This document shows, piece after piece, positions 1 through 64,000 of a stretch of DNA of 64,000 nt (its first letter is position 1; every line of letters starts with the position of its first letter). The translations under genes were made by a program, and so were the position numbers. This DNA is from Arenicola marina (taxonomy: Eukaryota > Annelida > Polychaeta > Arenicolidae): assembly GCA_964019135.1 (NCBI GenBank), contig OZ025265.1, positions 27,131,143 through 27,195,142 on the forward strand, written 5' to 3'. The notes beneath the pieces were generated by a model that worked only from the letters and a program-made list of their open reading frames with translations, made no database searches and was not told the origin of the DNA.

Positions 1-2505
1 TTGAGGAGTCAAGATGGTTCATGCGGCAGCCTGAAGCGTATATCAGCCCTAGGTCTTTGTAGACGTGTGCGTAGATGGGTCCTGTCCGAAGTTTTCCCGT
101 TCAAACCAGCCATATAGAACTGGGGCTACCTGAAACCCTTACCTTACCCACCGGGCACTCCGCAGTACCTGAGGCACAGGGGGCATGGGGAGCGGTATGG
201 GTATGCGTGGGGTGGGGTGGGGTGGGGTGGATGGGGGGTGGGGAGGTCGAGGAGGAGGATGGGGAGAGGGGGTGTCATGGTGGGGAGGGGTTACGAAGGG
301 AAATGGGGGAGGCGGGACTGAGGATTGGAGAGAGTTAGTACTATGTAGTACATCCACCACCATCTTGTTCAGATCTACTTGCAGCAAATTCTCAGTTCTC
401 GGAATTTTTCTGCGCCGCTCCCTCCCTCGCTCTCTCCCTGCGCTGGCCGTCATGGTAACCAGACTCCCCCGGGAGTGGCTCGCCAGGATGTGGGCAGCCG
501 GGCTGCGGCTCCGGGAGGCCACTTCGGACGGTGTCTGGATTCAGCTTCTGAGTCAGGTGTCTATACAACATTCCAGAACAAAATGAAAAATCTGAAACTT
601 AAAACCTGTCACGTGTTTGCTTAATTAAGTAGGTTTTTATAAGAAACGAAATGGATATTCCGCACGAGTAAAAGAAGAGGTATGTTCATATAAGAAGCTT
701 GCTTTAGTACTACCATATTTTCGGCACCAGATGTTCTTCTTGAGGATGAAAGGTAGTCATGTATGGGGATATATAGTCATTTCCTCGCCACAGGCAACTC
801 GCATTCAAAACAGCGCATATCCGTCTATAGATACCACATTAGTATGAATTATTGCATCAATTTAGTTTAGAGCTTCACTGAGAAGGTAATTGTTATGCGT
901 TTTTACTATATGCGAGCACGATTAAACAGTAGTAAAATATTTAAGTATTAAATATTACAATTATAAATATTTCAAATTGATCGTAAAAGTGAATAATCGA
1001 TTTTAAATTTATATTCACATTTATTGCTTCCGACAATCCGACTTACACTCTCCACATATAACTAAGTGACTGCCAAGTGCATCAGTATCAAGAACAGAAA
1101 TGTTGGCAAAAGTGACCAACAATTTTGCGCCAAGCGAATTTTCTTTTTTGCCTTCACAAAGTGAGCCGCGAACGAACAACATGCTATATTTTTTTCAGAA
1201 AAAGACACATGAAAGCAAACAAAGAATTAGTGTTATTGAGATTCATAACCGAAGCGTTTGATGACAAGAAGCGTCGAAAAATGTCTTCATTTCTTTGAGA
1301 GGGCGCGGGGAGGAGTAGGAGGCGGAGGGCAGTAGGGGTGGAGGGGATGGACTGGATGGAGTGAGGGCGGATGGCTGGATGGGTGAAGGGGGCGGGCGCG
1401 TAGGAATGGTGGCGGGGGTGTAGCTGTATGGATGGAGGGGGGGGGGGGGAGTGGAGCCGCAGGCGGGGTTTGAGGGTAGTGGGGGTGGGATGAGGGAGCT
1501 GGGCAGGGGAAGGGAAGGCGTGGGGGGGCGGGAGGGGGGGGGGGGTAGCTTGGGAATCGCGTCATTTTGTGGAGAGCTATGTCACTGTGTACGGCTGCCA
1601 AACGGTAAACTCCCACCCTGCTAAGCTGTCTGACCGCATACTACAAGTCACTCAACTTCAGAGCAATCTTGTGGGGGGCCTGCTAACCAGACTGGCCGCT
1701 TGCGACGGGGGGTGGGGGGGGGGGGTGCAGTGTGTGTGTGTGTGGGGGGGGGGGGAACACACGTGACACACGTGGCACAGCGCTATCGTGCAGCTAACAG
1801 ATTTGTCTAAATCAAGGCCATGAAAAACGCGCTCGGCAAACATTTATCAATGTTGTGACATGTTTAACGTCAACTATATGGTGGAGGTAGAGGTGGAGCG
1901 GGAGAGGGGGGAGCGAAGAGAGAGGGGGGGTATGTAGGAATGGCAGGATGGGCCCTTTGGGTGATGGACACGGGGAGGAGGAGGAGGAGGAGGTGGAGGG
2001 GGAGGAAGGGGAGTGGGGAGCGGGTCGTCGTGGGTGAGATGGTGGCAGTGGGGCAGTGGATTCGCTGCGCGTGTACTGACGGTTGGCAGACAGGCTGACT
2101 GATGGTACGGTGCTACCGGAGTGACACGAGTAGCTGACCCGACAACATCCTGACAAATGTTGGCGGCTTCCTCTTTCTGCCTGGGGTCTGGTAGGAGAGG
2201 ACGGGGATCGGACGGGGAAGGGTGGGGGGAGGGGGGGGGGGGTCAGTATAGGGGAAGGATAGGAAAGGCTATGTGTGCCGTTTGTGTATACATAATAGTG
2301 GGGAAGCGGGAAGGTGGGGCGGAGAGCTAGCGGGGGGTTGAGGCGTGCGGGGGCGGGAGAGGGGAGGCCTGCCCGCCCCCCCCCCCGAAGCTCAAGGCCC
2401 CAGGGATAATGTAAGAGCACATGTCGCTTCCCTGGCCGTACACCTATTTTTAGAGCCGGCAGCTGAGTAAACAAGTCAACGAGACTCCCCCGAATCTTCC
2501 CTATC
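1..2505. other. Gene-free G/C-homopolymer-rich DNA
   Basis: G-rich runs dominate 180-330, 1295-1550, 1700-1755 and 1880-2350. The stretch 600-1280 is AT-rich. Open frames here are low-complexity Pro/Ser/Gly products of the G runs. No gene or element was recognised. Confidence 0.7.
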
Positions 2506-2572
2506 CAACTCAACTCAACTCAACTCAACCTCAACCTAAACTCATCTCAAACTCAACCTCAACTCAACTCCG
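2506..2572 (+). repeat. CAACT-type microsatellite
   Basis: CAACTCAACTCAACTCAACT followed by imperfect CAACCT and CAAACT units. Confidence 0.85.
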
Positions 2573-3214
2573 TCTTCCCATGTTTCATTGCTGCCCCCCT
2601 CCCCTCCCTCCACCCGCACCCGGCCTCGCCCCTCGTCCCGTGAATAGCTCGGTTTGGGTGGCTGCAGCAATGCGATGATGTCGGTTTGTGCTTTCTCACA
2701 GCTAAGCAAACAAGGACACGCCAAGACCCTACGCAAGTAAGCAACCGCCCGAAGAAGCAACGGGGGATAAACCCGCTCGCCCGCCCGCCCGACTCCTCCC
2801 ACTTTCAGCTCCCGCTCGATCTCTCCCCTCACCCCCTTCCCCTCTCCTCCTCCCCCATACCCATATAAAATAATATATATTCACCCGCCCCTTTCCCACC
2901 CCACCTCCTACGTCACCCTGGCAGTCAAGCGAAGGCTTATAACAGTGGTGGTGCAGCATCGGTCCCGTGCCTTGAGTAGGAAATGTTGTCGGTTGACTGT
3001 TGTTGATGCCGGGACAGTCGGCTGGAATCTGACTCCTAGCGCCCCCTGTTGAGCGGAGATAACCTGAGAGACAAGTCGTTTATACATCAGCTGTGGACCC
3101 CCCACGACCCCTGGTGGCGAAACGGGCCGCGAAAGAAAAGCACGTGGAAGGTCATAAAAATAAAAGTGAAACAGCTAAATGCGATCTAATGGTGTATGTA
3201 GAACCAAAGATACC

Positions 3215-3450
3215 CTCCCTACCCCCCACCCCCATACACACACCCCGGACAATCTGAAATCCTCAGGTGCGTGCACCTCCACCCCCTTCTCCCCCATACA
3301 CACACTCCGGACAATCTTAAATCATCAGGTGCGTGCACCCCCACCCCTCCCCACCTCCCCCATACACACACCCCGGACAATCTTAAATCCTCAGGTGCGT
3401 GCACCCCCACCCCCTCCTCCCCCATACATACACCCCGGACATTCCTCAGA
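3215..3450 (+). repeat. 64-bp tandem repeat, about four copies
   Basis: CACCCCGGACAATCTTAAAT and CCTCAGGTGCGTGCACCCCC recur at a 64-bp spacing. Confidence 0.85.
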
Positions 3451-3837
3451 TGAGATTTTTCATTGCACGGGTAATTTAAAAAAAAAATGTTTTTCGTATG
3501 GAATTCCCGCTGCTACTGCTAACAATTAAAGCTTTGGTAATTGTGATTTATGCAAACAATTTAGGTTAAGTATAATCTTTTATTTAGTTTATTTTTCCTT
3601 TCGCTTACCTAATTTTCAATAAAATTAACCGCATGCCCTATGCCCCCCCCCCCTTACATTTCTTAGCATTCCGCGTTCAACAACTGAAGCTTCCTTCCCT
3701 CCGACCCATCCCTCTGATATAGGTTACGCAATGATTAGGCCTAATGCTTATAAAGATAAAGGAAATGTTGGGATGAACTATATATATTGTCTCATGTCAG
3801 GGTGAGCAAGAAACGAACTCCCAACAAGAATAAATTT

Positions 3838-3882
3838 AGCGGCGGATCCAGGGGGGTGGGGTGCGACCCGGCCCATGTACCA
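3838..3882 (+). mobile_element. GGCGGATCCAGG MITE end fragment
   Basis: GCGGCGGATCCAGGGGGGTG matches the left end of the 31507-31852 element. The rest is not recognisable. Confidence 0.45.
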
Positions 3883-4694
3883 TGTATGTAAACTAGATAT
3901 GGATGTAATGAAATATGCTGATGAAAGAAAAACATTACTGGCGAACAATATGAACGCACGTGCGTACGTGCGGACGCCCCTGACGCCCCTGACCAGCATT
4001 CCAAAGCTGAGAAAAAGTTGTGCGAGATTCACAGTGGCGTCACCTGTTGGTCTCTTTTTCTATACCGTACTCACCTAAGACTTAATCACAGGCCGAAAGA
4101 TGGCGCCATCGTACACTCCAAAAAAATACTCTGCTAAAAATAACTGCGATCGTGCACTGTATGGTGGCGCCATCATGTGAGTGAGGCAAGAAACAAATGG
4201 ATTCTGACGTCTTCCGGTTTAGGTCACGACGCGATACCAAACTCAGCTCAAAAGAGGCAGCCTGCTAAACAGTTCATTAAAAACGTTGTCGTGTTTTTCA
4301 GAAGTTAATATTTAAGAAGGTGACATGCAGAAAGAACTACTTGGGTTCTCAGGTAATTTCACGTATATCTCCGGTTTCCAGTTTAGTTTGGAAGTAAAAG
4401 GTCGTGGGCAGAAGGAATCAAGCAGTCAACAAACATGTCAACGACAGTTTTGTGACGTCAATGGAAGTGAAAACTTGTCATTGACATTGTAAACATGTCT
4501 TCACGCTGACCTTTTAGTAACTTTTACTGCGACATTTGTGTAAAGAATTTGCCGAATTTTGTCGTAAAACTACTCAAACAATAATTGTCACCCTATTTAT
4601 GACTTTTAAAATACTGTTTTGTACACTTTTGTGACCTATTTTGTGATGTTCTTAAGACTTTAAAGTTCAGGAAATTGGAGTGTAACAAATCAAA

Positions 4695-4750
4695 TGCCTG
4701 TAATTACAGGCACAGTAAATCAGTAAAGGGGGTGGGGGTCAGGGGCCCTA
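4695..4750. mobile_element. Possible third fragment of the foldback family
   Basis: TGCCTGTAATTACAGGCA is an exact 18-bp palindrome, followed by CAGTAAATCAGTAAAGGGGG, a decayed left end of the family. It may be two element ends brought together. Weak support. Confidence 0.4.
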
Positions 4751-4808
4751 CTGTGTATATGCTGTAGATATGCAATATGCCTATATGCAATAGATATATA
4801 TGCAGTAC

Positions 4809-4928
4809 CACAGGCACTGTAAATCGACTGACAGAGGGGGGGTGTCCGCACCGCCTACTAATAAACCATTTATTAGTAGGCAGTACGTACCGCCCCCCCT
4901 CTGTGTCAGTCGATTTATGGTGCCTGTA
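4809..4928. mobile_element. 120-bp palindromic MITE of the same foldback family
   Basis: Begins CACAGGCACTGTAAATCGAC and ends GTCGATTTATGGTGCCTGTA in inverted form. The arms meet at ACTAATAAACCATTTATTAG. It shares the end sequence and the GGCCTACTAATAAA block with the 2.3-kb element. Flanks TGCAGTAC (4801-4808) and TGTAGTAC (4929-4936) are a 7/8 target duplication, giving the same 8-bp rule and an older age. Confidence 0.88.
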
Positions 4929-4961
4929 TGTAGTACATATACATTATACATACTTAGGCCT

Positions 4962-5348
4962 ACTTAAAGTTGCATGTGGAGCTCTTTCCCGCCAAAACCA
5001 ATGAGGTCAAAATACATATAAGTGTCAGTCCTTGAATCATTCACGACTTTTTTTATCTATATTCTACCCATACCAGACTGCCAAATAGTGTCTCTTAGCC
5101 TTGTCCGTGATATTAATTTACCACAAGTTTTCATTTTAGTGGTAAACGTCATCAGTTTGTAGCAGTGCCGCGACCGAGTGCTGTGGTGTCGCGGGATAGA
5201 CACGTTTGCCACACCGCGGCCGAAATGGCAATGTTTATCAGGTTTCTGAATTTATAGAATGAAACAATCGAGTTTTCTGCTAATTTTGATATAAATTTCG
5301 CCTAGGCTTAGTTTTGACGGGAAAGAACTCGACATGCAACTTTAAATT
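4962..5348. mobile_element. MITE-like element with ~38-bp terminal inverted repeats
   Basis: ACTTAAAGTTGCATGTGGAG and CTCTTTCCCGCCAAAACC at the left are mirrored by TTTTGACGGGAAAGAACTCG and ACATGCAACTTTAAAT at the right, with a few mismatches. It is about 385 bp and non-coding. No clear target duplication was found. Confidence 0.7.
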
Positions 5349-5483
5349 TTCGGTTTCTTATATTACCGGCGCATAATTCAATCCTTTTGTTAACTCTCTA
5401 CATATTCGTGTAGCCTGGCAGTCACCTCGATTGGCTCTCAACCAACAATACATTGCGTTAAGCTGACTTGTTGTTATGTACAC

Positions 5484-5972
5484 TGGCACTCGGTTCGTGA
5501 GATGGAAGTCCTGTTCAAGCTCTCTAGACATCTTATTGGTTGTAGAAAAAATGCATGAGGTCAGCTGACTTGGACAGGTTGCAAAGAAGTCAAATGTCAG
5601 CTGATCATATGTATTTAGCCAATAGGTGTTAGAGGTTTTAAACAGGAAGTTATTGACTTGTTCTTGACCTTAACCTTTGTCTAGTTTGTGACACAGAGTT
5701 GCAAAAAAGTGGATTTGTCCAAAAGTTTGATGAAAAGATCCTTGATTCTTGATTAACAGCATATGGATATGGATAAAAAGTATTTATTTATAAATACTTG
5801 ACTGTGTAGCATCTGAAGAAACCCAGGTGTTATTGTGACAGCATCATTTAAGGCTAAAATAAGCCATTAATATTTTGGTGTTTTGGTTTGAGCCACAGAG
5901 CTTGCTTACCCTCTTGTTATATATATGGTATACACAGGCTGTAGGACTTCCATCTCATGAACCGAGTGCCCG
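5484..5972. mobile_element. MITE-like element with ~28-bp terminal inverted repeats
   Basis: GGCACTCGGTTCGTGAGATG and GAAGTCCT at the left are mirrored by AGGACTTCCATCTCATGAAC and CGAGTGCC at the right, one mismatch in 28. The interior (about 430 bp) is AT-rich with no coding signal. The target duplication is unclear. Confidence 0.7.
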
Positions 5973-6821
5973 TGGCTAAGTAGTTCTATCGGTGTAGTCT
6001 GCTCCGATATGGGTCCAGTCCAGCTTGCTTGCAGGACTAGTTGTTAAGGAGCAGATGTCTAAGTATACATCATTATTATTCACACCTTTTGTGTATGAGT
6101 CAGAACATACACACAATGGCTGGAGAATACAAGTGAAAGGTTTCAACTTTGGAGTAGCATGTTGTCATTATGACACAGAGCTGGAGAAACCATAATCAGT
6201 ATAGCAGCTTTGTCTGACTGAATGCTGATGTCATCATGGATAGGTGGGAAAAAAAAGCCAGAGCTGCATCAAAGACTCTGAAGCTGTATTATAGTGTGAC
6301 TTGAGCAGAAAAAAAGGCCTATCTTGGGGCATCCCTGTATAAAACAACTCTTTTTCTTATATGGTCTTTTCAGGCTGGCAGAAGTCCTATAATGCAGGGA
6401 CCACTGTATTATGTAATAGATATGGGTAGGAGAGAACTTGTAAAATTATAAAATAAATGCACCAGGTAAGAATTGACAGATTTTAAAGTTCCTTCTGAAA
6501 GAAGTTAATACATAGATATGATAATGAGTTCTAAAACACTTAAAAAGCGATTATTCAATATTGAAAAAACTAAATTTATATATGAAATCAATAAATTTTC
6601 AGTGAGAATCCTAGATGTAATAACTATTCTGATAACCAGATAACTATGATATATCTGGGACTTGAACAAATTCTATTCTTTTTAGACACATTCCAGGGAT
6701 ATGTTACAGAATAGGATAAAGGTCTTGTCAAGTGCAGATGCTGAAGCAGAGATAAATATGATATTAAACTACTTCTATTCAACAAAGTTTGAACAATTAA
6801 TAAAGTGGTACACCAGAACAA
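5973..6821. other. No gene recognised
   Basis: AT-rich unique-looking DNA between a MITE and the 45-bp array. No conserved reading frame or element end was seen. Confidence 0.6.
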
Positions 6822-9792
6822 CTTTACTACTTATTATTCTCCTCAGTGTACCAGCCTAAGTTATAGCTGTACCACCTATTATTCTCCTCAGTGTACCAGC
6901 CTAAGTTATAGCTTTATCACCTATTATTCTCCTCTGTGTACCAGCCTAAGTTATAGCTTTACCACCTAATATTCTCCTCAGTGTACCAGCCTAACTTATA
7001 GCTTTACCACCTATTATTCTCCTCTGTGTACCAGCCTAAGTGATAGCTTTACCACCTATTATTCTCCTCAGTGTACCAGCCTAAGTTATAGCTTTATCAC
7101 CTAATATTCTCCTCAGTGTACCAGCCTAAGTTATAGCTTTACCACCTAATATTCTCCTCAGTGTACCAGCCTAAGTGATAGCTTTACCACCTATTATTCT
7201 CCTCAGTGTACCAGCCTAAGTTATAGCTTTACCACCTATTATTCTCCTCAGTGTACCAGCCTAAGTTATAGCTTTACCACCTATTATTCTCCTCAGTGTA
7301 CCAGCCTAAGTTATAGCTTTATCACCTATTATTCTCCTCAGTGTACCAGCCTAAGTTATAGCTTTACCACCTATTATTCTCCTCAGTGTACCAGCCTAAG
7401 TGATAGCTTTACCACCTATTATTCTCCTCAGTGTACCAGCCTAAGTTATAGCTTTACCACCTATTATTCTCCTCAGTGTACCAGCCTAAGTTATAGCTTT
7501 ACCACCTATTATTCTCCTCAGTGTACCAGCCTAAGTGATAGCTTTACCACCTATTATTCTCCTCAGTGTACCAGCCTAAGTTATAGCTTTACCACCTATT
7601 ATTCTCCTCAGTGTACCAGCCTAAGTTATAGCTTTACCACCTATTATTCTCCTCAGTGTACCAGCCTAAGTTATAGCTTTACCACCTATTATTCTCCTCA
7701 GTGTACCAGCCTAAGTGATAGCTTTACCACCTATTATTCTCCTCAGTGTACCAGCCTAAGTTATAGCTTTACCACCTATTATTCTCCTCTGTGTACCAGC
7801 CTAAGTTATAGCTTTACCACCTATTATTCTCCTCAGTGTACCAGCCTAAGTTATAGCTTTATCACCTATTATTCTCCTCAGTGTACCAGCCTAAGTTATA
7901 GCTTTACCACCTATTATTCTCCTCAGTGTACCAGCCTAAGTGATAGCTTTACCACCTATTATTCTCCTCAGTGTACCAGCCTAAGTTATAGCTTTACCAC
8001 CTATTATTCTCCTCAGTGTACCAGCCTAAGTTATAGCTTTACCACCTATTATTCTCCTCAGTGTACCAGCCTAAGTTATAGCTTTACCACCTAATATTCT
8101 CCTCAGTGTACCAGCCTAAGTGATAGCTTTACCACCTATTATTCTCCTCAGTGTACCAGCCTAAGTTATAGCTCTACCACCTATTATTCTCCTCAGTGTA
8201 CCAGCCTAAGTGATAGCTTTACCACCTATTATTCTCCTCAGTGTACCAGCCTAAGTTATAGCTTTACCACCTATTATTCTCCTCAGTGTACCAGCCTAAG
8301 TTATAGCTTTACCATCTAATATGCTCCTCAGTGTACCAGCCTAAGTTATAGCTTTATCACCTAATATTCTCCTCAGTGTACCAGCCTAAGTTATAGCTTT
8401 ATCACCTAATATTCTCCTCAGTGTACCAGCCTAAGTTATAGCTTTATCACCTAATATTCTCCTCAGTGTACCAGCCTAAGTTATAGCTCTACCACCTATT
8501 ATTCTCCTCAGTGTACCAGCCTAAGTTATAGCTTTATCACCTATTATTCTCCTCAGTGTACCAGCCTAAGTTATAGCTTTACCACCTATTATTCTCCTCA
8601 GTGTACCAGCCTAAGTGATAGCTTTACCACCTAATATTCTCCTCAGTGTACCAGCCTAAGTGATAGCTTTACCACCTATTATTCTCCTCAGTGTACCAGC
8701 CTAAGTTATAGCTCTACCACCTATTATTCTCCTCAGTGTACCAGCCTAAGTGATAGCTTTACCACCTATTATTCTCCTCAGTGTACCAGCCTAAGTTATA
8801 GCTTTACCACCTATTATTCTCCTCAGTGTACCAGCCTAAGTTATAGCTTTACCATCTAATATGCTCCTCAGTGTACCAGCCTAAGTTATAGCTTTATCAC
8901 CTAATATTCTCCTCAGTGTACCAGCCTAAGTTATAGCTTTACCACCTATTATTCTCCTCAGTGTACCAGCCTAAGTTATAGCTTTACCACCTATTATTCT
9001 CCTCAGTGTACCAGCCTAAGTTATAGCTTTATCACCTAATATTCTCCTCAGTGTACCAGCCTAAGTTATAGCTCTACCACCTATTATTCTCCTCAGTGTA
9101 CCAGCCTAAGTTATAGCTCTACCACCTATTATTCTCCTCAGTGTACCAGCGTAAGTTATAGCTTTACCACCTATTATTCTCCTCAGTGTACCAGCCTAAG
9201 TTATAGCTTTATCACCTATTATTCTCCTCAGTGTACCAGCCTAAGTTATAGCTTTACCACCTATTATTATCCTCAGTGTACCAGCCTAAGTTATAGCTTT
9301 ACCACCTATTATTCTCCTCAGTGTACCAGCCTAAGTTATAGCTTTACCACCTATTATTCTCCTCAGTGTACCAGCCTAAGTTATAGCTCTACCACCTAAT
9401 ATTCTCCTCAGTGTACCAGCCTAAGTTATAGCTTTACCATCTAATATTCTCCTCAGTGTACCAGCCTAAGTTATAGCTTTACCACCTATTATTCTCCTCA
9501 GTGTACCAGCCTAAGTTATAGCTTTACCACCTATTATTCTCCTCAGTGTACCAGCCTAAGTTATAGCTTTACCACCTATTATTCTCCTCAGTGTACCAGC
9601 CTAAGTTATAGCTCTACCACCTAATATTCTCCTCAGTGTACCAGCCTAAGTTATAGCTTTACCACCTATTATTCTCCTCAGTGTACCAGCCTAAGTGATA
9701 GCTTTACCACCTATTATTCTCCTCAGTGTACCAGTCTAAGTTATAGCTTTACCACCTATTATTCTCCTCAGTGTACCAGCCTAAATTATAGC
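6822..9792 (+). repeat. 45-bp minisatellite, about 66 copies
   Basis: The unit is ACCACCTATTATTCTCCTCA then GTGTACCAGCCTAAGTTATA and GCTTT. Variants (TGATAGC, GCTCT, CTAATATT, ATCACC, ATGCTCC) recur in blocks. A 300-bp block at 8101-8400 is repeated exactly at 8641-8940, and a similar 540-bp spacing links about 7200-7500 to 7740-8040. This is a 12-unit higher-order period. Every unit has a TAA or TAG in each frame I checked, so it is not coding. Confidence 0.95.
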
Positions 9793-11389
9793 CAGAATTT
9801 GCAGTCTAGCCAGTGGGATAATAGACTGTATATGATAACAGCCGGCCCCATCAGACTAATAGATGGCTGTAATATCTGACAATTCAAGCTACCAACATTC
9901 CTGAGTTATTATGCCCAATTAGCTGGAGGGAGTATTATTCTGAGTGAACTACCTCACTGAAGCTTAAGAGGGGGAGAATTGTGGCAAGGAGAAATGTAAA
10001 CCCATATGCTCTTATATTTAGATTGTTGGTGTCATGCATAATTGTCTTGGAACTGAATGGAAATCATGCAACAGATGAATACAATACAATGTGTTTTTAG
10101 TGATTTCATGGAAGGCTGTAATGTATAGGCTGTACTGTGTTATTGGAGCACTTTCTTATTCGTTTATTTCCAATGGAGAAGTTAACTTTGAAGAGCTAAT
10201 GTGGCACCAACACTTTAAAGAACAGAGGAGAACAGTAAACAAACAGTCACATGAAAACACAATTGCATGACTCTCATGCAAGATGCCTGATAACATACAA
10301 AGAAAGATTAGATTGCACGACTGTCATACAACAGAAGGCATCTTACAGACTTAAAACAATGTGACAACTAAATTGTACTGCCTGATAACATACAAAGAAA
10401 CATTAAATTAAATAGAAAGACTTACTGCTCCAAATCTAAAGACATAAAGCATGACTACAAACTGTGAGGAAGGTCAATGCCATGGAGATTGACCGATGAC
10501 AAAACTGGTTCTGTTACACAATTGTATTACAAAATCAGACTATCTAGATTTGTCAGTGAGGTGAAATACTTCCTTAAGTACTATTCCTTTTATTTAACCA
10601 CTGAAGACAAGAAACCAATGATTGTATACCGGTACTTCATTTAATACATCTTGTAATTTTCTTTTTGAGCAAATCCTTGTCAGATGAGTGTATTGGTATA
10701 GGCTAATTGTTGTGACTTTTTATATATACCGGTTATGTTATTATATTTGTTCATATACGATTTTGTACAATTACTGGTACCTGAGCAATCACAAGTACAT
10801 GTATACTATAATTATATTAGTTTTATGCTCAATGGTATTAAACTGTAGAAAGTTTTGCGTTCCAATCTTGCCCCCTGACCTCATATCAGGTTAACATAAC
10901 TTCATAATTAGGTCTTTGAAAGGTTTGATTTGTTACAGTGACACGATTCCTGGGCAAATATCACTTTAGGATGCAGCTTTCTAGTTGCAGGAATAGTACA
11001 ATATGTGCATTTGCATCAAAACGTTACACTGATGACATTATGACATAATGAAACTAAGGATTAATCTTTACACCAACAGCCAACCTTGCCCAGAAGTTGA
11101 CCCCTCACACCGCCTACCTAAGCCCTGCCTCCCCCCTACAGATACACATGCCCCCACCCAAACCAAGCTTATTTGAAAATGTACTACCATAGTTGCACTA
11201 CCCCTTAAGCCTTTCATTATCTACCGGTAACCAAAAACCACTTTATACATATGTGATGGTTTATAGTTTTTATATAACTAGAGTTCATGGCTTAGGTCGA
11301 CGTTTTAACACTATTGCTTGGGATCTGGAGCCTCGTTAGATCAGGTGGTTAGAGCTGCACGTTGCAAAACTACCCCTTCAACCTTTCCC
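9793..11389. other. No gene recognised
   Basis: AT-rich sequence. A 22-bp direct repeat (TGCCTGATAACATACAAAGA) occurs at about 10285 and 10380. No coding signal. Confidence 0.6.
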
Positions 11390-12240
11390 GACCTAAACCT
11401 TGGTCACCAATGCTACGGACACATAAATCCTGAACCTAAACACTGTAGCCTAGGTTACCAATGCTACTGACACATAAATCCCCAACCTAAACAGTGTAGC
11501 CTTGCTTACCAATACTACTGACACATAAATCCCCAACCTAAACAGTATAACCTTGCTTACCAGTACTACTGACACATAAATCCCTAACCTAAACACTGTT
11601 GTCTTGGTTACCAATGCTACTGACATGTAAATCCCTAACCTAAACAGTATAACCTTGCTTACCAATAGTATTGACACATAAATCCCTAACCTAAACACTG
11701 TAGCCTTGGTTACCAATGCTACTGACACATAAATGCCCAACCTGAACATTGTAGCCTTGGTTACCAATGCTACTGACACATAAATCTCCAACCTAAACAG
11801 TGTAGCCATAGTTCCCAATGCTACTGACACATAAATCGCCAACCTGAACATTGTAGCCTTGGTTACCAATGCTACTGACACATAAATCTCCAACCTAAAC
11901 AGTATAGCCTTGGTTACCAATGCTACTGACACATAAATCGCCAACCTGAACATTGTAGCCTTGGTTACCAATGCTACTGACACATAAATCTCCAACCTAA
12001 ACAGTATAGCCTTGGTTACCAATGCTACTGACACATAAATCCCCAACCTGAACATTGTAGCCTTGGTTACCAATGCTACTGACACATAAATCTCCAACCT
12101 AAACAGTGTAGCCTTGGTTACCTGTGCTACTGACACATAAATCTCTAACCTAAACACTGTAGCCTTGGTTACCAATACTACTGACACACAGGCACCAACT
12201 GAATAACCTAAAAACACTGTAGCCTTGCTTACCCCAATAC
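11390..12240 (-). repeat. 51-bp minisatellite, about 16 copies
   Basis: Units contain TTACCAATGCTACTGACACA and TAAATCTCCAACCTAAACAG with TGTAGCC. Because 51 is a multiple of 3, the - strand has a 294-codon open frame at 11450-12334 with a 17-residue period (FRLEIYVSVALVTKATM). Nothing else supports a protein: no splice-compatible neighbours and no recognised family. Confidence 0.9.
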
Positions 12241-12294
12241 TACAAAGAAGACTTGTTCGTTGTATGCCAACCATTCCTTTTTGTTTCTCCCCAG

Positions 12295-12513
12295 TTCCTT
12301 TGAAGTCGCCTCTGCATGAAGCTCCAAGGTGCATCCCCGTCTCCTTGCCTGCCCTCCATCTCAGCTAGCCTTGGAGAGTTGAGAAGCCCGGAGTGCAAGC
12401 CCGGTAGCCAGGCCCAGCACACACCGGGCATGGTCAAGATGGGGTCCAAGCAGGAGGACCAGTGCTTCCCACCCCCGGGCTACAGACCGACGCCCATCAA
12501 CAAACTGCTCGTG
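12295..12513 (+). CDS. Candidate orphan 5' exon, unrecognised
   Basis: Bounded by TTTGTTTCTCCCCAG and GTG|GTAGGT, with GC content well above its surroundings. All three frames carry a stop early, so it could only hold a start codon. The frame from ATG at 12316 (or the better-context ATG at 12430 or 12439) gives MVKMGSKQEDQCFPPPGYRP followed by TPINKLLV, leaving in phase 0. No partner exon was found downstream within the window and I do not recognise the family. It is squeezed between two minisatellites. Confidence 0.3.
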
Positions 12514-12594
12514 GTAGGTGTGAGGGGGCTTGAACCAGCTTATTGGGTCGGGAGACGGCAATGGACGAGTGTGTTGTGTCAGAGTCAACCTCTG

Positions 12595-13615
12595 ACCAGT
12601 GTATTGGGTCAGGGTAACAATTGCTTACTCTGTTGGTTGTTTCAGGGCTGACATTTGTTGCACCTTGTTGGGTCAGGGAAATCATCTGTTTACTGTGCCT
12701 GATGGGTCAGAGATATCATGTTTTCTGTGGCTGATGGGTCAGGGGATATCATCTGTTTACTTTGGCTGATGGGTCGGAGATATCATCTGTTTACTGTGGC
12801 TGATGGGTCAGGGATATCATCTGTTTACTGTGGCTGATGGGTCAGAGATATCATCTGTTTACTGTGGTTGATGGGTTAGGGATATCATCTGTTTACTGTG
12901 GCTGATGGGTCAGGGATATCATCTGTTTACTGTGGCTGATGGGTCAGGGATATCATCTGTTTACTATGGCTGATGGGTCAGGGATATCATCTGTTTACTG
13001 TGGCTGATCGGTCAGAGATATCATCTGTTTACTGTGGTTGATGGGTTAGGGATATCATCTGTTTACTGTGGCTGATGGGTTAGGGATATCATTTGCTTAC
13101 TGTGGCTGATGGGTCAGGGATATCATCCGTTTACTGTGGCTGATGGGTCAGGGATATCATCTGTTTACTATGGCTGATGGGTCAGGGATATCATCTGTTT
13201 ACTGTGTGGCTGATGGGTCAGGGATATCATCTGTTTACTGTGATGGGTCAAGGATATCATCTGTTTACTGTGGCTGATGGGTCAGAGATATCATTTGTTT
13301 AGCGTGATGGGTCAAGGATATCATCTGTTTACTGTGGCTGATGGGTCAGGGATATCGCCTGTTTACTATGGCTGATGGGTCAGGGATATCATTTGTTTAC
13401 TGTGGCTGATGTGTCACGGATATTATCTGTTTACTATGGCTGATGGGTCAGAGACATCTGTTTACTGTGGCTGATGGGTCAGCGATAATATCTGTTTACT
13501 ATGGCTGATGGGTCAGGGATATCATCTGTTTTCTGTGGCGGATGGGTCAGGGATATCATTTGCTTACTGTGGCTGATCGGTCAGGGATATCATCTGTTTA
13601 CTGTGGCAGATGGGT
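12595..13615 (+). repeat. 34-bp minisatellite, about 28 copies
   Basis: The unit is GATGGGTCAGGGATATCATC then TGTTTACTGTGGCT. Variants include TGATCGG, GTTAGGG and GATATTATC. It runs without a break into the 20/21-bp array. Confidence 0.92.
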
Positions 13616-14363
13616 CAGGGATAACATCTGATGGGTCAGGGATATCATCTGATGGGTCAGGGACATTATCTGATGGATCAGGGATATCATCTGATGGGTC
13701 AGGATATCATCTGATGGGTCAGAATATCATCTGCTGGGTCAGGGACATTATCTGATGGATCAGGGATATCATCTGATGGGTCAGGATATCATCTGATGGG
13801 TCAGGATATCATCTGCTGGGTCAGGGACATTATCTGATGGGTCAGGGATATCATCTGATGGGTCAGGATATCATCTGCTGGGTCAGGGACATTATCTGAT
13901 GGGTCAGGGATATCATCTGATGGGTCAGGATATCATCTGCTGGGTCAGGATATCATCTGATGGGTCAGGATATCATCTGCTGGGTCAGGATATCATCTGC
14001 TGGGTCAGGGACATTATCTGATGGGTCAGGGATATCATCTGATGGGTCAGGATATCATCTGCTGGGTCAGGATATCATCTGATGGGTCAGGATATCATCT
14101 GCTGGGTCAGGGACATTATCTGATGGGTCAGGGATATCATCTGATGGGTCAGGATATCATCTGCTGGGTCTGGGACATTATCTGATGGGTCAGGGATATC
14201 ATCTGATGGGTCAGGATATCATCTGCTGGGTCAGGATATCATCTGATGGGTCAGGATATCATCTGCTGGGTCAGGATATCATCTGCTGGGTCAGGGACAT
14301 TATCTGATGGGTCAGGGATATCATCTGATGGGTCAGGGATATCATCTGCTGGGTCAGGGATAT
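13616..14363 (+). repeat. 20/21-bp minisatellite derived from the 34-bp unit
   Basis: Units GATGGGTCAGGGATATCATCT and GATGGGTCAGGATATCATCT are the 34-bp unit lacking GTTTACTGTGGCT. GCTGGGTCAGGGACATTATC variants recur in a three-unit order of about 62 bp (21+21+20). About 36 copies. Confidence 0.92.
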
Positions 14364-14517
14364 AATTCTTTGTTACATCAGGCACACTGTCAGTTCCCTG
14401 TTTTGGAATAGGGATAATGTGTACGTCCACATCATAACGTCTTGGTAAATTCGTACGTCATAAGGTCACAGATGACTAGTAAAATGACATTTGTATGGCA
14501 CAAATATTGATAATAAA

Positions 14518-14957
14518 TTGGTATAGTAATCGATTGATTGGGCATAGTAACCGATTTAATGGGTCTAGTAACCGATTGAATGGGTATAGTAACCGATTGA
14601 ATGGGTATAGTAACCGATTGAATGGGTATAGTAACCGATTGAATGGGTATAATAACCGATTTAATGGGTATAATAACCGATTGAATGGGTATAATAACCG
14701 ATTGAATGGGTATAATAACCGATTGAATGGGTATAATAACCGATTGAATGGGTATAATAACCGATTGAATGGGTATAGTAACCGATTGAATGGGTATATT
14801 AACCGATTGAATGGGTATAGTAACCGATTGAATGGGTATAGTAACCGATTGAATGGGTATAGTAACCGATTGAATGGGTATAGTAACCGATTGAATGGGT
14901 ATAGTAACCGATTTAATGGGTATAGTAACCGAATGAATGGGTATAGTAACCGGTTGA
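14518..14957 (+). repeat. 21-bp minisatellite, about 21 copies
   Basis: The unit is CGATTGAATGGGTATAGTAAC, with a block of TATAATAAC variants at 14650-14770. The unit is stop-free in one + frame (NRLNGYS repeats), giving a 181-codon frame at 14495-15040 that I take as an artefact. Confidence 0.93.
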
Positions 14958-15802
14958 GTTACGTTGATAGGGCATGGGGCTGCACAAAGGTCAATACAGT
15001 TGCTAGGTCAACACAGGAAGTCAATGTTTCGCTCTTGTAGTTATCGCTACTTCACTGAGAAGTGGTGTGTAAGTTTTGTTGCCTGTTATCTTTATGTTTT
15101 AATTCCCGTAATTAATTATTTGGATAGAGATGCTAATCTATTTGGCGCTTTTTCCTCAAGAATTCTGACATTTGCCCTCAGCAAATAGAAATGGAGTGGT
15201 GCGCCACCTAGCGAATGGTAGCCCTGGACAGCTCGTGCCTCACATTGCCTCGGCCCCGCGTGACTGATTTGCTTTAATTGGCGGGAAATAAATAAAACTA
15301 ACTTGCCCACTCAGTGATAGTGATTATTCTATTGGCTTTATCACCATTTATCGTATGTCATCTAGTATCTCTCAATAACCAAGCCACAGCAACATTGTAC
15401 ACATTTGGAAACATCATAACTAGTGAAAACATCGGTAGCAAACTCTTGGGACATGCCGACTCATGCTGACTTCGAAATCGGGCCGAATTGTGCTCCCCCC
15501 TTCTGAGCTGGTGTCATAATCATATGGCAGTTTATTTTGGTCTAGATCTGCGCCAGTTTCGTTCGGTATCGACGCACTATGGACTCAAATGCCGGGAGTT
15601 GAAGTTCAATAAATGCTACAATAACATTATTTCGAGCCTCCATCTCTGCTCATCTTTCCATTTGTTGCGAATGATGAATGATTTATTTGGGATGGAAATA
15701 GTAATGTTTGGCGCTTTAGGCCACCTTTTTGACACATCAAGGCTTAATTATATCAGCCATGAAGTCTCCCGGTACAAGGAAGGAGGCATGCCGCAGATGA
15801 TG

Positions 15803-15885
15803 GTGCCAGGGTGCGAACCCGTGACCGGTTTGTGTCTGCAGCTGAGCCAGTCCGCTTAATAACTGAACTAGCCACCCGGCGCCCC
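15803..15885 (-). mobile_element. tRNA-like SINE head
   Basis: On the - strand: GGGCGCCGGGTGGCTAGTTC (box A region) and GGGTTCGCACCCTGGCACC (box B). The arm lengths do not make a normal tRNA cloverleaf, so it is a SINE head and not a tRNA gene. Confidence 0.55.
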
Positions 15886-16171
15886 CTCATCTTTGGTAGA
15901 GAATTTCATGTTAAACTGTGGAAATGTGTCGGCTAAACTGATATAGGACCCAGTGCGTAGACCTCAATATTATGTAAGTAATCGCCGGTAGTGATGCGTC
16001 TCGTGGTCGCTGGTCGCATTATTATAGTATCGCGTGGGTAGCCCCCCTGCCCCCCCCCCCCCACACACACACACACAACACCCCTGTTGTCACTGACCAC
16101 CCATAAAGCAACTAATGGTCGTGACCCTCAGAAACCCCCTGCTCACTGTTCATTGTTGCTATATATACATG

Positions 16172-16174
<3 letters not shown>

Positions 16175-16202
<28 letters not shown>

Positions 16203-16204
16203 AC
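16175..16204. repeat. (AT)n microsatellite
   Basis: About 13 AT dinucleotides after ACATGTACATGTAT. Confidence 0.9.
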
Positions 16205-16570
16205 CTAGATGTCTATGGAGCTTGTGTTACGCGTGCAATCACGCACTGATTCAACTAAGCCAACCCCGGTGTCATCACACACAATAAGCCGCACATAAAC
16301 ACTAAGACCGTACAACAATACAGCGGTTGGCAGAGCACCTGCAACCGCTAAACACCACAACAGATAACAAAGTGTCACATGTAGTAATAGTGTAAACAGT
16401 CTAATAACACACGGATTACCGCATGACACTTGCCAACACAAGTCTACGCCAAAAAACAATTCACACATGTCAATTCCCGGCCGCTGGTACCCGCGGCCAA
16501 ACAACTACCACGTGGGTAGAAATAACATGTTGGCGCTAACCGCCCGAAACCCATCATGGGCCACACTGGG

Positions 16571-16620
16571 CGGCGATTGACCAATAACAGCAACGGCATT
16601 TGCTATTGGTCAATCGTCGG
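16571..16620. repeat. Hairpin with paired CCAAT boxes
   Basis: GCGATTGACCAATAACAGCA and TGCTATTGGTCAATCGTCG form inverted arms of about 20 bases around CGGCAT. Each arm contains an ATTGACCAAT core, so the site has two CCAAT boxes facing in opposite directions. It could be a promoter element or a MITE remnant. Confidence 0.55.
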
Positions 16621-17689
16621 GAATTAAGTTAGTATGAATAAATGTGGAAGGCGAGCCTCGGAGGAGCTCAAGCCGACCACGGACACCCCAACTACAACAG
16701 TGCACATCTCTCAGCTTAGTACAAGGTTGGTTACACTTTTTATGTCAACATTATATTTGTATATTGTACTTGTCCATATCCGCTATTGTTATTATTATCA
16801 CCATTAAAACCCATCAGTATTATTATTATACACTGTTGTCAGAGTTGGTTTATGGAATCCGCACAGGTCGAATCGGTATCCTCCTGCCAAGCGAGTTCCC
16901 CCTAAATTAGTCTCAAGTTAAGCGAGAAGAGCAAGTTTAACACTTGGTAGTCCCCATGGCGGGTGAAGGAGAAATGCCCTGCGCCGGTGACAACGGTGAA
17001 ATGGTCCGCGCCAATAGGGCTGGCGGCCTGTCCAATAGCCCTGGTACCAGGCAGGCTAGGCATATGTGGGTCGAGTCTATATATATGGACTTGAACGCGC
17101 CGAAAGCCCCCCTCCGGCTTTGTAGGTTTTGTACCACCAGTATGGCTTATCTGAACCACCCTCCTGACCAATAATGTAGAGATATGTTCTATCGGTGTCC
17201 GTGTGAGGGTGAGTGCGGCGGGGTTTGAGCGGGGTGGGTGGGTTAGGGAAGCGTTGAGGGGCGTGGGTCATGTTTGAGTTCTGCGGGTGGGGGGTGAGGG
17301 TGAGGGTGAAGATGGTCAGGGTGGCTAAGGGTTGGGGGTGGTGTGGGGAGTGCAGGCGTTGGGCCGCCTTTTTCGTACCCGCTCACTCACTCCTCCACAA
17401 ATCAAATCTGTGTGCTCTGCCAATACACACATTATGAGAGCCTCGCTCTCGCATTGGTCACCGAACCGCCTTCGAAAGGTCGTTAGACAGTGCGTCTTAC
17501 TTTATCGGCGGTTGATCTCCGCCCCTTCCCCCTCACCTTACCTCTCCTCCAGTCCTCTCACCTCCACCCCACCCCCTCTCTACCCCCCACCCTCCCTCAT
17601 CCACACCCCACTCACCTCACCTGCGTCACCTCACATGAGACACTTAACTATTTGGCCATGTACCCGCGTACATACATATAGATCTCTCT

Positions 17690-17753
17690 CTCCCCCCCCC
17701 CCCCTCCCCTCTCCCCCCCCCCCCCATCTCTCTCTCTCTCTCTCTATATATAG
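17690..17753 (+). repeat. Low-complexity C/CT tract
   Basis: Poly-C runs followed by (CT)n and a short TATATATA. No coding content. Confidence 0.85.
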
Positions 17754-19232
17754 GAATATACATGCCAGGACATCATTTGCAATAAGGACTCGATCCTCAT
17801 GGCGTACACAATACCGAGTGTACGCCGTTATCTGGACGCCCCTGAGCGCTCTGGGATTTTTTTGCCCTCGGGGCAACTGACTCGGATTAGATCTGTGATT
17901 ATCGCCTCTCGACGGCCGACGATAGCGAGCGACGCATGTTGTGGATTAGACATATACCCGTCGGATAGCCATATCACATGCGTTATTCGTAACTGAGAGT
18001 TCAGAGTATACAGCTCTGACTTAGGGATCCTGATGGGGATCCTGAAAGCCAAAGGGCGAAGAAATGTCTCCGCATAATCGGAAAGGGGTGAGAAACGAAA
18101 CGAGTCTTTTTTTAGGCCAGCTTTGTGCACACGAGGGCTAAATCAGGCCAAGAAACCTCCGGCGACACTGAATGTACCACCACTGAATGATTTGGATAAA
18201 ATTTATTATGCCCCAGTGTAGGGTTGCTCAGTCTGGGGCTTCGAACCAGAGACCATTTCTTCCATGAGATCCTAAATCGACCAAATCTCGTGTGTCACCC
18301 ACATCTCGTTTTGACACAGCCACGTGGAGGGTATCGTGCGTGTCCTTTGTGATGTGAAGGATGCTGGGCACAGATACTTCCTGCTGACTGCAGATTTCCC
18401 TGTCGACACTGCCTATTAACGAATCCGACGGCAAGATTTTCTGTTGGCTAAATACCACACCCGGATATCATGTGTTAAGTGACTTCGGTGGAACAGGCAT
18501 GTGAAAACATTTAGGCAATTTTGTACGTGCACCATTCATACAAACTGGTCGGGCTGCCCCAGTGGCTGTGTGGGGTTATTTTATACTTCCGTTTATGTCC
18601 AGTACATGATCGCTATTCGCCAGATAGTGCAACCGGATACGTCTTAGTGGATTTCGGGAGAGCGTTCGACAATGGCGGCCTTTTTCTAGTGAAACGTGTG
18701 CATTGCTGGTCCTGGGGACCCGATATCCATATCTGAAATCCATACCGGCCCTACATAAGTCGTTCCATTACCATTTATACATATATAAATCTTAACATCT
18801 GCAACAGAAAGGAATGAGGCGTTAGGTCCTATACTGGACTCGGGATCCGCCGCTTTCATCGTGTGGCTGTTATCACTATAGTGATGTACAAATGCGGTCG
18901 AGGCCTGTGTTGACATTGTGATAATCATGTGTACGGCTGGGTGAACCCCAGCCACTTATTGGTGAACAATGGAGCCTGGTAGTTAGTTAGCCTTGTGGGC
19001 TGTAATTGCTCTTGAAAAGGCCAACCTTTGTGGGTCTGTCTAGTTGATGCCAGAGTCCTGGATGTAAGCGCAATGGAAATACGGCAATATTAGGAGAGGG
19101 TGTGTTGGCGGCGAGACTGACGTCCGCCGGACCTCTAGTTGCCTTCCCGTGAGACGGGAGCGATCTAGACTCCTGGGATGTGCCTTCGGGTGGAGATTTC
19201 TGCATAGGATGACCAGGCGTGGAGAAGAAACC

Positions 19233-19400
19233 TCCCTAACTCAGTTGGAAGGCTGGCTGAGCTGCGGATCAACAGGTCGCGGGTTCGAACCCTGGCGCGT
19301 GCATCGGGGGCAAGTTCCGTCCAACCGCAATTTATTGTCCCGGCAGGATTCTGGGCCCACTTTGACCTTTATGTGCACAAAAGTGGCCTAAAACACCCCA
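19233..19400 (+). mobile_element. tRNA-derived SINE, second family
   Basis: CTAACTCAGTTGGAAGGCTG (box A-like) and CGGGTTCGAACCCTGG (box B) are followed by the family tail GTGCACAAAAGTGGCCTAAA and ACACCCC. The best-preserved copy of this family in the window. Confidence 0.75.
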
Positions 19401-20137
19401 ACATTTTTTTTTTCTGGCTTTGGTTCTCAGTAGCCCTGTACCATGGGCAATACGCCGCCCAGTATGAAAGATGGCGGCGATGGGGGCCTCCGGAGTCTGC
19501 TGTGTGCCTCCTTTCCTGTGAAACAGGATAAATATGTGTCCAGGACGACGGTTTCAACCCCGCGGGATGAGACTGCAAGCGGCAAGGAAGATCAGGGAAC
19601 CAGCGGGGTGAGTGTGTGTGTGTACGGGGAACGAGGTCTGTTATATATTATAATTATGGCACAATACTTTTAAGGACAATGATACGTTGATGCCTCCCCC
19701 CCCCCACCCCAATGAAATGCACACACCGATCAAATCCGGTGCACGTAGGCGCACTGGAAACAACCTACTCTCATCACCTTTCAATCTGCCGTCACCTTCT
19801 CCTGAATGTCCCGTGCTGTTTTGAACGGGGCACTTCGGCATACCGAATGGATGCGCGCGGTCCCATACCCGGGTGAAAGAAGTGTCGGGCGGTATACCGA
19901 TGAGTAATGTGCGTATTCGGGTTACCTCAGGGATATACCGAGCTACCAAAGAAATGCGCCCAGTGTGGTCACCCTGTTGCCGAGCAGTTAGCGCGTTCGA
20001 ATATTGGCAAGTGTACTTTACTATGCCAGTTAATTAAGCCACCGGTGCGTGGTTTAAACCGACAAGGTTAGTCTTTTTCGCATATCTTCTTCCATGTGAG
20101 AACCCACGAAATTGATTTTCATTGCAAATGGTAGGCC

Positions 20138-20200
20138 TGAGTCATACGTGAGCTACGCTGCAATGGTTCGCTCTGACATAAACGAACGACCGAGTAGTCC
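20138..20200 (+). repeat. Dispersed ~60-bp repeat R2
   Basis: GAGTCATACGTGAGCTACGC and TGCAATGGTTCGC recur at 44918-44985 and 46424-46485 (there with GGAAGAACG after), and more weakly at 46562-46610. Function unknown. Confidence 0.65.
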
Positions 20201-20582
20201 CGGAAACATGGCTCGTCTCTACTTTGATCCTTCCCAGGCTAAATAAAGCGTCATAAATGACATGATTCACAAAAATGAATCAATGACAGCGATACATAAA
20301 AATAATCCGGCTTTGCACCATATGAATGAGCCAGTCACGATCCATGGGCCACAGTCTGTCGGATATATAAGCTATTGTATGAATAGTTCGAATGACTTTC
20401 CTGGTTTCATCTGTTACTTGTTCCAACTACAGATAAAAGATCACCATTTTATGCTGTCGTTACATTCTGATCTCACAGGTCTCAAGAAACAACCAAGATG
20501 TATTAGTCAAGCGGAGGTTCGTTGGATGTAACAATGGCGGTGAGCATTGGCCAGTATGACCAAACGTGCTTCACATTGTTAG

Positions 20583-20712
20583 GGCCGGCCCCCTAGCTCA
20601 GTGGGCTAGAGCACTCGCATTGAACGCTCTGGTCACCTGAGAGCCTAACGGCACGTGGATCGATGTTTCGAGCCCCGCTGTAGCCTTGGTCGCAGGATAA
20701 AGATCATGTGGT
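20583..20712 (+). mobile_element. tRNA-derived SINE head and partial body
   Basis: CCTAGCTCAGTGGGCTAGAG (box A) and TGTTTCGAGCCCCGCTGTAG (box B region with an insertion before it), then GGTCGCAGGATAAAGATCAT. Same family as 36591-36822. It runs directly into repeat R1. Confidence 0.7.
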
Positions 20713-20905
20713 AAAAACGTGCGCTATGTCGGACAAACAAGTCGGAAAAACAGAGCAGCATGTCACTTTGTTGTCAGTTTCACAGATGAGCACTTTTCAC
20801 TTGTATCTACCATCAGCTATGATTGTCAAATTCATGCTAACGATCAACGAAAAAGGACTCAAGCGTGGGCGGGGCTTAGCGTCAGAGTGTGGATCGGTCT
20901 ATTGG
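20713..20905 (+). repeat. Dispersed repeat R1 copy
   Basis: GCTATGTCGGACAAACAAGT, ACCATCAGCTATGATTGTCA and GGACTCAAGCGTGGGCGGGG. The most complete of four copies. Ends near GGATCGGTCTATTGGG. Confidence 0.75.
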
Positions 20906-21199
20906 GTTACAAGGGCAAGCCATATTTATATATTTATTGTGGAGATGGCTTTGTCTTGACGAACTAGGGCAGTTGTTCTTTTGTCAGAAAGAGATGGACA
21001 ATTAATTGAAAGAAAAAAAGTAATACTGTTGATATTTCATTTCTTTGTCATCACTGGCTCTGTCCTTGGACAAGATGTTAGCTATGCGTATCGGTTGCAA
21101 CGAGTTGCATTCACCAAGCAGGTGTGTTGTCTTGTGAATAGGTTAGCGATGCATCGGTTGTAAACTATATGGACATAGCTTCTAAATAGGTTAATATTG

Positions 21200-21335
21200 C
21201 GTGTGGGTGTCGTTTCTAAAGATGTGTGGGGGAGTCGTTTGTCACGAGGTAAGGGGGTGTCGCTTGTAAAGAGGTGAGGGGGCTTCTTTTGTAAGGAGGT
21301 GACGGGGTGTCGTTTGTAAAGAGGTTTGTCGTTGG
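21200..21335 (+). repeat. ~30-bp G-rich tandem repeat
   Basis: Five imperfect units of GGGGGTGTCGTTTGTAAAGA with GGTGA. Confidence 0.7.
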
Positions 21336-21578
21336 GTGGTTGAGGATAGGAATATTGAAGTGTTTTTTACCGGTGGGGGTGGGGGGGTGGTGTCTGTGTC
21401 ATTGTTTGTATTGACTATCGCGGTATTGACATAAGAGGTACGTCGCCGACGTCATTCTCTCTATATCTATGACGAGGGTACCATTAATCAGTCATTGGGC
21501 CTGAGATTACGTACTGTGTCGTGTTCCTCGATATCCACCTGGTTATAGTGGACATGCCCACAGCCTGAAGCCACGCCC

Positions 21579-21760
21579 AGACCGATGGCCCTGGGGCAAA
21601 AGTACGATGGCAAGGGAGGTGGGTAGTGGGGGGGGGGTGCGGCCGATGGCCCGGGTGTACGAGGCCAATGGAGGTGGGTGGTAGAGAGGGGGGTACGGCC
21701 GATGGCCCGGGCGTACGAGGGCAATGAAGGTGGGGTGTTGTGGTGGGGTGGGGGGGGGGC
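21579..21760 (+). repeat. ~60-bp tandem repeat, three copies
   Basis: GGCCGATGGCCCGGGTGTAC, GAGGCCAATGGAGGTGGGTG units with G-run spacers. Confidence 0.8.
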
Positions 21761-22029
21761 TTCTTTATGGGACCTATTGGTTTGACACTGAGATTGACCC
21801 AATTTCGCCATCACTAGTAATACGATTTGTTTTAACAGTTAAAGAGGCTCATGTATGAGATAGTTGCCTTACTAAAGCCAATTCTACCGGATTGGGCGCC
21901 AGTTACGTTACACTCCAATAAAGTCAAGTCAAACTTTATTTGTTTATTTCTGCATTTGCTTAAATATAAACGCAAAATATGACAGAGTAAACTTGGCCCC
22001 CGAGTTGTCTCGTGTTACACCGAACCCAA

Positions 22030-22190
22030 TATCATGTTACTTTGTTGTCAATTTCACAGATGAGTACTTCTCACTTGTACCTACCATCAGCTATGATTGT
22101 CAATTTCATACTCACGAGTAAGGAAAAAGGACTCAAGCGTAGGGGGGACGGGGCGGGGCCTAGCGTTGGATTATAGATCGGTTTATTGGT
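22030..22190 (+). repeat. Dispersed repeat R1 copy
   Basis: TTTGTTGTCAATTTCACAGA, ACCATCAGCTATGATTGTCA and GGACTCAAGCGTAGGGG, followed at once by a SINE. Confidence 0.75.
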
Positions 22191-22330
22191 CCCGGGGTCG
22201 ATTCCGGGCATGAGTACCTAATCCCCGGGACCTAATCTGGAGCAGGTGTCACCCATTCATCGTACAGGGAGGTTCCTTCGAAGTTGGTCGATTTTAACCC
22301 GCGTATGCACGAAAACGGCCTATAATTTTA
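22185..22330 (+). mobile_element. tRNA-derived SINE fragment, second family
   Basis: GGGGTCGATTCCGGGCATGA (box B region), CACCTAATCTGGAG-like body and GGGAGGTTCCTTCGAAG, ending near CACGAAAACGGCCTATAA. Confidence 0.6.
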
Positions 22331-22384
22331 TATATTCTTTATTTCTCATCAGTATATTCTTATTTCTCATCAGTCGTCCTCCTG

Positions 22385-22535
22385 GTTGGTCACGGGGTGG
22401 TCACCTGGTGGCTTCTGGATCACGTGGTTGCTCCTCGGGGTCACGTGGTGGCTCCGGTGTTACGTGGTGACTTCGGGGTCACGTTGTGGCTTTCGGGGTC
22501 ACGTGGTGACTTTGGAGTCATGTGGTGGCTTTCTT
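22385..22535 (+). repeat. ~22-bp E-box-rich repeat
   Basis: About seven units of GGGGTCACGTGGTGGCTTC. Most carry CACGTG. Confidence 0.8.
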
Positions 22536-22743
22536 AGCAATAGTGGGTTATAGCACTCGCCTAGGGTACTCTGGCCACCCGGTGGTTCGACCCCCGCCGT
22601 GGCCATGTCTGTGTGGTCGCAGGCTAAGGATCTCATGTCTTCGCAGTAAGGGGTTACACCCCGGGGACATGGCTCCACTCCCGCTTCCTTTTCCCATGGA
22701 CGCGATATGACCTAATGTGGTCAAAGCGTCCTGAATATACAAA
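22534..22743 (+). mobile_element. tRNA-derived SINE, first family
   Basis: GTGGGTTATAGCACTCGCCT (box A part), GGTGGTTCGACCCCCGCC (box B), GGTCGCAGGCTAAGGATCTC, GGGGTTACACCCCGGGGACA and the end AAGCGTCCTGAATATAC. Confidence 0.8.
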
Positions 22744-22746
22744 TCG

Positions 22747-22882
22747 TCACCCCGTCACCAAGCCGCGCACCGTCACCCCGCCTCGTCACCGCGCCACGCC
22801 CGGTCACCCCGCCCGGTCACCCCGCCTCGTCAACCCGCCCCGTCACCCCGCCCCGTCACCCCGCCCCGTCTCCCCGCCCCGG
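22747..22882 (+). repeat. CGTCACCCCGCC 12-bp repeat
   Basis: About eleven imperfect dodecamers, very rich in CpG. Confidence 0.85.
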
Positions 22883-23364
22883 CTATATGTTGAATTTGAA
22901 TTACCATGTAACAATGCGGACATCTGCAGTCGCTCGCCAACCACTCGGGATGATGACGTCACACTGACGTCACGTGTTGCCGCGTATGTGTTAATAGATG
23001 AGGGTTATTTATAGTGGAAACCGCTAGAGAGGAGGGCAGGTTCCCACCGATGGCCCTCGGAATCATTATAAACGCCTAACCATCGGTTACATGATAATGT
23101 AACCAATGATTTATTTACGAGCAATACAATGATTTATTTACGAGCAATGCAACTTACGCCGTTATGCAACAGTTATTATGCTGCCTCCATGATAATACAA
23201 CAGTTATTATGCTGCCTCCATTATCATGCAATTGATTATTTCGTCAGTAGTATCGAAAGAAAATAATTGACCGCTGTAATGCATATGCTATTACATCGAT
23301 TCGTATTTCTGCCGTAGTTTACCGTGTATATAGTATGATACTACGCGATTATTATGCCCCCCCA

Positions 23365-23560
23365 CCCCCCAATACACCGTTCCACACTCCGTGCTAAGCT
23401 CCGCCCACGCTTGAGTCCCTTTCCATTAAGCGTGAGTATGAAATTGACAATCATAGCTGATGGTAGGTACAAGTGAAAAGCACTCGTGTCTGAAACTGAC
23501 AAGAAATTGACCTGCTGCTTTGTTTGTCGGACTTGTTTGTCGGACATAACGCTCGCGGAG
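23365..23560 (-). repeat. Dispersed repeat R1 copy, inverted
   Basis: Reverse complement of the 20713-20905 copy: TGACAATCATAGCTGATGGT, and a duplicated GTTTGTCGGACTTGTTTGTC. Confidence 0.75.
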
Positions 23561-24552
23561 GACCTGTTTTCGCCACATCGTTGGATAAAAGCTACAGTGA
23601 CGTCATTCAATGATGGACAGCCTGGATCGGTCCGTTCGCCACGTGGCGTGCCGAACCTCCCGTCAGACTTTTCATATTGCGAAGCGTCGCTGAATGGGGG
23701 AATTAAGTAAACCACAACAATGATACAACGTAGCCCCTAGCGGGCTTGCGGAAGGCAGAGAGTCTGTTTTAGTTTTATAAGACATGAAACAACTCTGCCT
23801 CTTATGTCTGCAGCTGTGGCCTTCGCGAGGGATCAGTCGTAGTATGCCCGACAATCCCTTCCCTTCCCCACCCCTCTCTGTCCTTCCCCGCTCATCCGTG
23901 CCCCTCTCCACCCTTCCCCGCTCTTCCCCGCCCGTCTCCGCCCGTCTCCGCCCTTCTCCGCCCCTCCCCTTACCCCCCCAACCCTTCCCCAAGCGTACAA
24001 TACGTCGTGTAGAATACCGCCACGCCCCCTTCCCCCGCCATCCTTCCCCCATAACCCCCTTCATGTCCGAGACTTGTAAGAGAGAGACTGCGTGGTGGCC
24101 ACCCGATCCGACGATATAGGTATTGATCTCGATATGGAAAGATAATTCTCGCTGCCGGTTTCCTCTTTCCTAGTCACCCTCCCCGCCTCCCCACCGTCCC
24201 CTCTGCACTCAATTTCCTTGCATTTCGTCTTTAGCCAGATTTCCTCTGATGTCCACCGGTGCAATTAGCAGATTAATGGGCCCCGCGTGTATGAATGGAC
24301 ACACGACAGTGGCCCGAAACGTCAAACCGCGCTTACCTGCCTGGCTGGGCCTGTAGCTCAGTGGGACGCGTGCCAGTGTTTGTATGTATGCGCGTGTATG
24401 ATTTGTGGTAATTACTGTGATGAACCAGCTTCACCTGTATCTCCCGGTCGCTCCCCCCCCCCCCCCCCCACCCTCCAAACCCTCCGCCTGCCCTCCTCCA
24501 CCCCCACACCTGCTGCTACCCGGCCTCCTTTTCCTTACCCCTTGCTGGGCCT
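23561..24552. other. No gene recognised; C-rich simple sequence
   Basis: CCGCCCGTCTCCGCCC-type low complexity at 23860-24060. GGGCCTGTAGCTCAGTGGGA at 24348 is an isolated tRNA box A-like fragment, probably SINE-derived. Confidence 0.6.
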
Positions 24553-24560
24553 CTTCCCAC
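24553..24560. repeat. Target site duplication, left
   Basis: CTTCCCAC directly precedes the foldback element and is identical to 26847-26854. Confidence 0.9.
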
Positions 24561-24994
24561 CACAGGCACAGTAAATCGACTGACACAGAGGGGGGGGGGG
24601 GGGGGGGGTCCGCACGGCCTACTAATAAACAAGAAGGTGTCCAACTCAGCCCGCTGAGCGCCTACCCACCCTCGCTTCAAGACCCCAAAGCCCCCTCTTA
24701 CCGGCTTTGCCTCGTCCACTCAATGCCGTAATCTGCTTCCCGGGTAATTTATCTTGCTTTTCAGCCAAAAAACTACATATCTAACTCATCTAGACACCAC
24801 GACACAAGCATTTATTCCGCTTACGAGGTAAACCAGCAAGCTCCCTCGTTCCCTGGTCGGCCATTTCGCGCGACAACGTGAGATTTCAGCCGTGATTTTG
24901 AAAGGGACGACTGTGATTGGCCAGACCGCGAAAGTTTGAAATTACGGTGACAGCGCGTGTTTGTTATGGCAAGCCGATGTGGAGTTTAATAGAG

Positions 24995-25260
24995 CAGTCG
25001 CACACATGTTCAAATATTGGCACATGTCCCAATAAAATACATATGTTCAAATTAATTTTACATATGTTCAAATACATTTTACATTTGTTTAAATTAATTT
25101 TACATTTGTTCAAATATAATTTTACCTATTTGAACATACGTGCCATTCATTTGGATACATGTATAATTTAATTACACATAAGTCCAATTCATTTAACATA
25201 TGTAACATTGAATTGTACCTATGTCCAAATAACTTATGTGCAAATAATTTGTCCATAAAT
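24995..25260 (+). repeat. Degenerate ATGTTCAAAT repeat, left half of foldback element
   Basis: About ten imperfect units of roughly 20-25 bp built on ACATATGTTCAAATTAATTT. They match, in inverted orientation, the array at 26230-26460. Confidence 0.75.
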
Positions 25261-26229
25261 TACAATTGACTTCTACATGTGTCCAGTAGGCACAATTTCA
25301 AAATTATTGAGACCATTAAATCAACCGTGAGTGGTACCCGAATGTGAAGCATTTCTCGTCCAAATGGAGGCAGCTGCTTCCCGGTATGAAGCCCAGCAGG
25401 CTCAAACAGGTGAATAATGCATACATAAAAGGATAAACTTATTACGTATACAAGCTCTGCAAGCATAATCGGAGCATGTACATTGTACATGTAACAAATC
25501 GTGACACAATGTCTTTGGAGGGAGTAATATTAGCATGATCAAATTCCAGGTTGAATGTAAATCGATGCTGAGACCCAGGTGCCTTACCGCGTGGTTTAAT
25601 TAACCTTAAGAACTAGACTCATGACTCCATTTTCCAAGCATACAAATTAACCTTTTTCAGACTATTTAGACTCTGCGGTGACTTAGACCCTTGAGTGTCT
25701 TTCAGATCCTTGCAATGAGTGTTTTCAGACTATTGAGTGTCTTTCAGACCCTTCTAGAGTATCACACCCCTGGCTATATCTTCCAATGTCGGTGTCTGTC
25801 GGACCCCATGTATTTGTGGGACCTATAGGTACCTCTCGGACTCTATATTTCTGTCAGGTCCTATAGGTTTCTGTCGGACCCCATGTATTAATTTCTTTGC
25901 TCGTAAAATTATGATATGTCATTAAATTAGCATATAAAATTACGGTTATGAGCTCGTAACTCGTAAAACCAGGCCCAGAACTTCTGGCATATGATTATTT
26001 AATCTGAATCGTCATGAATTAATCATATTAGGATATTATTAACCACATAAGACAGGGAAGATATTAGTAATAACTGCGATGGAACCTTAACCAAAATATG
26101 ACCTAGGCTTCTGATATTCCCTGATTTTTGCCTTATTTTTTTCTAAAATGAAATTCCCAGGTTTTTCTCTGCAAGGATTTTTTTGTTCATTTTCCGTTTT
26201 CCTGATCTGTAGGAACCCTGATATGGGCA

Positions 26230-26460
26230 CATTTAGATATGCGAAAATGATTTGAACGTTTGTGCAAATGATTTGAACATTCGTGCAAATGATTTGAACA
26301 TTTGTGCAAATGATTTTTGTGAAAATGATTTGAACATTTGTGAAAATGATTTGAACATTTGTGCAAATGATTTTTGTGAAAATGATTTGAACATTTGTGA
26401 AAATGATTTGAACATATGTGCAAATGAATTGGACATGGGCAAATATTTGAACATTAATGT
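26230..26460 (+). repeat. ATTTGAACATTTGTGCAAATG repeat, right half of foldback element
   Basis: Ten to eleven units of GATTTGAACATTTGTGCAAA type (21 bp), with a shorter GATTTTTGTGAAAAT variant. They are better preserved than the left half and are the reverse complement of its motif. Confidence 0.85.
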
Positions 26461-26846
26461 GCAAATACTCCATTAAATTTCACTTTGGCTTGCCATCGCT
26501 TGTGATTGGAAGCAGCCAAAAGTAAACCGGAAGTTATCAGTCTCGTAATGGCCGACCAGGGAACGAGGGAACTTGCTGGTTTACCTCGTAAGCGGAATAA
26601 ATGCTTGTGTCGTGGTGTCTGGATGAGTTAGAGATGTAGTTTTTTGGCTGAAAAGCAAGATAAATTACCCGGGAAGCAGATTACGGCATTGAGCGGACGA
26701 GGCAAAGCCGGTAAGAGGGGGCTTTGGGGTCTTGAAGCGAGGGTGGGTAGGCGCTCAGCGGGCTGAGTTGGACACCTTCTTGTTTATTAGTAGGCCGTGC
26801 GGACCCCCCCCCCCCCCTCTGTGTCAGTCGATTTACTGTGCCTGTG

Positions 26847-26854
26847 CTTCCCAC
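26847..26854. repeat. Target site duplication, right
   Basis: CTTCCCAC directly follows the foldback element and is identical to 24553-24560. Confidence 0.9.
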
Positions 26855-27059
26855 CCACCCCCACGCCCACCCCCACCCCAACACACCCACCGACAGGTCT
26901 TTAAACTTGGCTCCGGCCCATTGTGGCACCCCCCCCCCACCAACCCACACGGTTTAAGAGCTGCGGCCCACGGTGACACCCCCCCCCCCCCAACCGGGCC
27001 CACCCACCCGTCCTTAACCCGCGGCAGCCTGTATATAGATATGTGCGCACCGTGTGTGG

Positions 27060-27510
27060 GTTGGTGAGTGTGTCGCGCCAGTTTGTTTGTCGCACCTGAC
27101 AACTGTGAGGCGAGGAGGGGCCGCGGAACCGAACGGCAGCTGGGCGGGATGCATGCAGCCCGAGGCTGCGGGTGTCACCACCCGTGTTAACGGCCGGCTG
27201 TCACTCCGACCGCTGACACCGTCACCGACACTGACGCTGACACTGACGTCGCCAAGGCAGCGCTGCAGCGGTGACAGTCCCGCTTCATTGCCCTGACCTT
27301 TTTGGCAATCCTCTCCGACCGATCCCGGGACGTGGTAGTTCGGGCCCCCAGTGGATACGACGAACGAACCACTACCCCCACCACCCCCTCACCGTCATAC
27401 CTGAGCACGGCGTCTCTCTCCCCCGGCCGGCGGGGGACGCCAGTGTCTCTCACCCTCCCACCCCCGGGACGATTTGGATCCCTGGGTAACAGGTGGCTGG
27501 CTTAACAAGG
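27060..27510 (+). other. CpG-rich block ending in a donor-like site
   Basis: The most CpG-dense unrepeated stretch of the left half, with TGACGTCG and GCCGGCCGGCGGGG. It ends in AACAAG|GTGAGCG (27509). It could be an unmethylated promoter and 5' UTR exon for a + strand transcript, conceivably reaching the kinase gene 4.5 kb downstream. No coding frame is convincing. Confidence 0.3.
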
Positions 27511-28022
27511 TGAGCGTCACTATCCCGCGGAATTGTGAACTAAAAGTCTGCCGTTTATCCCGTTAGGCGGTGCCGCGAGCGGTACTCGTGTTTCATTCTC
27601 CATGGCGTTGGTGGATGCGATGCTCGCCGGATACTGTTTAACGATTCAGCCGTTGGTTGGTACAGGAAGGCCGTCGTAGTGTCCGTTTACCGTGCTGTTG
27701 GTGGGGATGTGGGAGAGCCTACTGCTGGATTCAGCATTCAGATAGCTGAGTGCATCCCTGAATGTAAGCAGTCTTCTGATCGGGCGTGGCTGGCGTGGTC
27801 CATTGCTTGACAAATGTCGAACGACGCACCTTTGGAAGCATGTCTAGATGTGTCTAGCGGGGCCAAGACGTAATTATTTGCGAACGTGTATAGAAGATAA
27901 CAGATATAGACAGGTACTTTAATATATATCATCTACACAATTTTTAATGCGTCGTATATCATCTACACAACTATTAATGTGTCTCGACTACCTAGTCTCG
28001 CACTCTCGCATGAATGTACTTA

Positions 28023-30740
28023 TAGACGCGTGTGCAGACGAGGTAGGTATCTAGACGTCTGTATAGCCATGTGCAGACGAGGTGGACCTTTATTAGACGT
28101 CTCTAGCCATGTGCAGACGAGGTAGGCCTTCAGACGTCTGCATAGCCATGTGCAGACGAGGTAGGCCTCTAGACGTCTGTATAGCCATGTGCAGACCAGG
28201 TAGGCCTCTTGACGTCTGTATAGCCATGTGCAGACGAGGTAGGCCTTCAGACGTCTGTATAGCCATGTGCAGACGAGGTAGGCCTTTAGACGTTTGCATA
28301 GCCATGTGCAGACGAGGTAGGCCTTCAGACGTCTGTATAGCCATGTGCAGACGAGGTAGGCTTTCAGACGTTTGTATAGCCATGTGCAGACGAGGTAGGC
28401 CTCTAGACGTCTGTATAGCCATGTGCAGACGAGGTAGGCCTTCAGACGTCTGTATAGCCATGCGCAGACGAGGTAAGCCTCTAGACGTCTGTATAGCCAT
28501 GTGCAGACGAGGTAGGCCTCTAGACGTCTGTATAGCCATGCGCAGACTAGGTAGGCCTCTAGACGTCTGTATAGCCATGTGCAGACGAGGTAGGCCTCTA
28601 GACGTCTGTATAGCCATGTGCAGACGAGGTAGGCTTTCAGACGTTTGTATAGCCATGTGCAGACGAGGTAGGCTTTCAGACGTTTGTATAGCCATGGGCA
28701 GACGAGGTATGCCTTCAGACGTCTGTATAGCCATGTGCAGACTAGGTAAGCCTCTAGACGTCTGTATAGCCATGTGCAGACTAGGTAAGCCTCTAGACGT
28801 CTGTATAGCCATGTGCAGACGAGGTAGGCCTCTAGACGTCTGTATAGCCATGTGCAGACGAGGTAGGCCTATAGACGTCTGCATAGCCATGTGCAGACTA
28901 GGTAAGCCTCTAGACGTCTGTATAGCCATGTGCAGACTAGGTAAGCCTCTAGACGTCTGTATAGCCATGTGCAGACGAGGTAGGCTTTCAGACGTTTGTA
29001 TAGCCATGTGCAGACGAGGTATGCCTTCAGACGTCTGTATAGCCATGTGCAGACTAGGTAAGCCTCTAGACGTCTGTATAGCCATGTGCAGACTAGGTAA
29101 GCCTCTAGACGTCTGTATAGCCATGTGCAGACCAGGTAGGCCTTCAGACGTCTGTATAGCCATGTGCAGACGAGGTAGGCCTCTAGACGTCTGTATAGCC
29201 ATGTGCAGACGAGGTAGGCCTTCAGACGTCTGTATAGCCATGTGCAGACGAGGTAGGCCTTCAGACGTCTGTATAGCCATGTGCAGACGAGGTAGACGTC
29301 TGTATAGCCATGTGCAGACGAGGTAGGCCTTTAGACGTCTGTATAGCCATGTGCAGACGAGGTAGGCCTCTAGACGTCTGTATAGCCATGTGCAGACGAG
29401 GTAGGCCTTCAGACGTCTGTATAGCCATGTGCAGACGAGGTAGACGTCTGTATAGCCATGTGCAGACGAGGTAGGCCTTTAGACGTCTGTATAGCCATGT
29501 GCAGACGAGGTAGACGTCTGTATAGCCATGTGCAGACGAGGTAGACGTCTGTATAGCCATGTGCAGACGAGGTAGACGTCTGTATAGCCATGTGCAGACG
29601 AGGTAGGCCTTTAGACGTCTGTATAGCCATGTGCAGACGAGGTAGGCCTTCAGACGTCTGTATAGCCATGTGCAGACGAGGTAGACGTCTGTATAGCCAT
29701 GTGCAGACGAGGTAGACGTCTGTATAGCCATGTACAGACGAGGTAGACGTCTGTATAGCCATGTGCAGACGAGGTAGGCCTTTAGACGTCTGTATAGCCA
29801 TGTGCAGACGAGGTAGGCCTTTAGACGTCTGTATAGCCATGTGCAGACGAGGTAGGCCTCTAGACGTCTGTATAGCCATGTGCAGACGAGGTAGGCCTTC
29901 AGACGTCTGTATAGCCATGTGCAGACGAGGTAGACGTCTGTATAGCCATGTGCAGACGAGGTAGACGTCTGTATAGCCATGTGCAGACGAGGTAGACGTC
30001 TGTATAGCCTTGTGCAGACGAGGTAGGCCTTTAGACGTCTGTATAGCCATGTGCAGACGAGGTAGGCCTCTAGACGTCTGTATAGCCATGTGCAGACGAG
30101 GTAGGCCTTCAGACGTCTGTATAGCCATGTGCAGACGAGGTAGGCCTCTTGACGTCTGTATAGCCATGTGCAGACGAGGTAGGCCTCTTGACGTCTGTAT
30201 AGCCATGTGCAGACGAGGTAGGCCTTCAGACGTCTGTATAGCCATGTGCAGACGAGGTAGGCCTCTAGACGTCTGTATAGCCATGTGCAGACGAGGTAGG
30301 CCTTAACACGTCTGTATAGCCATGTGCAGACCAGGTAGGCCTCTAGACGTCTGTATAGCCATGTGCAGACGAGGTAGGCCTTCAGAGGTCTGTATAGCCA
30401 TGTGCAGACGAGGTAGGCCTCTAGACGTCTGTATAGCCATGTGCAGACGAGGTAGGCCTTCAGACGTCTGTATAGCCATGTGCAGACCAGGTAGGCCTCT
30501 AGACGTCTGTATAGCCATGTGCAGACGAGGTAGCCCTTTAGACGTCTGTATAGCCATGTGCAGACGAGGTAGGCCTCTAGACGTCTGTATAGCCATGTGC
30601 AGACGAGGTAGCCCTTTAGACGTCTGTATAGCCATGTGCAGACGAGGTAGGCCTTTAGACGTCTGTATAGCCATGTGCAGACGAGGTAGGCCTTCAGACG
30701 TCTGTATAGCCATGTGCAGACGAGGTAGGCCTCTAGACGT
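28023..30740 (+). repeat. 39/31-bp minisatellite, about 72 copies
   Basis: The 39-bp unit is GCCATGTGCAGACGAGGTAG then GCCTCTAGACGTCTGTATA. A 31-bp form lacks the 8 bases GCCTCTAG, a loss bounded by TAG on both sides. Short units occur singly at about 29290 and 29438 and in threes at about 29508, 29680 and 29927. The unit is stop-free on both strands, so frames of 395-498 codons appear on both. They encode only repeats and have no support as genes. Each unit carries the palindrome AGACGTCT. Confidence 0.95.
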
Positions 30741-31506
30741 ATTCTATATATGGACACGTGCTCATGATACTATTTTGTGTCAACGCGCGTGGTTTCATAT
30801 TGTTGCATATTATAGAAATGGAGCGCGTGCGCAAGAAATGGTCGCAATGAAGAGATTTTCTCCTTTGTTATATATAGTGCTATGACTCACGTATCTGGCT
30901 TGGACCGTCCCATGCCCCTTAAGGCACCAAGCCAAATTCGAGTCATTCCCTGTATGGATGGTCGGATGTCCCGCAACGTGACACAAAGAAACCGTTTTTC
31001 TTCCTTGATGATCTGGACTGGACTGAATGAATTGTTGATACCCCGGGTATAGCAATAGCCCCTTCGTTATATAAAGGGAGGCATTTTTGACATCAGCAAC
31101 TCATCCGGAATGAATAGCCGCGGTGATGTCTCATGCCTCGGCCTATCAGGTATCCCCTTGGCACTTGCCCCTGGCTATTGAGGTAATCTCGCTGTATATA
31201 ACAGGCATTTATCACATGGGTCGTGACGGCATGCCACATCTCCAATCGGCCAGTTTCCTGTTTTATCCGCCACGCGGCGCGCGCTGCGCATCCAATGGAA
31301 GAGTAATCAGCCCGGTGTGGATCTATAGGACTATTTTTGTACGGCAGGTGTGACACATTTGCCCGCTTTTGGTTGTTAGATTACAATAGTTTCCCTATGT
31401 GTCCGTCTCGGGCGTGGCTACGTATCAAGGGTTTCCTTTCTCGCTCGACGTTTTTTATTCCATGCATTTGGTTTTAAGCTTCTGGATATATATATATATA
31501 TTATAT
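30741..31506. other. No gene recognised
   Basis: Unique-looking DNA between the 39-bp array and a MITE, upstream of the kinase gene. No exon with paired splice sites was convincing. Confidence 0.55.
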
Positions 31507-31852
31507 CAGGGGCGGATCTAGGATTTTGGAAGGGGACTGGGTTGCGACGGGGGGGGAGGGGGGGGGGGGGCAACCCGCGACTTGCAAGTGTCCACCAAAT
31601 TTTGACAAGCGGGCCCCCCCCCCCGGGGAGGTGGGGTTGGAATTTATTTCGACCTTAACAGTCCTTAACCTACCCTTAAACAATCCGCCCCCCCTTGGCT
31701 CCACCTGGGTTGCATCTACAAAATGTCTTTTCCAATGTATTTCGTTGGAAAGCTCGACTTTTACAGTGTATGCTCAAGTTTCCAAGGGGGGGTTGCAACC
31801 CTCCTGCCCCCCCCCCCCTTCCCCCCTCCCCCCTCCCCCAGATCCGCCCCCA
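31507..31852. mobile_element. MITE with GGGGCGGATC ends
   Basis: Left end CAGGGGCGGATCTAGG, right end CAGATCCGCCCCC, inverted. The interior is G/C-homopolymer rich. It sits in an (AT)n tract, so a target duplication cannot be read. Related ends occur at 3838, 51755 and 62110. The ends resemble hAT-type CAGGGGCGGATCC families known from many animals. Confidence 0.7.
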
Positions 31853-32019
31853 TATATATATTACCAAAAGCACGATGGAACGCCATCGAAAAATTCACGC
31901 GTATCGACATTAACCCATGTGATATGGTGAGTAGGGGATCGGTTTTCGTTGCCGTAGCAGCCAGCAGACTAATTGTGGCGTGCCAAGTGCATGCATAATA
32001 ACATACGGTAACACCACGG

Positions 32020-32027
32020 TGACGTCA
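32020..32027. promoter_or_regulatory. Full CRE palindrome TGACGTCA
   Basis: A perfect cAMP-response-element palindrome lies 49 bases before the kinase ATG, in a GC-rich leader. If the transcript starts near here, CREB/ATF-type factors could act on it. A TTTAG|GCG acceptor-like site at 32033-32038 means the leader could instead be a second exon. The site is seen; its function is inferred. Confidence 0.4.
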
Positions 32028-32075
32028 CCTTCCTTTAGGCGCCGCTGTAGAGTGCTTCACGGTAGCTAGGCAACC

Positions 32076-32765
32076 ATGGGATGCGTCCATAGCGACGAGG
32101 AGTTCCGCCGCGACGACGGCACCGGAAGTGACATGGGCGCCGTGTCTGGCGTCGCCTTCTACCACCTGGCGGAGAAGGTTCCGAACCACCGCCAGGGGGA
32201 CGCCGCGTCGTCCGTCATCGCGTTCCCGAACAACGTTTACAAATTGACCGGAAGTGGTTCCGAATACGGCGCCTACGGTCACAACTACTTGAACAACACC
32301 GAACAGCCACCGAATCGGAGTCGCAACGTAAACGCCGACGACAACGCGACGCTGAGAGAAGGTTACCTCAATACGGATAAAAAGCCGACGTCGTCGGCCG
32401 ACGCGTCTCCGCGGTCCAGGAACAAGTACCTATTAACGCCCAGCTCCTTGGACTTGGATGCCGCGGGGATCACCAGCTTCCCGGGCCTGGAGGACCTGGT
32501 GGCCATCCCCCGGGAGTGGCACTTCCCCAGATGGGGCACCCACAAGAAGTGCACGCTCTGCCAGAGCGACCTGGCGCCGGACGCCGCCGCGGAGGCGGAT
32601 TCCGGAGTCGTCCCGCTCAAACTGCGCATCCGGCACATGGGGCGTTCGGGATCGCTCCAGAAGGCCAAGCAGAACAACCTGAAGGCGGCGTCGTTGGCGG
32701 CGGCGGTGGCGACCCAGGCGGCGGCCAAGCCATGCGCCATGACGCTGGCCCGCTTCCTGGCTATG
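32076..32765 (+). CDS. ITPKA: IP3 3-kinase coding exon 1 (N-terminal region)
   Basis: Encodes residues 1-230 and ends in phase 0 at ATG|GTAGGC. Begins MGCVHSDE, which fits N-myristoylation (Gly2, Ser6) plus palmitoylation (Cys3). Residues 148-164 ([17 protein letters not shown]) look like a folded patch with a CxxC. The end ([13 protein letters not shown]) lies where vertebrate paralogues carry the calmodulin-binding helix. GC content is much higher than in the introns around it. Confidence 0.85.
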
Positions 32766-35700
32766 GTAGGCCGTGTCTCCTATCCTTTGCGACGTCTCTG
32801 GATCTCGGTGTTTGTGGTGGTGTTCCTGGATCCTGTCGTGTGTGGCTTTTGTGGTATAACGTGGTCGGTGGTTAATTGTGTCTCTGGATATTGTCCCTGG
32901 ATAGATATTGTTGTCTGTCTTCCTGGATATTGTTGTCTGTGTCCCTGAATCGTGTTGTGTGTCTCTCTGTATCTTGTTGTATGTCTCCCTGGAACTTGTT
33001 GTCTGTCTCTCTGGATCTGGTTGTCTGTCTCCCAGGAACTTGTTGTGCATCTCCTTGGATCTTGTCGTCGTTGTTCCAGGATACTGTTGTGTGTGTCCCT
33101 GGATGTGGGTATATTTACTATCCCGTGGTCTGTGTTAGATCCTCTTTATGGACACACAGATGGCTTAAAAAGCCAATCCATCCATCGTTCCTGGTCGAAC
33201 AAATGTTCATAATTGTGGCATTTTCGCACCTAATGCATTCCTTTCAGGTTACTTTGCCACGTGGTCAACTGAATGTTGATATTGTAGGTTCCAGGTGTCG
33301 GAGTTATGTTGTGGGGGCCGAGTGCCACGCATTATAATGTGACTGTTTGACAACTTCATTATGGAAAGTGGTTATCTTTAGTTAGTGTATTGGCAAAAAA
33401 ATCTATTCTGCAAACATAACTGGACATGTGCGTTGAATGTTGTCACTACCTGGGGGTTCTGAGGTACGTAGGGTAACAGCACCGAAGAATATATATATAC
33501 ACACTTACACTCCCGCAATGTGGCTTCTTCCGGCGTACTCCTCTGCAAATTAAACTCCATGTGGCGTTCAAAGGTGGCGCCACTGTTTCCACCCCGCGAC
33601 GTTGCACTGAATCGATAGCTCCGGGGTTCGAATCCCGGATCCGGGCACCTAATCTGAGGCATGGTTTATCCCTTTATCCGTCATCGTCCCGGGAGGTTCC
33701 AGTTAACCCTGCGAAAGCGAATTCTTTTCGTAGATTTCCATGCCTGCGTGGGCTTTATTAATATTTCCTCCTCGGTGCGTTAAGCACGGCGTCCAAGCTC
33801 GCGTGAAGGCCATGGCCAATGCGGATCAGCGTGAGGTGGCCACTGACTGATTGCCTCACGCTGGTCGCTCTGCCTGATCACCGGATTCCCGGAAACGTGT
33901 TGACCACGATTGGCAGAGAGCGGTTTCCGGCCAAAAAGGGACAAAAGACTCGCGTTGGCGTGGTTGGAGCGACCGGGACGGACGCACGGACGGCACGGTG
34001 GAGGTTGGTTGGTTGTATGTTCAGGACGCTTTAACCGCTTTTGTTCATCTCGCGTCAATGGGAGAAGGAAGAGAGAGTGGAACCATGTCCCCGGGGGTAA
34101 CCCCCTACTCTTTGCGAAGTAGGACGTGGGATCTTTATCTCGCGACCACAAAGACATGGCCACAGCGGGGCTCTAACCACCGATCCACGTGCCGTTAGGC
34201 TCTCAGGTGATCGTACGTTGGAGGTAGCGATGAGCCAAGCGTCCAGCAATATCCGCCAGTACTCTTGATCCAAGAAAAAAGAAGCATGAGCTCATTGCCC
34301 CAACCCCCCAGGGGCCACCCCAACGCTCTTTTATGGCAATATAGTGGTGTGCTAACCGACGTACAGGAAAGGTTCTCTAGCTTTGATGGCAATGAGGCGT
34401 TCAACACCAATCTACACGTAACCTGCCCTCTCTGTCCTCGTCCCAAAGGTGGCCTAAAGCACCAATCTACACATAACCTGCCCTCACTGTCCTCGACCCA
34501 AAGGTGGCCTAAAGCACCAATCTACACGTAACCTGCCCTCTCTGTCCTCGACCCAAAGGTGGCCAAAAGCACCAATCTACACGTAACCTGCCCTCACTGT
34601 CCTCGACCCAAAGGTGGCCTAAAGCACCAATCTACACGTAACCTGCACTCACTGTCCTCGCCCCAAAGGTGGCCTAAAGCACCAATCTACACGTAACCTG
34701 CCCTCACTGTCCTCGACCCAAAGGTGGCCTAAAGCACCAATCTACACGTAACCTGCCCTCACTGTCCTCGACCCAAAGGTGGTGCAGCATCTATCACCTT
34801 GGCAACGTATCCCTTCACTGCAACTGTAGTTCTTGTTCTTCATTGTGTGTGGAATAATTACGACAGCGTGATAATGACATTGACCCAGTTTCCCCTTATG
34901 ATGTCACGTGAAGCATTCAGTGCAAGGCGCACCTGGTTGTCTTTCTCTTTCACCTGCAAACACCTCATTCACTCCACGTGTCCGGTGCCTGTGGGTCTGC
35001 CAATGCTACAGGGCCTTAGAAGGCTCTGATTTGTATGGAGGGTTACTGTATAGCGTTGTATCGATTCCTCATCATGGCGCCTTTGTAATAGATGGACTGC
35101 CCTCCGAATTATAGGTCTGTACACGAAATGTTTTCAGACCGGGAACCGAAGATCCGCGATTTGTGTATGGAGACGAAAGCGAGAATGGCATTAGCGTGAT
35201 TAGCGTTAGGTAAGCGCAGGTTGCTGAAGATTCTGCGTCATATTTTTGGTCTTACAGCACTCAATGACGTATAGCACAGGAAATGGGTTACTGTTGTAAC
35301 TGTAGACGTGGGTTGTCCTGATGCTGAAGCAGCCACTCGATTAATTTCAAATGAAAGTAGTTAATTAAAAAGATCATTGCCACAGTGTAAAGGGAGATGA
35401 TTTGTTGCAATTTTTTTTTCACCGCCCGCTGCAAGAAAAGTGGAGTTTTTGTGTACTACGTTATTGAAGTTTGGGCATTGTAGGCGCTTTTGTTATAGCC
35501 AGGTATTGCTCGAATGTATACCACTTTGCCATTTAAGCTCAGATGTATACCATTTTGCCATTTGAGTTAAAATATATTCCTTTTGCTTCAAGAAAAGTGT
35601 AAATTTCTTAAGAGAACAATGAAAGAGATCGGATGGTGCGTCACTTTAGTTCACTTCTACAAGACAATCTGACATTCTTTATTCAGAGACAAAAATGCTG

Positions 35701-38700
35701 TATGAGTAACCGTAATGCATTGAAAGGCTTTTGTGTGGGAGGGGTTAGTTAGGAGGTGACGCAGCGATCTTAACGCCTTGAAATAAACCTACGTAATACC
35801 CCACCTCGTATAACATGTATACCTACACATAACGTGCCGGTATCTGCACATCGGCATATGCGTCTTGATAAATCTTCCTTTGTGTTTTTTGAAAGATATT
35901 CTAACCTTTGAAACCTTTGAAATATGTTTGTTTTTTTCCCCGTTTGTTTCAGTCAGTGCAGGGACGCTGCTGTTTTCATTATGGGTGTATTGAGTAAGTC
36001 ATTGCTGCTGCTTTCTGATGTGTTGGGTTTTCAGTAAGTGGCGTGGGGGATGGTTGTGGGATGGCAAGGGGGTATGGGGCTGCGGCCTTGACATCCCCAG
36101 CGATTGGGCGATAATAGGTGTTAATTGACTGCCCTTTTTCTTGCAGAACGCCCTTGACTTGACGGCCCCAGCCAGCGACGCTCTGCTGAAAAACCGGAAG
36201 AACGCGTGGGTGCAGCTCGCCGGTCACCCAGGTAACAGTGACGTCACAATGGCTATTATCTTATAGAAGCGTTAGAGGAAACGGCTTGGGTGTCTTGGGG
36301 TCGATGTAATTCTTCATTGTGTTAATGATTGTTCGGCGAAGGAAAAATGTATGGTGGAACCGTGGGAATAGGGTTGAGTTCTCTGCATGGGTGGTTAGGT
36401 GGAGGGGGAGAGGTGGGCGGGAGGGAGGGGCCTTCCGCTGTGGTTACACCTCCACCAGAGCGCTGTGAAATGTACGGCAATTATAGGCAGAAGACTCACT
36501 GCAGGTTTCGTCCTTAGTTATAGTAATTCCTGTGTTAAGCAAATACGGGTACTTGCTTACACCTGTCGTTCTGTTATATGCCTCTTCAGGTTGGTTGGCT
36601 GTATATTCAGAACGCTTTAGCCACTTTTGGTCATATCGCGTCAATGGGGGAAGGAAGGGAGAGTGGAGCCATGTCCCCGGGGGTAACCCCCTACTCTTTG
36701 CGAAGAAGGACATGGGATCTTTATCCTGCGACCACACAGACTTGGCCACAGCGGGGCTCGAACCACCGTGGCCAGAGCACTCAAGGCGAGCGCTCTAACC
36801 CACTGAGCTATCGCGCCGCCCCCTGCCTCAGCGAAGCAGGCCTGCGCAATAAGACGTGGCACTGTGACGTCACAAAATGACGTCCACTTTAACCATTCTA
36901 TTGCATGGACTCCGGGATATATTCTCGTGTCTTCTGTGTTTCAACGAGACTGTTTGGCAAGGCCAGATCTAGTTAGGGTCGCTGACGTCACAAAATGGCG
37001 CGCCTGCATGTGCCCCAAAGTGGCCTAAAACACCAACATTTCAATCTTCATTTGGTGAAATGTTGATGTTTCAGGCCGCTTTGGTGCTCTGGAAGGCCAA
37101 ATAAGGCCGCGAAACCTCCCGGGAGGGACAATGAAGTGGGGTGGGATGAAACTTGCCTAGTTGCGTACCGACTGGGGTGGGGAGGCTCCCATGCGATAGT
37201 GCGTGTGGGTGTGTTCTCTGGGTTGCCGCGTGTGTGTTCTCTAGGTTGCCGCGTGTGTGTTCTCTTGGTTGCCGCGTGTGTGTTCTCTGGGTTGCCACGT
37301 GTGTGTTCTTTTGGTTACCACGTGTGTGTCCTCTGGGTTGCCACGTGTGTGTTCTTTTGGTTACCACGTGTGTGTCCTCTGGGTTGCCACGTGTGTGTTC
37401 TCTGGGTTGCCACGTGTGTGTTCTCTGGGTTGCCACGTGTGTGTTCTTTTGGTTACCACGTGTGTGTCCTCTGGGTTGCAGGTTCCTTCGCCCCTGCCGG
37501 ACCGCACACCATCTGGAAGAAGCGGCTGACGAAAGAGAACAATGAGACGGTTGTGTACCGGGCACTCATGAATGACGTCATCAAAGATGTCATTCCCAAG
37601 TTTTACCGGGAGGTAGAATACAATGGAGACAGTATCCTTATGGCTATTCAGACGTTTTTTTTTTTAAAGTCATGTGAAATATATTTTGGAATTGATGGGA
37701 TTTTAGTAGGTACATTGACGATTGATGTAGATAAATTGATGTGATTTTAGTAGGTAAATTGATGTGATTTTGGCAGGTAAATTGATGTGATTTTAGCAGG
37801 TAAATTGATGTGATATATTTTAAGTTTAAAGGTTTAAGTTTATGTGAATTGTATGACCTGGTTAGTGCGGGAATCATCTATGATTGATGTTTTTCTAAAT
37901 ATCTTGTATTGATTAATAAAAGCATAAAAGACCCATGGAGAATTACATATACAAATTGTAGTATTCTGCTTACATTAATCGACTCCTATAAAAGACGGAA
38001 GTGTTTTTAGGTTATGTTAGTCGTGATCTTTCCCTATCGTGGTGGATACCAAGCAGGATGTATACCCAAAATGACCCAGAGTCGCCAATTTCCGTTACGT
38101 TCGAATTACGTGTCGTTGTGTTTGGCGGAAGTGACCCTTGACCCTAGCGTCCAGTTTTCATTGAAATCGAGGACTTGTTGCAACACTTCACGAATCCCGC
38201 CATAATGGACATCAAGATTGGAACGAGGTCAGTGACAGTGAAGCGGATCCCATGCACCGCCATGACACTCGGTGACTCCAGTGGTGCTTATTCAGTTAGG
38301 GCCCGACCATTGGATGTTGACGGGGCGACCGGCAAATTAATTTTTTGGCAATCTAAAGGGAACAAGAATTTTTCGGACCATCGTGAAAGGAAGAGAATTT
38401 TTTTTTGCTGTTCTTATGGAAGCATTTAATTATTTTTTTAGACATTTATCCAGCTATTTTTTTTTTGGGGGGGGGGGGGGCATGCGCAACACAATTTTTC
38501 AGCGAAAAATGCGCAATATAAAATCCCTTAGACTGTTAATGCCTTCGCACTGCATGTGTAAATTTCGTGTATTACCAATATCTCTTATAGTTAGTACACG
38601 AAGTTGCAAGCTGGGGTTCACTGTTCATGTATATCTTATCGAGATTCCTCTGTGCGGGCAGTTGAAAACTGGCTTTCACTCTACATGAATATAATACAAA

Positions 38701-41700
38701 GGTATGCCTGTACATAAAACTGAGTTTGCTCTGCATATATGTTAATGACGAGTTGGTGTTGATGGACCCAGGACTGATCGACAAAGCATTAATCCATTGA
38801 TCCTTGGTCGTTCCCGGAGGTCCCAATTTAGCCTATGTGAGCACAAAAAGCGGTCTAAAACACTAATTAATTTCCATCGTCGCACTTTTCAGAACGTTCA
38901 TGGAAGCGGAAGTAAAGAACGCGGTCCTCCGCAAGGACCTCTACGAGAAGATGATCAAATTGAGTCCGCACGAGCCCACTCCCGAGGAGCATGCGCAGAA
39001 GGCCATCACCAAGCTTCGCTACATGCAGGTAAGGGGGCGCCGCTCCCTCGTCTGTTGTGGAGAGTCTTCTTTCAAGCGCAGACGCAGGAACTTGACTCAT
39101 TGCTATATCTCATTTCTCGCAAGAGTTTTTTTTTTGATGCCAGATGTTACCTGCTATCCTCATCTACCGTTTGCGGGAATTCTTGTTTGTTGATGAAATG
39201 TTTTTTATTTGCAATGATGAGAAACTGTAGTTATGAATGCATGTGATTTTTGTTGTTGTTCAAATAAGCCGTGAGCAAACGGGAAGAATGATATATGTAT
39301 GCGTCATCATATCATAGACGTGATAACGCCACTGTCAGTAAACATCACTGCAATATTATTAATATGTACTTGTTTGTTGTAAACTTCATTTATTTACCGA
39401 CGTTATCAACAGCGCATACACATCTTAATGACTACCTGTACATTTTTTTTTGTAAACTTCATATATTTAACGACGTTATCAACAGCGCATACACATCTTA
39501 ATGACTACCTCGAACATATAAACAATGACGTCCATATATACTTGTATATCAGAACTAATGTTATGTTGTTTGTTCCAGTTCCGAGAAAACGAGACGACCA
39601 CGCTGTCCTTGGGTTTCAGGGTGGAAGCCGTTCGGGTAAGAACCATGCGCAACGTCCGCCATTTGCATCTGAAGGTCACTTTTATCTATGAAGTTCGTAT
39701 CGTAAAAATCCAGGATAGAGCGGAGCCGTGTCCCCGTGGGCAAGCCCCCACCTACTCTTTTGCGGCATGGGATCTTTATCATGCACACCTTCCCCGACAT
39801 CGGGCACGATGGCTGGCCTGGCAGAGCTCACAAGGCCCGCACAGCCGAGCGCCAGACCCATCGAGTGGCTAATGCGAATAACTTGACCGTAAGAAGTCGC
39901 CCGTTTCCTTATCAGTGCAGCTTTGCTGTAACTCTGTTATCAGTGGAGAAATCCTAAACGAACGTTATGATGAAAGCCCTAACATTTTTTGTTTTTTGTT
40001 TTTTGTAAAATCGTTTATTTCGAATCCAAACAGTTGTCGGTACATAGCAGCCATACATCTGACATATAAAACATTAGTTCACAGCAGGTATATAGTTAGG
40101 TATAATCTGAAAATGTTGTCCAATATACTAATTTACTGAAAGCACTAAAATGACAATGTCTATAGTGTCAGTTCTGCCTAACCAGCGCGTACTGAACGAC
40201 GTAGACATCCTTCCTGTATACATCTTGAAGGGGAATACCTATGCAAATCCCGAAATTACCGATTGTGAACGAATTGAGAGTTCTTTCTACGTTTTCAGCT
40301 GTTTCTCTTCAGTATGACAATGCTCTGTAGTCCTCAGTTCTATCTCGCTAGCACTTTATGACATACATCTTAAAGGGCAATGTCACCAATATGGCCGATT
40401 GCGTACGAATTGAGAGGGTTTTTTCACGTGTTTCGCTGTTTCTCCTAAGAGAAACCTTTGTTCGCACACTGCTCAATACTGAGATCAGCTGAGTTGCTCA
40501 AAGTTGTATTTGATAGAATCCAGTGTCTGTCCGCTTCCTATTCTCATCAAGATATAAAAGTGATGCCCTATATCTGTCATTGTATATAAGTTACTACTTA
40601 TAACTTCACTGTTAAAAAAGAATGACTCAAGAAATAGAAATGTTTTCGGTCGGCCTGCTTTATAGGCATTCTCTGATGTACATATAGCATGTTTCATTCA
40701 TTTATCCTTCATCGTCCCAGGAGCGTCCTTGGCACAGTCTAGCCCTAGTGTTCAGAACAGCGACATTAAACACCAAGTTATTTCATCTCTGTTTTGTACT
40801 GACGAAAGTTCATTCGTTCACAGATGCCTGGTGACCACGTGAATGATAATCTGAAGAAGATCAACACCCGTGAGGGGGTAAGTCTGGTTTGTGGAGACCC
40901 CGAAACGTCGAGGGGGGGTGGGTGCTGTGCCAAGGTGTCGAGACTTCTCCGGTGGGAGAGTAGACTGATCCAGGCTGTCAATCATTCACTGACGTCACTA
41001 TTGCTTTTATCCAATCAGGTGGGCAAAAACGCGTGCGTTATGTCGGACAAACAAAGCAGCATGTCACTGTCTTGTCAGTTTCAGACATGAATGCTTTTCA
41101 TTTGTACATACCATCAGCTATGATTGTCAATGTCACGCTCACGATTAACGAAAAAGGACGTGGGTGGGGCTTAGTGTCGGAGATTGTATCCGTCCATCAT
41201 CGGTTGGGTGGAGCTAGGGGAAGTGAGGGTGATAGCGGTGATAACGGGTGAGGTGATGGAGCGGGGTTAATTCAAGGAGACGTCCAGTGTGGTGGAACCT
41301 TCGCACAAGTCAGTGATTCAGTGATTTTGACCCTTAATATATATACTCCGAAGTGCCAAGGCTGAGACTTGGTAATGGATCACTGACACTTTATCCTGGG
41401 TTTGTTTCATTATAAAAACACTTTATACAAAATTATTTCAATAATTTAATTTTTTCATTTAATTTTTTCATTTGAATTCATCATTTGTAAAGAAGTTTTA
41501 TTTAAATTTGTCATTTGAATTTATAATTTGTAAAGAAGTTTTATTTAAATTTGTCATTTGAATTTATAATTTTTAAAGACGTTTTATTTAAATTTTACAT
41601 TTGAATATATAATTTTTAGAGAATTGATCTTGGTTTATGTTGATGTTGGTGTCAGGTTGAGAAGGTGATGGCTCGGTTCCTGGAGTACAACCCGGAGGTG

Positions 41701-44122
41701 CTGAAGAAGCTGACAAAGCGGTTGAGAGACATACGGCGGAGGTTTTCATCCTCACAGTTCTTCAAAGACCACGAGGTGAGCAAAGGCTTCTCCTGTACAT
41801 GGGGTTCATACGGTCGGTATTACTGTACGCCAGGTGGTAGTGTACGCCCGGTAACACTGTACGCCCGGTAACACTGTACGCCCGGTATCACTGTTCGCCT
41901 GGTGACATTGTACGCCCGGTAATACTGTACGCCCGGTAACAATGTTCGCCCGGTGACATTGTACGCCCGGTAACACTGTTCGCCCGGTGACATTGTACGC
42001 CCGGTAACACTGTACGCCCGGTAACACTGTACGCCCGGTGAGACTACGCCCGGTAGCAATGTACGCCCGGTGACACTGTACTTCCGGTAACACTGTACGT
42101 CTGGTAACACTGTACTCCCGGTAACACTGTACTCCCGGTAACACTGTACTCCCGGTAACACTGTACGCCCGGTAACAATGCACGCCGGGTGACAATGTAC
42201 TTCCGGTAACACTGTACGTCGGGTAACACTGTACTCTCGGTAACACTGTACTCCCGGTAACACTGTACGCCCGGTAGCAATGTACGCCCGGTGACACTGT
42301 GCTTCCGGTAACACTGTACGCCCGGTAACACTGTACGCCCGGTAACAATGTACGCCCGGTAACACTGTACGCCCGGTAACACTGTACGCCCGGTAACAAT
42401 GTACTCCCGGTAACAATGTACGCCGGGTGACAATGTACTCCGGTTTACTGCACAGTTAAAGTGTAATGAAAAAATGAAATAAAATGTAATGAAAAAATAA
42501 AATACAAGGTAATAAAAAAAATACAATGTAATAAACAAATAAAATTTAATGTAATTAAGAAATAAAAAAGAATGTGAGGAAAAAATTACATAAATAGTAA
42601 TGTAAAAAAAATATATAAAGACAAATCTGATGATAACGATAAAATAAAATGTAATTAAAACGTATAATAAAATGTAATGAAAACGTATAATAAAATGTAA
42701 TGAAAACGTATAATAAAATGTAATTAAAAAATAAGTGTAATGAAAAAACAGAAGAATTAATTAAATTAGTAAGAACAGGAAATTGTTTTTAGAATCATTT
42801 GACACTGTGTGTTGCTGCAGATCGTGGGTAGCTCCATCCTGGTGCTGTACGACCACCAGCGGCATGCCGGCGCCTGGATGATCGACTTCGCCAAGACTTC
42901 CTCTGTAGAGGACTCTACTCTCAACCATCGGACTCCTTGGACTGTGGGTAACCACGAGGACGGGTACCTGCTGGGACTGGACAACCTCATTAAGGTAAAG
43001 GTAGAGGCTGGGACTGGACAACCTCATTAATGTAAAGGTAGAGGCTGGGACTGGACAGCCTCATTAAGGTAAAGGTAGAGGCTGGGACTGGACAGCCTCA
43101 TTAAGGTAAAGGTAGAGGCTGGGACTGGACAACCTATTTAAGGTAAAGGTAGAGGTTGGGACTGGACAGCCTCATTAAGGTAAAGGTAGGGGCTGGGACT
43201 GGACAGCCTCATTAAGGTAAAGGTAGAGGCTGGGACTGGACAACCTCTTTAAGGTAAAGGTAGAGGCTGGGACTGGACAACCTCGTTAAGGTAAAGGTAG
43301 AGGCTGGGACTGGACAACCTCGTTAAGGTAAAGGTAGAGGCTGGGACTGGACAACCTCTTTAAGGTAAAGGTAGAGGCTGGGACTGGACAGCCTCATTAA
43401 GGTAAAGGTAGAGGCTGGGACTGGACAGCCTCATTAAGGTAAAGGTTGGGACTGGACAGCCTCATTAAGGTAAAGGTAGCGGCTGGGACTGGACAGCCTC
43501 ATTAAGGTAAAGGTAGAGGCTGGGACTAGACAACCTCATAAAGGTAGAGGCTGGGACTGGACAACCTCTTGAAGGTAAAGGTAGAGGCTGGGACTGGACA
43601 ACCTCGTTAAGGTAGAGGCTGGGACGGGACAGCCTCATTAAGGTAAAGGTAGAGGCTGGGCATGGACAACCTCGTTACGGTAATGGTAGAGGCTGGGACT
43701 GGACAACCTCGTTAAGGTAAAGGTAGAGGCTGGGCATGGACAACCTCGTTTCGGTAATGGTAGAGGCTGGGACTGGACAACCTCATTAAGATAAGGTTAC
43801 CGATGGTGGAGATAAAGAAATTCGTGTTGTATCGCCACCGTCTGTCCGGTGAAAATGTAATTTTTGAGTTTAAAAATAGTTTTAACATTGTTTAAATCGT
43901 TTAAAATTGTTCTTTTTTCAGGTGTGCGATGAGATGGATCTAAGCAAGCGCCAAGCGGAGGCGGCAGCCCGCATGCCAACCCTAGGGACATCCGGTTCGG
44001 ACACTGGTCGGGTGCCGGACAAATGCCCAGTCATAGACTTAATAGACCCCAAGAACCCTAGTCAGAACCTGAACCAGAACCAAAGCCAGAACCACGTGCA
44101 GCTCCAGTGTGAAACCACATGA
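32076..44122 (+). CDS. ITPKA: Inositol-1,4,5-trisphosphate 3-kinase, ten coding exons, 579 aa
   Basis: Phosphorylates Ins(1,4,5)P3 to Ins(1,3,4,5)P4 with ATP, ending the IP3 calcium signal and making a second messenger. Coding exons: 32076-32765, 36147-36231, 37482-37631, 38155-38227, 38893-39028, 39579-39635, 40824-40877, 41656-41775, 42821-42994, 43922-44122. All introns are GT-AG, phases agree throughout, and the sum is 1740 nt. The kinase domain starts near residue 250 ([13 protein letters not shown]). It holds the family motif PAIMDIKIG (323-331), [24 protein letters not shown], the SSIL motif (459-462), IDFAK (476-480; IDFGK in mammals) and [15 protein letters not shown]. The N-terminal 230 residues are low-complexity apart from MGCVHSDE and CTLC (159-162). 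The C-terminus carries about 60 extra residues ending in an N/Q-rich tail. The symbol marks the family: an invertebrate gene is probably co-orthologous to ITPKA/B/C. Start: CAACCATGG context, and MGC gives a classic acylation signal. Family assignment is firm; the exact start and any 5' UTR exon are inferred. Confidence 0.93.
32798..33110 (+). repeat. Degenerate ~24-bp minisatellite, intron 1 of IP3 3-kinase
   Basis: About a dozen imperfect copies of a pyrimidine-rich unit (TTGTCTGTCTCCCTGGATC type) begin about 30 bases after the exon 1 donor. Copies differ at several positions, so the array is old or fast-evolving. No coding content is credible here. Confidence 0.75.
33590..33735 (+). mobile_element. 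tRNA-derived SINE, second family, intron 1
   Basis: A box B-like GGGGTTCGAATCCCGG is followed by the family body (CACCTAATCTGAGGCATGG, CGTCCCGGGAGGTTCC, CTGCGAAAGCGAA). The tRNA-like 5' part is degraded. Same family as at 19233 and 22185. Confidence 0.65.
34004..34225 (-). mobile_element. tRNA-derived SINE copy, intron 1
   Basis: Shares the body of the 36591-36822 copy on the - strand: AAGCGTCCTGAACATAC end, GGGGGTTACCCCCGGGGACA, and CGCGAGATAAAGATCCC. Its tRNA-like head is more diverged, and the bases near 34190-34215 (GCACGTGGATCGGTGG) match the copy at 20583. Confidence 0.75.
34408..34785 (+). repeat. 55-bp minisatellite, intron 1 of IP3 3-kinase
   Basis: About seven near-identical 55-bp units containing AAAGGTGGCCTAAAGCACC. 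That core matches the 3' end of a tRNA-derived SINE family present elsewhere in the window (AAAGTGGCCTAAAACACC at about 19380 and 37020). The array therefore probably grew from a SINE tail. Confidence 0.85.
36147..36231 (+). CDS. ITPKA: IP3 3-kinase coding exon 2
   Basis: Acceptor TTCTTGCAG, donor CCAG|GTAACA, phase 0 in and phase 1 out. Encodes the linker and the first strand of the kinase fold, WVQLAGHP, which is nearly identical to the vertebrate WVQLAGH(A/T)GSF. Confidence 0.9.
36591..36822 (-). mobile_element. tRNA-derived SINE, nearly full length, intron 2
   Basis: Read on the - strand it begins with a tRNA-like head (GATAGCTCAGTGGGTTAGAGC box A, GGTTCGAGCC box B). A body with GTCGCAGGATAAAGATCCC and GGGGGTTACCCCC follows, and it ends near AAGCGTTCTGAATATAC. 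Related copies lie at 22534-22743, 34004-34225, 39715-39872 and 57060-57110. It is a Pol III-type retroposon, not a tRNA gene. Confidence 0.85.
37010..37130. repeat. Inverted pair of SINE tails, intron 2
   Basis: A SINE tail (CCCCAAAGTGGCCTAAAACA at 37014) is followed by its reverse complement, making a hairpin around TTTCAATCTTCATTTGGTGAAA. It continues into the reverse-strand SINE body with CCTCCCGGGAGGGACAATGAA. It could fold in the pre-mRNA just before the array at the exon 3 acceptor. Confidence 0.6.
37197..37481 (+). repeat. 24-bp minisatellite ending at exon 3 acceptor
   Basis: About twelve units of GTTGCCACGTGTGTGTTCTC plus TGGG. The last unit stops after GGGTTGC and continues as AG, so the exon 3 acceptor and its upstream pyrimidine/T stretch are made of repeat DNA. 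Most units contain a CACGTG E-box. Reading frames through it are artefacts of a unit length divisible by three. Confidence 0.9.
37482..37631 (+). CDS. ITPKA: IP3 3-kinase coding exon 3
   Basis: Encodes [16 protein letters not shown] to [10 protein letters not shown], the nucleotide-binding N-lobe (Lys-rich KKRL after the Gly-Ser-Phe turn). Phase 1 in, phase 1 out. Its acceptor TTGCAG is the truncated last unit of a 24-bp minisatellite. Confidence 0.9.
37692..37815 (+). repeat. ~23-bp repeat, intron 3
   Basis: About five copies of GTAGGTAAATTGATGTGATT with TTA/GCA ends, beginning shortly after the exon 3 donor (37632). AT-rich and non-coding. Confidence 0.7.
38155..38227 (+). CDS. ITPKA: IP3 3-kinase coding exon 4
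   Basis: Encodes [19 protein letters not shown] and KIGT. It holds the inositol phosphate kinase signature PxxxDxKxG as PAIMDIKIG, the catalytic and substrate-contact loop. Acceptor GTCCAG, donor GAG|GTCAGT, phase 1 in and 2 out. Confidence 0.9.
38785..38870 (+). mobile_element. SINE 3' fragment, intron 4
   Basis: Contains CGTTCCCGGAGGTCCCAATT and ending AAAAAGCGGTCTAAAACACT, the 3' half of the SINE family seen at 19233, 22185 and 33590. It ends just before the exon 5 acceptor. Confidence 0.6.
38893..39028 (+). CDS. ITPKA: IP3 3-kinase coding exon 5
   Basis: Encodes [20 protein letters not shown] and [21 protein letters not shown]. This matches the helical IP3-binding insertion typical of IP3 3-kinases and absent from the smaller IPMK/IP6K relatives, so it decides the subfamily. 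Acceptor TTTTCAG, donor CAG|GTAAGG. Confidence 0.92.
39401..39512 (+). repeat. 72-bp tandem duplication, intron 5
   Basis: CGACGTTATCAACAGCGCAT and the following CACATCTTAATGACTACCT occur twice, 72 bp apart, inside intron 5. The spacer (a CATTTTTTTTTG stretch) occurs once. Confidence 0.75.
39579..39635 (+). CDS. ITPKA: IP3 3-kinase coding exon 6
   Basis: A 57-nt exon encoding [19 protein letters not shown], equal to vertebrate WRE..SS..TLGFRIEGI. The usual Trp is Phe. Acceptor TTCCAG, donor CGG|GTAAGA, both phase 0. Confidence 0.88.
39715..39872 (-). mobile_element. tRNA-derived SINE fragment, intron 6
   Basis: Diverged - strand copy of the same SINE family. GGCTTGCCCACGGGGACACGG and the ATAAAGATCCCATGCCGC block are recognisable. 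The tRNA-like end is degraded. Confidence 0.6.
40690..40780 (+). mobile_element. SINE 3' fragment, intron 6
   Basis: TTCATTTATCCTTCATCGTC and CCAGGAGCGTCC match the body of the second SINE family, ending near TTAAACACCAA. Short and diverged. Confidence 0.5.
40824..40877 (+). CDS. ITPKA: IP3 3-kinase coding exon 7
   Basis: A 54-nt exon encoding [18 protein letters not shown]. It aligns with the vertebrate stretch DG..N.DFK.T(K/R)(T/S)RE. Acceptor TTCACAG, donor GGG|GTAAGT, both phase 0. Confidence 0.85.
41030..41200 (+). repeat. Dispersed ~170-bp repeat R1, intron 7
   Basis: Shares long stretches with copies at 20713-20905, 22030-22190 and 23365-23560: TATGTCGGACAAACAA, TGTCAGTTTC, ACCATCAGCTATGATTGTCA, AACGAAAAAGGAC and GGGGCTTAG. 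Its class is unknown; no terminal inverted repeats or coding content were seen. Confidence 0.75.
41455..41630 (+). repeat. AT-rich ~50-bp tandem repeat, intron 7
   Basis: Three imperfect units of TTTGTAAAGAAGTTTTATTT with AAATTTGTCATTTGAATTTA, in the last part of intron 7, about 30 bases before the exon 8 acceptor. Non-coding. Confidence 0.7.
41656..41775 (+). CDS. ITPKA: IP3 3-kinase coding exon 8
   Basis: Encodes [19 protein letters not shown] to [10 protein letters not shown], the helix pair before the second catalytic motif (vertebrate ..RL..IR.TLE.S.FF..HE). Acceptor GTGTCAG, donor GAG|GTGAGC, both phase 0. Confidence 0.9.
41822..42440 (+). repeat. 17-bp minisatellite, intron 8
   Basis: About 36 copies of CGGTAACACTGTACGCC with recurrent variants (GTGACATTG, TACTTCC, TACTCCC). 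It starts about 45 bases after the exon 8 donor. Long overlapping reading frames on the - strand are a by-product of a stop-free unit. Confidence 0.92.
42445..42770 (+). repeat. A-rich AAAATGTAATGAAA-type simple repeat, intron 8
   Basis: Imperfect TAATGAAAA / ATAAAATGTAAT repeats, following the 17-bp array directly and preceding exon 9. No other signal was seen. Confidence 0.7.
42821..42994 (+). CDS. ITPKA: IP3 3-kinase coding exon 9
   Basis: Encodes [27 protein letters not shown] and [16 protein letters not shown]. Asp477 of IDFAK is the metal/ATP-binding aspartate. The mammalian Gly after Phe is Ala here, as in IPMK/IP6K (IDFAH). The last 24 nt and the donor AAG|GTAAAG form the first unit of a 37-bp intronic minisatellite. 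Confidence 0.92.
42971..43790 (+). repeat. 37-bp splice-donor-spanning minisatellite, exon 9/intron 9
   Basis: The unit is CTGGGACTGGACAACCTCAT followed by TAAGGTAAAGGTAGAGG. The first unit includes the last 24 coding bases of exon 9 (LGLDNLIK) and the real donor AAG|GTAAAG. About 22 further units fill the intron, most keeping the AAG|GTAAAG sequence. Use of a later donor would add [11 protein letters not shown] and then a stop, losing exon 10 but keeping the kinase domain. Unit boundaries and counts are by eye. Confidence 0.93.
43922..44122 (+). CDS. ITPKA: IP3 3-kinase coding exon 10 and stop
   Basis: Acceptor TTTTTTCAG. Encodes [19 protein letters not shown], then a polar tail with an N/Q-rich run ([14 protein letters not shown]), ending CETT and TGA. 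Vertebrate paralogues end some 10-20 residues after the LDNLI motif, so about 50 residues are extra. No AATAAA was seen in the next kilobase. Confidence 0.85.
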   Translation: MCDEMDLSKRQAEAAARMPTLGTSGSDTGRVPDKCPVIDLIDPKNPSQNLNQNQSQNHVQLQCETT

Positions 44123-44340
44123 TAGCCACCTGGCGGCGAGTGTGTGTGTGTGTGTGCGCGCGTCTGTCATGAAAATGCGACTTTGTTATATAACTGTGAG
44201 TGCGTGTCATAAAAGGGAGTGTGAATGATGCATGATGGGTACCTGATAATTGGAGCCTGACGGACGTCGTGAACAGGAGTTTATTATGCTTCAAATATGT
44301 CGTTCAAACTATATCAAATGGAACCGGAATTGCCGCTCAG

Positions 44341-44494
44341 AAATGGTTTTTGGAGAGTTTTAGACCGCGTTGTATGCCATGAATGGTTTTAATGAGAAGT
44401 TTAGACCGCGTTGTGTGCCAGGAATGGTTTAATGAGAGGTTTAGGCCGCGATGTGTGCCATGAATGGTTTAATGAGAGGTTTAGGCCGCGTTGC
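44341..44494 (+). repeat. ~40-bp tandem repeat downstream of IP3 3-kinase stop
   Basis: Four units of GAATGGTTTAATGAGAGGTT followed by TAGGCCGCGTTGTGTGCCAT. They lie 220-370 bases after the stop codon and so are likely in the 3' UTR. Confidence 0.75.
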
Positions 44495-44917
44495 AGGCGA
44501 ACGCCGTAATGGTGAATCTGGGAGACTCGGTGAGACAAAACTTTGTGAGTTACCATAGAGACGCGTCGAGAACTGGCGTAGCCACGTGGCCGGTCACTAC
44601 TGAGATCCGCTCAGATCCCAAACCATATCCACGTGCACGTTACCATGGAGCCGTCTTAAAGTTTATAAAGCCACTTGTATTCTAGTGAATCATCTTGGCA
44701 GTCATGCTTGATGTTTGAGTCGTCATGCTTGATGGCGCATTCGACCGGTGTTTTGAGGGGACAACATTGTGAATTTAACAACAGTGACAGATGAACAAAA
44801 AGCAGTCAGATAAGTACGTGTAATGTAACTCGGCATATATCCCACAACGTGAGGACACAAAAATAAGTACCGGCCCATGTTAGAGCCCACGAGATGGATT
44901 ATGATTATCAAAAATGG

Positions 44918-44985
44918 TGGTGTGAGTCATACGTGAGCTTTTCTGAAACAATGGTTCGCCCCAGCGTGGAAGAACGACCTATTTG
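44918..44985 (+). repeat. Dispersed repeat R2 copy
   Basis: GTGTGAGTCATACGTGAGCT, then ACAATGGTTCGCCCCAGCGT and GGAAGAACGACC. Confidence 0.65.
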
Positions 44986-46423
44986 CCCTAGTGCACTTCC
45001 CGTCATCTCATTTCATAAATATCCATTTTCACACTTCGTCATCCTCATTGCATTGAAGTCACCGCCGATGACGACATGACGTCGTGTCGTGGTTAGCGAC
45101 TGACTCGTTCACACGTCACAAAAATGTATTCCCAGTTAAGCCCGTCTTATGTGGGGTCTATACACTCGCGTGGCGCCGTCTATCGGATGGAATTATCTAC
45201 CGGGCAAAGGTATATGCTTCTTTAGACCTCTAACTATTAACGACTTGTTATCATCTTGTAAGCGATCATCACTCAGTAAAGGCCTATTTATGCAGATTAG
45301 TCGGCCTGAAACTTGATAAAAGTCTAGCGGTAGTTCCTATTAGCTTTCCTTTCTTTTTAACGTTCGTTGTAGATTTTGTATCGGTAGATCTTTCATTTTG
45401 TACCATAGAATGTGGTTGAAGACATACACTGTTAGCTTTCCACTGACAAAAAAGGTCAATAGTCACGTCAGCGGTGAGAGTACCTTTATTGAAAATCGTG
45501 TTGTATCCGTAGAGTAAATATCTGTCGTTGAAAGCATGGCGCAACGATTTTGGAGAAATATTCTGTTTTCTTTAGGGAGAGCAACAATAACCTGAACTAT
45601 TGAAAGCTAACGAAAGCGATTGAAATTCTAAATAACATCTCAAAATATATTTGCTCTGTCACACGGTTGACAATATGGGGCGTTTCATTGCCTAACTAAT
45701 GTGTCATTTGAGGACGTGCTGTTCAGGTTGCGTAAAAAAAACAAAATATTTCCCAAAATGCTTAGCACATGCAGTGGCGCCTCACAGTGGAATAATCTGC
45801 ACTACGATTTGCGAAGGTGTCTCTAGGAGGTTGGTTGACGATAGGTTACGTCTGTCACTGAAACAGAATTGGGTTTGGATTGAGATCATAAAGTGCGACC
45901 AAATAATGTTCGACCCAATAATGCCTCATTTTGTTTCCAGGCCAAGTGTTTGCACGCTTGACTTAATATATCGCACACTTCGGTTATCGGACAGTGTCGC
46001 CCGCCTAAGCTGCATGTTGCATTGACTTTTGCCCCGCATGTTGCCTTACATGTCCCTAGATGGCCTTACATTTTCCATTTTTTATCGAAGCGCGCCCATT
46101 ATTTCTTACCCCCCCCCCCCCCCTGTTTATTTTAATGCCATTTCTCTCCACGTCCTCTACTCTGAACGTTTAACCGAGATTGGAGACGGGGTTTAGGACT
46201 TCTAGAGAATCATGGTGTCCTATGAGTTATACAATGTACAGTATTGATCGGAACTGAGGTGAGACAAGTAAATTGACAACCTTGCATTTCACCAAAAGTG
46301 CAATACATAACGAACAAAGGGATATCATATATATAATTATGAGTATAATTTTTCGTACGTCCGAAGAATCTCTGTTCATCTGCCATGTTAGGGAAACAGA
46401 GCATTGAATTAAATGCATCGCGT

Positions 46424-46485
46424 GATTAATACGTGAGCTATGCTGAAGCAATGGTTCGCCCTAATCTGGAAGAACGGAAATCTTC
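46424..46485 (+). repeat. Dispersed repeat R2 copy
   Basis: GTGATTAATACGTGAGCTAT, then AGCAATGGTTCGCCCTAATC and TGGAAGAACGG. Confidence 0.65.
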
Positions 46486-48249
46486 CGGCTGACTGGAAGC
46501 AGGAAACCGCTGTTTCAGTTGTACGAAATGTCATAAATCGATTGTTGTATCAAATACTGGGCATGCGAAATATGTGAGCTACACTGAAATGGAACACCCT
46601 CGGTGTAACCATGAGACACGACTAGAAATATCCCAGAATCCCCTTCGCGACCCTTCGTGCCGCCATCTTTCTTACTCTTGATGTCGTTCGCAGTTACGTC
46701 TTATTTGTTATTGAGAAAATATCGGTCATGATGTGCGGTTGACTTCATCATCTGACTCGAACCGTTGGAAGGCGCTCTATGATGTATGATATACAGTCAG
46801 TGAGTATTGGTCGATGTCAAGGTTATGAACTCACGCGGGAAAACGAACCGCAATGTCGATTTCATTTCTTTTATTTTAAACTGACGTCCAATGAGCTGCC
46901 TTGTTACATTTGGAGCTCGCCAACCACTTGTTCATCCCCAATATGGCTGAGCTCAGTGGGAATATTGTATGACCTGTAATACGGAACCGTTACACAGAAA
47001 TTCTAAATTGTACCCTGGTTGTATGCGTATGATGTTAACTCGTTGGTTCTTGAAGGTTTTTTTTCTGGCCTTCCTCAAATACATATATATATACCTAAAT
47101 ATATGAATATAGTTATTATTCATTATTATCTTATAATATATCGTTTACTCATTAGGCCCAGGGGTGGGATGTGTAAGATATCGCCAAATCGCCCCACCGC
47201 CACACAGACACACTAACCCCTCCAATGCCCCCACCACCTCGCTCACTCACTCCACCCCTATGGTTTTAGGATTGACCGATTGAGATACTGTTGTCGTGAC
47301 TGCACATTCTTGTTTGTGCTGTAGATTATTGTTTACGAGTCTGCCGCCAATGTGAGTTCTTCTTGAGTACATTAAAGTAAACGTTTAAATGAGATAAAGT
47401 GCGTGGTTGAGTAGTTCAACCCGTCCACTCGGACGTTGGGTTAGGTTTCAACTAGCTAACGCGGCGTCGTTTTTTGTCATACTTGTTGGCCTTTGTCTTG
47501 CAGCGTGACACCCCCTCCCCCCGTCTCCACTCCTCTCCCTACCCAGTTGTTTTCTTGCTGCAGTTCGCGTGTAATTCGCTCGCATGACGTCAGCATGTTG
47601 GGACAACAAACATGCCTGAATTATAAATACTTTGCTATTTTTATACATGAGGATATTAAACTTAGTATCCCATTTGTATGATTTGTGTGTTGTATTTTAA
47701 TGCAATCCAAGTGAAACTCTGCATTAAAAGACATGAATTTTAACGTTTTGGGTTTGCTTTAAGAAAACCGCGAAAGGGTCTGCGAACGCTGGGCTCCTGA
47801 GGTTCCGGGTCTGAGATAAAACAGTGACGCTGCTATCAGGTTATAACGCATCAAATATGATCCATCATTTTATTTTTTAAGGATCTCAAAAACAGTTCAG
47901 AAGTTTGAAGAAGAGGATCTTCAAGCGATTTCCGTCATGAAAATTAAGGGCTATTACAGATTGATGTCTGGGCCAATAAAATTGTGTAGTGCCCCGCTAT
48001 AGCGTTCTAAATTTACCCATGCATCCGGGCTTTCGCTGGTTCCTCGAACAGTGACGTCACGGAGTCATCCAAAGCGCCTCCGCGGTAACACAAGGGTTGA
48101 GTTCGGATATGCGACCGGAGTAATCGGCGCAGATATTTGGAGCATGCGCACTCCTACTTTCCGCTCATGTGCGGATCAAGGTAAACCGAACGCAACATCC
48201 GCGGTGCGCGTGAATGTTGTACTTGCTGAAGTGCACAAATCATTGATCT

Positions 48250-49610
48250 TTGTTTGCAAAAGGCAATACACAACACTGTCACCGCCATTTGGGCGACAAT
48301 ACGCCAGGACGTCAATCAATAGCGGACGGTACCTTGCGGTAAAGAAGACGTTTGCGCTAATAGTATCCTAGGCAGTTGTTTAGAAGATGATAGATATCCT
48401 TGGGCTTATCAGTCACCTTTAATGAATAAACTTAAACTGTTACATAAGCGTGAGTATATCTTACCAAATACATTTACCAAATGTCGGACAGGTGTCGATT
48501 TCAATTATAAAGGATTCTAGTGCGTCGGGACCTTGCTTTGTTAATAAACGGTTTCCATAAATACATGTACTTCATAACACATCAATAATACACCAATATT
48601 TATTTATCCAATTCAATGATCGAAAACTGGAAGAACAAATCTCTACCGCACTAAACAAAATGAACCTTTTGGCATAATAAGCCGGGCATACACAAACGAA
48701 TTGGCATTCATCCTCGACCTCACCAGTATTACATACCTTACATAGACGTTCAGATAGCAACACTGATCTAAGCTGGTTTGACACCGGGTCTTTAATCGAT
48801 CTATAACGACCCGTTTCAATTCGTAATTGCAGGATTCGAGTTCTAAGTTGAGCAAATAATGACCGGTCTTGATTCGATATACTCATAGCTTTCACATCTA
48901 GTTCCGTTACAAACTCGCTTTTATACTGCACATAAGATCTTAGTTAAGGCTTTTCTGTCATATCCACTCATTTAACATGCGCTATAACAGTTTAACGTTC
49001 ACAACATCGATATCAAATCGTCATAATTTGCGATAAAATTGGCCCATATCGATACGATCCAACAGCGTCGTTACTTCAAACGATCAGTTCCTCTTGATTT
49101 GTTTTCTATCTGACAAAAATACAGTTTTTGTCAGTCTTGAATTACCCATGGCTACAAGTCGGTTCCATCTCCTAATCATGGCTAACAGTCGCCTATATGT
49201 AGGGGTAGGCCATCCCAGGTCACCACATATAGCTGCACTAGGAGCAAAATTATGCAAGCCTAGAAAGTATTTTCAGGGCCTATTTTGTATTGTATCGAAA
49301 CAAGGAGCCTTTAGGAAACCCCAGACTCCCGACGCATAATTCATAATGGGTTGATATGGTTTAATTGAGTTAATTATCATCTCAATCGGATTCGAAGCGT
49401 GATACTCGACCGTTAGTAATTACGCGCCGCCTACGGCATGCGGTTGTTCGCAAAAAAAGGATATTATCGCCCAGATGTGAGAACGGGGGATTATCGCCCA
49501 GGTGTCCACGATCTTCAATCACGTGGAAGTATGAAGTTTCTAACCTAAAACAATTTTTATTTACCCGTATATATGTGTGTTGCTATAGAAGCTCGCTTCG
49601 CTCGTTAAAC
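48250..49610 (+). repeat. Dispersed repeat R3, copy A (split by a LINE)
   Basis: Both flanks match 52290-52800: ACACTGTCACCGCC, AGCGGACGGTACCTT, CCTAGGCAGTTGTTTAGAAG on the left; ATATGGTTTAATTG, ATCGGATTCGAAG, CGCGCCGCCTAC and TGTTGCTATAGAAGCTCGCT on the right. No coding content or terminal repeats were recognised. Confidence 0.75.
48393..49351 (-). mobile_element. 5'-truncated LINE fragment (RT C-terminus) with 5-bp target duplication
   Basis: Read on the - strand: MNYASGVWGFLKAPCFDTIQ, KYFLGLHNFAPSAAICGDLG, RRLLAMIRRWNRLVAMGNSR, then QLRTRILQLRIETGRYR and ERLCKVCNTGEVEDECQFVC with CPAYY. This is the C-terminal region with a zinc-binding-like C-x2-C...C motif found in many animal LINEs. An in-frame TGA interrupts it (NRP*KYF). 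TGATA flanks both ends (48388-48392 and 49352-49356). It is inserted in an older repeat whose uninterrupted relative lies at 52290-52800. Confidence 0.8.
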
Positions 49611-50800
49611 ACAATGTGTTCACAAGAAACGTGTAAGCACGAAGGACATATATGGTAATACATATATAATATGTATAGGTGTCACCTAAAAGGCGAGCGA
49701 AGTTAGATCATCAGATGTGAGAAAATATTTTAATATTACATAATATATATATCAGGAAGAAATGCATTTGTGCCTATGCTATGGTATATGTTATACTGAG
49801 TTTAAAGTTACTATAAATCAACATATACCCATTGGATAAGCGGGGTTAAACAAATTTGGCAGTAGAGTGTATTTATTAAAAGCAGCTATCTTTAGTTAGG
49901 CTGAACAATGTGGTGCTCCCCCTGTGTATATTCAGTTATTTTAAGATTTAGACAAAATTAATTAAACTGTTAGATCAACAACTTATAAAAATATATAAAT
50001 CCATACATATTGTAACTCGTAACTTAACATTGGTTTGAAAACAGTTGAAAAAAATAACCCTCCTCCGACTAAATGATAAATCTATGTATGAAAATGGAGC
50101 AATATATGCTTTAACACAGCTCATTACCATGAAAAAGAAGCATTTGGCTGATTTGAGGTGCTGTTAAATCATAAAAGACAGATCACCCATTGAACATCAC
50201 TCAACTTTAAATTTCTTAAATATATAGCTGACTGAATACAGTTAATTGATTTAGGCCTACTGCAAAAATGTGGTACATTGTTCGTTTTACATTGAAAAAT
50301 CAGTTGTAGACGTTGTAGATCTATCATATAAACTAGATCTATGCATGTATTTAAGTGATGAGTTTGAGCTTCTTTTTCTGGAATGCACACTGCCCTTTAT
50401 TTGAGATGATCAAAGCATGTCTACCTTTGAAAGGTTGACAGTTATTTCACAACAAATGCAGCTTAATCCTTGTTTAATCTAATGCTGAAATAAGTTTTAT
50501 TTCTTCACTGTTCTTCATAAACTGTTGTTTTTTACTTCAATGCCCTTTTTTGGACATATTTTGGCTTCAATAGCTTTTCTTCACAAAGGTATATTTCATT
50601 AATTCTTGTGAGCTGCCTACTTTTTGCTTTTTAACTTTCAGCTAAGCTTGTTTGTTTCATTTGTCAATTTTTTTTTCTGTAACTACAAAAACTAGCTGGT
50701 CAATGAAGAAATACACGAAAGCATGCATGCCCTCCGACTTGGAAAAAAGCATTGGTAAAGAATTCAATATTCTATCAACATGCATGTGTTTAGGCAAATA

Positions 50801-51240
50801 AACTCTGCAAATGTAATTGTTTGTTTTTATCGACTTTTCCCTAATTAATGGGGTTTTTCTTGCTTCAATATCCTGTTTGTGTACTTTTTTGGTTTCAACT
50901 GTTCAATGGTTTGTTTCTTCACACTTTTTTTTCATTCATTTTGGGAGAAAAAAATTGTTTAACGTTAGCTACACGTACTCGGAGTCTTAATATTTTTCTT
51001 AAACAAAGTTTTGGTTTTAAAACTGTGCAAAGTGACCGCAATCACGGAAATAAATTCTAGTCCAACAAAGCAGAAAATTCTGCAAATGCAATTATTTTTG
51101 CCTAGACTTTTCCTCAATTGATGGTGCTTGTCTTGCTTCATTGTGCTTTTTTTTTATTGAGTAGCTTTACCCAATGAATGGCCCTTTTCTGTTTTTTTGG
51201 CTTCATGAATTGATATCATGAATTGTTTTCTTCTCATTTA
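50801..51240 (+). repeat. Ancient ~270-bp direct duplication in AT-rich DNA
   Basis: CTGCAAATGTAATTGTTTGT and CGACTTTTCCCTAATTAATG at 50808 resemble CTGCAAATGCAATTATTTTT and AGACTTTTCCTCAATTGATG at 51077, followed in both by CTTGCTTCA. Strongly diverged. Confidence 0.5.
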
Positions 51241-51529
51241 GTGTTTTTTAACAAAAAAAAGCCTCAGTGTCTCTCTATATATATTGTGTAGGTTTTTGTG
51301 AATTACCTTTTCTTTAACTTCAGTTATATGTTTTTCTTTAATTTGTCAGTTTTTAAAAAAAAAACAGTGAAAGGCTAACCAACCAAAGAAAAACAATTCT
51401 TGTCTACGCTAGCTGGGTTTTAAAATGAAGTGAAGCAACCAAAGAAAAAAATCCAACTGGTATTCTTGATTAAGAAATCAGAAAGAATGTTTCGACACCA
51501 TCATTTTTGTTTAAAAACTTACATCTTAG

Positions 51530-51772
51530 GTTGGGGCTATTTTTGTTCTTGCCGCACACAGAATTTGAAAAGGGGGATGGTGTCCAAACTTGTCACTGCA
51601 TCTGGTGGAGGTCCATGCCACCTCATATAGCATTCTTACCCAGAAATGGGGGGTCCCATGCCTCAGACGGAAAAAAATTACATTAAAAATGGCATTCATC
51701 CTCAAAAAGGTGGGGGGCAGGGGGGGGGGTCTGGACCCCCTAAAACCCCCCCTCCCTGGATCTGCCCTAGCT
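51530..51772 (-). mobile_element. GGGGCGGATC-family MITE, diverged
   Basis: The right end CCTCCCTGGATCTGCCCTA is preceded by G/C runs and by AATGGCATTCATCCTCAAAA. The left end is not clear, so only its right half is certain. Confidence 0.45.
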
Positions 51773-52289
51773 CTATCAGTGTTTTCTTCGACAAATTTGT
51801 AAAAAAAAAATCGTAACATGTAAATTGAAGAACTGGTCATGTGCATATGTATATAAGTCATAAACATTTTTTTCAAATAACATACTTTACATAGTCATAG
51901 ACACAAGCTTTCCCTACTTGAAGCTGAAAACATTGACAGTGAGTTGTACCTTGGCAGATCTATCATCTGGTGCTTGTGTAACAGGGATGTGTGCTGCGAT
52001 GACTGTCAAAAGGTACCAGTGAAAAATAATGTGTTATTTAATGTTAACCTACCTATTTCGCCTTTGGAGCTGAAGCCGTATTCATCATTTGTTAGGCCAA
52101 TTTAAACACTCGAAGTGTCAGTGAAACTTAACCTATTGACTGACAATTCAATTGTTCAATCCGAAAAAGGCTACTCATGCTACCCGGACCAGACAATGTA
52201 AATATACAAAGCCTGGTAATCGAACCAGCAGTTAATATGTCAAAAACAATTAAGTTCGGAAAACCTGGGAATGTTTGGACAACAATCAC

Positions 52290-52800
52290 AGAACTTTGTT
52301 TACAAAACTTCAAAACATAACACTGTCAGTGTCACTGCAAGGTGGGCGATTATACCCCACGATGCCAATCGAAAAGCGGACGGTACCTTTCGTTGAAGAA
52401 GGCTTTTGTGCTATTCGTATCTTAGGCAGTTTTCTGAAGATGATATGGTTTAATCACGTAGCCGTTAAAACATTCGCCCAATCGGTTGTTTCTCACAGTC
52501 ATCTAAATCGGATTCGAAGTGTCATAATTGTGCGGACGAAACGTTACGTCCCATCCGGCAGTTCGAATTGACGCGCCGCCTACCTGCGAGAGTGTTTAAT
52601 TTAGGTTCAGGTTTTAATTTAGGTTCAAGCCAATCATAGAGTCCGGCACAGTCCGAAAAATCGGCCTGAGGGACCGGTATTATCACTCATCTGTAAGGGA
52701 CCGGTATTATCGCTCATGTGTTCACGGTTTTTCAATCGCATGGACATATGGAATTTCATTTTTTTTTTGATGCATGTGTGTTGCTATAGAAGCTCGCTTG
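52290..52800 (+). repeat. Dispersed repeat R3, copy B (uninterrupted)
   Basis: The homologue of copy A without the LINE: AGTTTTCTGAAGATGATATG runs straight into GTTTAATCACG. Its right end, TATAGAAGCTCGCTT, runs directly into the first unit of the 77-bp array. Confidence 0.75.
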
Positions 52801-52814
52801 ATGATCGTGATTAT

Positions 52815-55800
52815 GAAGAGCGCCATCTCGCGAGGCACGCACCACCATACGTATGTGGCTGTGAATAGCGCCATCTGACGACCACAGTCTATGACCAGCG
52901 CAGATGTCATGGCACGGGCCTCCATACGTATATGGCTGTGAACAGCGCCATCTGACGAACACAGTCCATGACCAGCGCAGATATCATGGCACGGGCCTCC
53001 ATACGTATGTGGCTGTGAATAGCGCCATCTGACGACCACAGTCTATGACCAGCGCAGATATCATGGCACGGGCCTCCATATGTATGTGGCTGTGAATAGC
53101 GCCATCTGACGACCACAGTCTATGACCAGCGCAGATATCATGGCACGGGCCTCCATATGTATGTGGGTGTGAATGGCCCCATCAGACGACCCCATACTAT
53201 GACCAGCGCAGATATCATGGCAGGGGCCTCCATACGTATGTGGGTGTGACTGGCCCCATCAGACGACCCCATACTATGACCAGCGCAGATATCATGGCAC
53301 GGGCCTCCATGCGTATGTGGGTGTGAATGGCCCCATCAGACGACCCCATACTATGACCAGCGCAGATGTCATGGCACGGGCCTCCATACGTATGTGGCCG
53401 TGAATAGCGCCATCTGACGACCATAGTCTATGACCAGCGCAGATATCATGGCACGGGCCTCCATACGTATGTGGGTGTGAATGGCCCCATCAGACGACCC
53501 CATACTATGACCAGCGCAGATATCATGGCACGGGCCTCCATACGTATGTGGGTGTGAATGGCCCCATCTGACGACCCCATACTATGACCAGCGCAGATAT
53601 CATGGCACGGGCCTTCATATGTATGTGGGTGTGAATGGCCCCATCAGACGACCCCATACTATGACCAGCGCAGATATCATGGCACGGGTTCCATACGTAT
53701 GTGGGTGTGACTGGCCCCATCAGACGACCCCATACTATGACCAGCGCAGATATCATGGCACGGGCCTCCATACGTATGTGGGTGTGAATGGCCCCATCAG
53801 ACGACCCCATACTATGACCAGCGCAGATATCATGGCACGGGCCTCCATACGTATGTGGGTGTGACTGGCCCCATCAGACGACCCCATACTATGACCAGCG
53901 CAGATATCATGGCACGGGCCTCCATACGTATGTGGGTGTGACTGGCCCCATCTGACGACCCCATACCATGACCAGCGCAGATATCATGGCACGGGCCTCC
54001 ATACGTATGTGGGTGTGACTGGCCCCATCAGACGACCCCATACTATGACCAGCGCAGATATCATGGCACGGGCCTTCATATGTATGTGGGTGTGAATGGC
54101 CCCATCTGACGACCCCATACTATGACCAGCGCAGATATCATGGCACGGCCCTCCATACGTATGTGGGAGTGAATGGCCCCACCAGACGACCCCATACTAT
54201 GACCTGCGCAGATATCATGGCACGGGCCTCCATACGTATGTGGGTGTGACTGGCCCCATCAAACGACCCTATACTATGACCAGTGCAGATATCATGGCAC
54301 GGCCCTCCATACGTATGTGGGAGTGAATGGCCCCATCAGACGACCCCATACTATGACCAGCGCAGATATCATGGCACGGGCCTCCATACGTATGTGGGTG
54401 TGACTGGCCCCATCAAACGACCCTATACTATGACCAGTGCAGATATCATGGCACGGCCCTCCATACGTATGTGGGAGTGAATGGCCCCACCAGACGACCC
54501 CATACTATGACCAGCGCAGATATCATGGCACGGGCCTCCATACGTATGTGGGTGTGACTGGCCCCATCAAACGACCCTATACTATGACCAGTGCAGATAT
54601 CATGGCACGGCCCTCCATACGTATGTGGGAGTGAATGGCCCCATCAGACGACCCCATACTATGACCAGCGCAGATATCATGGCACGGGCCTCCATACGTA
54701 TGTGGGTGTGACTGGCCCCATCAAACGACCCTATACTATGACCAGTGCAGATATCATGGCACGGCCCTCCATACGTATGTGGGAGTGAATGGCCCCACCA
54801 GACGACCCCATACTATGACCAGCGCAGATATCATGGCACGGGCCTCCATACGTATGTGGGTGTGACTGGCCCCATCAAACGACCCTATACTATGACCAGT
54901 GCAGATATCATGGCACGGCCCTCCATACGTATGTGGGAGTGAATGGCCCCATCAGACGACCCCATACTATGACCAGCGCAGATATCATGGCACGGCCCTC
55001 CATACGTATGTGGGTGTGAGTGGCCCCATCAGACGACCCCATACTATGACCAGCGCAGATATCATGGCACGGGCCTCCATACGTATGTGGGAGTGAATGG
55101 CCCCATCAGACGACCCCATACTATGACCAGCGCAGATATCATGGCACGGCCCTCCATACGTATGTGGCTGTGAATAGCGCCATCTGACGACCACAGTCTA
55201 TGACCAGCGCAGATATCATGGCACGGGCCTTCATATGTATGTGGCTGTGAATAGCGCCATCTGACGACCACAGTCTATGACCAGCGCAGATATCATGGCA
55301 CGGCCCTCCATACGTATGTGGGTGTGAATGGCCCCATCAGACGACCCCATACTATGACCAGCGCAGATATCATGGCACGGGCCTCCATACGTATGTGGGT
55401 GTGAATGGCCCCATCAGACGACCCCATACTATGACCAGCGCAGATATCATGGCACGGGCCTCCATACGTATGTGGGTGTGAATGGCCCCATCAGAGGACC
55501 CCATACTATGACCAGCGCAGATATCATGGCACGGGCCTCCATACGTATGTGGGTGTGAATGGCCCCATCAGACGACCCTATACTATGACCAGCGCAGATA
55601 TCATGGCACGGGCCTTCATATGTATGTGGGTGTGACTGGCCCCATCAGACGACACCATACTATGACCAGCGCAGATGTCATGGCACGGGCCTCCATACGT
55701 ATGTGGCCGTGAATAGCGCCATCTGACGACCACAGTCTATGACCAGCGCAGATGTCATGGCACGGGCCTCCATACGTATGTGGCCGTGAATAGCGCCATC

Positions 55801-56441
55801 TGACGACCACAGTCTATGACCAGCGCAGATGTCATGGCACGGGCCTCCATACGTATGTGGCCGTGAATAGCGCCATCTGATGACCACAGTCTATGACCAG
55901 CGCAGATGTCATGGCACGGGCCTCCATACGTATGTGGCCGTGAATAGCGCCATCTGACGACCACAGTCTATGACCAGCGCAGATGTCATGGCACGGGCCT
56001 CCATACGTATGTGGCCGTGAATAGCGCCATCTGACGACCACAGTCTATGACCAGCGCAGATGTCATGGCACGGGCCTCCATACGTATGTGGCCGTGAATA
56101 GCGCCATCTGACGACCACAGTCTATGACCAGCGCAGATGTCATGGCACGGGCCTCCATACGTATGTGGCCGTGAATAGCGCCATCTGACGACCACAGTCT
56201 ATGACCAGCGCAGATGTCATGGCACGGGCCTCCATACGTATGTGGCCGTGAATAGCGCCATCTGACGACCACAGTCTATGACCAGCGCAGATGCCATGGC
56301 ACGGGCCTCCATACGTATGTGGCCGTGAATAGCGCCATCTGACGACCACAGTCTATGACCAGCGCAGATATCATGGCACGGGCCTCCATATGTATGTGGG
56401 TGTGAATGGCCCCATCAGACGACCCCATACTATGACCAGCG
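52815..56441 (+). repeat. 77-bp minisatellite downstream of the lectin gene
   Basis: About 47 units of 77 bp, each with GACCAGCGCAGATATCATGG, CACGGGCCTCCATACGTATG and a variable half. Type A has GTGAATAGCGCCATCTGACG; type B has GTGAATGGCCCCATCAGACG. Type A lies at both ends, type B in the middle. From about 54170 to 54960 units pair as 154-bp dimers, alternating further as 308 bp. Many short reading frames repeat at 77 or 154-bp offsets and are artefacts. Confidence 0.95.
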
Positions 56442-56484
56442 CCGCCTGACGACACTGATCGTGACTGGGAGATCATCAAGCCTC

Positions 56485-56762
56485 TCACACCAGGAGAGGT
56501 GATTCACAGATGGAGAAGCTCTCTCGCTGGAATTTGTCGTTCAACCTGTTGTCTGCGTTCGCATTTGGTAAGAATACCTCTACGTAGTTTTCAGTGCCGC
56601 CATTATTGTTAGGCTCCCCCGTGTTCCAGAGTGGAGAATCACGTGGTAAGGCCTCGCCAGTGGCGTCCCACATAAAGGGACTTCCGATAACGTTCGGTTC
56701 CACTCGCAGCCCGCCAGTCCAGAAATGCAGGGCTCCCTCGATTTGAACAGTTTCCTGATTGG
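56485..56762 (-). CDS. Lectin exon: second half of C-type lectin domain and stop
   Basis: Acceptor TTTCATTTCAG. Encodes HFWTGGLR, FMWDATGEALP, LWNTGEPNNNGGTENYVEVF, NRLNDKFQRESFSICE and SPLLV. WTGGL, the EPN loop, E-N-Y, L-N-D and ICE match the long-loop and sugar-site strands. The positions usually held by the two loop cysteines are Tyr and Gln. The stop lies about 45 bases from the 77-bp array. Confidence 0.87.
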
Positions 56763-59700
56763 CTGAAATGAAAAAAAAGTGGCTGGATAATAAATAAAAC
56801 TTGCGATGAACATGATGAGATGTCATGGAAAGCCGACGCATGTTCCTGACTGGGTCCCATGTTGAACAGCATGAACGGTGAATGGGGGATGATCAGCCTA
56901 TCATCTTATCAGCTTATCAGTTCCGTTGCCGAATGCCGCAAAATTAAATAGAGCGGTGGGTTTATATAAACTCCTGACAATTATGACAATTATGAGTCTT
57001 ACAAGGCTGTAAGAATCCAGAGTGAAACCTTAACATTTGAGCATTATTTATATGACACAGGTTGATTGGTTGTATATTCAGAACGCTTTAACCACTTTTG
57101 GTCACGTGGTCATTTGGACACCCAGGTAATGAGTAATAAGGGTGCGACATCTTGCTGAGTTAACCAGTCCAGATAATACAATGATATGTTAAGTATTGAC
57201 TTTGCGATTTCCTTCGATGGTATGAATATGAACGCTCATACAATTCATGGGTTGCTTGGTATGATTTGCATATAAGGCATGCCATTTGAACACAACTTAC
57301 GATGAAAAGACCGTGACATAACGGTGACTCACCCAGAGTGACAAAGCCGCGGAGATCAGCGAGGTTGGTGAGTTCCAGAAGGACTCCACCTACGCCCCGA
57401 CAGTGATCCCGCGCCTCCTCCCACTGCAGCGGAATCAGCACGAAGCGGTAGCACTTGGACACCAGGGGCGACTGGGTGAATCCTGGCGGACACGACATCT
57501 CCGGACCACTTGTTGGAAATGGGATGTCCGGACCACATGTCGGACATGAGATGTCCGGACCACATGTCGGACATGGAGAGCCTGGACCACATGTCGGGCA
57601 TGATATTTCCGGTCCACATGTCGGACATGCGATATCCGGACCACATGTCGGGCTTGGGGAGTCCGGGCCACCTGTCGGGTTAAAAGAAAGGTAATTTGTT
57701 GAAGCTAGGGTGTTGCAAGAAGTGTCGTTAAAAGAAAATACCAGGGGGCTGCAATGTGATATAAAACTAAAAGTCCATTGGTATAAAATCTATTTACATT
57801 ATCGAGAAAATCGCACATCAACAGTATAAAATACAGATTTTCGCCCATCAGGCGGGTGTCGACATGTTCTGAACACGTGACCAGAGTTAGCCAATCACAC
57901 GCAAGGCGTTGACGTCAGTGACGACTACCTTCTGCTGAACCCAAACTATGTTTACATGCGAGCGGGGCGTCATTGGAACAAGATGTCGGCCTAAAACCTC
58001 TCATAAACAGTGACAAGCAAATTTGACTCATAAAGTTGAAACATCAATGCCTTTAGAACAAAACTTAACTTTGTATGATCAAACAATATAGTTAAGTAAA
58101 TTCCCTATCGTTTAACTGGAAATGTAAATGATATGGGCCCGGCATGTCCCTTTAAAGTGTTCGTGCCATGATTTAGTTTTGCTCAAAATTAACTTGGTTT
58201 AGGAAAGATAAACAAATAACAATTTGTTTTAATGAGAGTTTAAATTTTTTTATTCCACGGCATCACTATAAACGCGTGCGTCAAAGTAGCAAAAGTGAGA
58301 TCCGGCGTGTTTATTTCTGGGAGCATTGCATCTCAGCGTTATTTGAAAATTCCCCAATGAAGTCACAAGATTGACAGGTGAGCTTTGATGCAGTGCGTAG
58401 ACATCTGTGGTCGAGGGCGTGTATTGTTTTATGGTTGAGTGCGGTTTCGTTGAGTTCAAGCCAATGAGCAGAGAGAATCTGAGACTCAATAAAAAAGCAC
58501 ATGCGTTTGTATTCCCCTTGTGTTGGCAATGTTTGTATGGAAGAAATCATTATTGAACATTCACCTTATTGTGATGTGGATGCGTCTATTGATGTCATTG
58601 AACGTAACCGACATCAGTTCTCTATATTCAGCTTAAATATTGCCTCAATTCGTTCGAAGATCGACCAACGGAAAGTGTTTTTTGATGTCTTACATGCTGG
58701 TCATGTGGTGTTAAGTGCAATATGTTTACACCTGAAACCTGGTTATCCGATGATGATGATACTGGCCTGTATGAACTCGAAGACTATGTATTAATATCAC
58801 AGGGTAAATACTGTAGTGCGCGTGGAGGCCTGTTGATATATCTCCACAAATCAAAAGTTTACCTGCATAGAAAACCCTGTAAAATCGGAAAATGTTGATA
58901 GGTAACATATATCGACCTCCATGTGACACAAATGAAAATTATGCGACGTTTTCTCAAGAATTAACTGAGGTTATACTTTCATTTGAGAGAAGTAAACCAC
59001 ATAGAGAATGCATTCTAGCAGGTGATTTTAACATAGATCTTTAAAGGATTTGTGAAAAATCAGCAATTAGCGATTACTTTGATACCATTGTAGCTTGTAG
59101 TTTTCTTCCAAAAATCACCTTGCCGACTAGACTGTCGCGTAATAGGGGTACGTTATTGATAATTTTCTATGTAAGTTAACATCTAGCTCGTTAAATACAA
59201 CAGCTGGCATTATATTGAAGGCTGTCTCAGACCATCTGCCGTATTACTTATCTTTAGACATCGATGTGCGACGCTCAAACAAAACGCCCACATATATTAA
59301 TATAAAAACCAATGATGCACAATCAGTAGAGAAATTCAAAACACAAATTGCCAACGCAGACGCATTAGGTAAACTAGACAGAGACCTATGTGCCGATCCT
59401 AACAGTAACTATGAGTTCCTTGAGGATATATTTACGCATGCCAGGGATATATGTTTACCAAGCAAGACAGTAAATTTAATAAGAGAAAACACAAAAAGGC
59501 AAACTGGATCACCACTGGTATTATTAAGTCCATAACATTTAAGGACAAACTTTATATAAACCTTAAAATGACAGCTCCAACCTCCTGTCAATACGATGCT
59601 CTCAAAACCAATTTTAAGACGTATGAAACCCTACTAAAAAATCGTATTCGGTTGGCCAAAAGATCGTATTATCATCATGCTTTCGAAAAATGTAAAGGGG

Positions 59701-62679
59701 ATATCAAGGCAACTTGGAAAGCAATAAGATCCGTTATTAATAGGTCAAACCGAAAGGACAAATTCTCTGAGCTCTTTAATATTAATGGGAAGCCAACATC
59801 TGACCGTTCGGCTATAGCAAATGGCTTTAATGATTTTTTTAGCACCATTGGTACTAAACTTGCCAGTGAAATCAATCAGGACCCAAACCAAAGTTATACT
59901 GGCTATTTAGGCGATCCCTGTAAAAACAAACTGGTGTTTACGTTAATTGACCCTAATGTCACTAATAAAATAATTGATGAGCTGAAACCTAAGGCTACTT
60001 CTGGGCATGATGACATGAAATGAAAATGAAAATGATGGAACTATTAAAAGTAGATTTAAGCAAGGAAATTACCCACATCATTAACCAATCAATTTCTACT
60101 GGTATATTTCCGGATAAATTAAAACTTGCAAAAGTAGTGCCGGTTTTTAAAAAGGGGGAAATATCTAATATGGATAACTATAGGCCAATTCCAATTTTGC
60201 CAGCCATATCTAAGCTTTTTGAAAAAGTAATCTATAATCAGATATATGGACACTTTGATCACGAAACCCTGTTTAATAGTGGTTAGTATGGTTTCCGAAA
60301 AAAACATTCAACCCAATTAGCTACACTGGAATTAATTGATAGAACCATACATAAACTAGATAACGGGGAGATTCCGATAAACATCTATCTTGATTTATCA
60401 AAAGTCTTTGACACCATTAATCACGACATACTATTAACTAAACTAAAGCACTCTGGGGTTTTTGGGCTGGCGCTCAAGCTGCTACAAAATTATCTTCACA
60501 ATCGCAAACAGTACGTAAGCATAGACAATGTTCAATTCCAAGAAGTTCTGATCTCCCGAGGAATACCGCAGGGGTCAATACTTGGCCCTCTTCTATTTAT
60601 AATATATATAAACGACATATCAAGAGCGAGTTCAATATTTAGTGCAATTATTTACGCTGACGATACAACCTTTTCTAGCACACTAAGTACATTAGCGCCA
60701 AAAAGTAATGTACGCCGAAGTAGTGAAGTGTTAAACCACGAACTGTCTCTAGTAAGCAATTGGCCTAAACTTAACCAACTATCTCTAAACATTAAAAAGA
60801 CCAAATTTATGTTATTTTATATGCCACAAAAGCGGGTAACGATACCGGAACTTTATATTGAAAATACCAAGCTGGAATGCGTTGACGACTTTGATTTTCT
60901 CCGATTGACCCTACATAAACATCTGAAATGGTCCAGTCACGGTGATAAAATTGCTTTTAAAATATCTAAGATAGTTGGAGTCATGCAGCATCTAAAATAT
61001 ACCCTTCCTCAACATATTCTGCTAACCATTTATCCAGAAAAAAACTATTCGCATTCATGAGTTACAGGCATTGAAGTTTTATTATAGGCTGCTGAATGAT
61101 GATCTTCCTGCATATTTTATTACCTTTTTCCATTTTCCCCGTATATTAGACCAACATGAGTATAACACCAGATGCAAGCACAATATAATCATACCCAGAA
61201 CCAGGTAAACATTTGCCGAACATTGCATCCGCTATTACTTGACTCATTTAATAAACCGAACTTCAAAAAACATTTTAACGAAGATATTTACCCATTCAAT
61301 AGCGGGCTACCCTACATATATAAAAAATATACTTATTGAGGTACTGTGTTGACTGTTTTAAAGTTAATTGTTATGTCTGCCACAAATAACTATAGAGATA
61401 TTTATATCATATGTTCTATTGAATTCTAATGGTGTCTATCGATAATTTCTTACCCAATTTGTCCTTATTAAAGTATTGTTCTCCGCATTTTTTTTTTTTT
61501 TTTTTTTCTTTGCTTTCTTTTGAGGTGGCCACCATGCCAGCGACTATGTCATAATGGTGGTCTCCTCGGCCAGGCATTATATTTTGTTCGTTTTTGCTGT
61601 ATGATGTATTGTATTGTTGTTGTTTTCCTGGTAGAAATAAATGATGATTCTCTCTTTGACGTCACTGTCCTCGCTCACAGACGTTAAATTGGTAGATGCG
61701 AAAACAAGCGGAAAAAGTATGCTCTTCTACTATTTGGGGCGTCACAGCTGGATAATATAAGCGTGGAAACGCAGAAGATTAATAAGAGCTAAAGTCGCTT
61801 TGGCGTGGCACGAACACTTTAAATAATACTGTACTCATCTCCCTGATCATCAAAATTTAGGTCTGTCGCCTAAATGTCGGCGTCGCATTTTTGAAAAACA
61901 ACTGTAAAACTGTGCCGGTGTCGAATTTGGAAATGTTCGGTGTCGGATTTTGGATGCCAATGTCGGCTGGGGGCCCCGCCATGGCCCCGCCCCCTTCTAG
62001 GGCCGAGATTTATACCATGTAGCATATGAAAACCGAAACCGCCCCCCCCCCCCCACCTATCCAGCATATCTAGACCCGACCCTGAAACCGGCCCCCATAT
62101 CTAGATTTTCTGAATCCGCCCCTGGAATGAGTTTACTTTCTGCTATCACTTTTTCCAAATGGTACGCTGAATATTTTAAATACATAAAGGTCGCAATCTA
62201 TATAACCTCACCTGATGCAAATACGAAATACGTCGGCAGGAAACCCAGGAGAAATCCTAAGACGAGGGCTGACATGGCTATCCCGACCACAAGCCGCCTC
62301 TCTCTAGAACACTGGAACATGCATGTCGATACTGAATCCCGCACCCGACTAACAGGTGCAATCGTTAGCGACTCATAAACGGGAGGATTTTGGCTGTCCA
62401 GATTGCTCTTGGGGGATTTATCTGGAGTGCTTAGAGGTACGGCAGGATTCTTTGTGTCGTCGTCTTGGCTGGCGTTGGCGAAAGTCCGATTTGATGGGCT
62501 AGCCGGACTTGTCATGGGGTTAGCCGTATTGCCTGCTGTATCCTGTTGGATGTTGATGTAAATGGGGAGAGAATGTCCTTCGTCAGATAAATGCTCGGGT
62601 GAGGGCACTGTCTTCAACTTGCGTGAGGTCATCGTGCTGTCGATGATGGGAATGACGGCAAGGATGACGTTACTTAGAT
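56485..62679 (-). CDS. Type II membrane C-type lectin, three exons seen, 345 aa from first Met
   Basis: Exons on the - strand: 62679-62212, 57671-57333, 56762-56485, joined by two phase-1 GT-AG introns. From the first Met of the first exon (62632) the sum is 1038 nt. Order of parts: cytoplasmic tail (1-112) rich in Ser/Pro with NPPVYESL at 82-89; CMFQC and basic RERR before a membrane helix (about 114-138); a stalk of six 9-residue repeats of CPTCGPDIS type; then a C-type lectin domain from CPPGFTQSPLVSKCYRF to SFSICESPLLV. The EPN motif (GEPNNNGG) and LND predict Ca2+-dependent binding of mannose-type sugars. The usual second cysteine pair is missing. This is a likely cell-surface immune or adhesion receptor. 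The first exon has a strong acceptor and an open frame upstream of the Met, so at least one more exon probably lies upstream. Confidence 0.85.
57060..57110 (-). mobile_element. SINE 3' fragment in lectin intron
   Basis: GTTGTATATTCAGAACGCTT and TAACCACTTTTGGTC match the 3' end of the SINE at 36591-36822. Only about 50 bases remain. Confidence 0.6.
57333..57671 (-). CDS. Lectin exon: Cys-Pro repeat stalk and first half of C-type lectin domain
   Basis: A 339-nt exon, phase 1 in and out, donor CTGG|GTGAGT. Encodes GGPDSPSPTCGPDIACPTCG-type repeats, then CPPGFTQSPLVSKCYRFVL and PLQWEEARDHCRGVGGVLLE. These are the N-terminal hairpin cysteines, the WxxA...C helix and the GG.L strand of the lectin fold. 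The acceptor lies inside the first repeat unit. Confidence 0.85.
57495..57671 (-). repeat. Coding 27-bp minisatellite in lectin stalk
   Basis: Six to seven units (TGTCCGACATGTGGTCCGGA plus CATCTCA) encode CPTCGPDIS. Third-position and neutral changes keep Cys, Pro and Gly in most units, which suggests selection on the stalk. The most 5' unit carries the splice acceptor (CCGACAG instead of CCGACAT). Confidence 0.85.
58540..61655 (+). mobile_element. Dead LINE (CR1/Jockey-type non-LTR retrotransposon), antisense in lectin intron
   Basis: An endonuclease part (SLNIASIRSKIDQ, ETWLSDDDDTGLYEL out of frame, IYRPP, ILAGDFNIDL, VSDHLPYYLSL) precedes the reverse transcriptase. RT motifs are NYRPIPILPAISKLFEKVIY, YGFRKKHSTQLATLELI, IYLDLSKVFDTINHDILL, GIPQGSILGPLLF and IYADDTTF. 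The tail has ALKFYYRLLNDDLPAYF and LDQHEYNTRCK. It is broken: frameshifts near 58725, 59475 and 60020, an in-frame TAG before YGFRKK (60284), and a deletion joining TIY to the tail near 61035. The 3' end has AATAAATGATGATT near 61637. The 5' end is uncertain. Confidence 0.88.
62035..62126 (-). mobile_element. GGGGCGGATC-family MITE end, lectin 3' of tail exon
   Basis: A C-homopolymer, then TCTGAATCCGCCCCTGGAA, the family's right end. It lies about 85 bases from the lectin exon donor at 62212. Confidence 0.45.
62212..62679 (-). CDS. Lectin exon: cytoplasmic tail and transmembrane helix
   Basis: Acceptor TTTTTTTTTCATCTTCAG, donor TCAG|GTGAGG. Encodes (X)LSNVILAVIPIIDST, then MTSRKLKTVPS through RRLVVGIAMSALVLGF and LLGFLPTYFVFAS. 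It enters and leaves in phase 1. Basic residues lie before the helix and the lectin follows it, which gives type II topology. Confidence 0.8.
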
Positions 62680-63035
62680 CTGAAGATGAAAAAAAAACAA
62701 GTATTAATCGTCCGAACTTATTATTATTCAGAAAATAAAGGAAACCCTTAACATATAAAAATGCTTCTAAACTAAACGTATGCGATGTAATATTCACTGG
62801 ATGTGCGAGTACCACACATTTTTTTTTGGGGGGGGGGGGGAGCGTTTGGGGGGAGTGGGGTGTGCGGTTCGGTGTGGGGTTCGGTTATGCACTCCGCGGT
62901 GTCCAACTACTCCGCTCGCATACCCGAACTCACCCAATGGGTCAGCGGTGGCTTCACCGCGTGAGTGACGAACGAGTTATGCTAGTGCGTTTGCACTCTC
63001 TGCCTTCGACTCACTCCGCTAGGGCTCCATTTTAT

Positions 63036-63063
63036 TAAGACGAAAATTTTCAATTTTCGTCTT
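63036..63063. repeat. Perfect 12-bp-arm hairpin
   Basis: AAGACGAAAATT, a TTC loop, then AATTTTCGTCTT. It could be a transposon end or an attenuator-like hairpin; nothing nearby decides. Confidence 0.6.
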
Positions 63064-63194
63064 ATGTCGGTGTGTTCGGTTTGTCTGTCTGTGTGTAACG
63101 CGGGGCATTATCTTTCGAATGCCTTAAGATATCAACTTCCAAATTCACAGAAAGATGCGGAATGGCAATCGTCAGGCTAAGTTCGTAGATGGGC

Positions 63195-63590
63195 CATGTA
63201 GGTCAAAGGTCAAGGTCACAGGAATTTTTCGAAATTCGCTTAACCATTGGTAGATAGGACCAAAAATCGGCAAAATCGCTATAGCGTTCCGAGTTTTTGC
63301 TTAATGACGCTCAAAATTAATTCACGTATTGGGTTCACAGGTACCTTGTATACAGCGTTTCAGTTTTGAAAATCCTTCGAATAGTTCTTCTGCTAAAAAT
63401 TCCCAAAATTTAACATGGGATCCCACGGCAGCATTTTGGCGGGAACATGATCTCAATTTCTCCGTGAAGGTTACAAGTGAGACAAACGTCACCGGGCGTG
63501 ATACATGACATCAGTAATTGGGCACGAATAACTATATTGGTCAAGGTCACGCTTCCAAGGCCAAGGTCACAGCAAGGTCAAGGTCACGAA
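63195..63590 (+). promoter_or_regulatory. Cluster of AGGTCA-type nuclear receptor half-sites
   Basis: GGTCAAAGGTCAAGGTCACA at about 63200, GGTCAAGGTCACG at 63540, and AAGGCCAAGGTCACAGCAAG with GTCAAGGTCACG at 63558-63590. TCAAGGTCA is the extended half-site bound by ERR/SF-1-type receptors. Such motifs also recur within repeats of marine invertebrates, so this may be repeat DNA and not an enhancer. Confidence 0.35.
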
Positions 63591-64000
63591 ACAGATTATC
63601 CCGCGGTACTCCGTTCATATCGGGTCTAGAGATTCGCTGTTTGGTTGAGAGTATTCGTCGGGGAGAGGCGGTGACGAACTACTCGCTCAGATTTTTCCGG
63701 GTACTGAACGATTTTCGAGTAATCGGCCAATCAATATTCAGCGTACGTGTCAAGTGGCGTTTTGAACTTTGCAAGGCCATAACTCGGTCAATATTTGAGC
63801 TAGGGAGCCCAGATTTGGCATGAATGGAGAGAAAAATGTGAGCTAGGCTGATCGAAACCACCTTAGAATTGCTCTAGGACGCTTAGTTTGGCCGCTAGAG
63901 CGCTCGCAAGAGGTGCACCCCCCTCTATGCCGACGCTCCCATTATGAGTCAACGGGCGATATGGACCGGCACTCTTTCGGGGTTGCGATGGCCGCCGTTC

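Follow-up and report, generated by a model that had tools for sequence, protein, structure and literature searches.

A donor-spanning mirage minisatellite in an inositol-trisphosphate 3-kinase gene of Arenicola marina

Minisatellites whose unit runs across an exon-intron boundary have been described from amphioxus as mirage minisatellites in Adh3, troponin C, the globins BflGb6 and BflGb9, and PGBD5; in the published passages on them, their length is given as unstable, many copies carry a splice signal, and regular splicing is reported to be undisturbed (PMC3087553, PMC3902484). A human counterpart is the 31-bp VNTR of CBS, which sits at exon 13-intron 13 (PMC1395315) and is written c.1444_1467+7(16_21), meaning that the last 24 coding bases and 7 intron bases are repeated in 16 to 21 copies, with polymorphism (PMC2630376); its association with reduced enzyme activity is stated in the title of a paper cited there (via PMC2630376, PMC1395315). 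Tandem copies holding AG/GT are also reported from potato RdRp, fission yeast, and ATP2A1 (PMC4974935). Among annelids, an earthworm is reported to have minisatellites in intron 1 and, for one clone, tandem exon duplications (PMC12783039). The array described here, from an inositol-trisphosphate 3-kinase (ITPK) gene of the annelid Arenicola marina, is a mirage minisatellite, an arrangement already known from amphioxus and a human gene.

The window, i.e., the whole 64-kb stretch of A. marina DNA analyzed, contains the array-bearing gene on its forward strand (Table 1). A preliminary description of the locus had named the product as an IP3 3-kinase, and the searches agree (Pfam IPK, 4e-38, 131.6 bits; PDB ITPKA, 4e-72); the closest solved IPK-family enzymes are ITPKA, ITPKB, and ITPKC (4e-72 to 3e-63), followed by an IP6K-type match at 3e-5 in the same PDB search. 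The gene encodes an ITPK in a frame that is open across predicted exons 2 to 10 after splicing, and the kinase predicted from it has the motif DFAKT where the aligned ITPKAs have DFGKT. Exon 10 extends the alignment with solved ITPKs by 2 residues in ITPKA and by 6 in ITPKB, and by eye it resembles the C-terminal sequence of three C5 paralogs, which is uninterrupted by an intron at that point; this homology, short as it is (2 to 6 residues plus the by-eye paralog match), makes exon 10 look genuine. A transcript with exon 9 as terminal exon is unlikely to be the main form, since exon 10 continues homologous sequence.

Table 1. Positions of the ITPK exons, the array, and its splice signals, numbered from the first letter of the window
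Feature	Position	Strand	Details	Basis
Predicted exons 2-8	36147-36231, 37482-37631, 38155-38227, 38893-39028, 39579-39635, 40824-40877, 41656-41775	+		Splice signals and homology
Exon 9 (predicted)	42821-42994	+	174 nt, phase 0 end	Open spliced frame; PDB ITPK alignment
Donor-spanning 37-bp minisatellite	42971-43794	+	Unit 1, end of exon 9 with its donor; intronic copies in units 2-23	TRF, unit split
Presumed genuine donor AAG/GTAAAG	42995-43000	+	Intron start 42995	Frame test and homology across join
Second donor of unit 1, AAG/GTAGAG	43001-43006	+	Use would add Val-Lys in frame	Donor scan, frame test
In-frame TAA	43028-43030	+	Hit by later-donor or intron-retaining predicted transcripts	Sequence; translation of 12 later donors and retention
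Non-repeat intron end	43795-43921	+	Pyrimidine tract and acceptor TTTTTTCAG	Sequence; TRF array end
Exon 10 (predicted), last coding exon	43922-44123	+	VCDEMDLSK...CETT*	Spliced frame; by eye, VCDEM aligns with IFEEL of C5 paralogs

The donor-spanning array in the ITPK gene is real. TRF places it at 42970-43794 with a period of 37, 22.8 copies, 89% matches, and a score of 1265, and because of this score a chance origin is excluded. On splitting, it yields 23 units, of which 19 are 37 bp long, three are 31 bp long (units 13, 16, and 18), and the last is partial. Unit 1 consists of CTGGGACTGGACAACCTCATTAAG, the 24 last coding bases of exon 9, followed by GTAAAGGTAGAGG, the first 13 bases of the intron, which bears out the preliminary description of the unit as 24 coding bases, the donor, and 7 more bases. 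That most copies keep an intact donor, as was also said there, is borne out as well, with exact AAG/GTAAAG retained in 16 of the 22 extra copies and altered in units 2, 16, 18, 20, 22, and 23. The figure of about 22 decoy donors given there fits the number of extra copies but not that of donor-like sites, which total about 40, because every 37-bp unit also contains, 6 nt after the first donor, another donor-like GT, mostly in the form AAG/GTAGAG. Likewise, the array was said to reach nearly to the intron end; it occupies 800 of the 927 nt of intron 9, but the remaining 127 nt are unique sequence. Tandem arrays are common here, making up 27% of the window, and a DNA search located the 37-bp array at one place in the genome, a count that is a lower bound. 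An artefact, in the form of an assembly-inflated unit number or a wrong gene model, is highly improbable: both do rest on assembled sequence, but substitutions distinguish the units from one another, three units have 6-bp deletions, the nine predicted exons form one open frame, and similar arrays occur at other loci.

As in the amphioxus mirages, the precedent that had rightly been proposed (PMC3087553, PMC3902484), the unit lies across an exon-intron boundary (24 + 13 bases, 23 units) and the AG/GT signals are kept (16/22 exact), whereas the phylum is another one and the array is long and on the donor side. An amphioxus (Branchiostoma) origin of the DNA is unlikely: in the first 10,000 of the 15,942 bases of the mitochondrial contig, read under code 5, the long frames are putatively ordered nad4L-nad4-nad1-nad3-nad2-cox1-cox2 on one strand, with trnV between nad4 and nad1, an order of annelid type. 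A search for GFP-family proteins gave no match in this genome and none in the control genomes, and so is weak evidence. The CBS VNTR has the same composition of 24 last coding exon bases plus first intron bases; it differs in having 7 rather than 13 intron bases per unit, in its gene, and in its separate origin. The potato RdRp, fission yeast, and ATP2A1 cases share the tandem AG/GT copies, but the ITPK acceptor is no repeat copy. The CBS VNTR, the closer precedent, had been overlooked in the preliminary description, as had the like arrays in the paralog and in myosin genes.

The choice of donor would have clear consequences for the predicted protein. Among 14 donors tested, exon 9 joins exon 10 in frame without insertion only from donor 1, and the reading frame is preserved only by the two donors of unit 1, the second adding Val-Lys; all 12 later donors tested lead to one and the same predicted truncated protein, and intron retention also meets the TAA listed in Table 1. 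The earlier statement that any slip truncates the kinase thus stands for the 12 later donors but overlooked the donor at 43001, which stays in frame. Donor 1 is presumed to be the one used, from homology over few residues. A greater strength or accessibility of donor 1 was considered and rejected: its predicted U1 duplex energy (-6.8) is equal to that of the 16 intact copies, and its predicted accessibility from local folding (0.08, compared with 0.06 to 0.59 in intact copies) is below that of 15 of the 16. In addition, predicted U1 pairing is stronger for the second donor of unit 6, AAG/GTAGGG (-9.7), than for donor 1.

We favor, with reasonable confidence, a minisatellite produced by slippage or unequal exchange and near neutral in effect, in which the first donor is chosen by context and not by donor sequence. 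Either process, acting over the junction of exon 9 and intron 9, would have driven the growth of the mirage array, and its near neutrality would follow from a contextual choice of the first donor; this context may comprise recognition of the 174-nt exon as a unit, upstream exonic enhancers, and the fact that the first donor is transcribed first. Misfires would give a kinase shortened at the C terminus and, from unit 4 or later, targets of nonsense-mediated decay, for which the 50-55-nt rule is the usual criterion. The array anatomy, the frame test, the exon 10 homology, the equal U1 energies, the C5 and myosin arrays, and the splicing reported in amphioxus count for this reading; against it counts that nothing in donor 1 favors its choice and that the second donor of unit 6 has the stronger predicted U1 pairing. 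The array could instead be a regulatory device, its decoys binding U1 or diverting splicing to a truncated or decay-targeted isoform, with the unit number setting the kinase level. Such a device would fit the letter-perfect donors in 16 of the 22 extra copies, the convergence of 12/12 later donors tested on a single truncated protein, the variable unit number among copies of the C5 paralog array, and the link of the human CBS VNTR with reduced enzyme activity given in the title of a cited paper; yet like arrays are found at unrelated donors of several genes, as a mutational process predicts, and the amphioxus cases are reported to splice normally (PMC3087553, PMC3902484). We regard this function as unlikely, and the isoform tuning by repeat number put forward earlier is speculation.

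A different history, in which the last intron is new, made or enlarged by tandem duplication (Rogers model) and absent from the C5 paralogs, also appears doubtful. All three C5 copies read through LIDIFEEL without an intron (the third from translation only), exon 10 opens with GT after AG (CAG/GTGTG), and the duplication model is in print (PMC4974935). However, the 127 nt before exon 10 contain no repeat units by eye, the C5 line may just as well have lost the intron, and the unit has GTAAAGG after AAG where exon 10 starts with GTGTGCG, a mismatch indicating that the intron start was already in place at the boundary from which the array was copied. The array as origin of the intron is not supported, as the two splice sites do not come from one segment: the acceptor region lies outside the array and, by eye, is no repeat unit.

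The array process appears to touch several genes of this genome and to turn over quickly. The ITPK paralog on C5 has a donor-spanning array at another donor, with a 52-bp unit that includes 25 coding bases; the three gene copies contain 11, 3, and 2 exon-matching units, and their last exons are nearly identical (differing at 0-1/285 positions). Among 30 myosin-head exon loci, several of which are overlapping exons of one gene, four have a donor-spanning array and, with a weak repeat at L058 that is missing at the main TRF threshold left out, none has an acceptor-spanning one, a difference that is not significant alone (Fisher p 0.11). The p value is 0.054 with 6 C5 boundaries added and 0.026 with 8 window boundaries added (selected case included), the C5 and window boundaries being judged by eye. 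Against such a bias, 1.2 arrays are expected per side under random placement, with P(0 at acceptors) of 0.31 and P(>=4 at donors) of 0.03, figures that depend on a 60-nt span picked after the data were seen and that count arrays in overlapping flanks more than once. The donor bias of boundary-spanning arrays is only suggestive.

Tentatively, boundary-spanning minisatellites may be pervasive in this genome and mostly donor-side because spliceosomes would tolerate extra downstream donors but not extra upstream acceptors. If so, the arrays would form a natural series, each intron holding 2 to 25 or more nearly equivalent donors, from which positional donor choice could be read. Identical rival donors in one intron offer a clean natural test of 5' splice site selection at equal strength, and a genome with arrays at 4 of 30 sampled donors, in which gene copies are distinguished chiefly by their number of units, would make this test possible without mutagenesis. 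Annotation and PCR of such genes are liable to error. Arrays near a boundary but not spanning it were left out of the counts (L031, L032, L034, L042, L050, and L053; L055 on TRF coordinates), as were 14 AMP-binding loci that were scanned, every match there being a single large exon. The L058 repeat, seen at a lower TRF threshold, has a 15-bp unit in 2.7 copies and runs from just upstream of the acceptor, mostly within the exon.

A tandem array of 23 units with a 37-bp unit straddles the exon 9 donor of the window gene. Unit 1 is the coding exon end itself, consisting of 24 coding bases (LGLDNLIK), the donor GTAAAG, and 7 further intron bases, exactly as the preliminary description had it. The 22 further units occupy 800 of the 927 bases of intron 9, and all nine donor bases are intact in 16 of them, so that both the reach of the array to nearly the end of the intron and the survival of most donors are confirmed. 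Three of the 23 units are 31 bp long, with 6 bp gone from the AAGGTAAAGGTAGAGG part. That one donor per unit was amplified also holds, but the description overlooked a second donor-like GT, mostly AAG/GTAGAG, located 6 bases downstream of the first in every 37-bp unit.

The predicted exons 2 to 10 join into an open spliced frame of 349 residues, outside which lies a candidate exon 1 (an ORF near 32075). The product matches Pfam IPK (4e-38) and, in PDB, IP3 3-kinases A, B, and C (4e-72 to 3e-63), upholding the earlier gene assignment. These PDB alignments extend into exon 10 by 2 (ITPKA) to 6 (ITPKB) residues, and the paralogs on contig C5 carry LIDIFEELE uninterrupted in one exon, matching by eye LIK-VCDEMD of the window gene; both observations suggest that exon 10 is probably real and that the first donor is probably the one restoring conserved sequence. 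The translation of 42821-42994 reads DFAKT, where the C5 paralogs and the ITPKAs aligned from PDB have DFGKT.

Among 14 donors translated, those at 42994 and 43000 are productive; use of the latter, the second donor of unit 1, would insert Val-Lys and keep the frame. The 12 later donors and intron retention all give the same truncated C-terminal end in translation, in line with the predicted kinase lacking exon 10. Nonsense-mediated decay generally needs 50 to 55 nt between stop and junction; because the stop (43028-43030) ends 1 nt upstream of the donor of unit 2 and 38 nt upstream of that of unit 3, decay would by this rule be triggered from units 4 and later only.

Donor 1 does not differ in predicted U1 pairing from its 16 intact copies, and the second donor of unit 6 is predicted to pair better. 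By local folding, 15 of these 16 copies are predicted to be more accessible than donor 1. A preference intrinsic to donor 1 was rejected on the equal pairing and the lower predicted accessibility; with no donor feature to account for it, the choice of donor 1, provided that this donor is used, must rest on context. Most likely, the 174 nt of exon 9 would be recognized as a unit, or earlier transcription would favor the first donor. Extra donors downstream of the real one would then be roughly neutral, and the minisatellite would be free to grow across the exon 9 boundary. A regulatory role for the array is possible and finds no support here.

Boundary-spanning arrays are described in two amphioxus papers as mirages (PMC3087553, PMC3902484), bearing out the precedent named in the preliminary description. 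According to PMC2630376 and PMC1395315, the human CBS VNTR has 16 to 21 copies of 24 coding plus 7 intron bases, an anatomy nearly like that of the window array (24 plus 13). The window array thus falls in a known class. Searches of the available literature listed no report of such arrays in annelids; any novelty would lie in how often they seem to occur in this genome, in their apparent preference for donors, and in the series of copy numbers on C5.

An IPK search of the genome found paralogs on contigs C2 and C4 and, on C5, three copies in tandem, whose exon ending in YPWVQLAGHQ bears a donor-spanning array with a 52-bp unit. Exon-matching units were those with no more than 3 mismatches to the 25 exon bases. 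The last exons of the three copies show 0 or 1 differences per 285 positions, and two copies with identical last exons are still unequal in unit number. In the copies at loci L024 and L026, more degenerate repeats without exon bases follow the exon-matching units, and degeneration besides unit loss may therefore explain the difference.

Tandem features of the window, the C5 paralogs, and the myosin loci (L loci in their own coordinates)
Feature	Location	Unit and copies	Remark
Exon 9 donor array	window 42971-43794		
Tandem ITPK copies	G000:C5:30286001-30359000	three, near-identical	without last intron of window gene
C5 array, copy 1	L022:678-1266	11 exon-matching units	
C5 array, copy 2	L024:659-787	3 exon-matching units	
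C5 array, copy 3	L026:737-813	2 exon-matching units	
Myosin donor array	L036:1623-3174	62 bp, ~25 copies	runs to locus end
Myosin donor array	L056	100 bp, 15 copies	reverse strand
Myosin donor array	L043	37 bp, 6.6 copies	reverse strand
Myosin donor array	L057:1560-1913	126 bp, 2.9 copies	
Long minisatellite	window 6822-9792	45 bp x 66	
Long minisatellite	window 28031-30740	39 bp x 72	
Long minisatellite	window 52834-56442	77 bp x 47	

For myosin-head exons, the 30 best of 77 matching loci were scanned; 4 of them, or 13% (95% interval, 4 to 31%), have donor-spanning arrays, and none has an acceptor-spanning array at the same threshold. The donor excess gives a p of 0.11 for myosin alone, zero acceptor arrays have a probability of 0.31 under random placement, and the excess is only suggestive. 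The L043 units additionally contain an acceptor-like CACAG, which makes tiny extra exons conceivable.

Tandem arrays cover 21% of the 44 scanned loci and 27% of the window (under slightly different filters) in this assembly of 867 Mb and 762 contigs, so raw material for boundary-spanning arrays is plentiful. A 23-bp array (37209-37479) stops 2 bp short of exon 3, which starts at 37482. The final unit of this array is similar to the acceptor region TGGGTTGCAG, and coding bases are not repeated. A 17-bp array next to AMP-binding gene copies (loci L061-L065, L067-L069, and L071) differs in length among them, with ~16 to 50 units. Open frames at 59424-61060 resemble, by eye, pieces of retroelement reverse transcriptase. 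A search for GFP-family sequences, run with no positive control, gave no match, which speaks weakly against Branchiostoma as the source. The source is probably an annelid: the portion read of the mitochondrial contig (10,000 of its 15,942 bases) follows code 5, and its gene order is presumably the annelid ground pattern.
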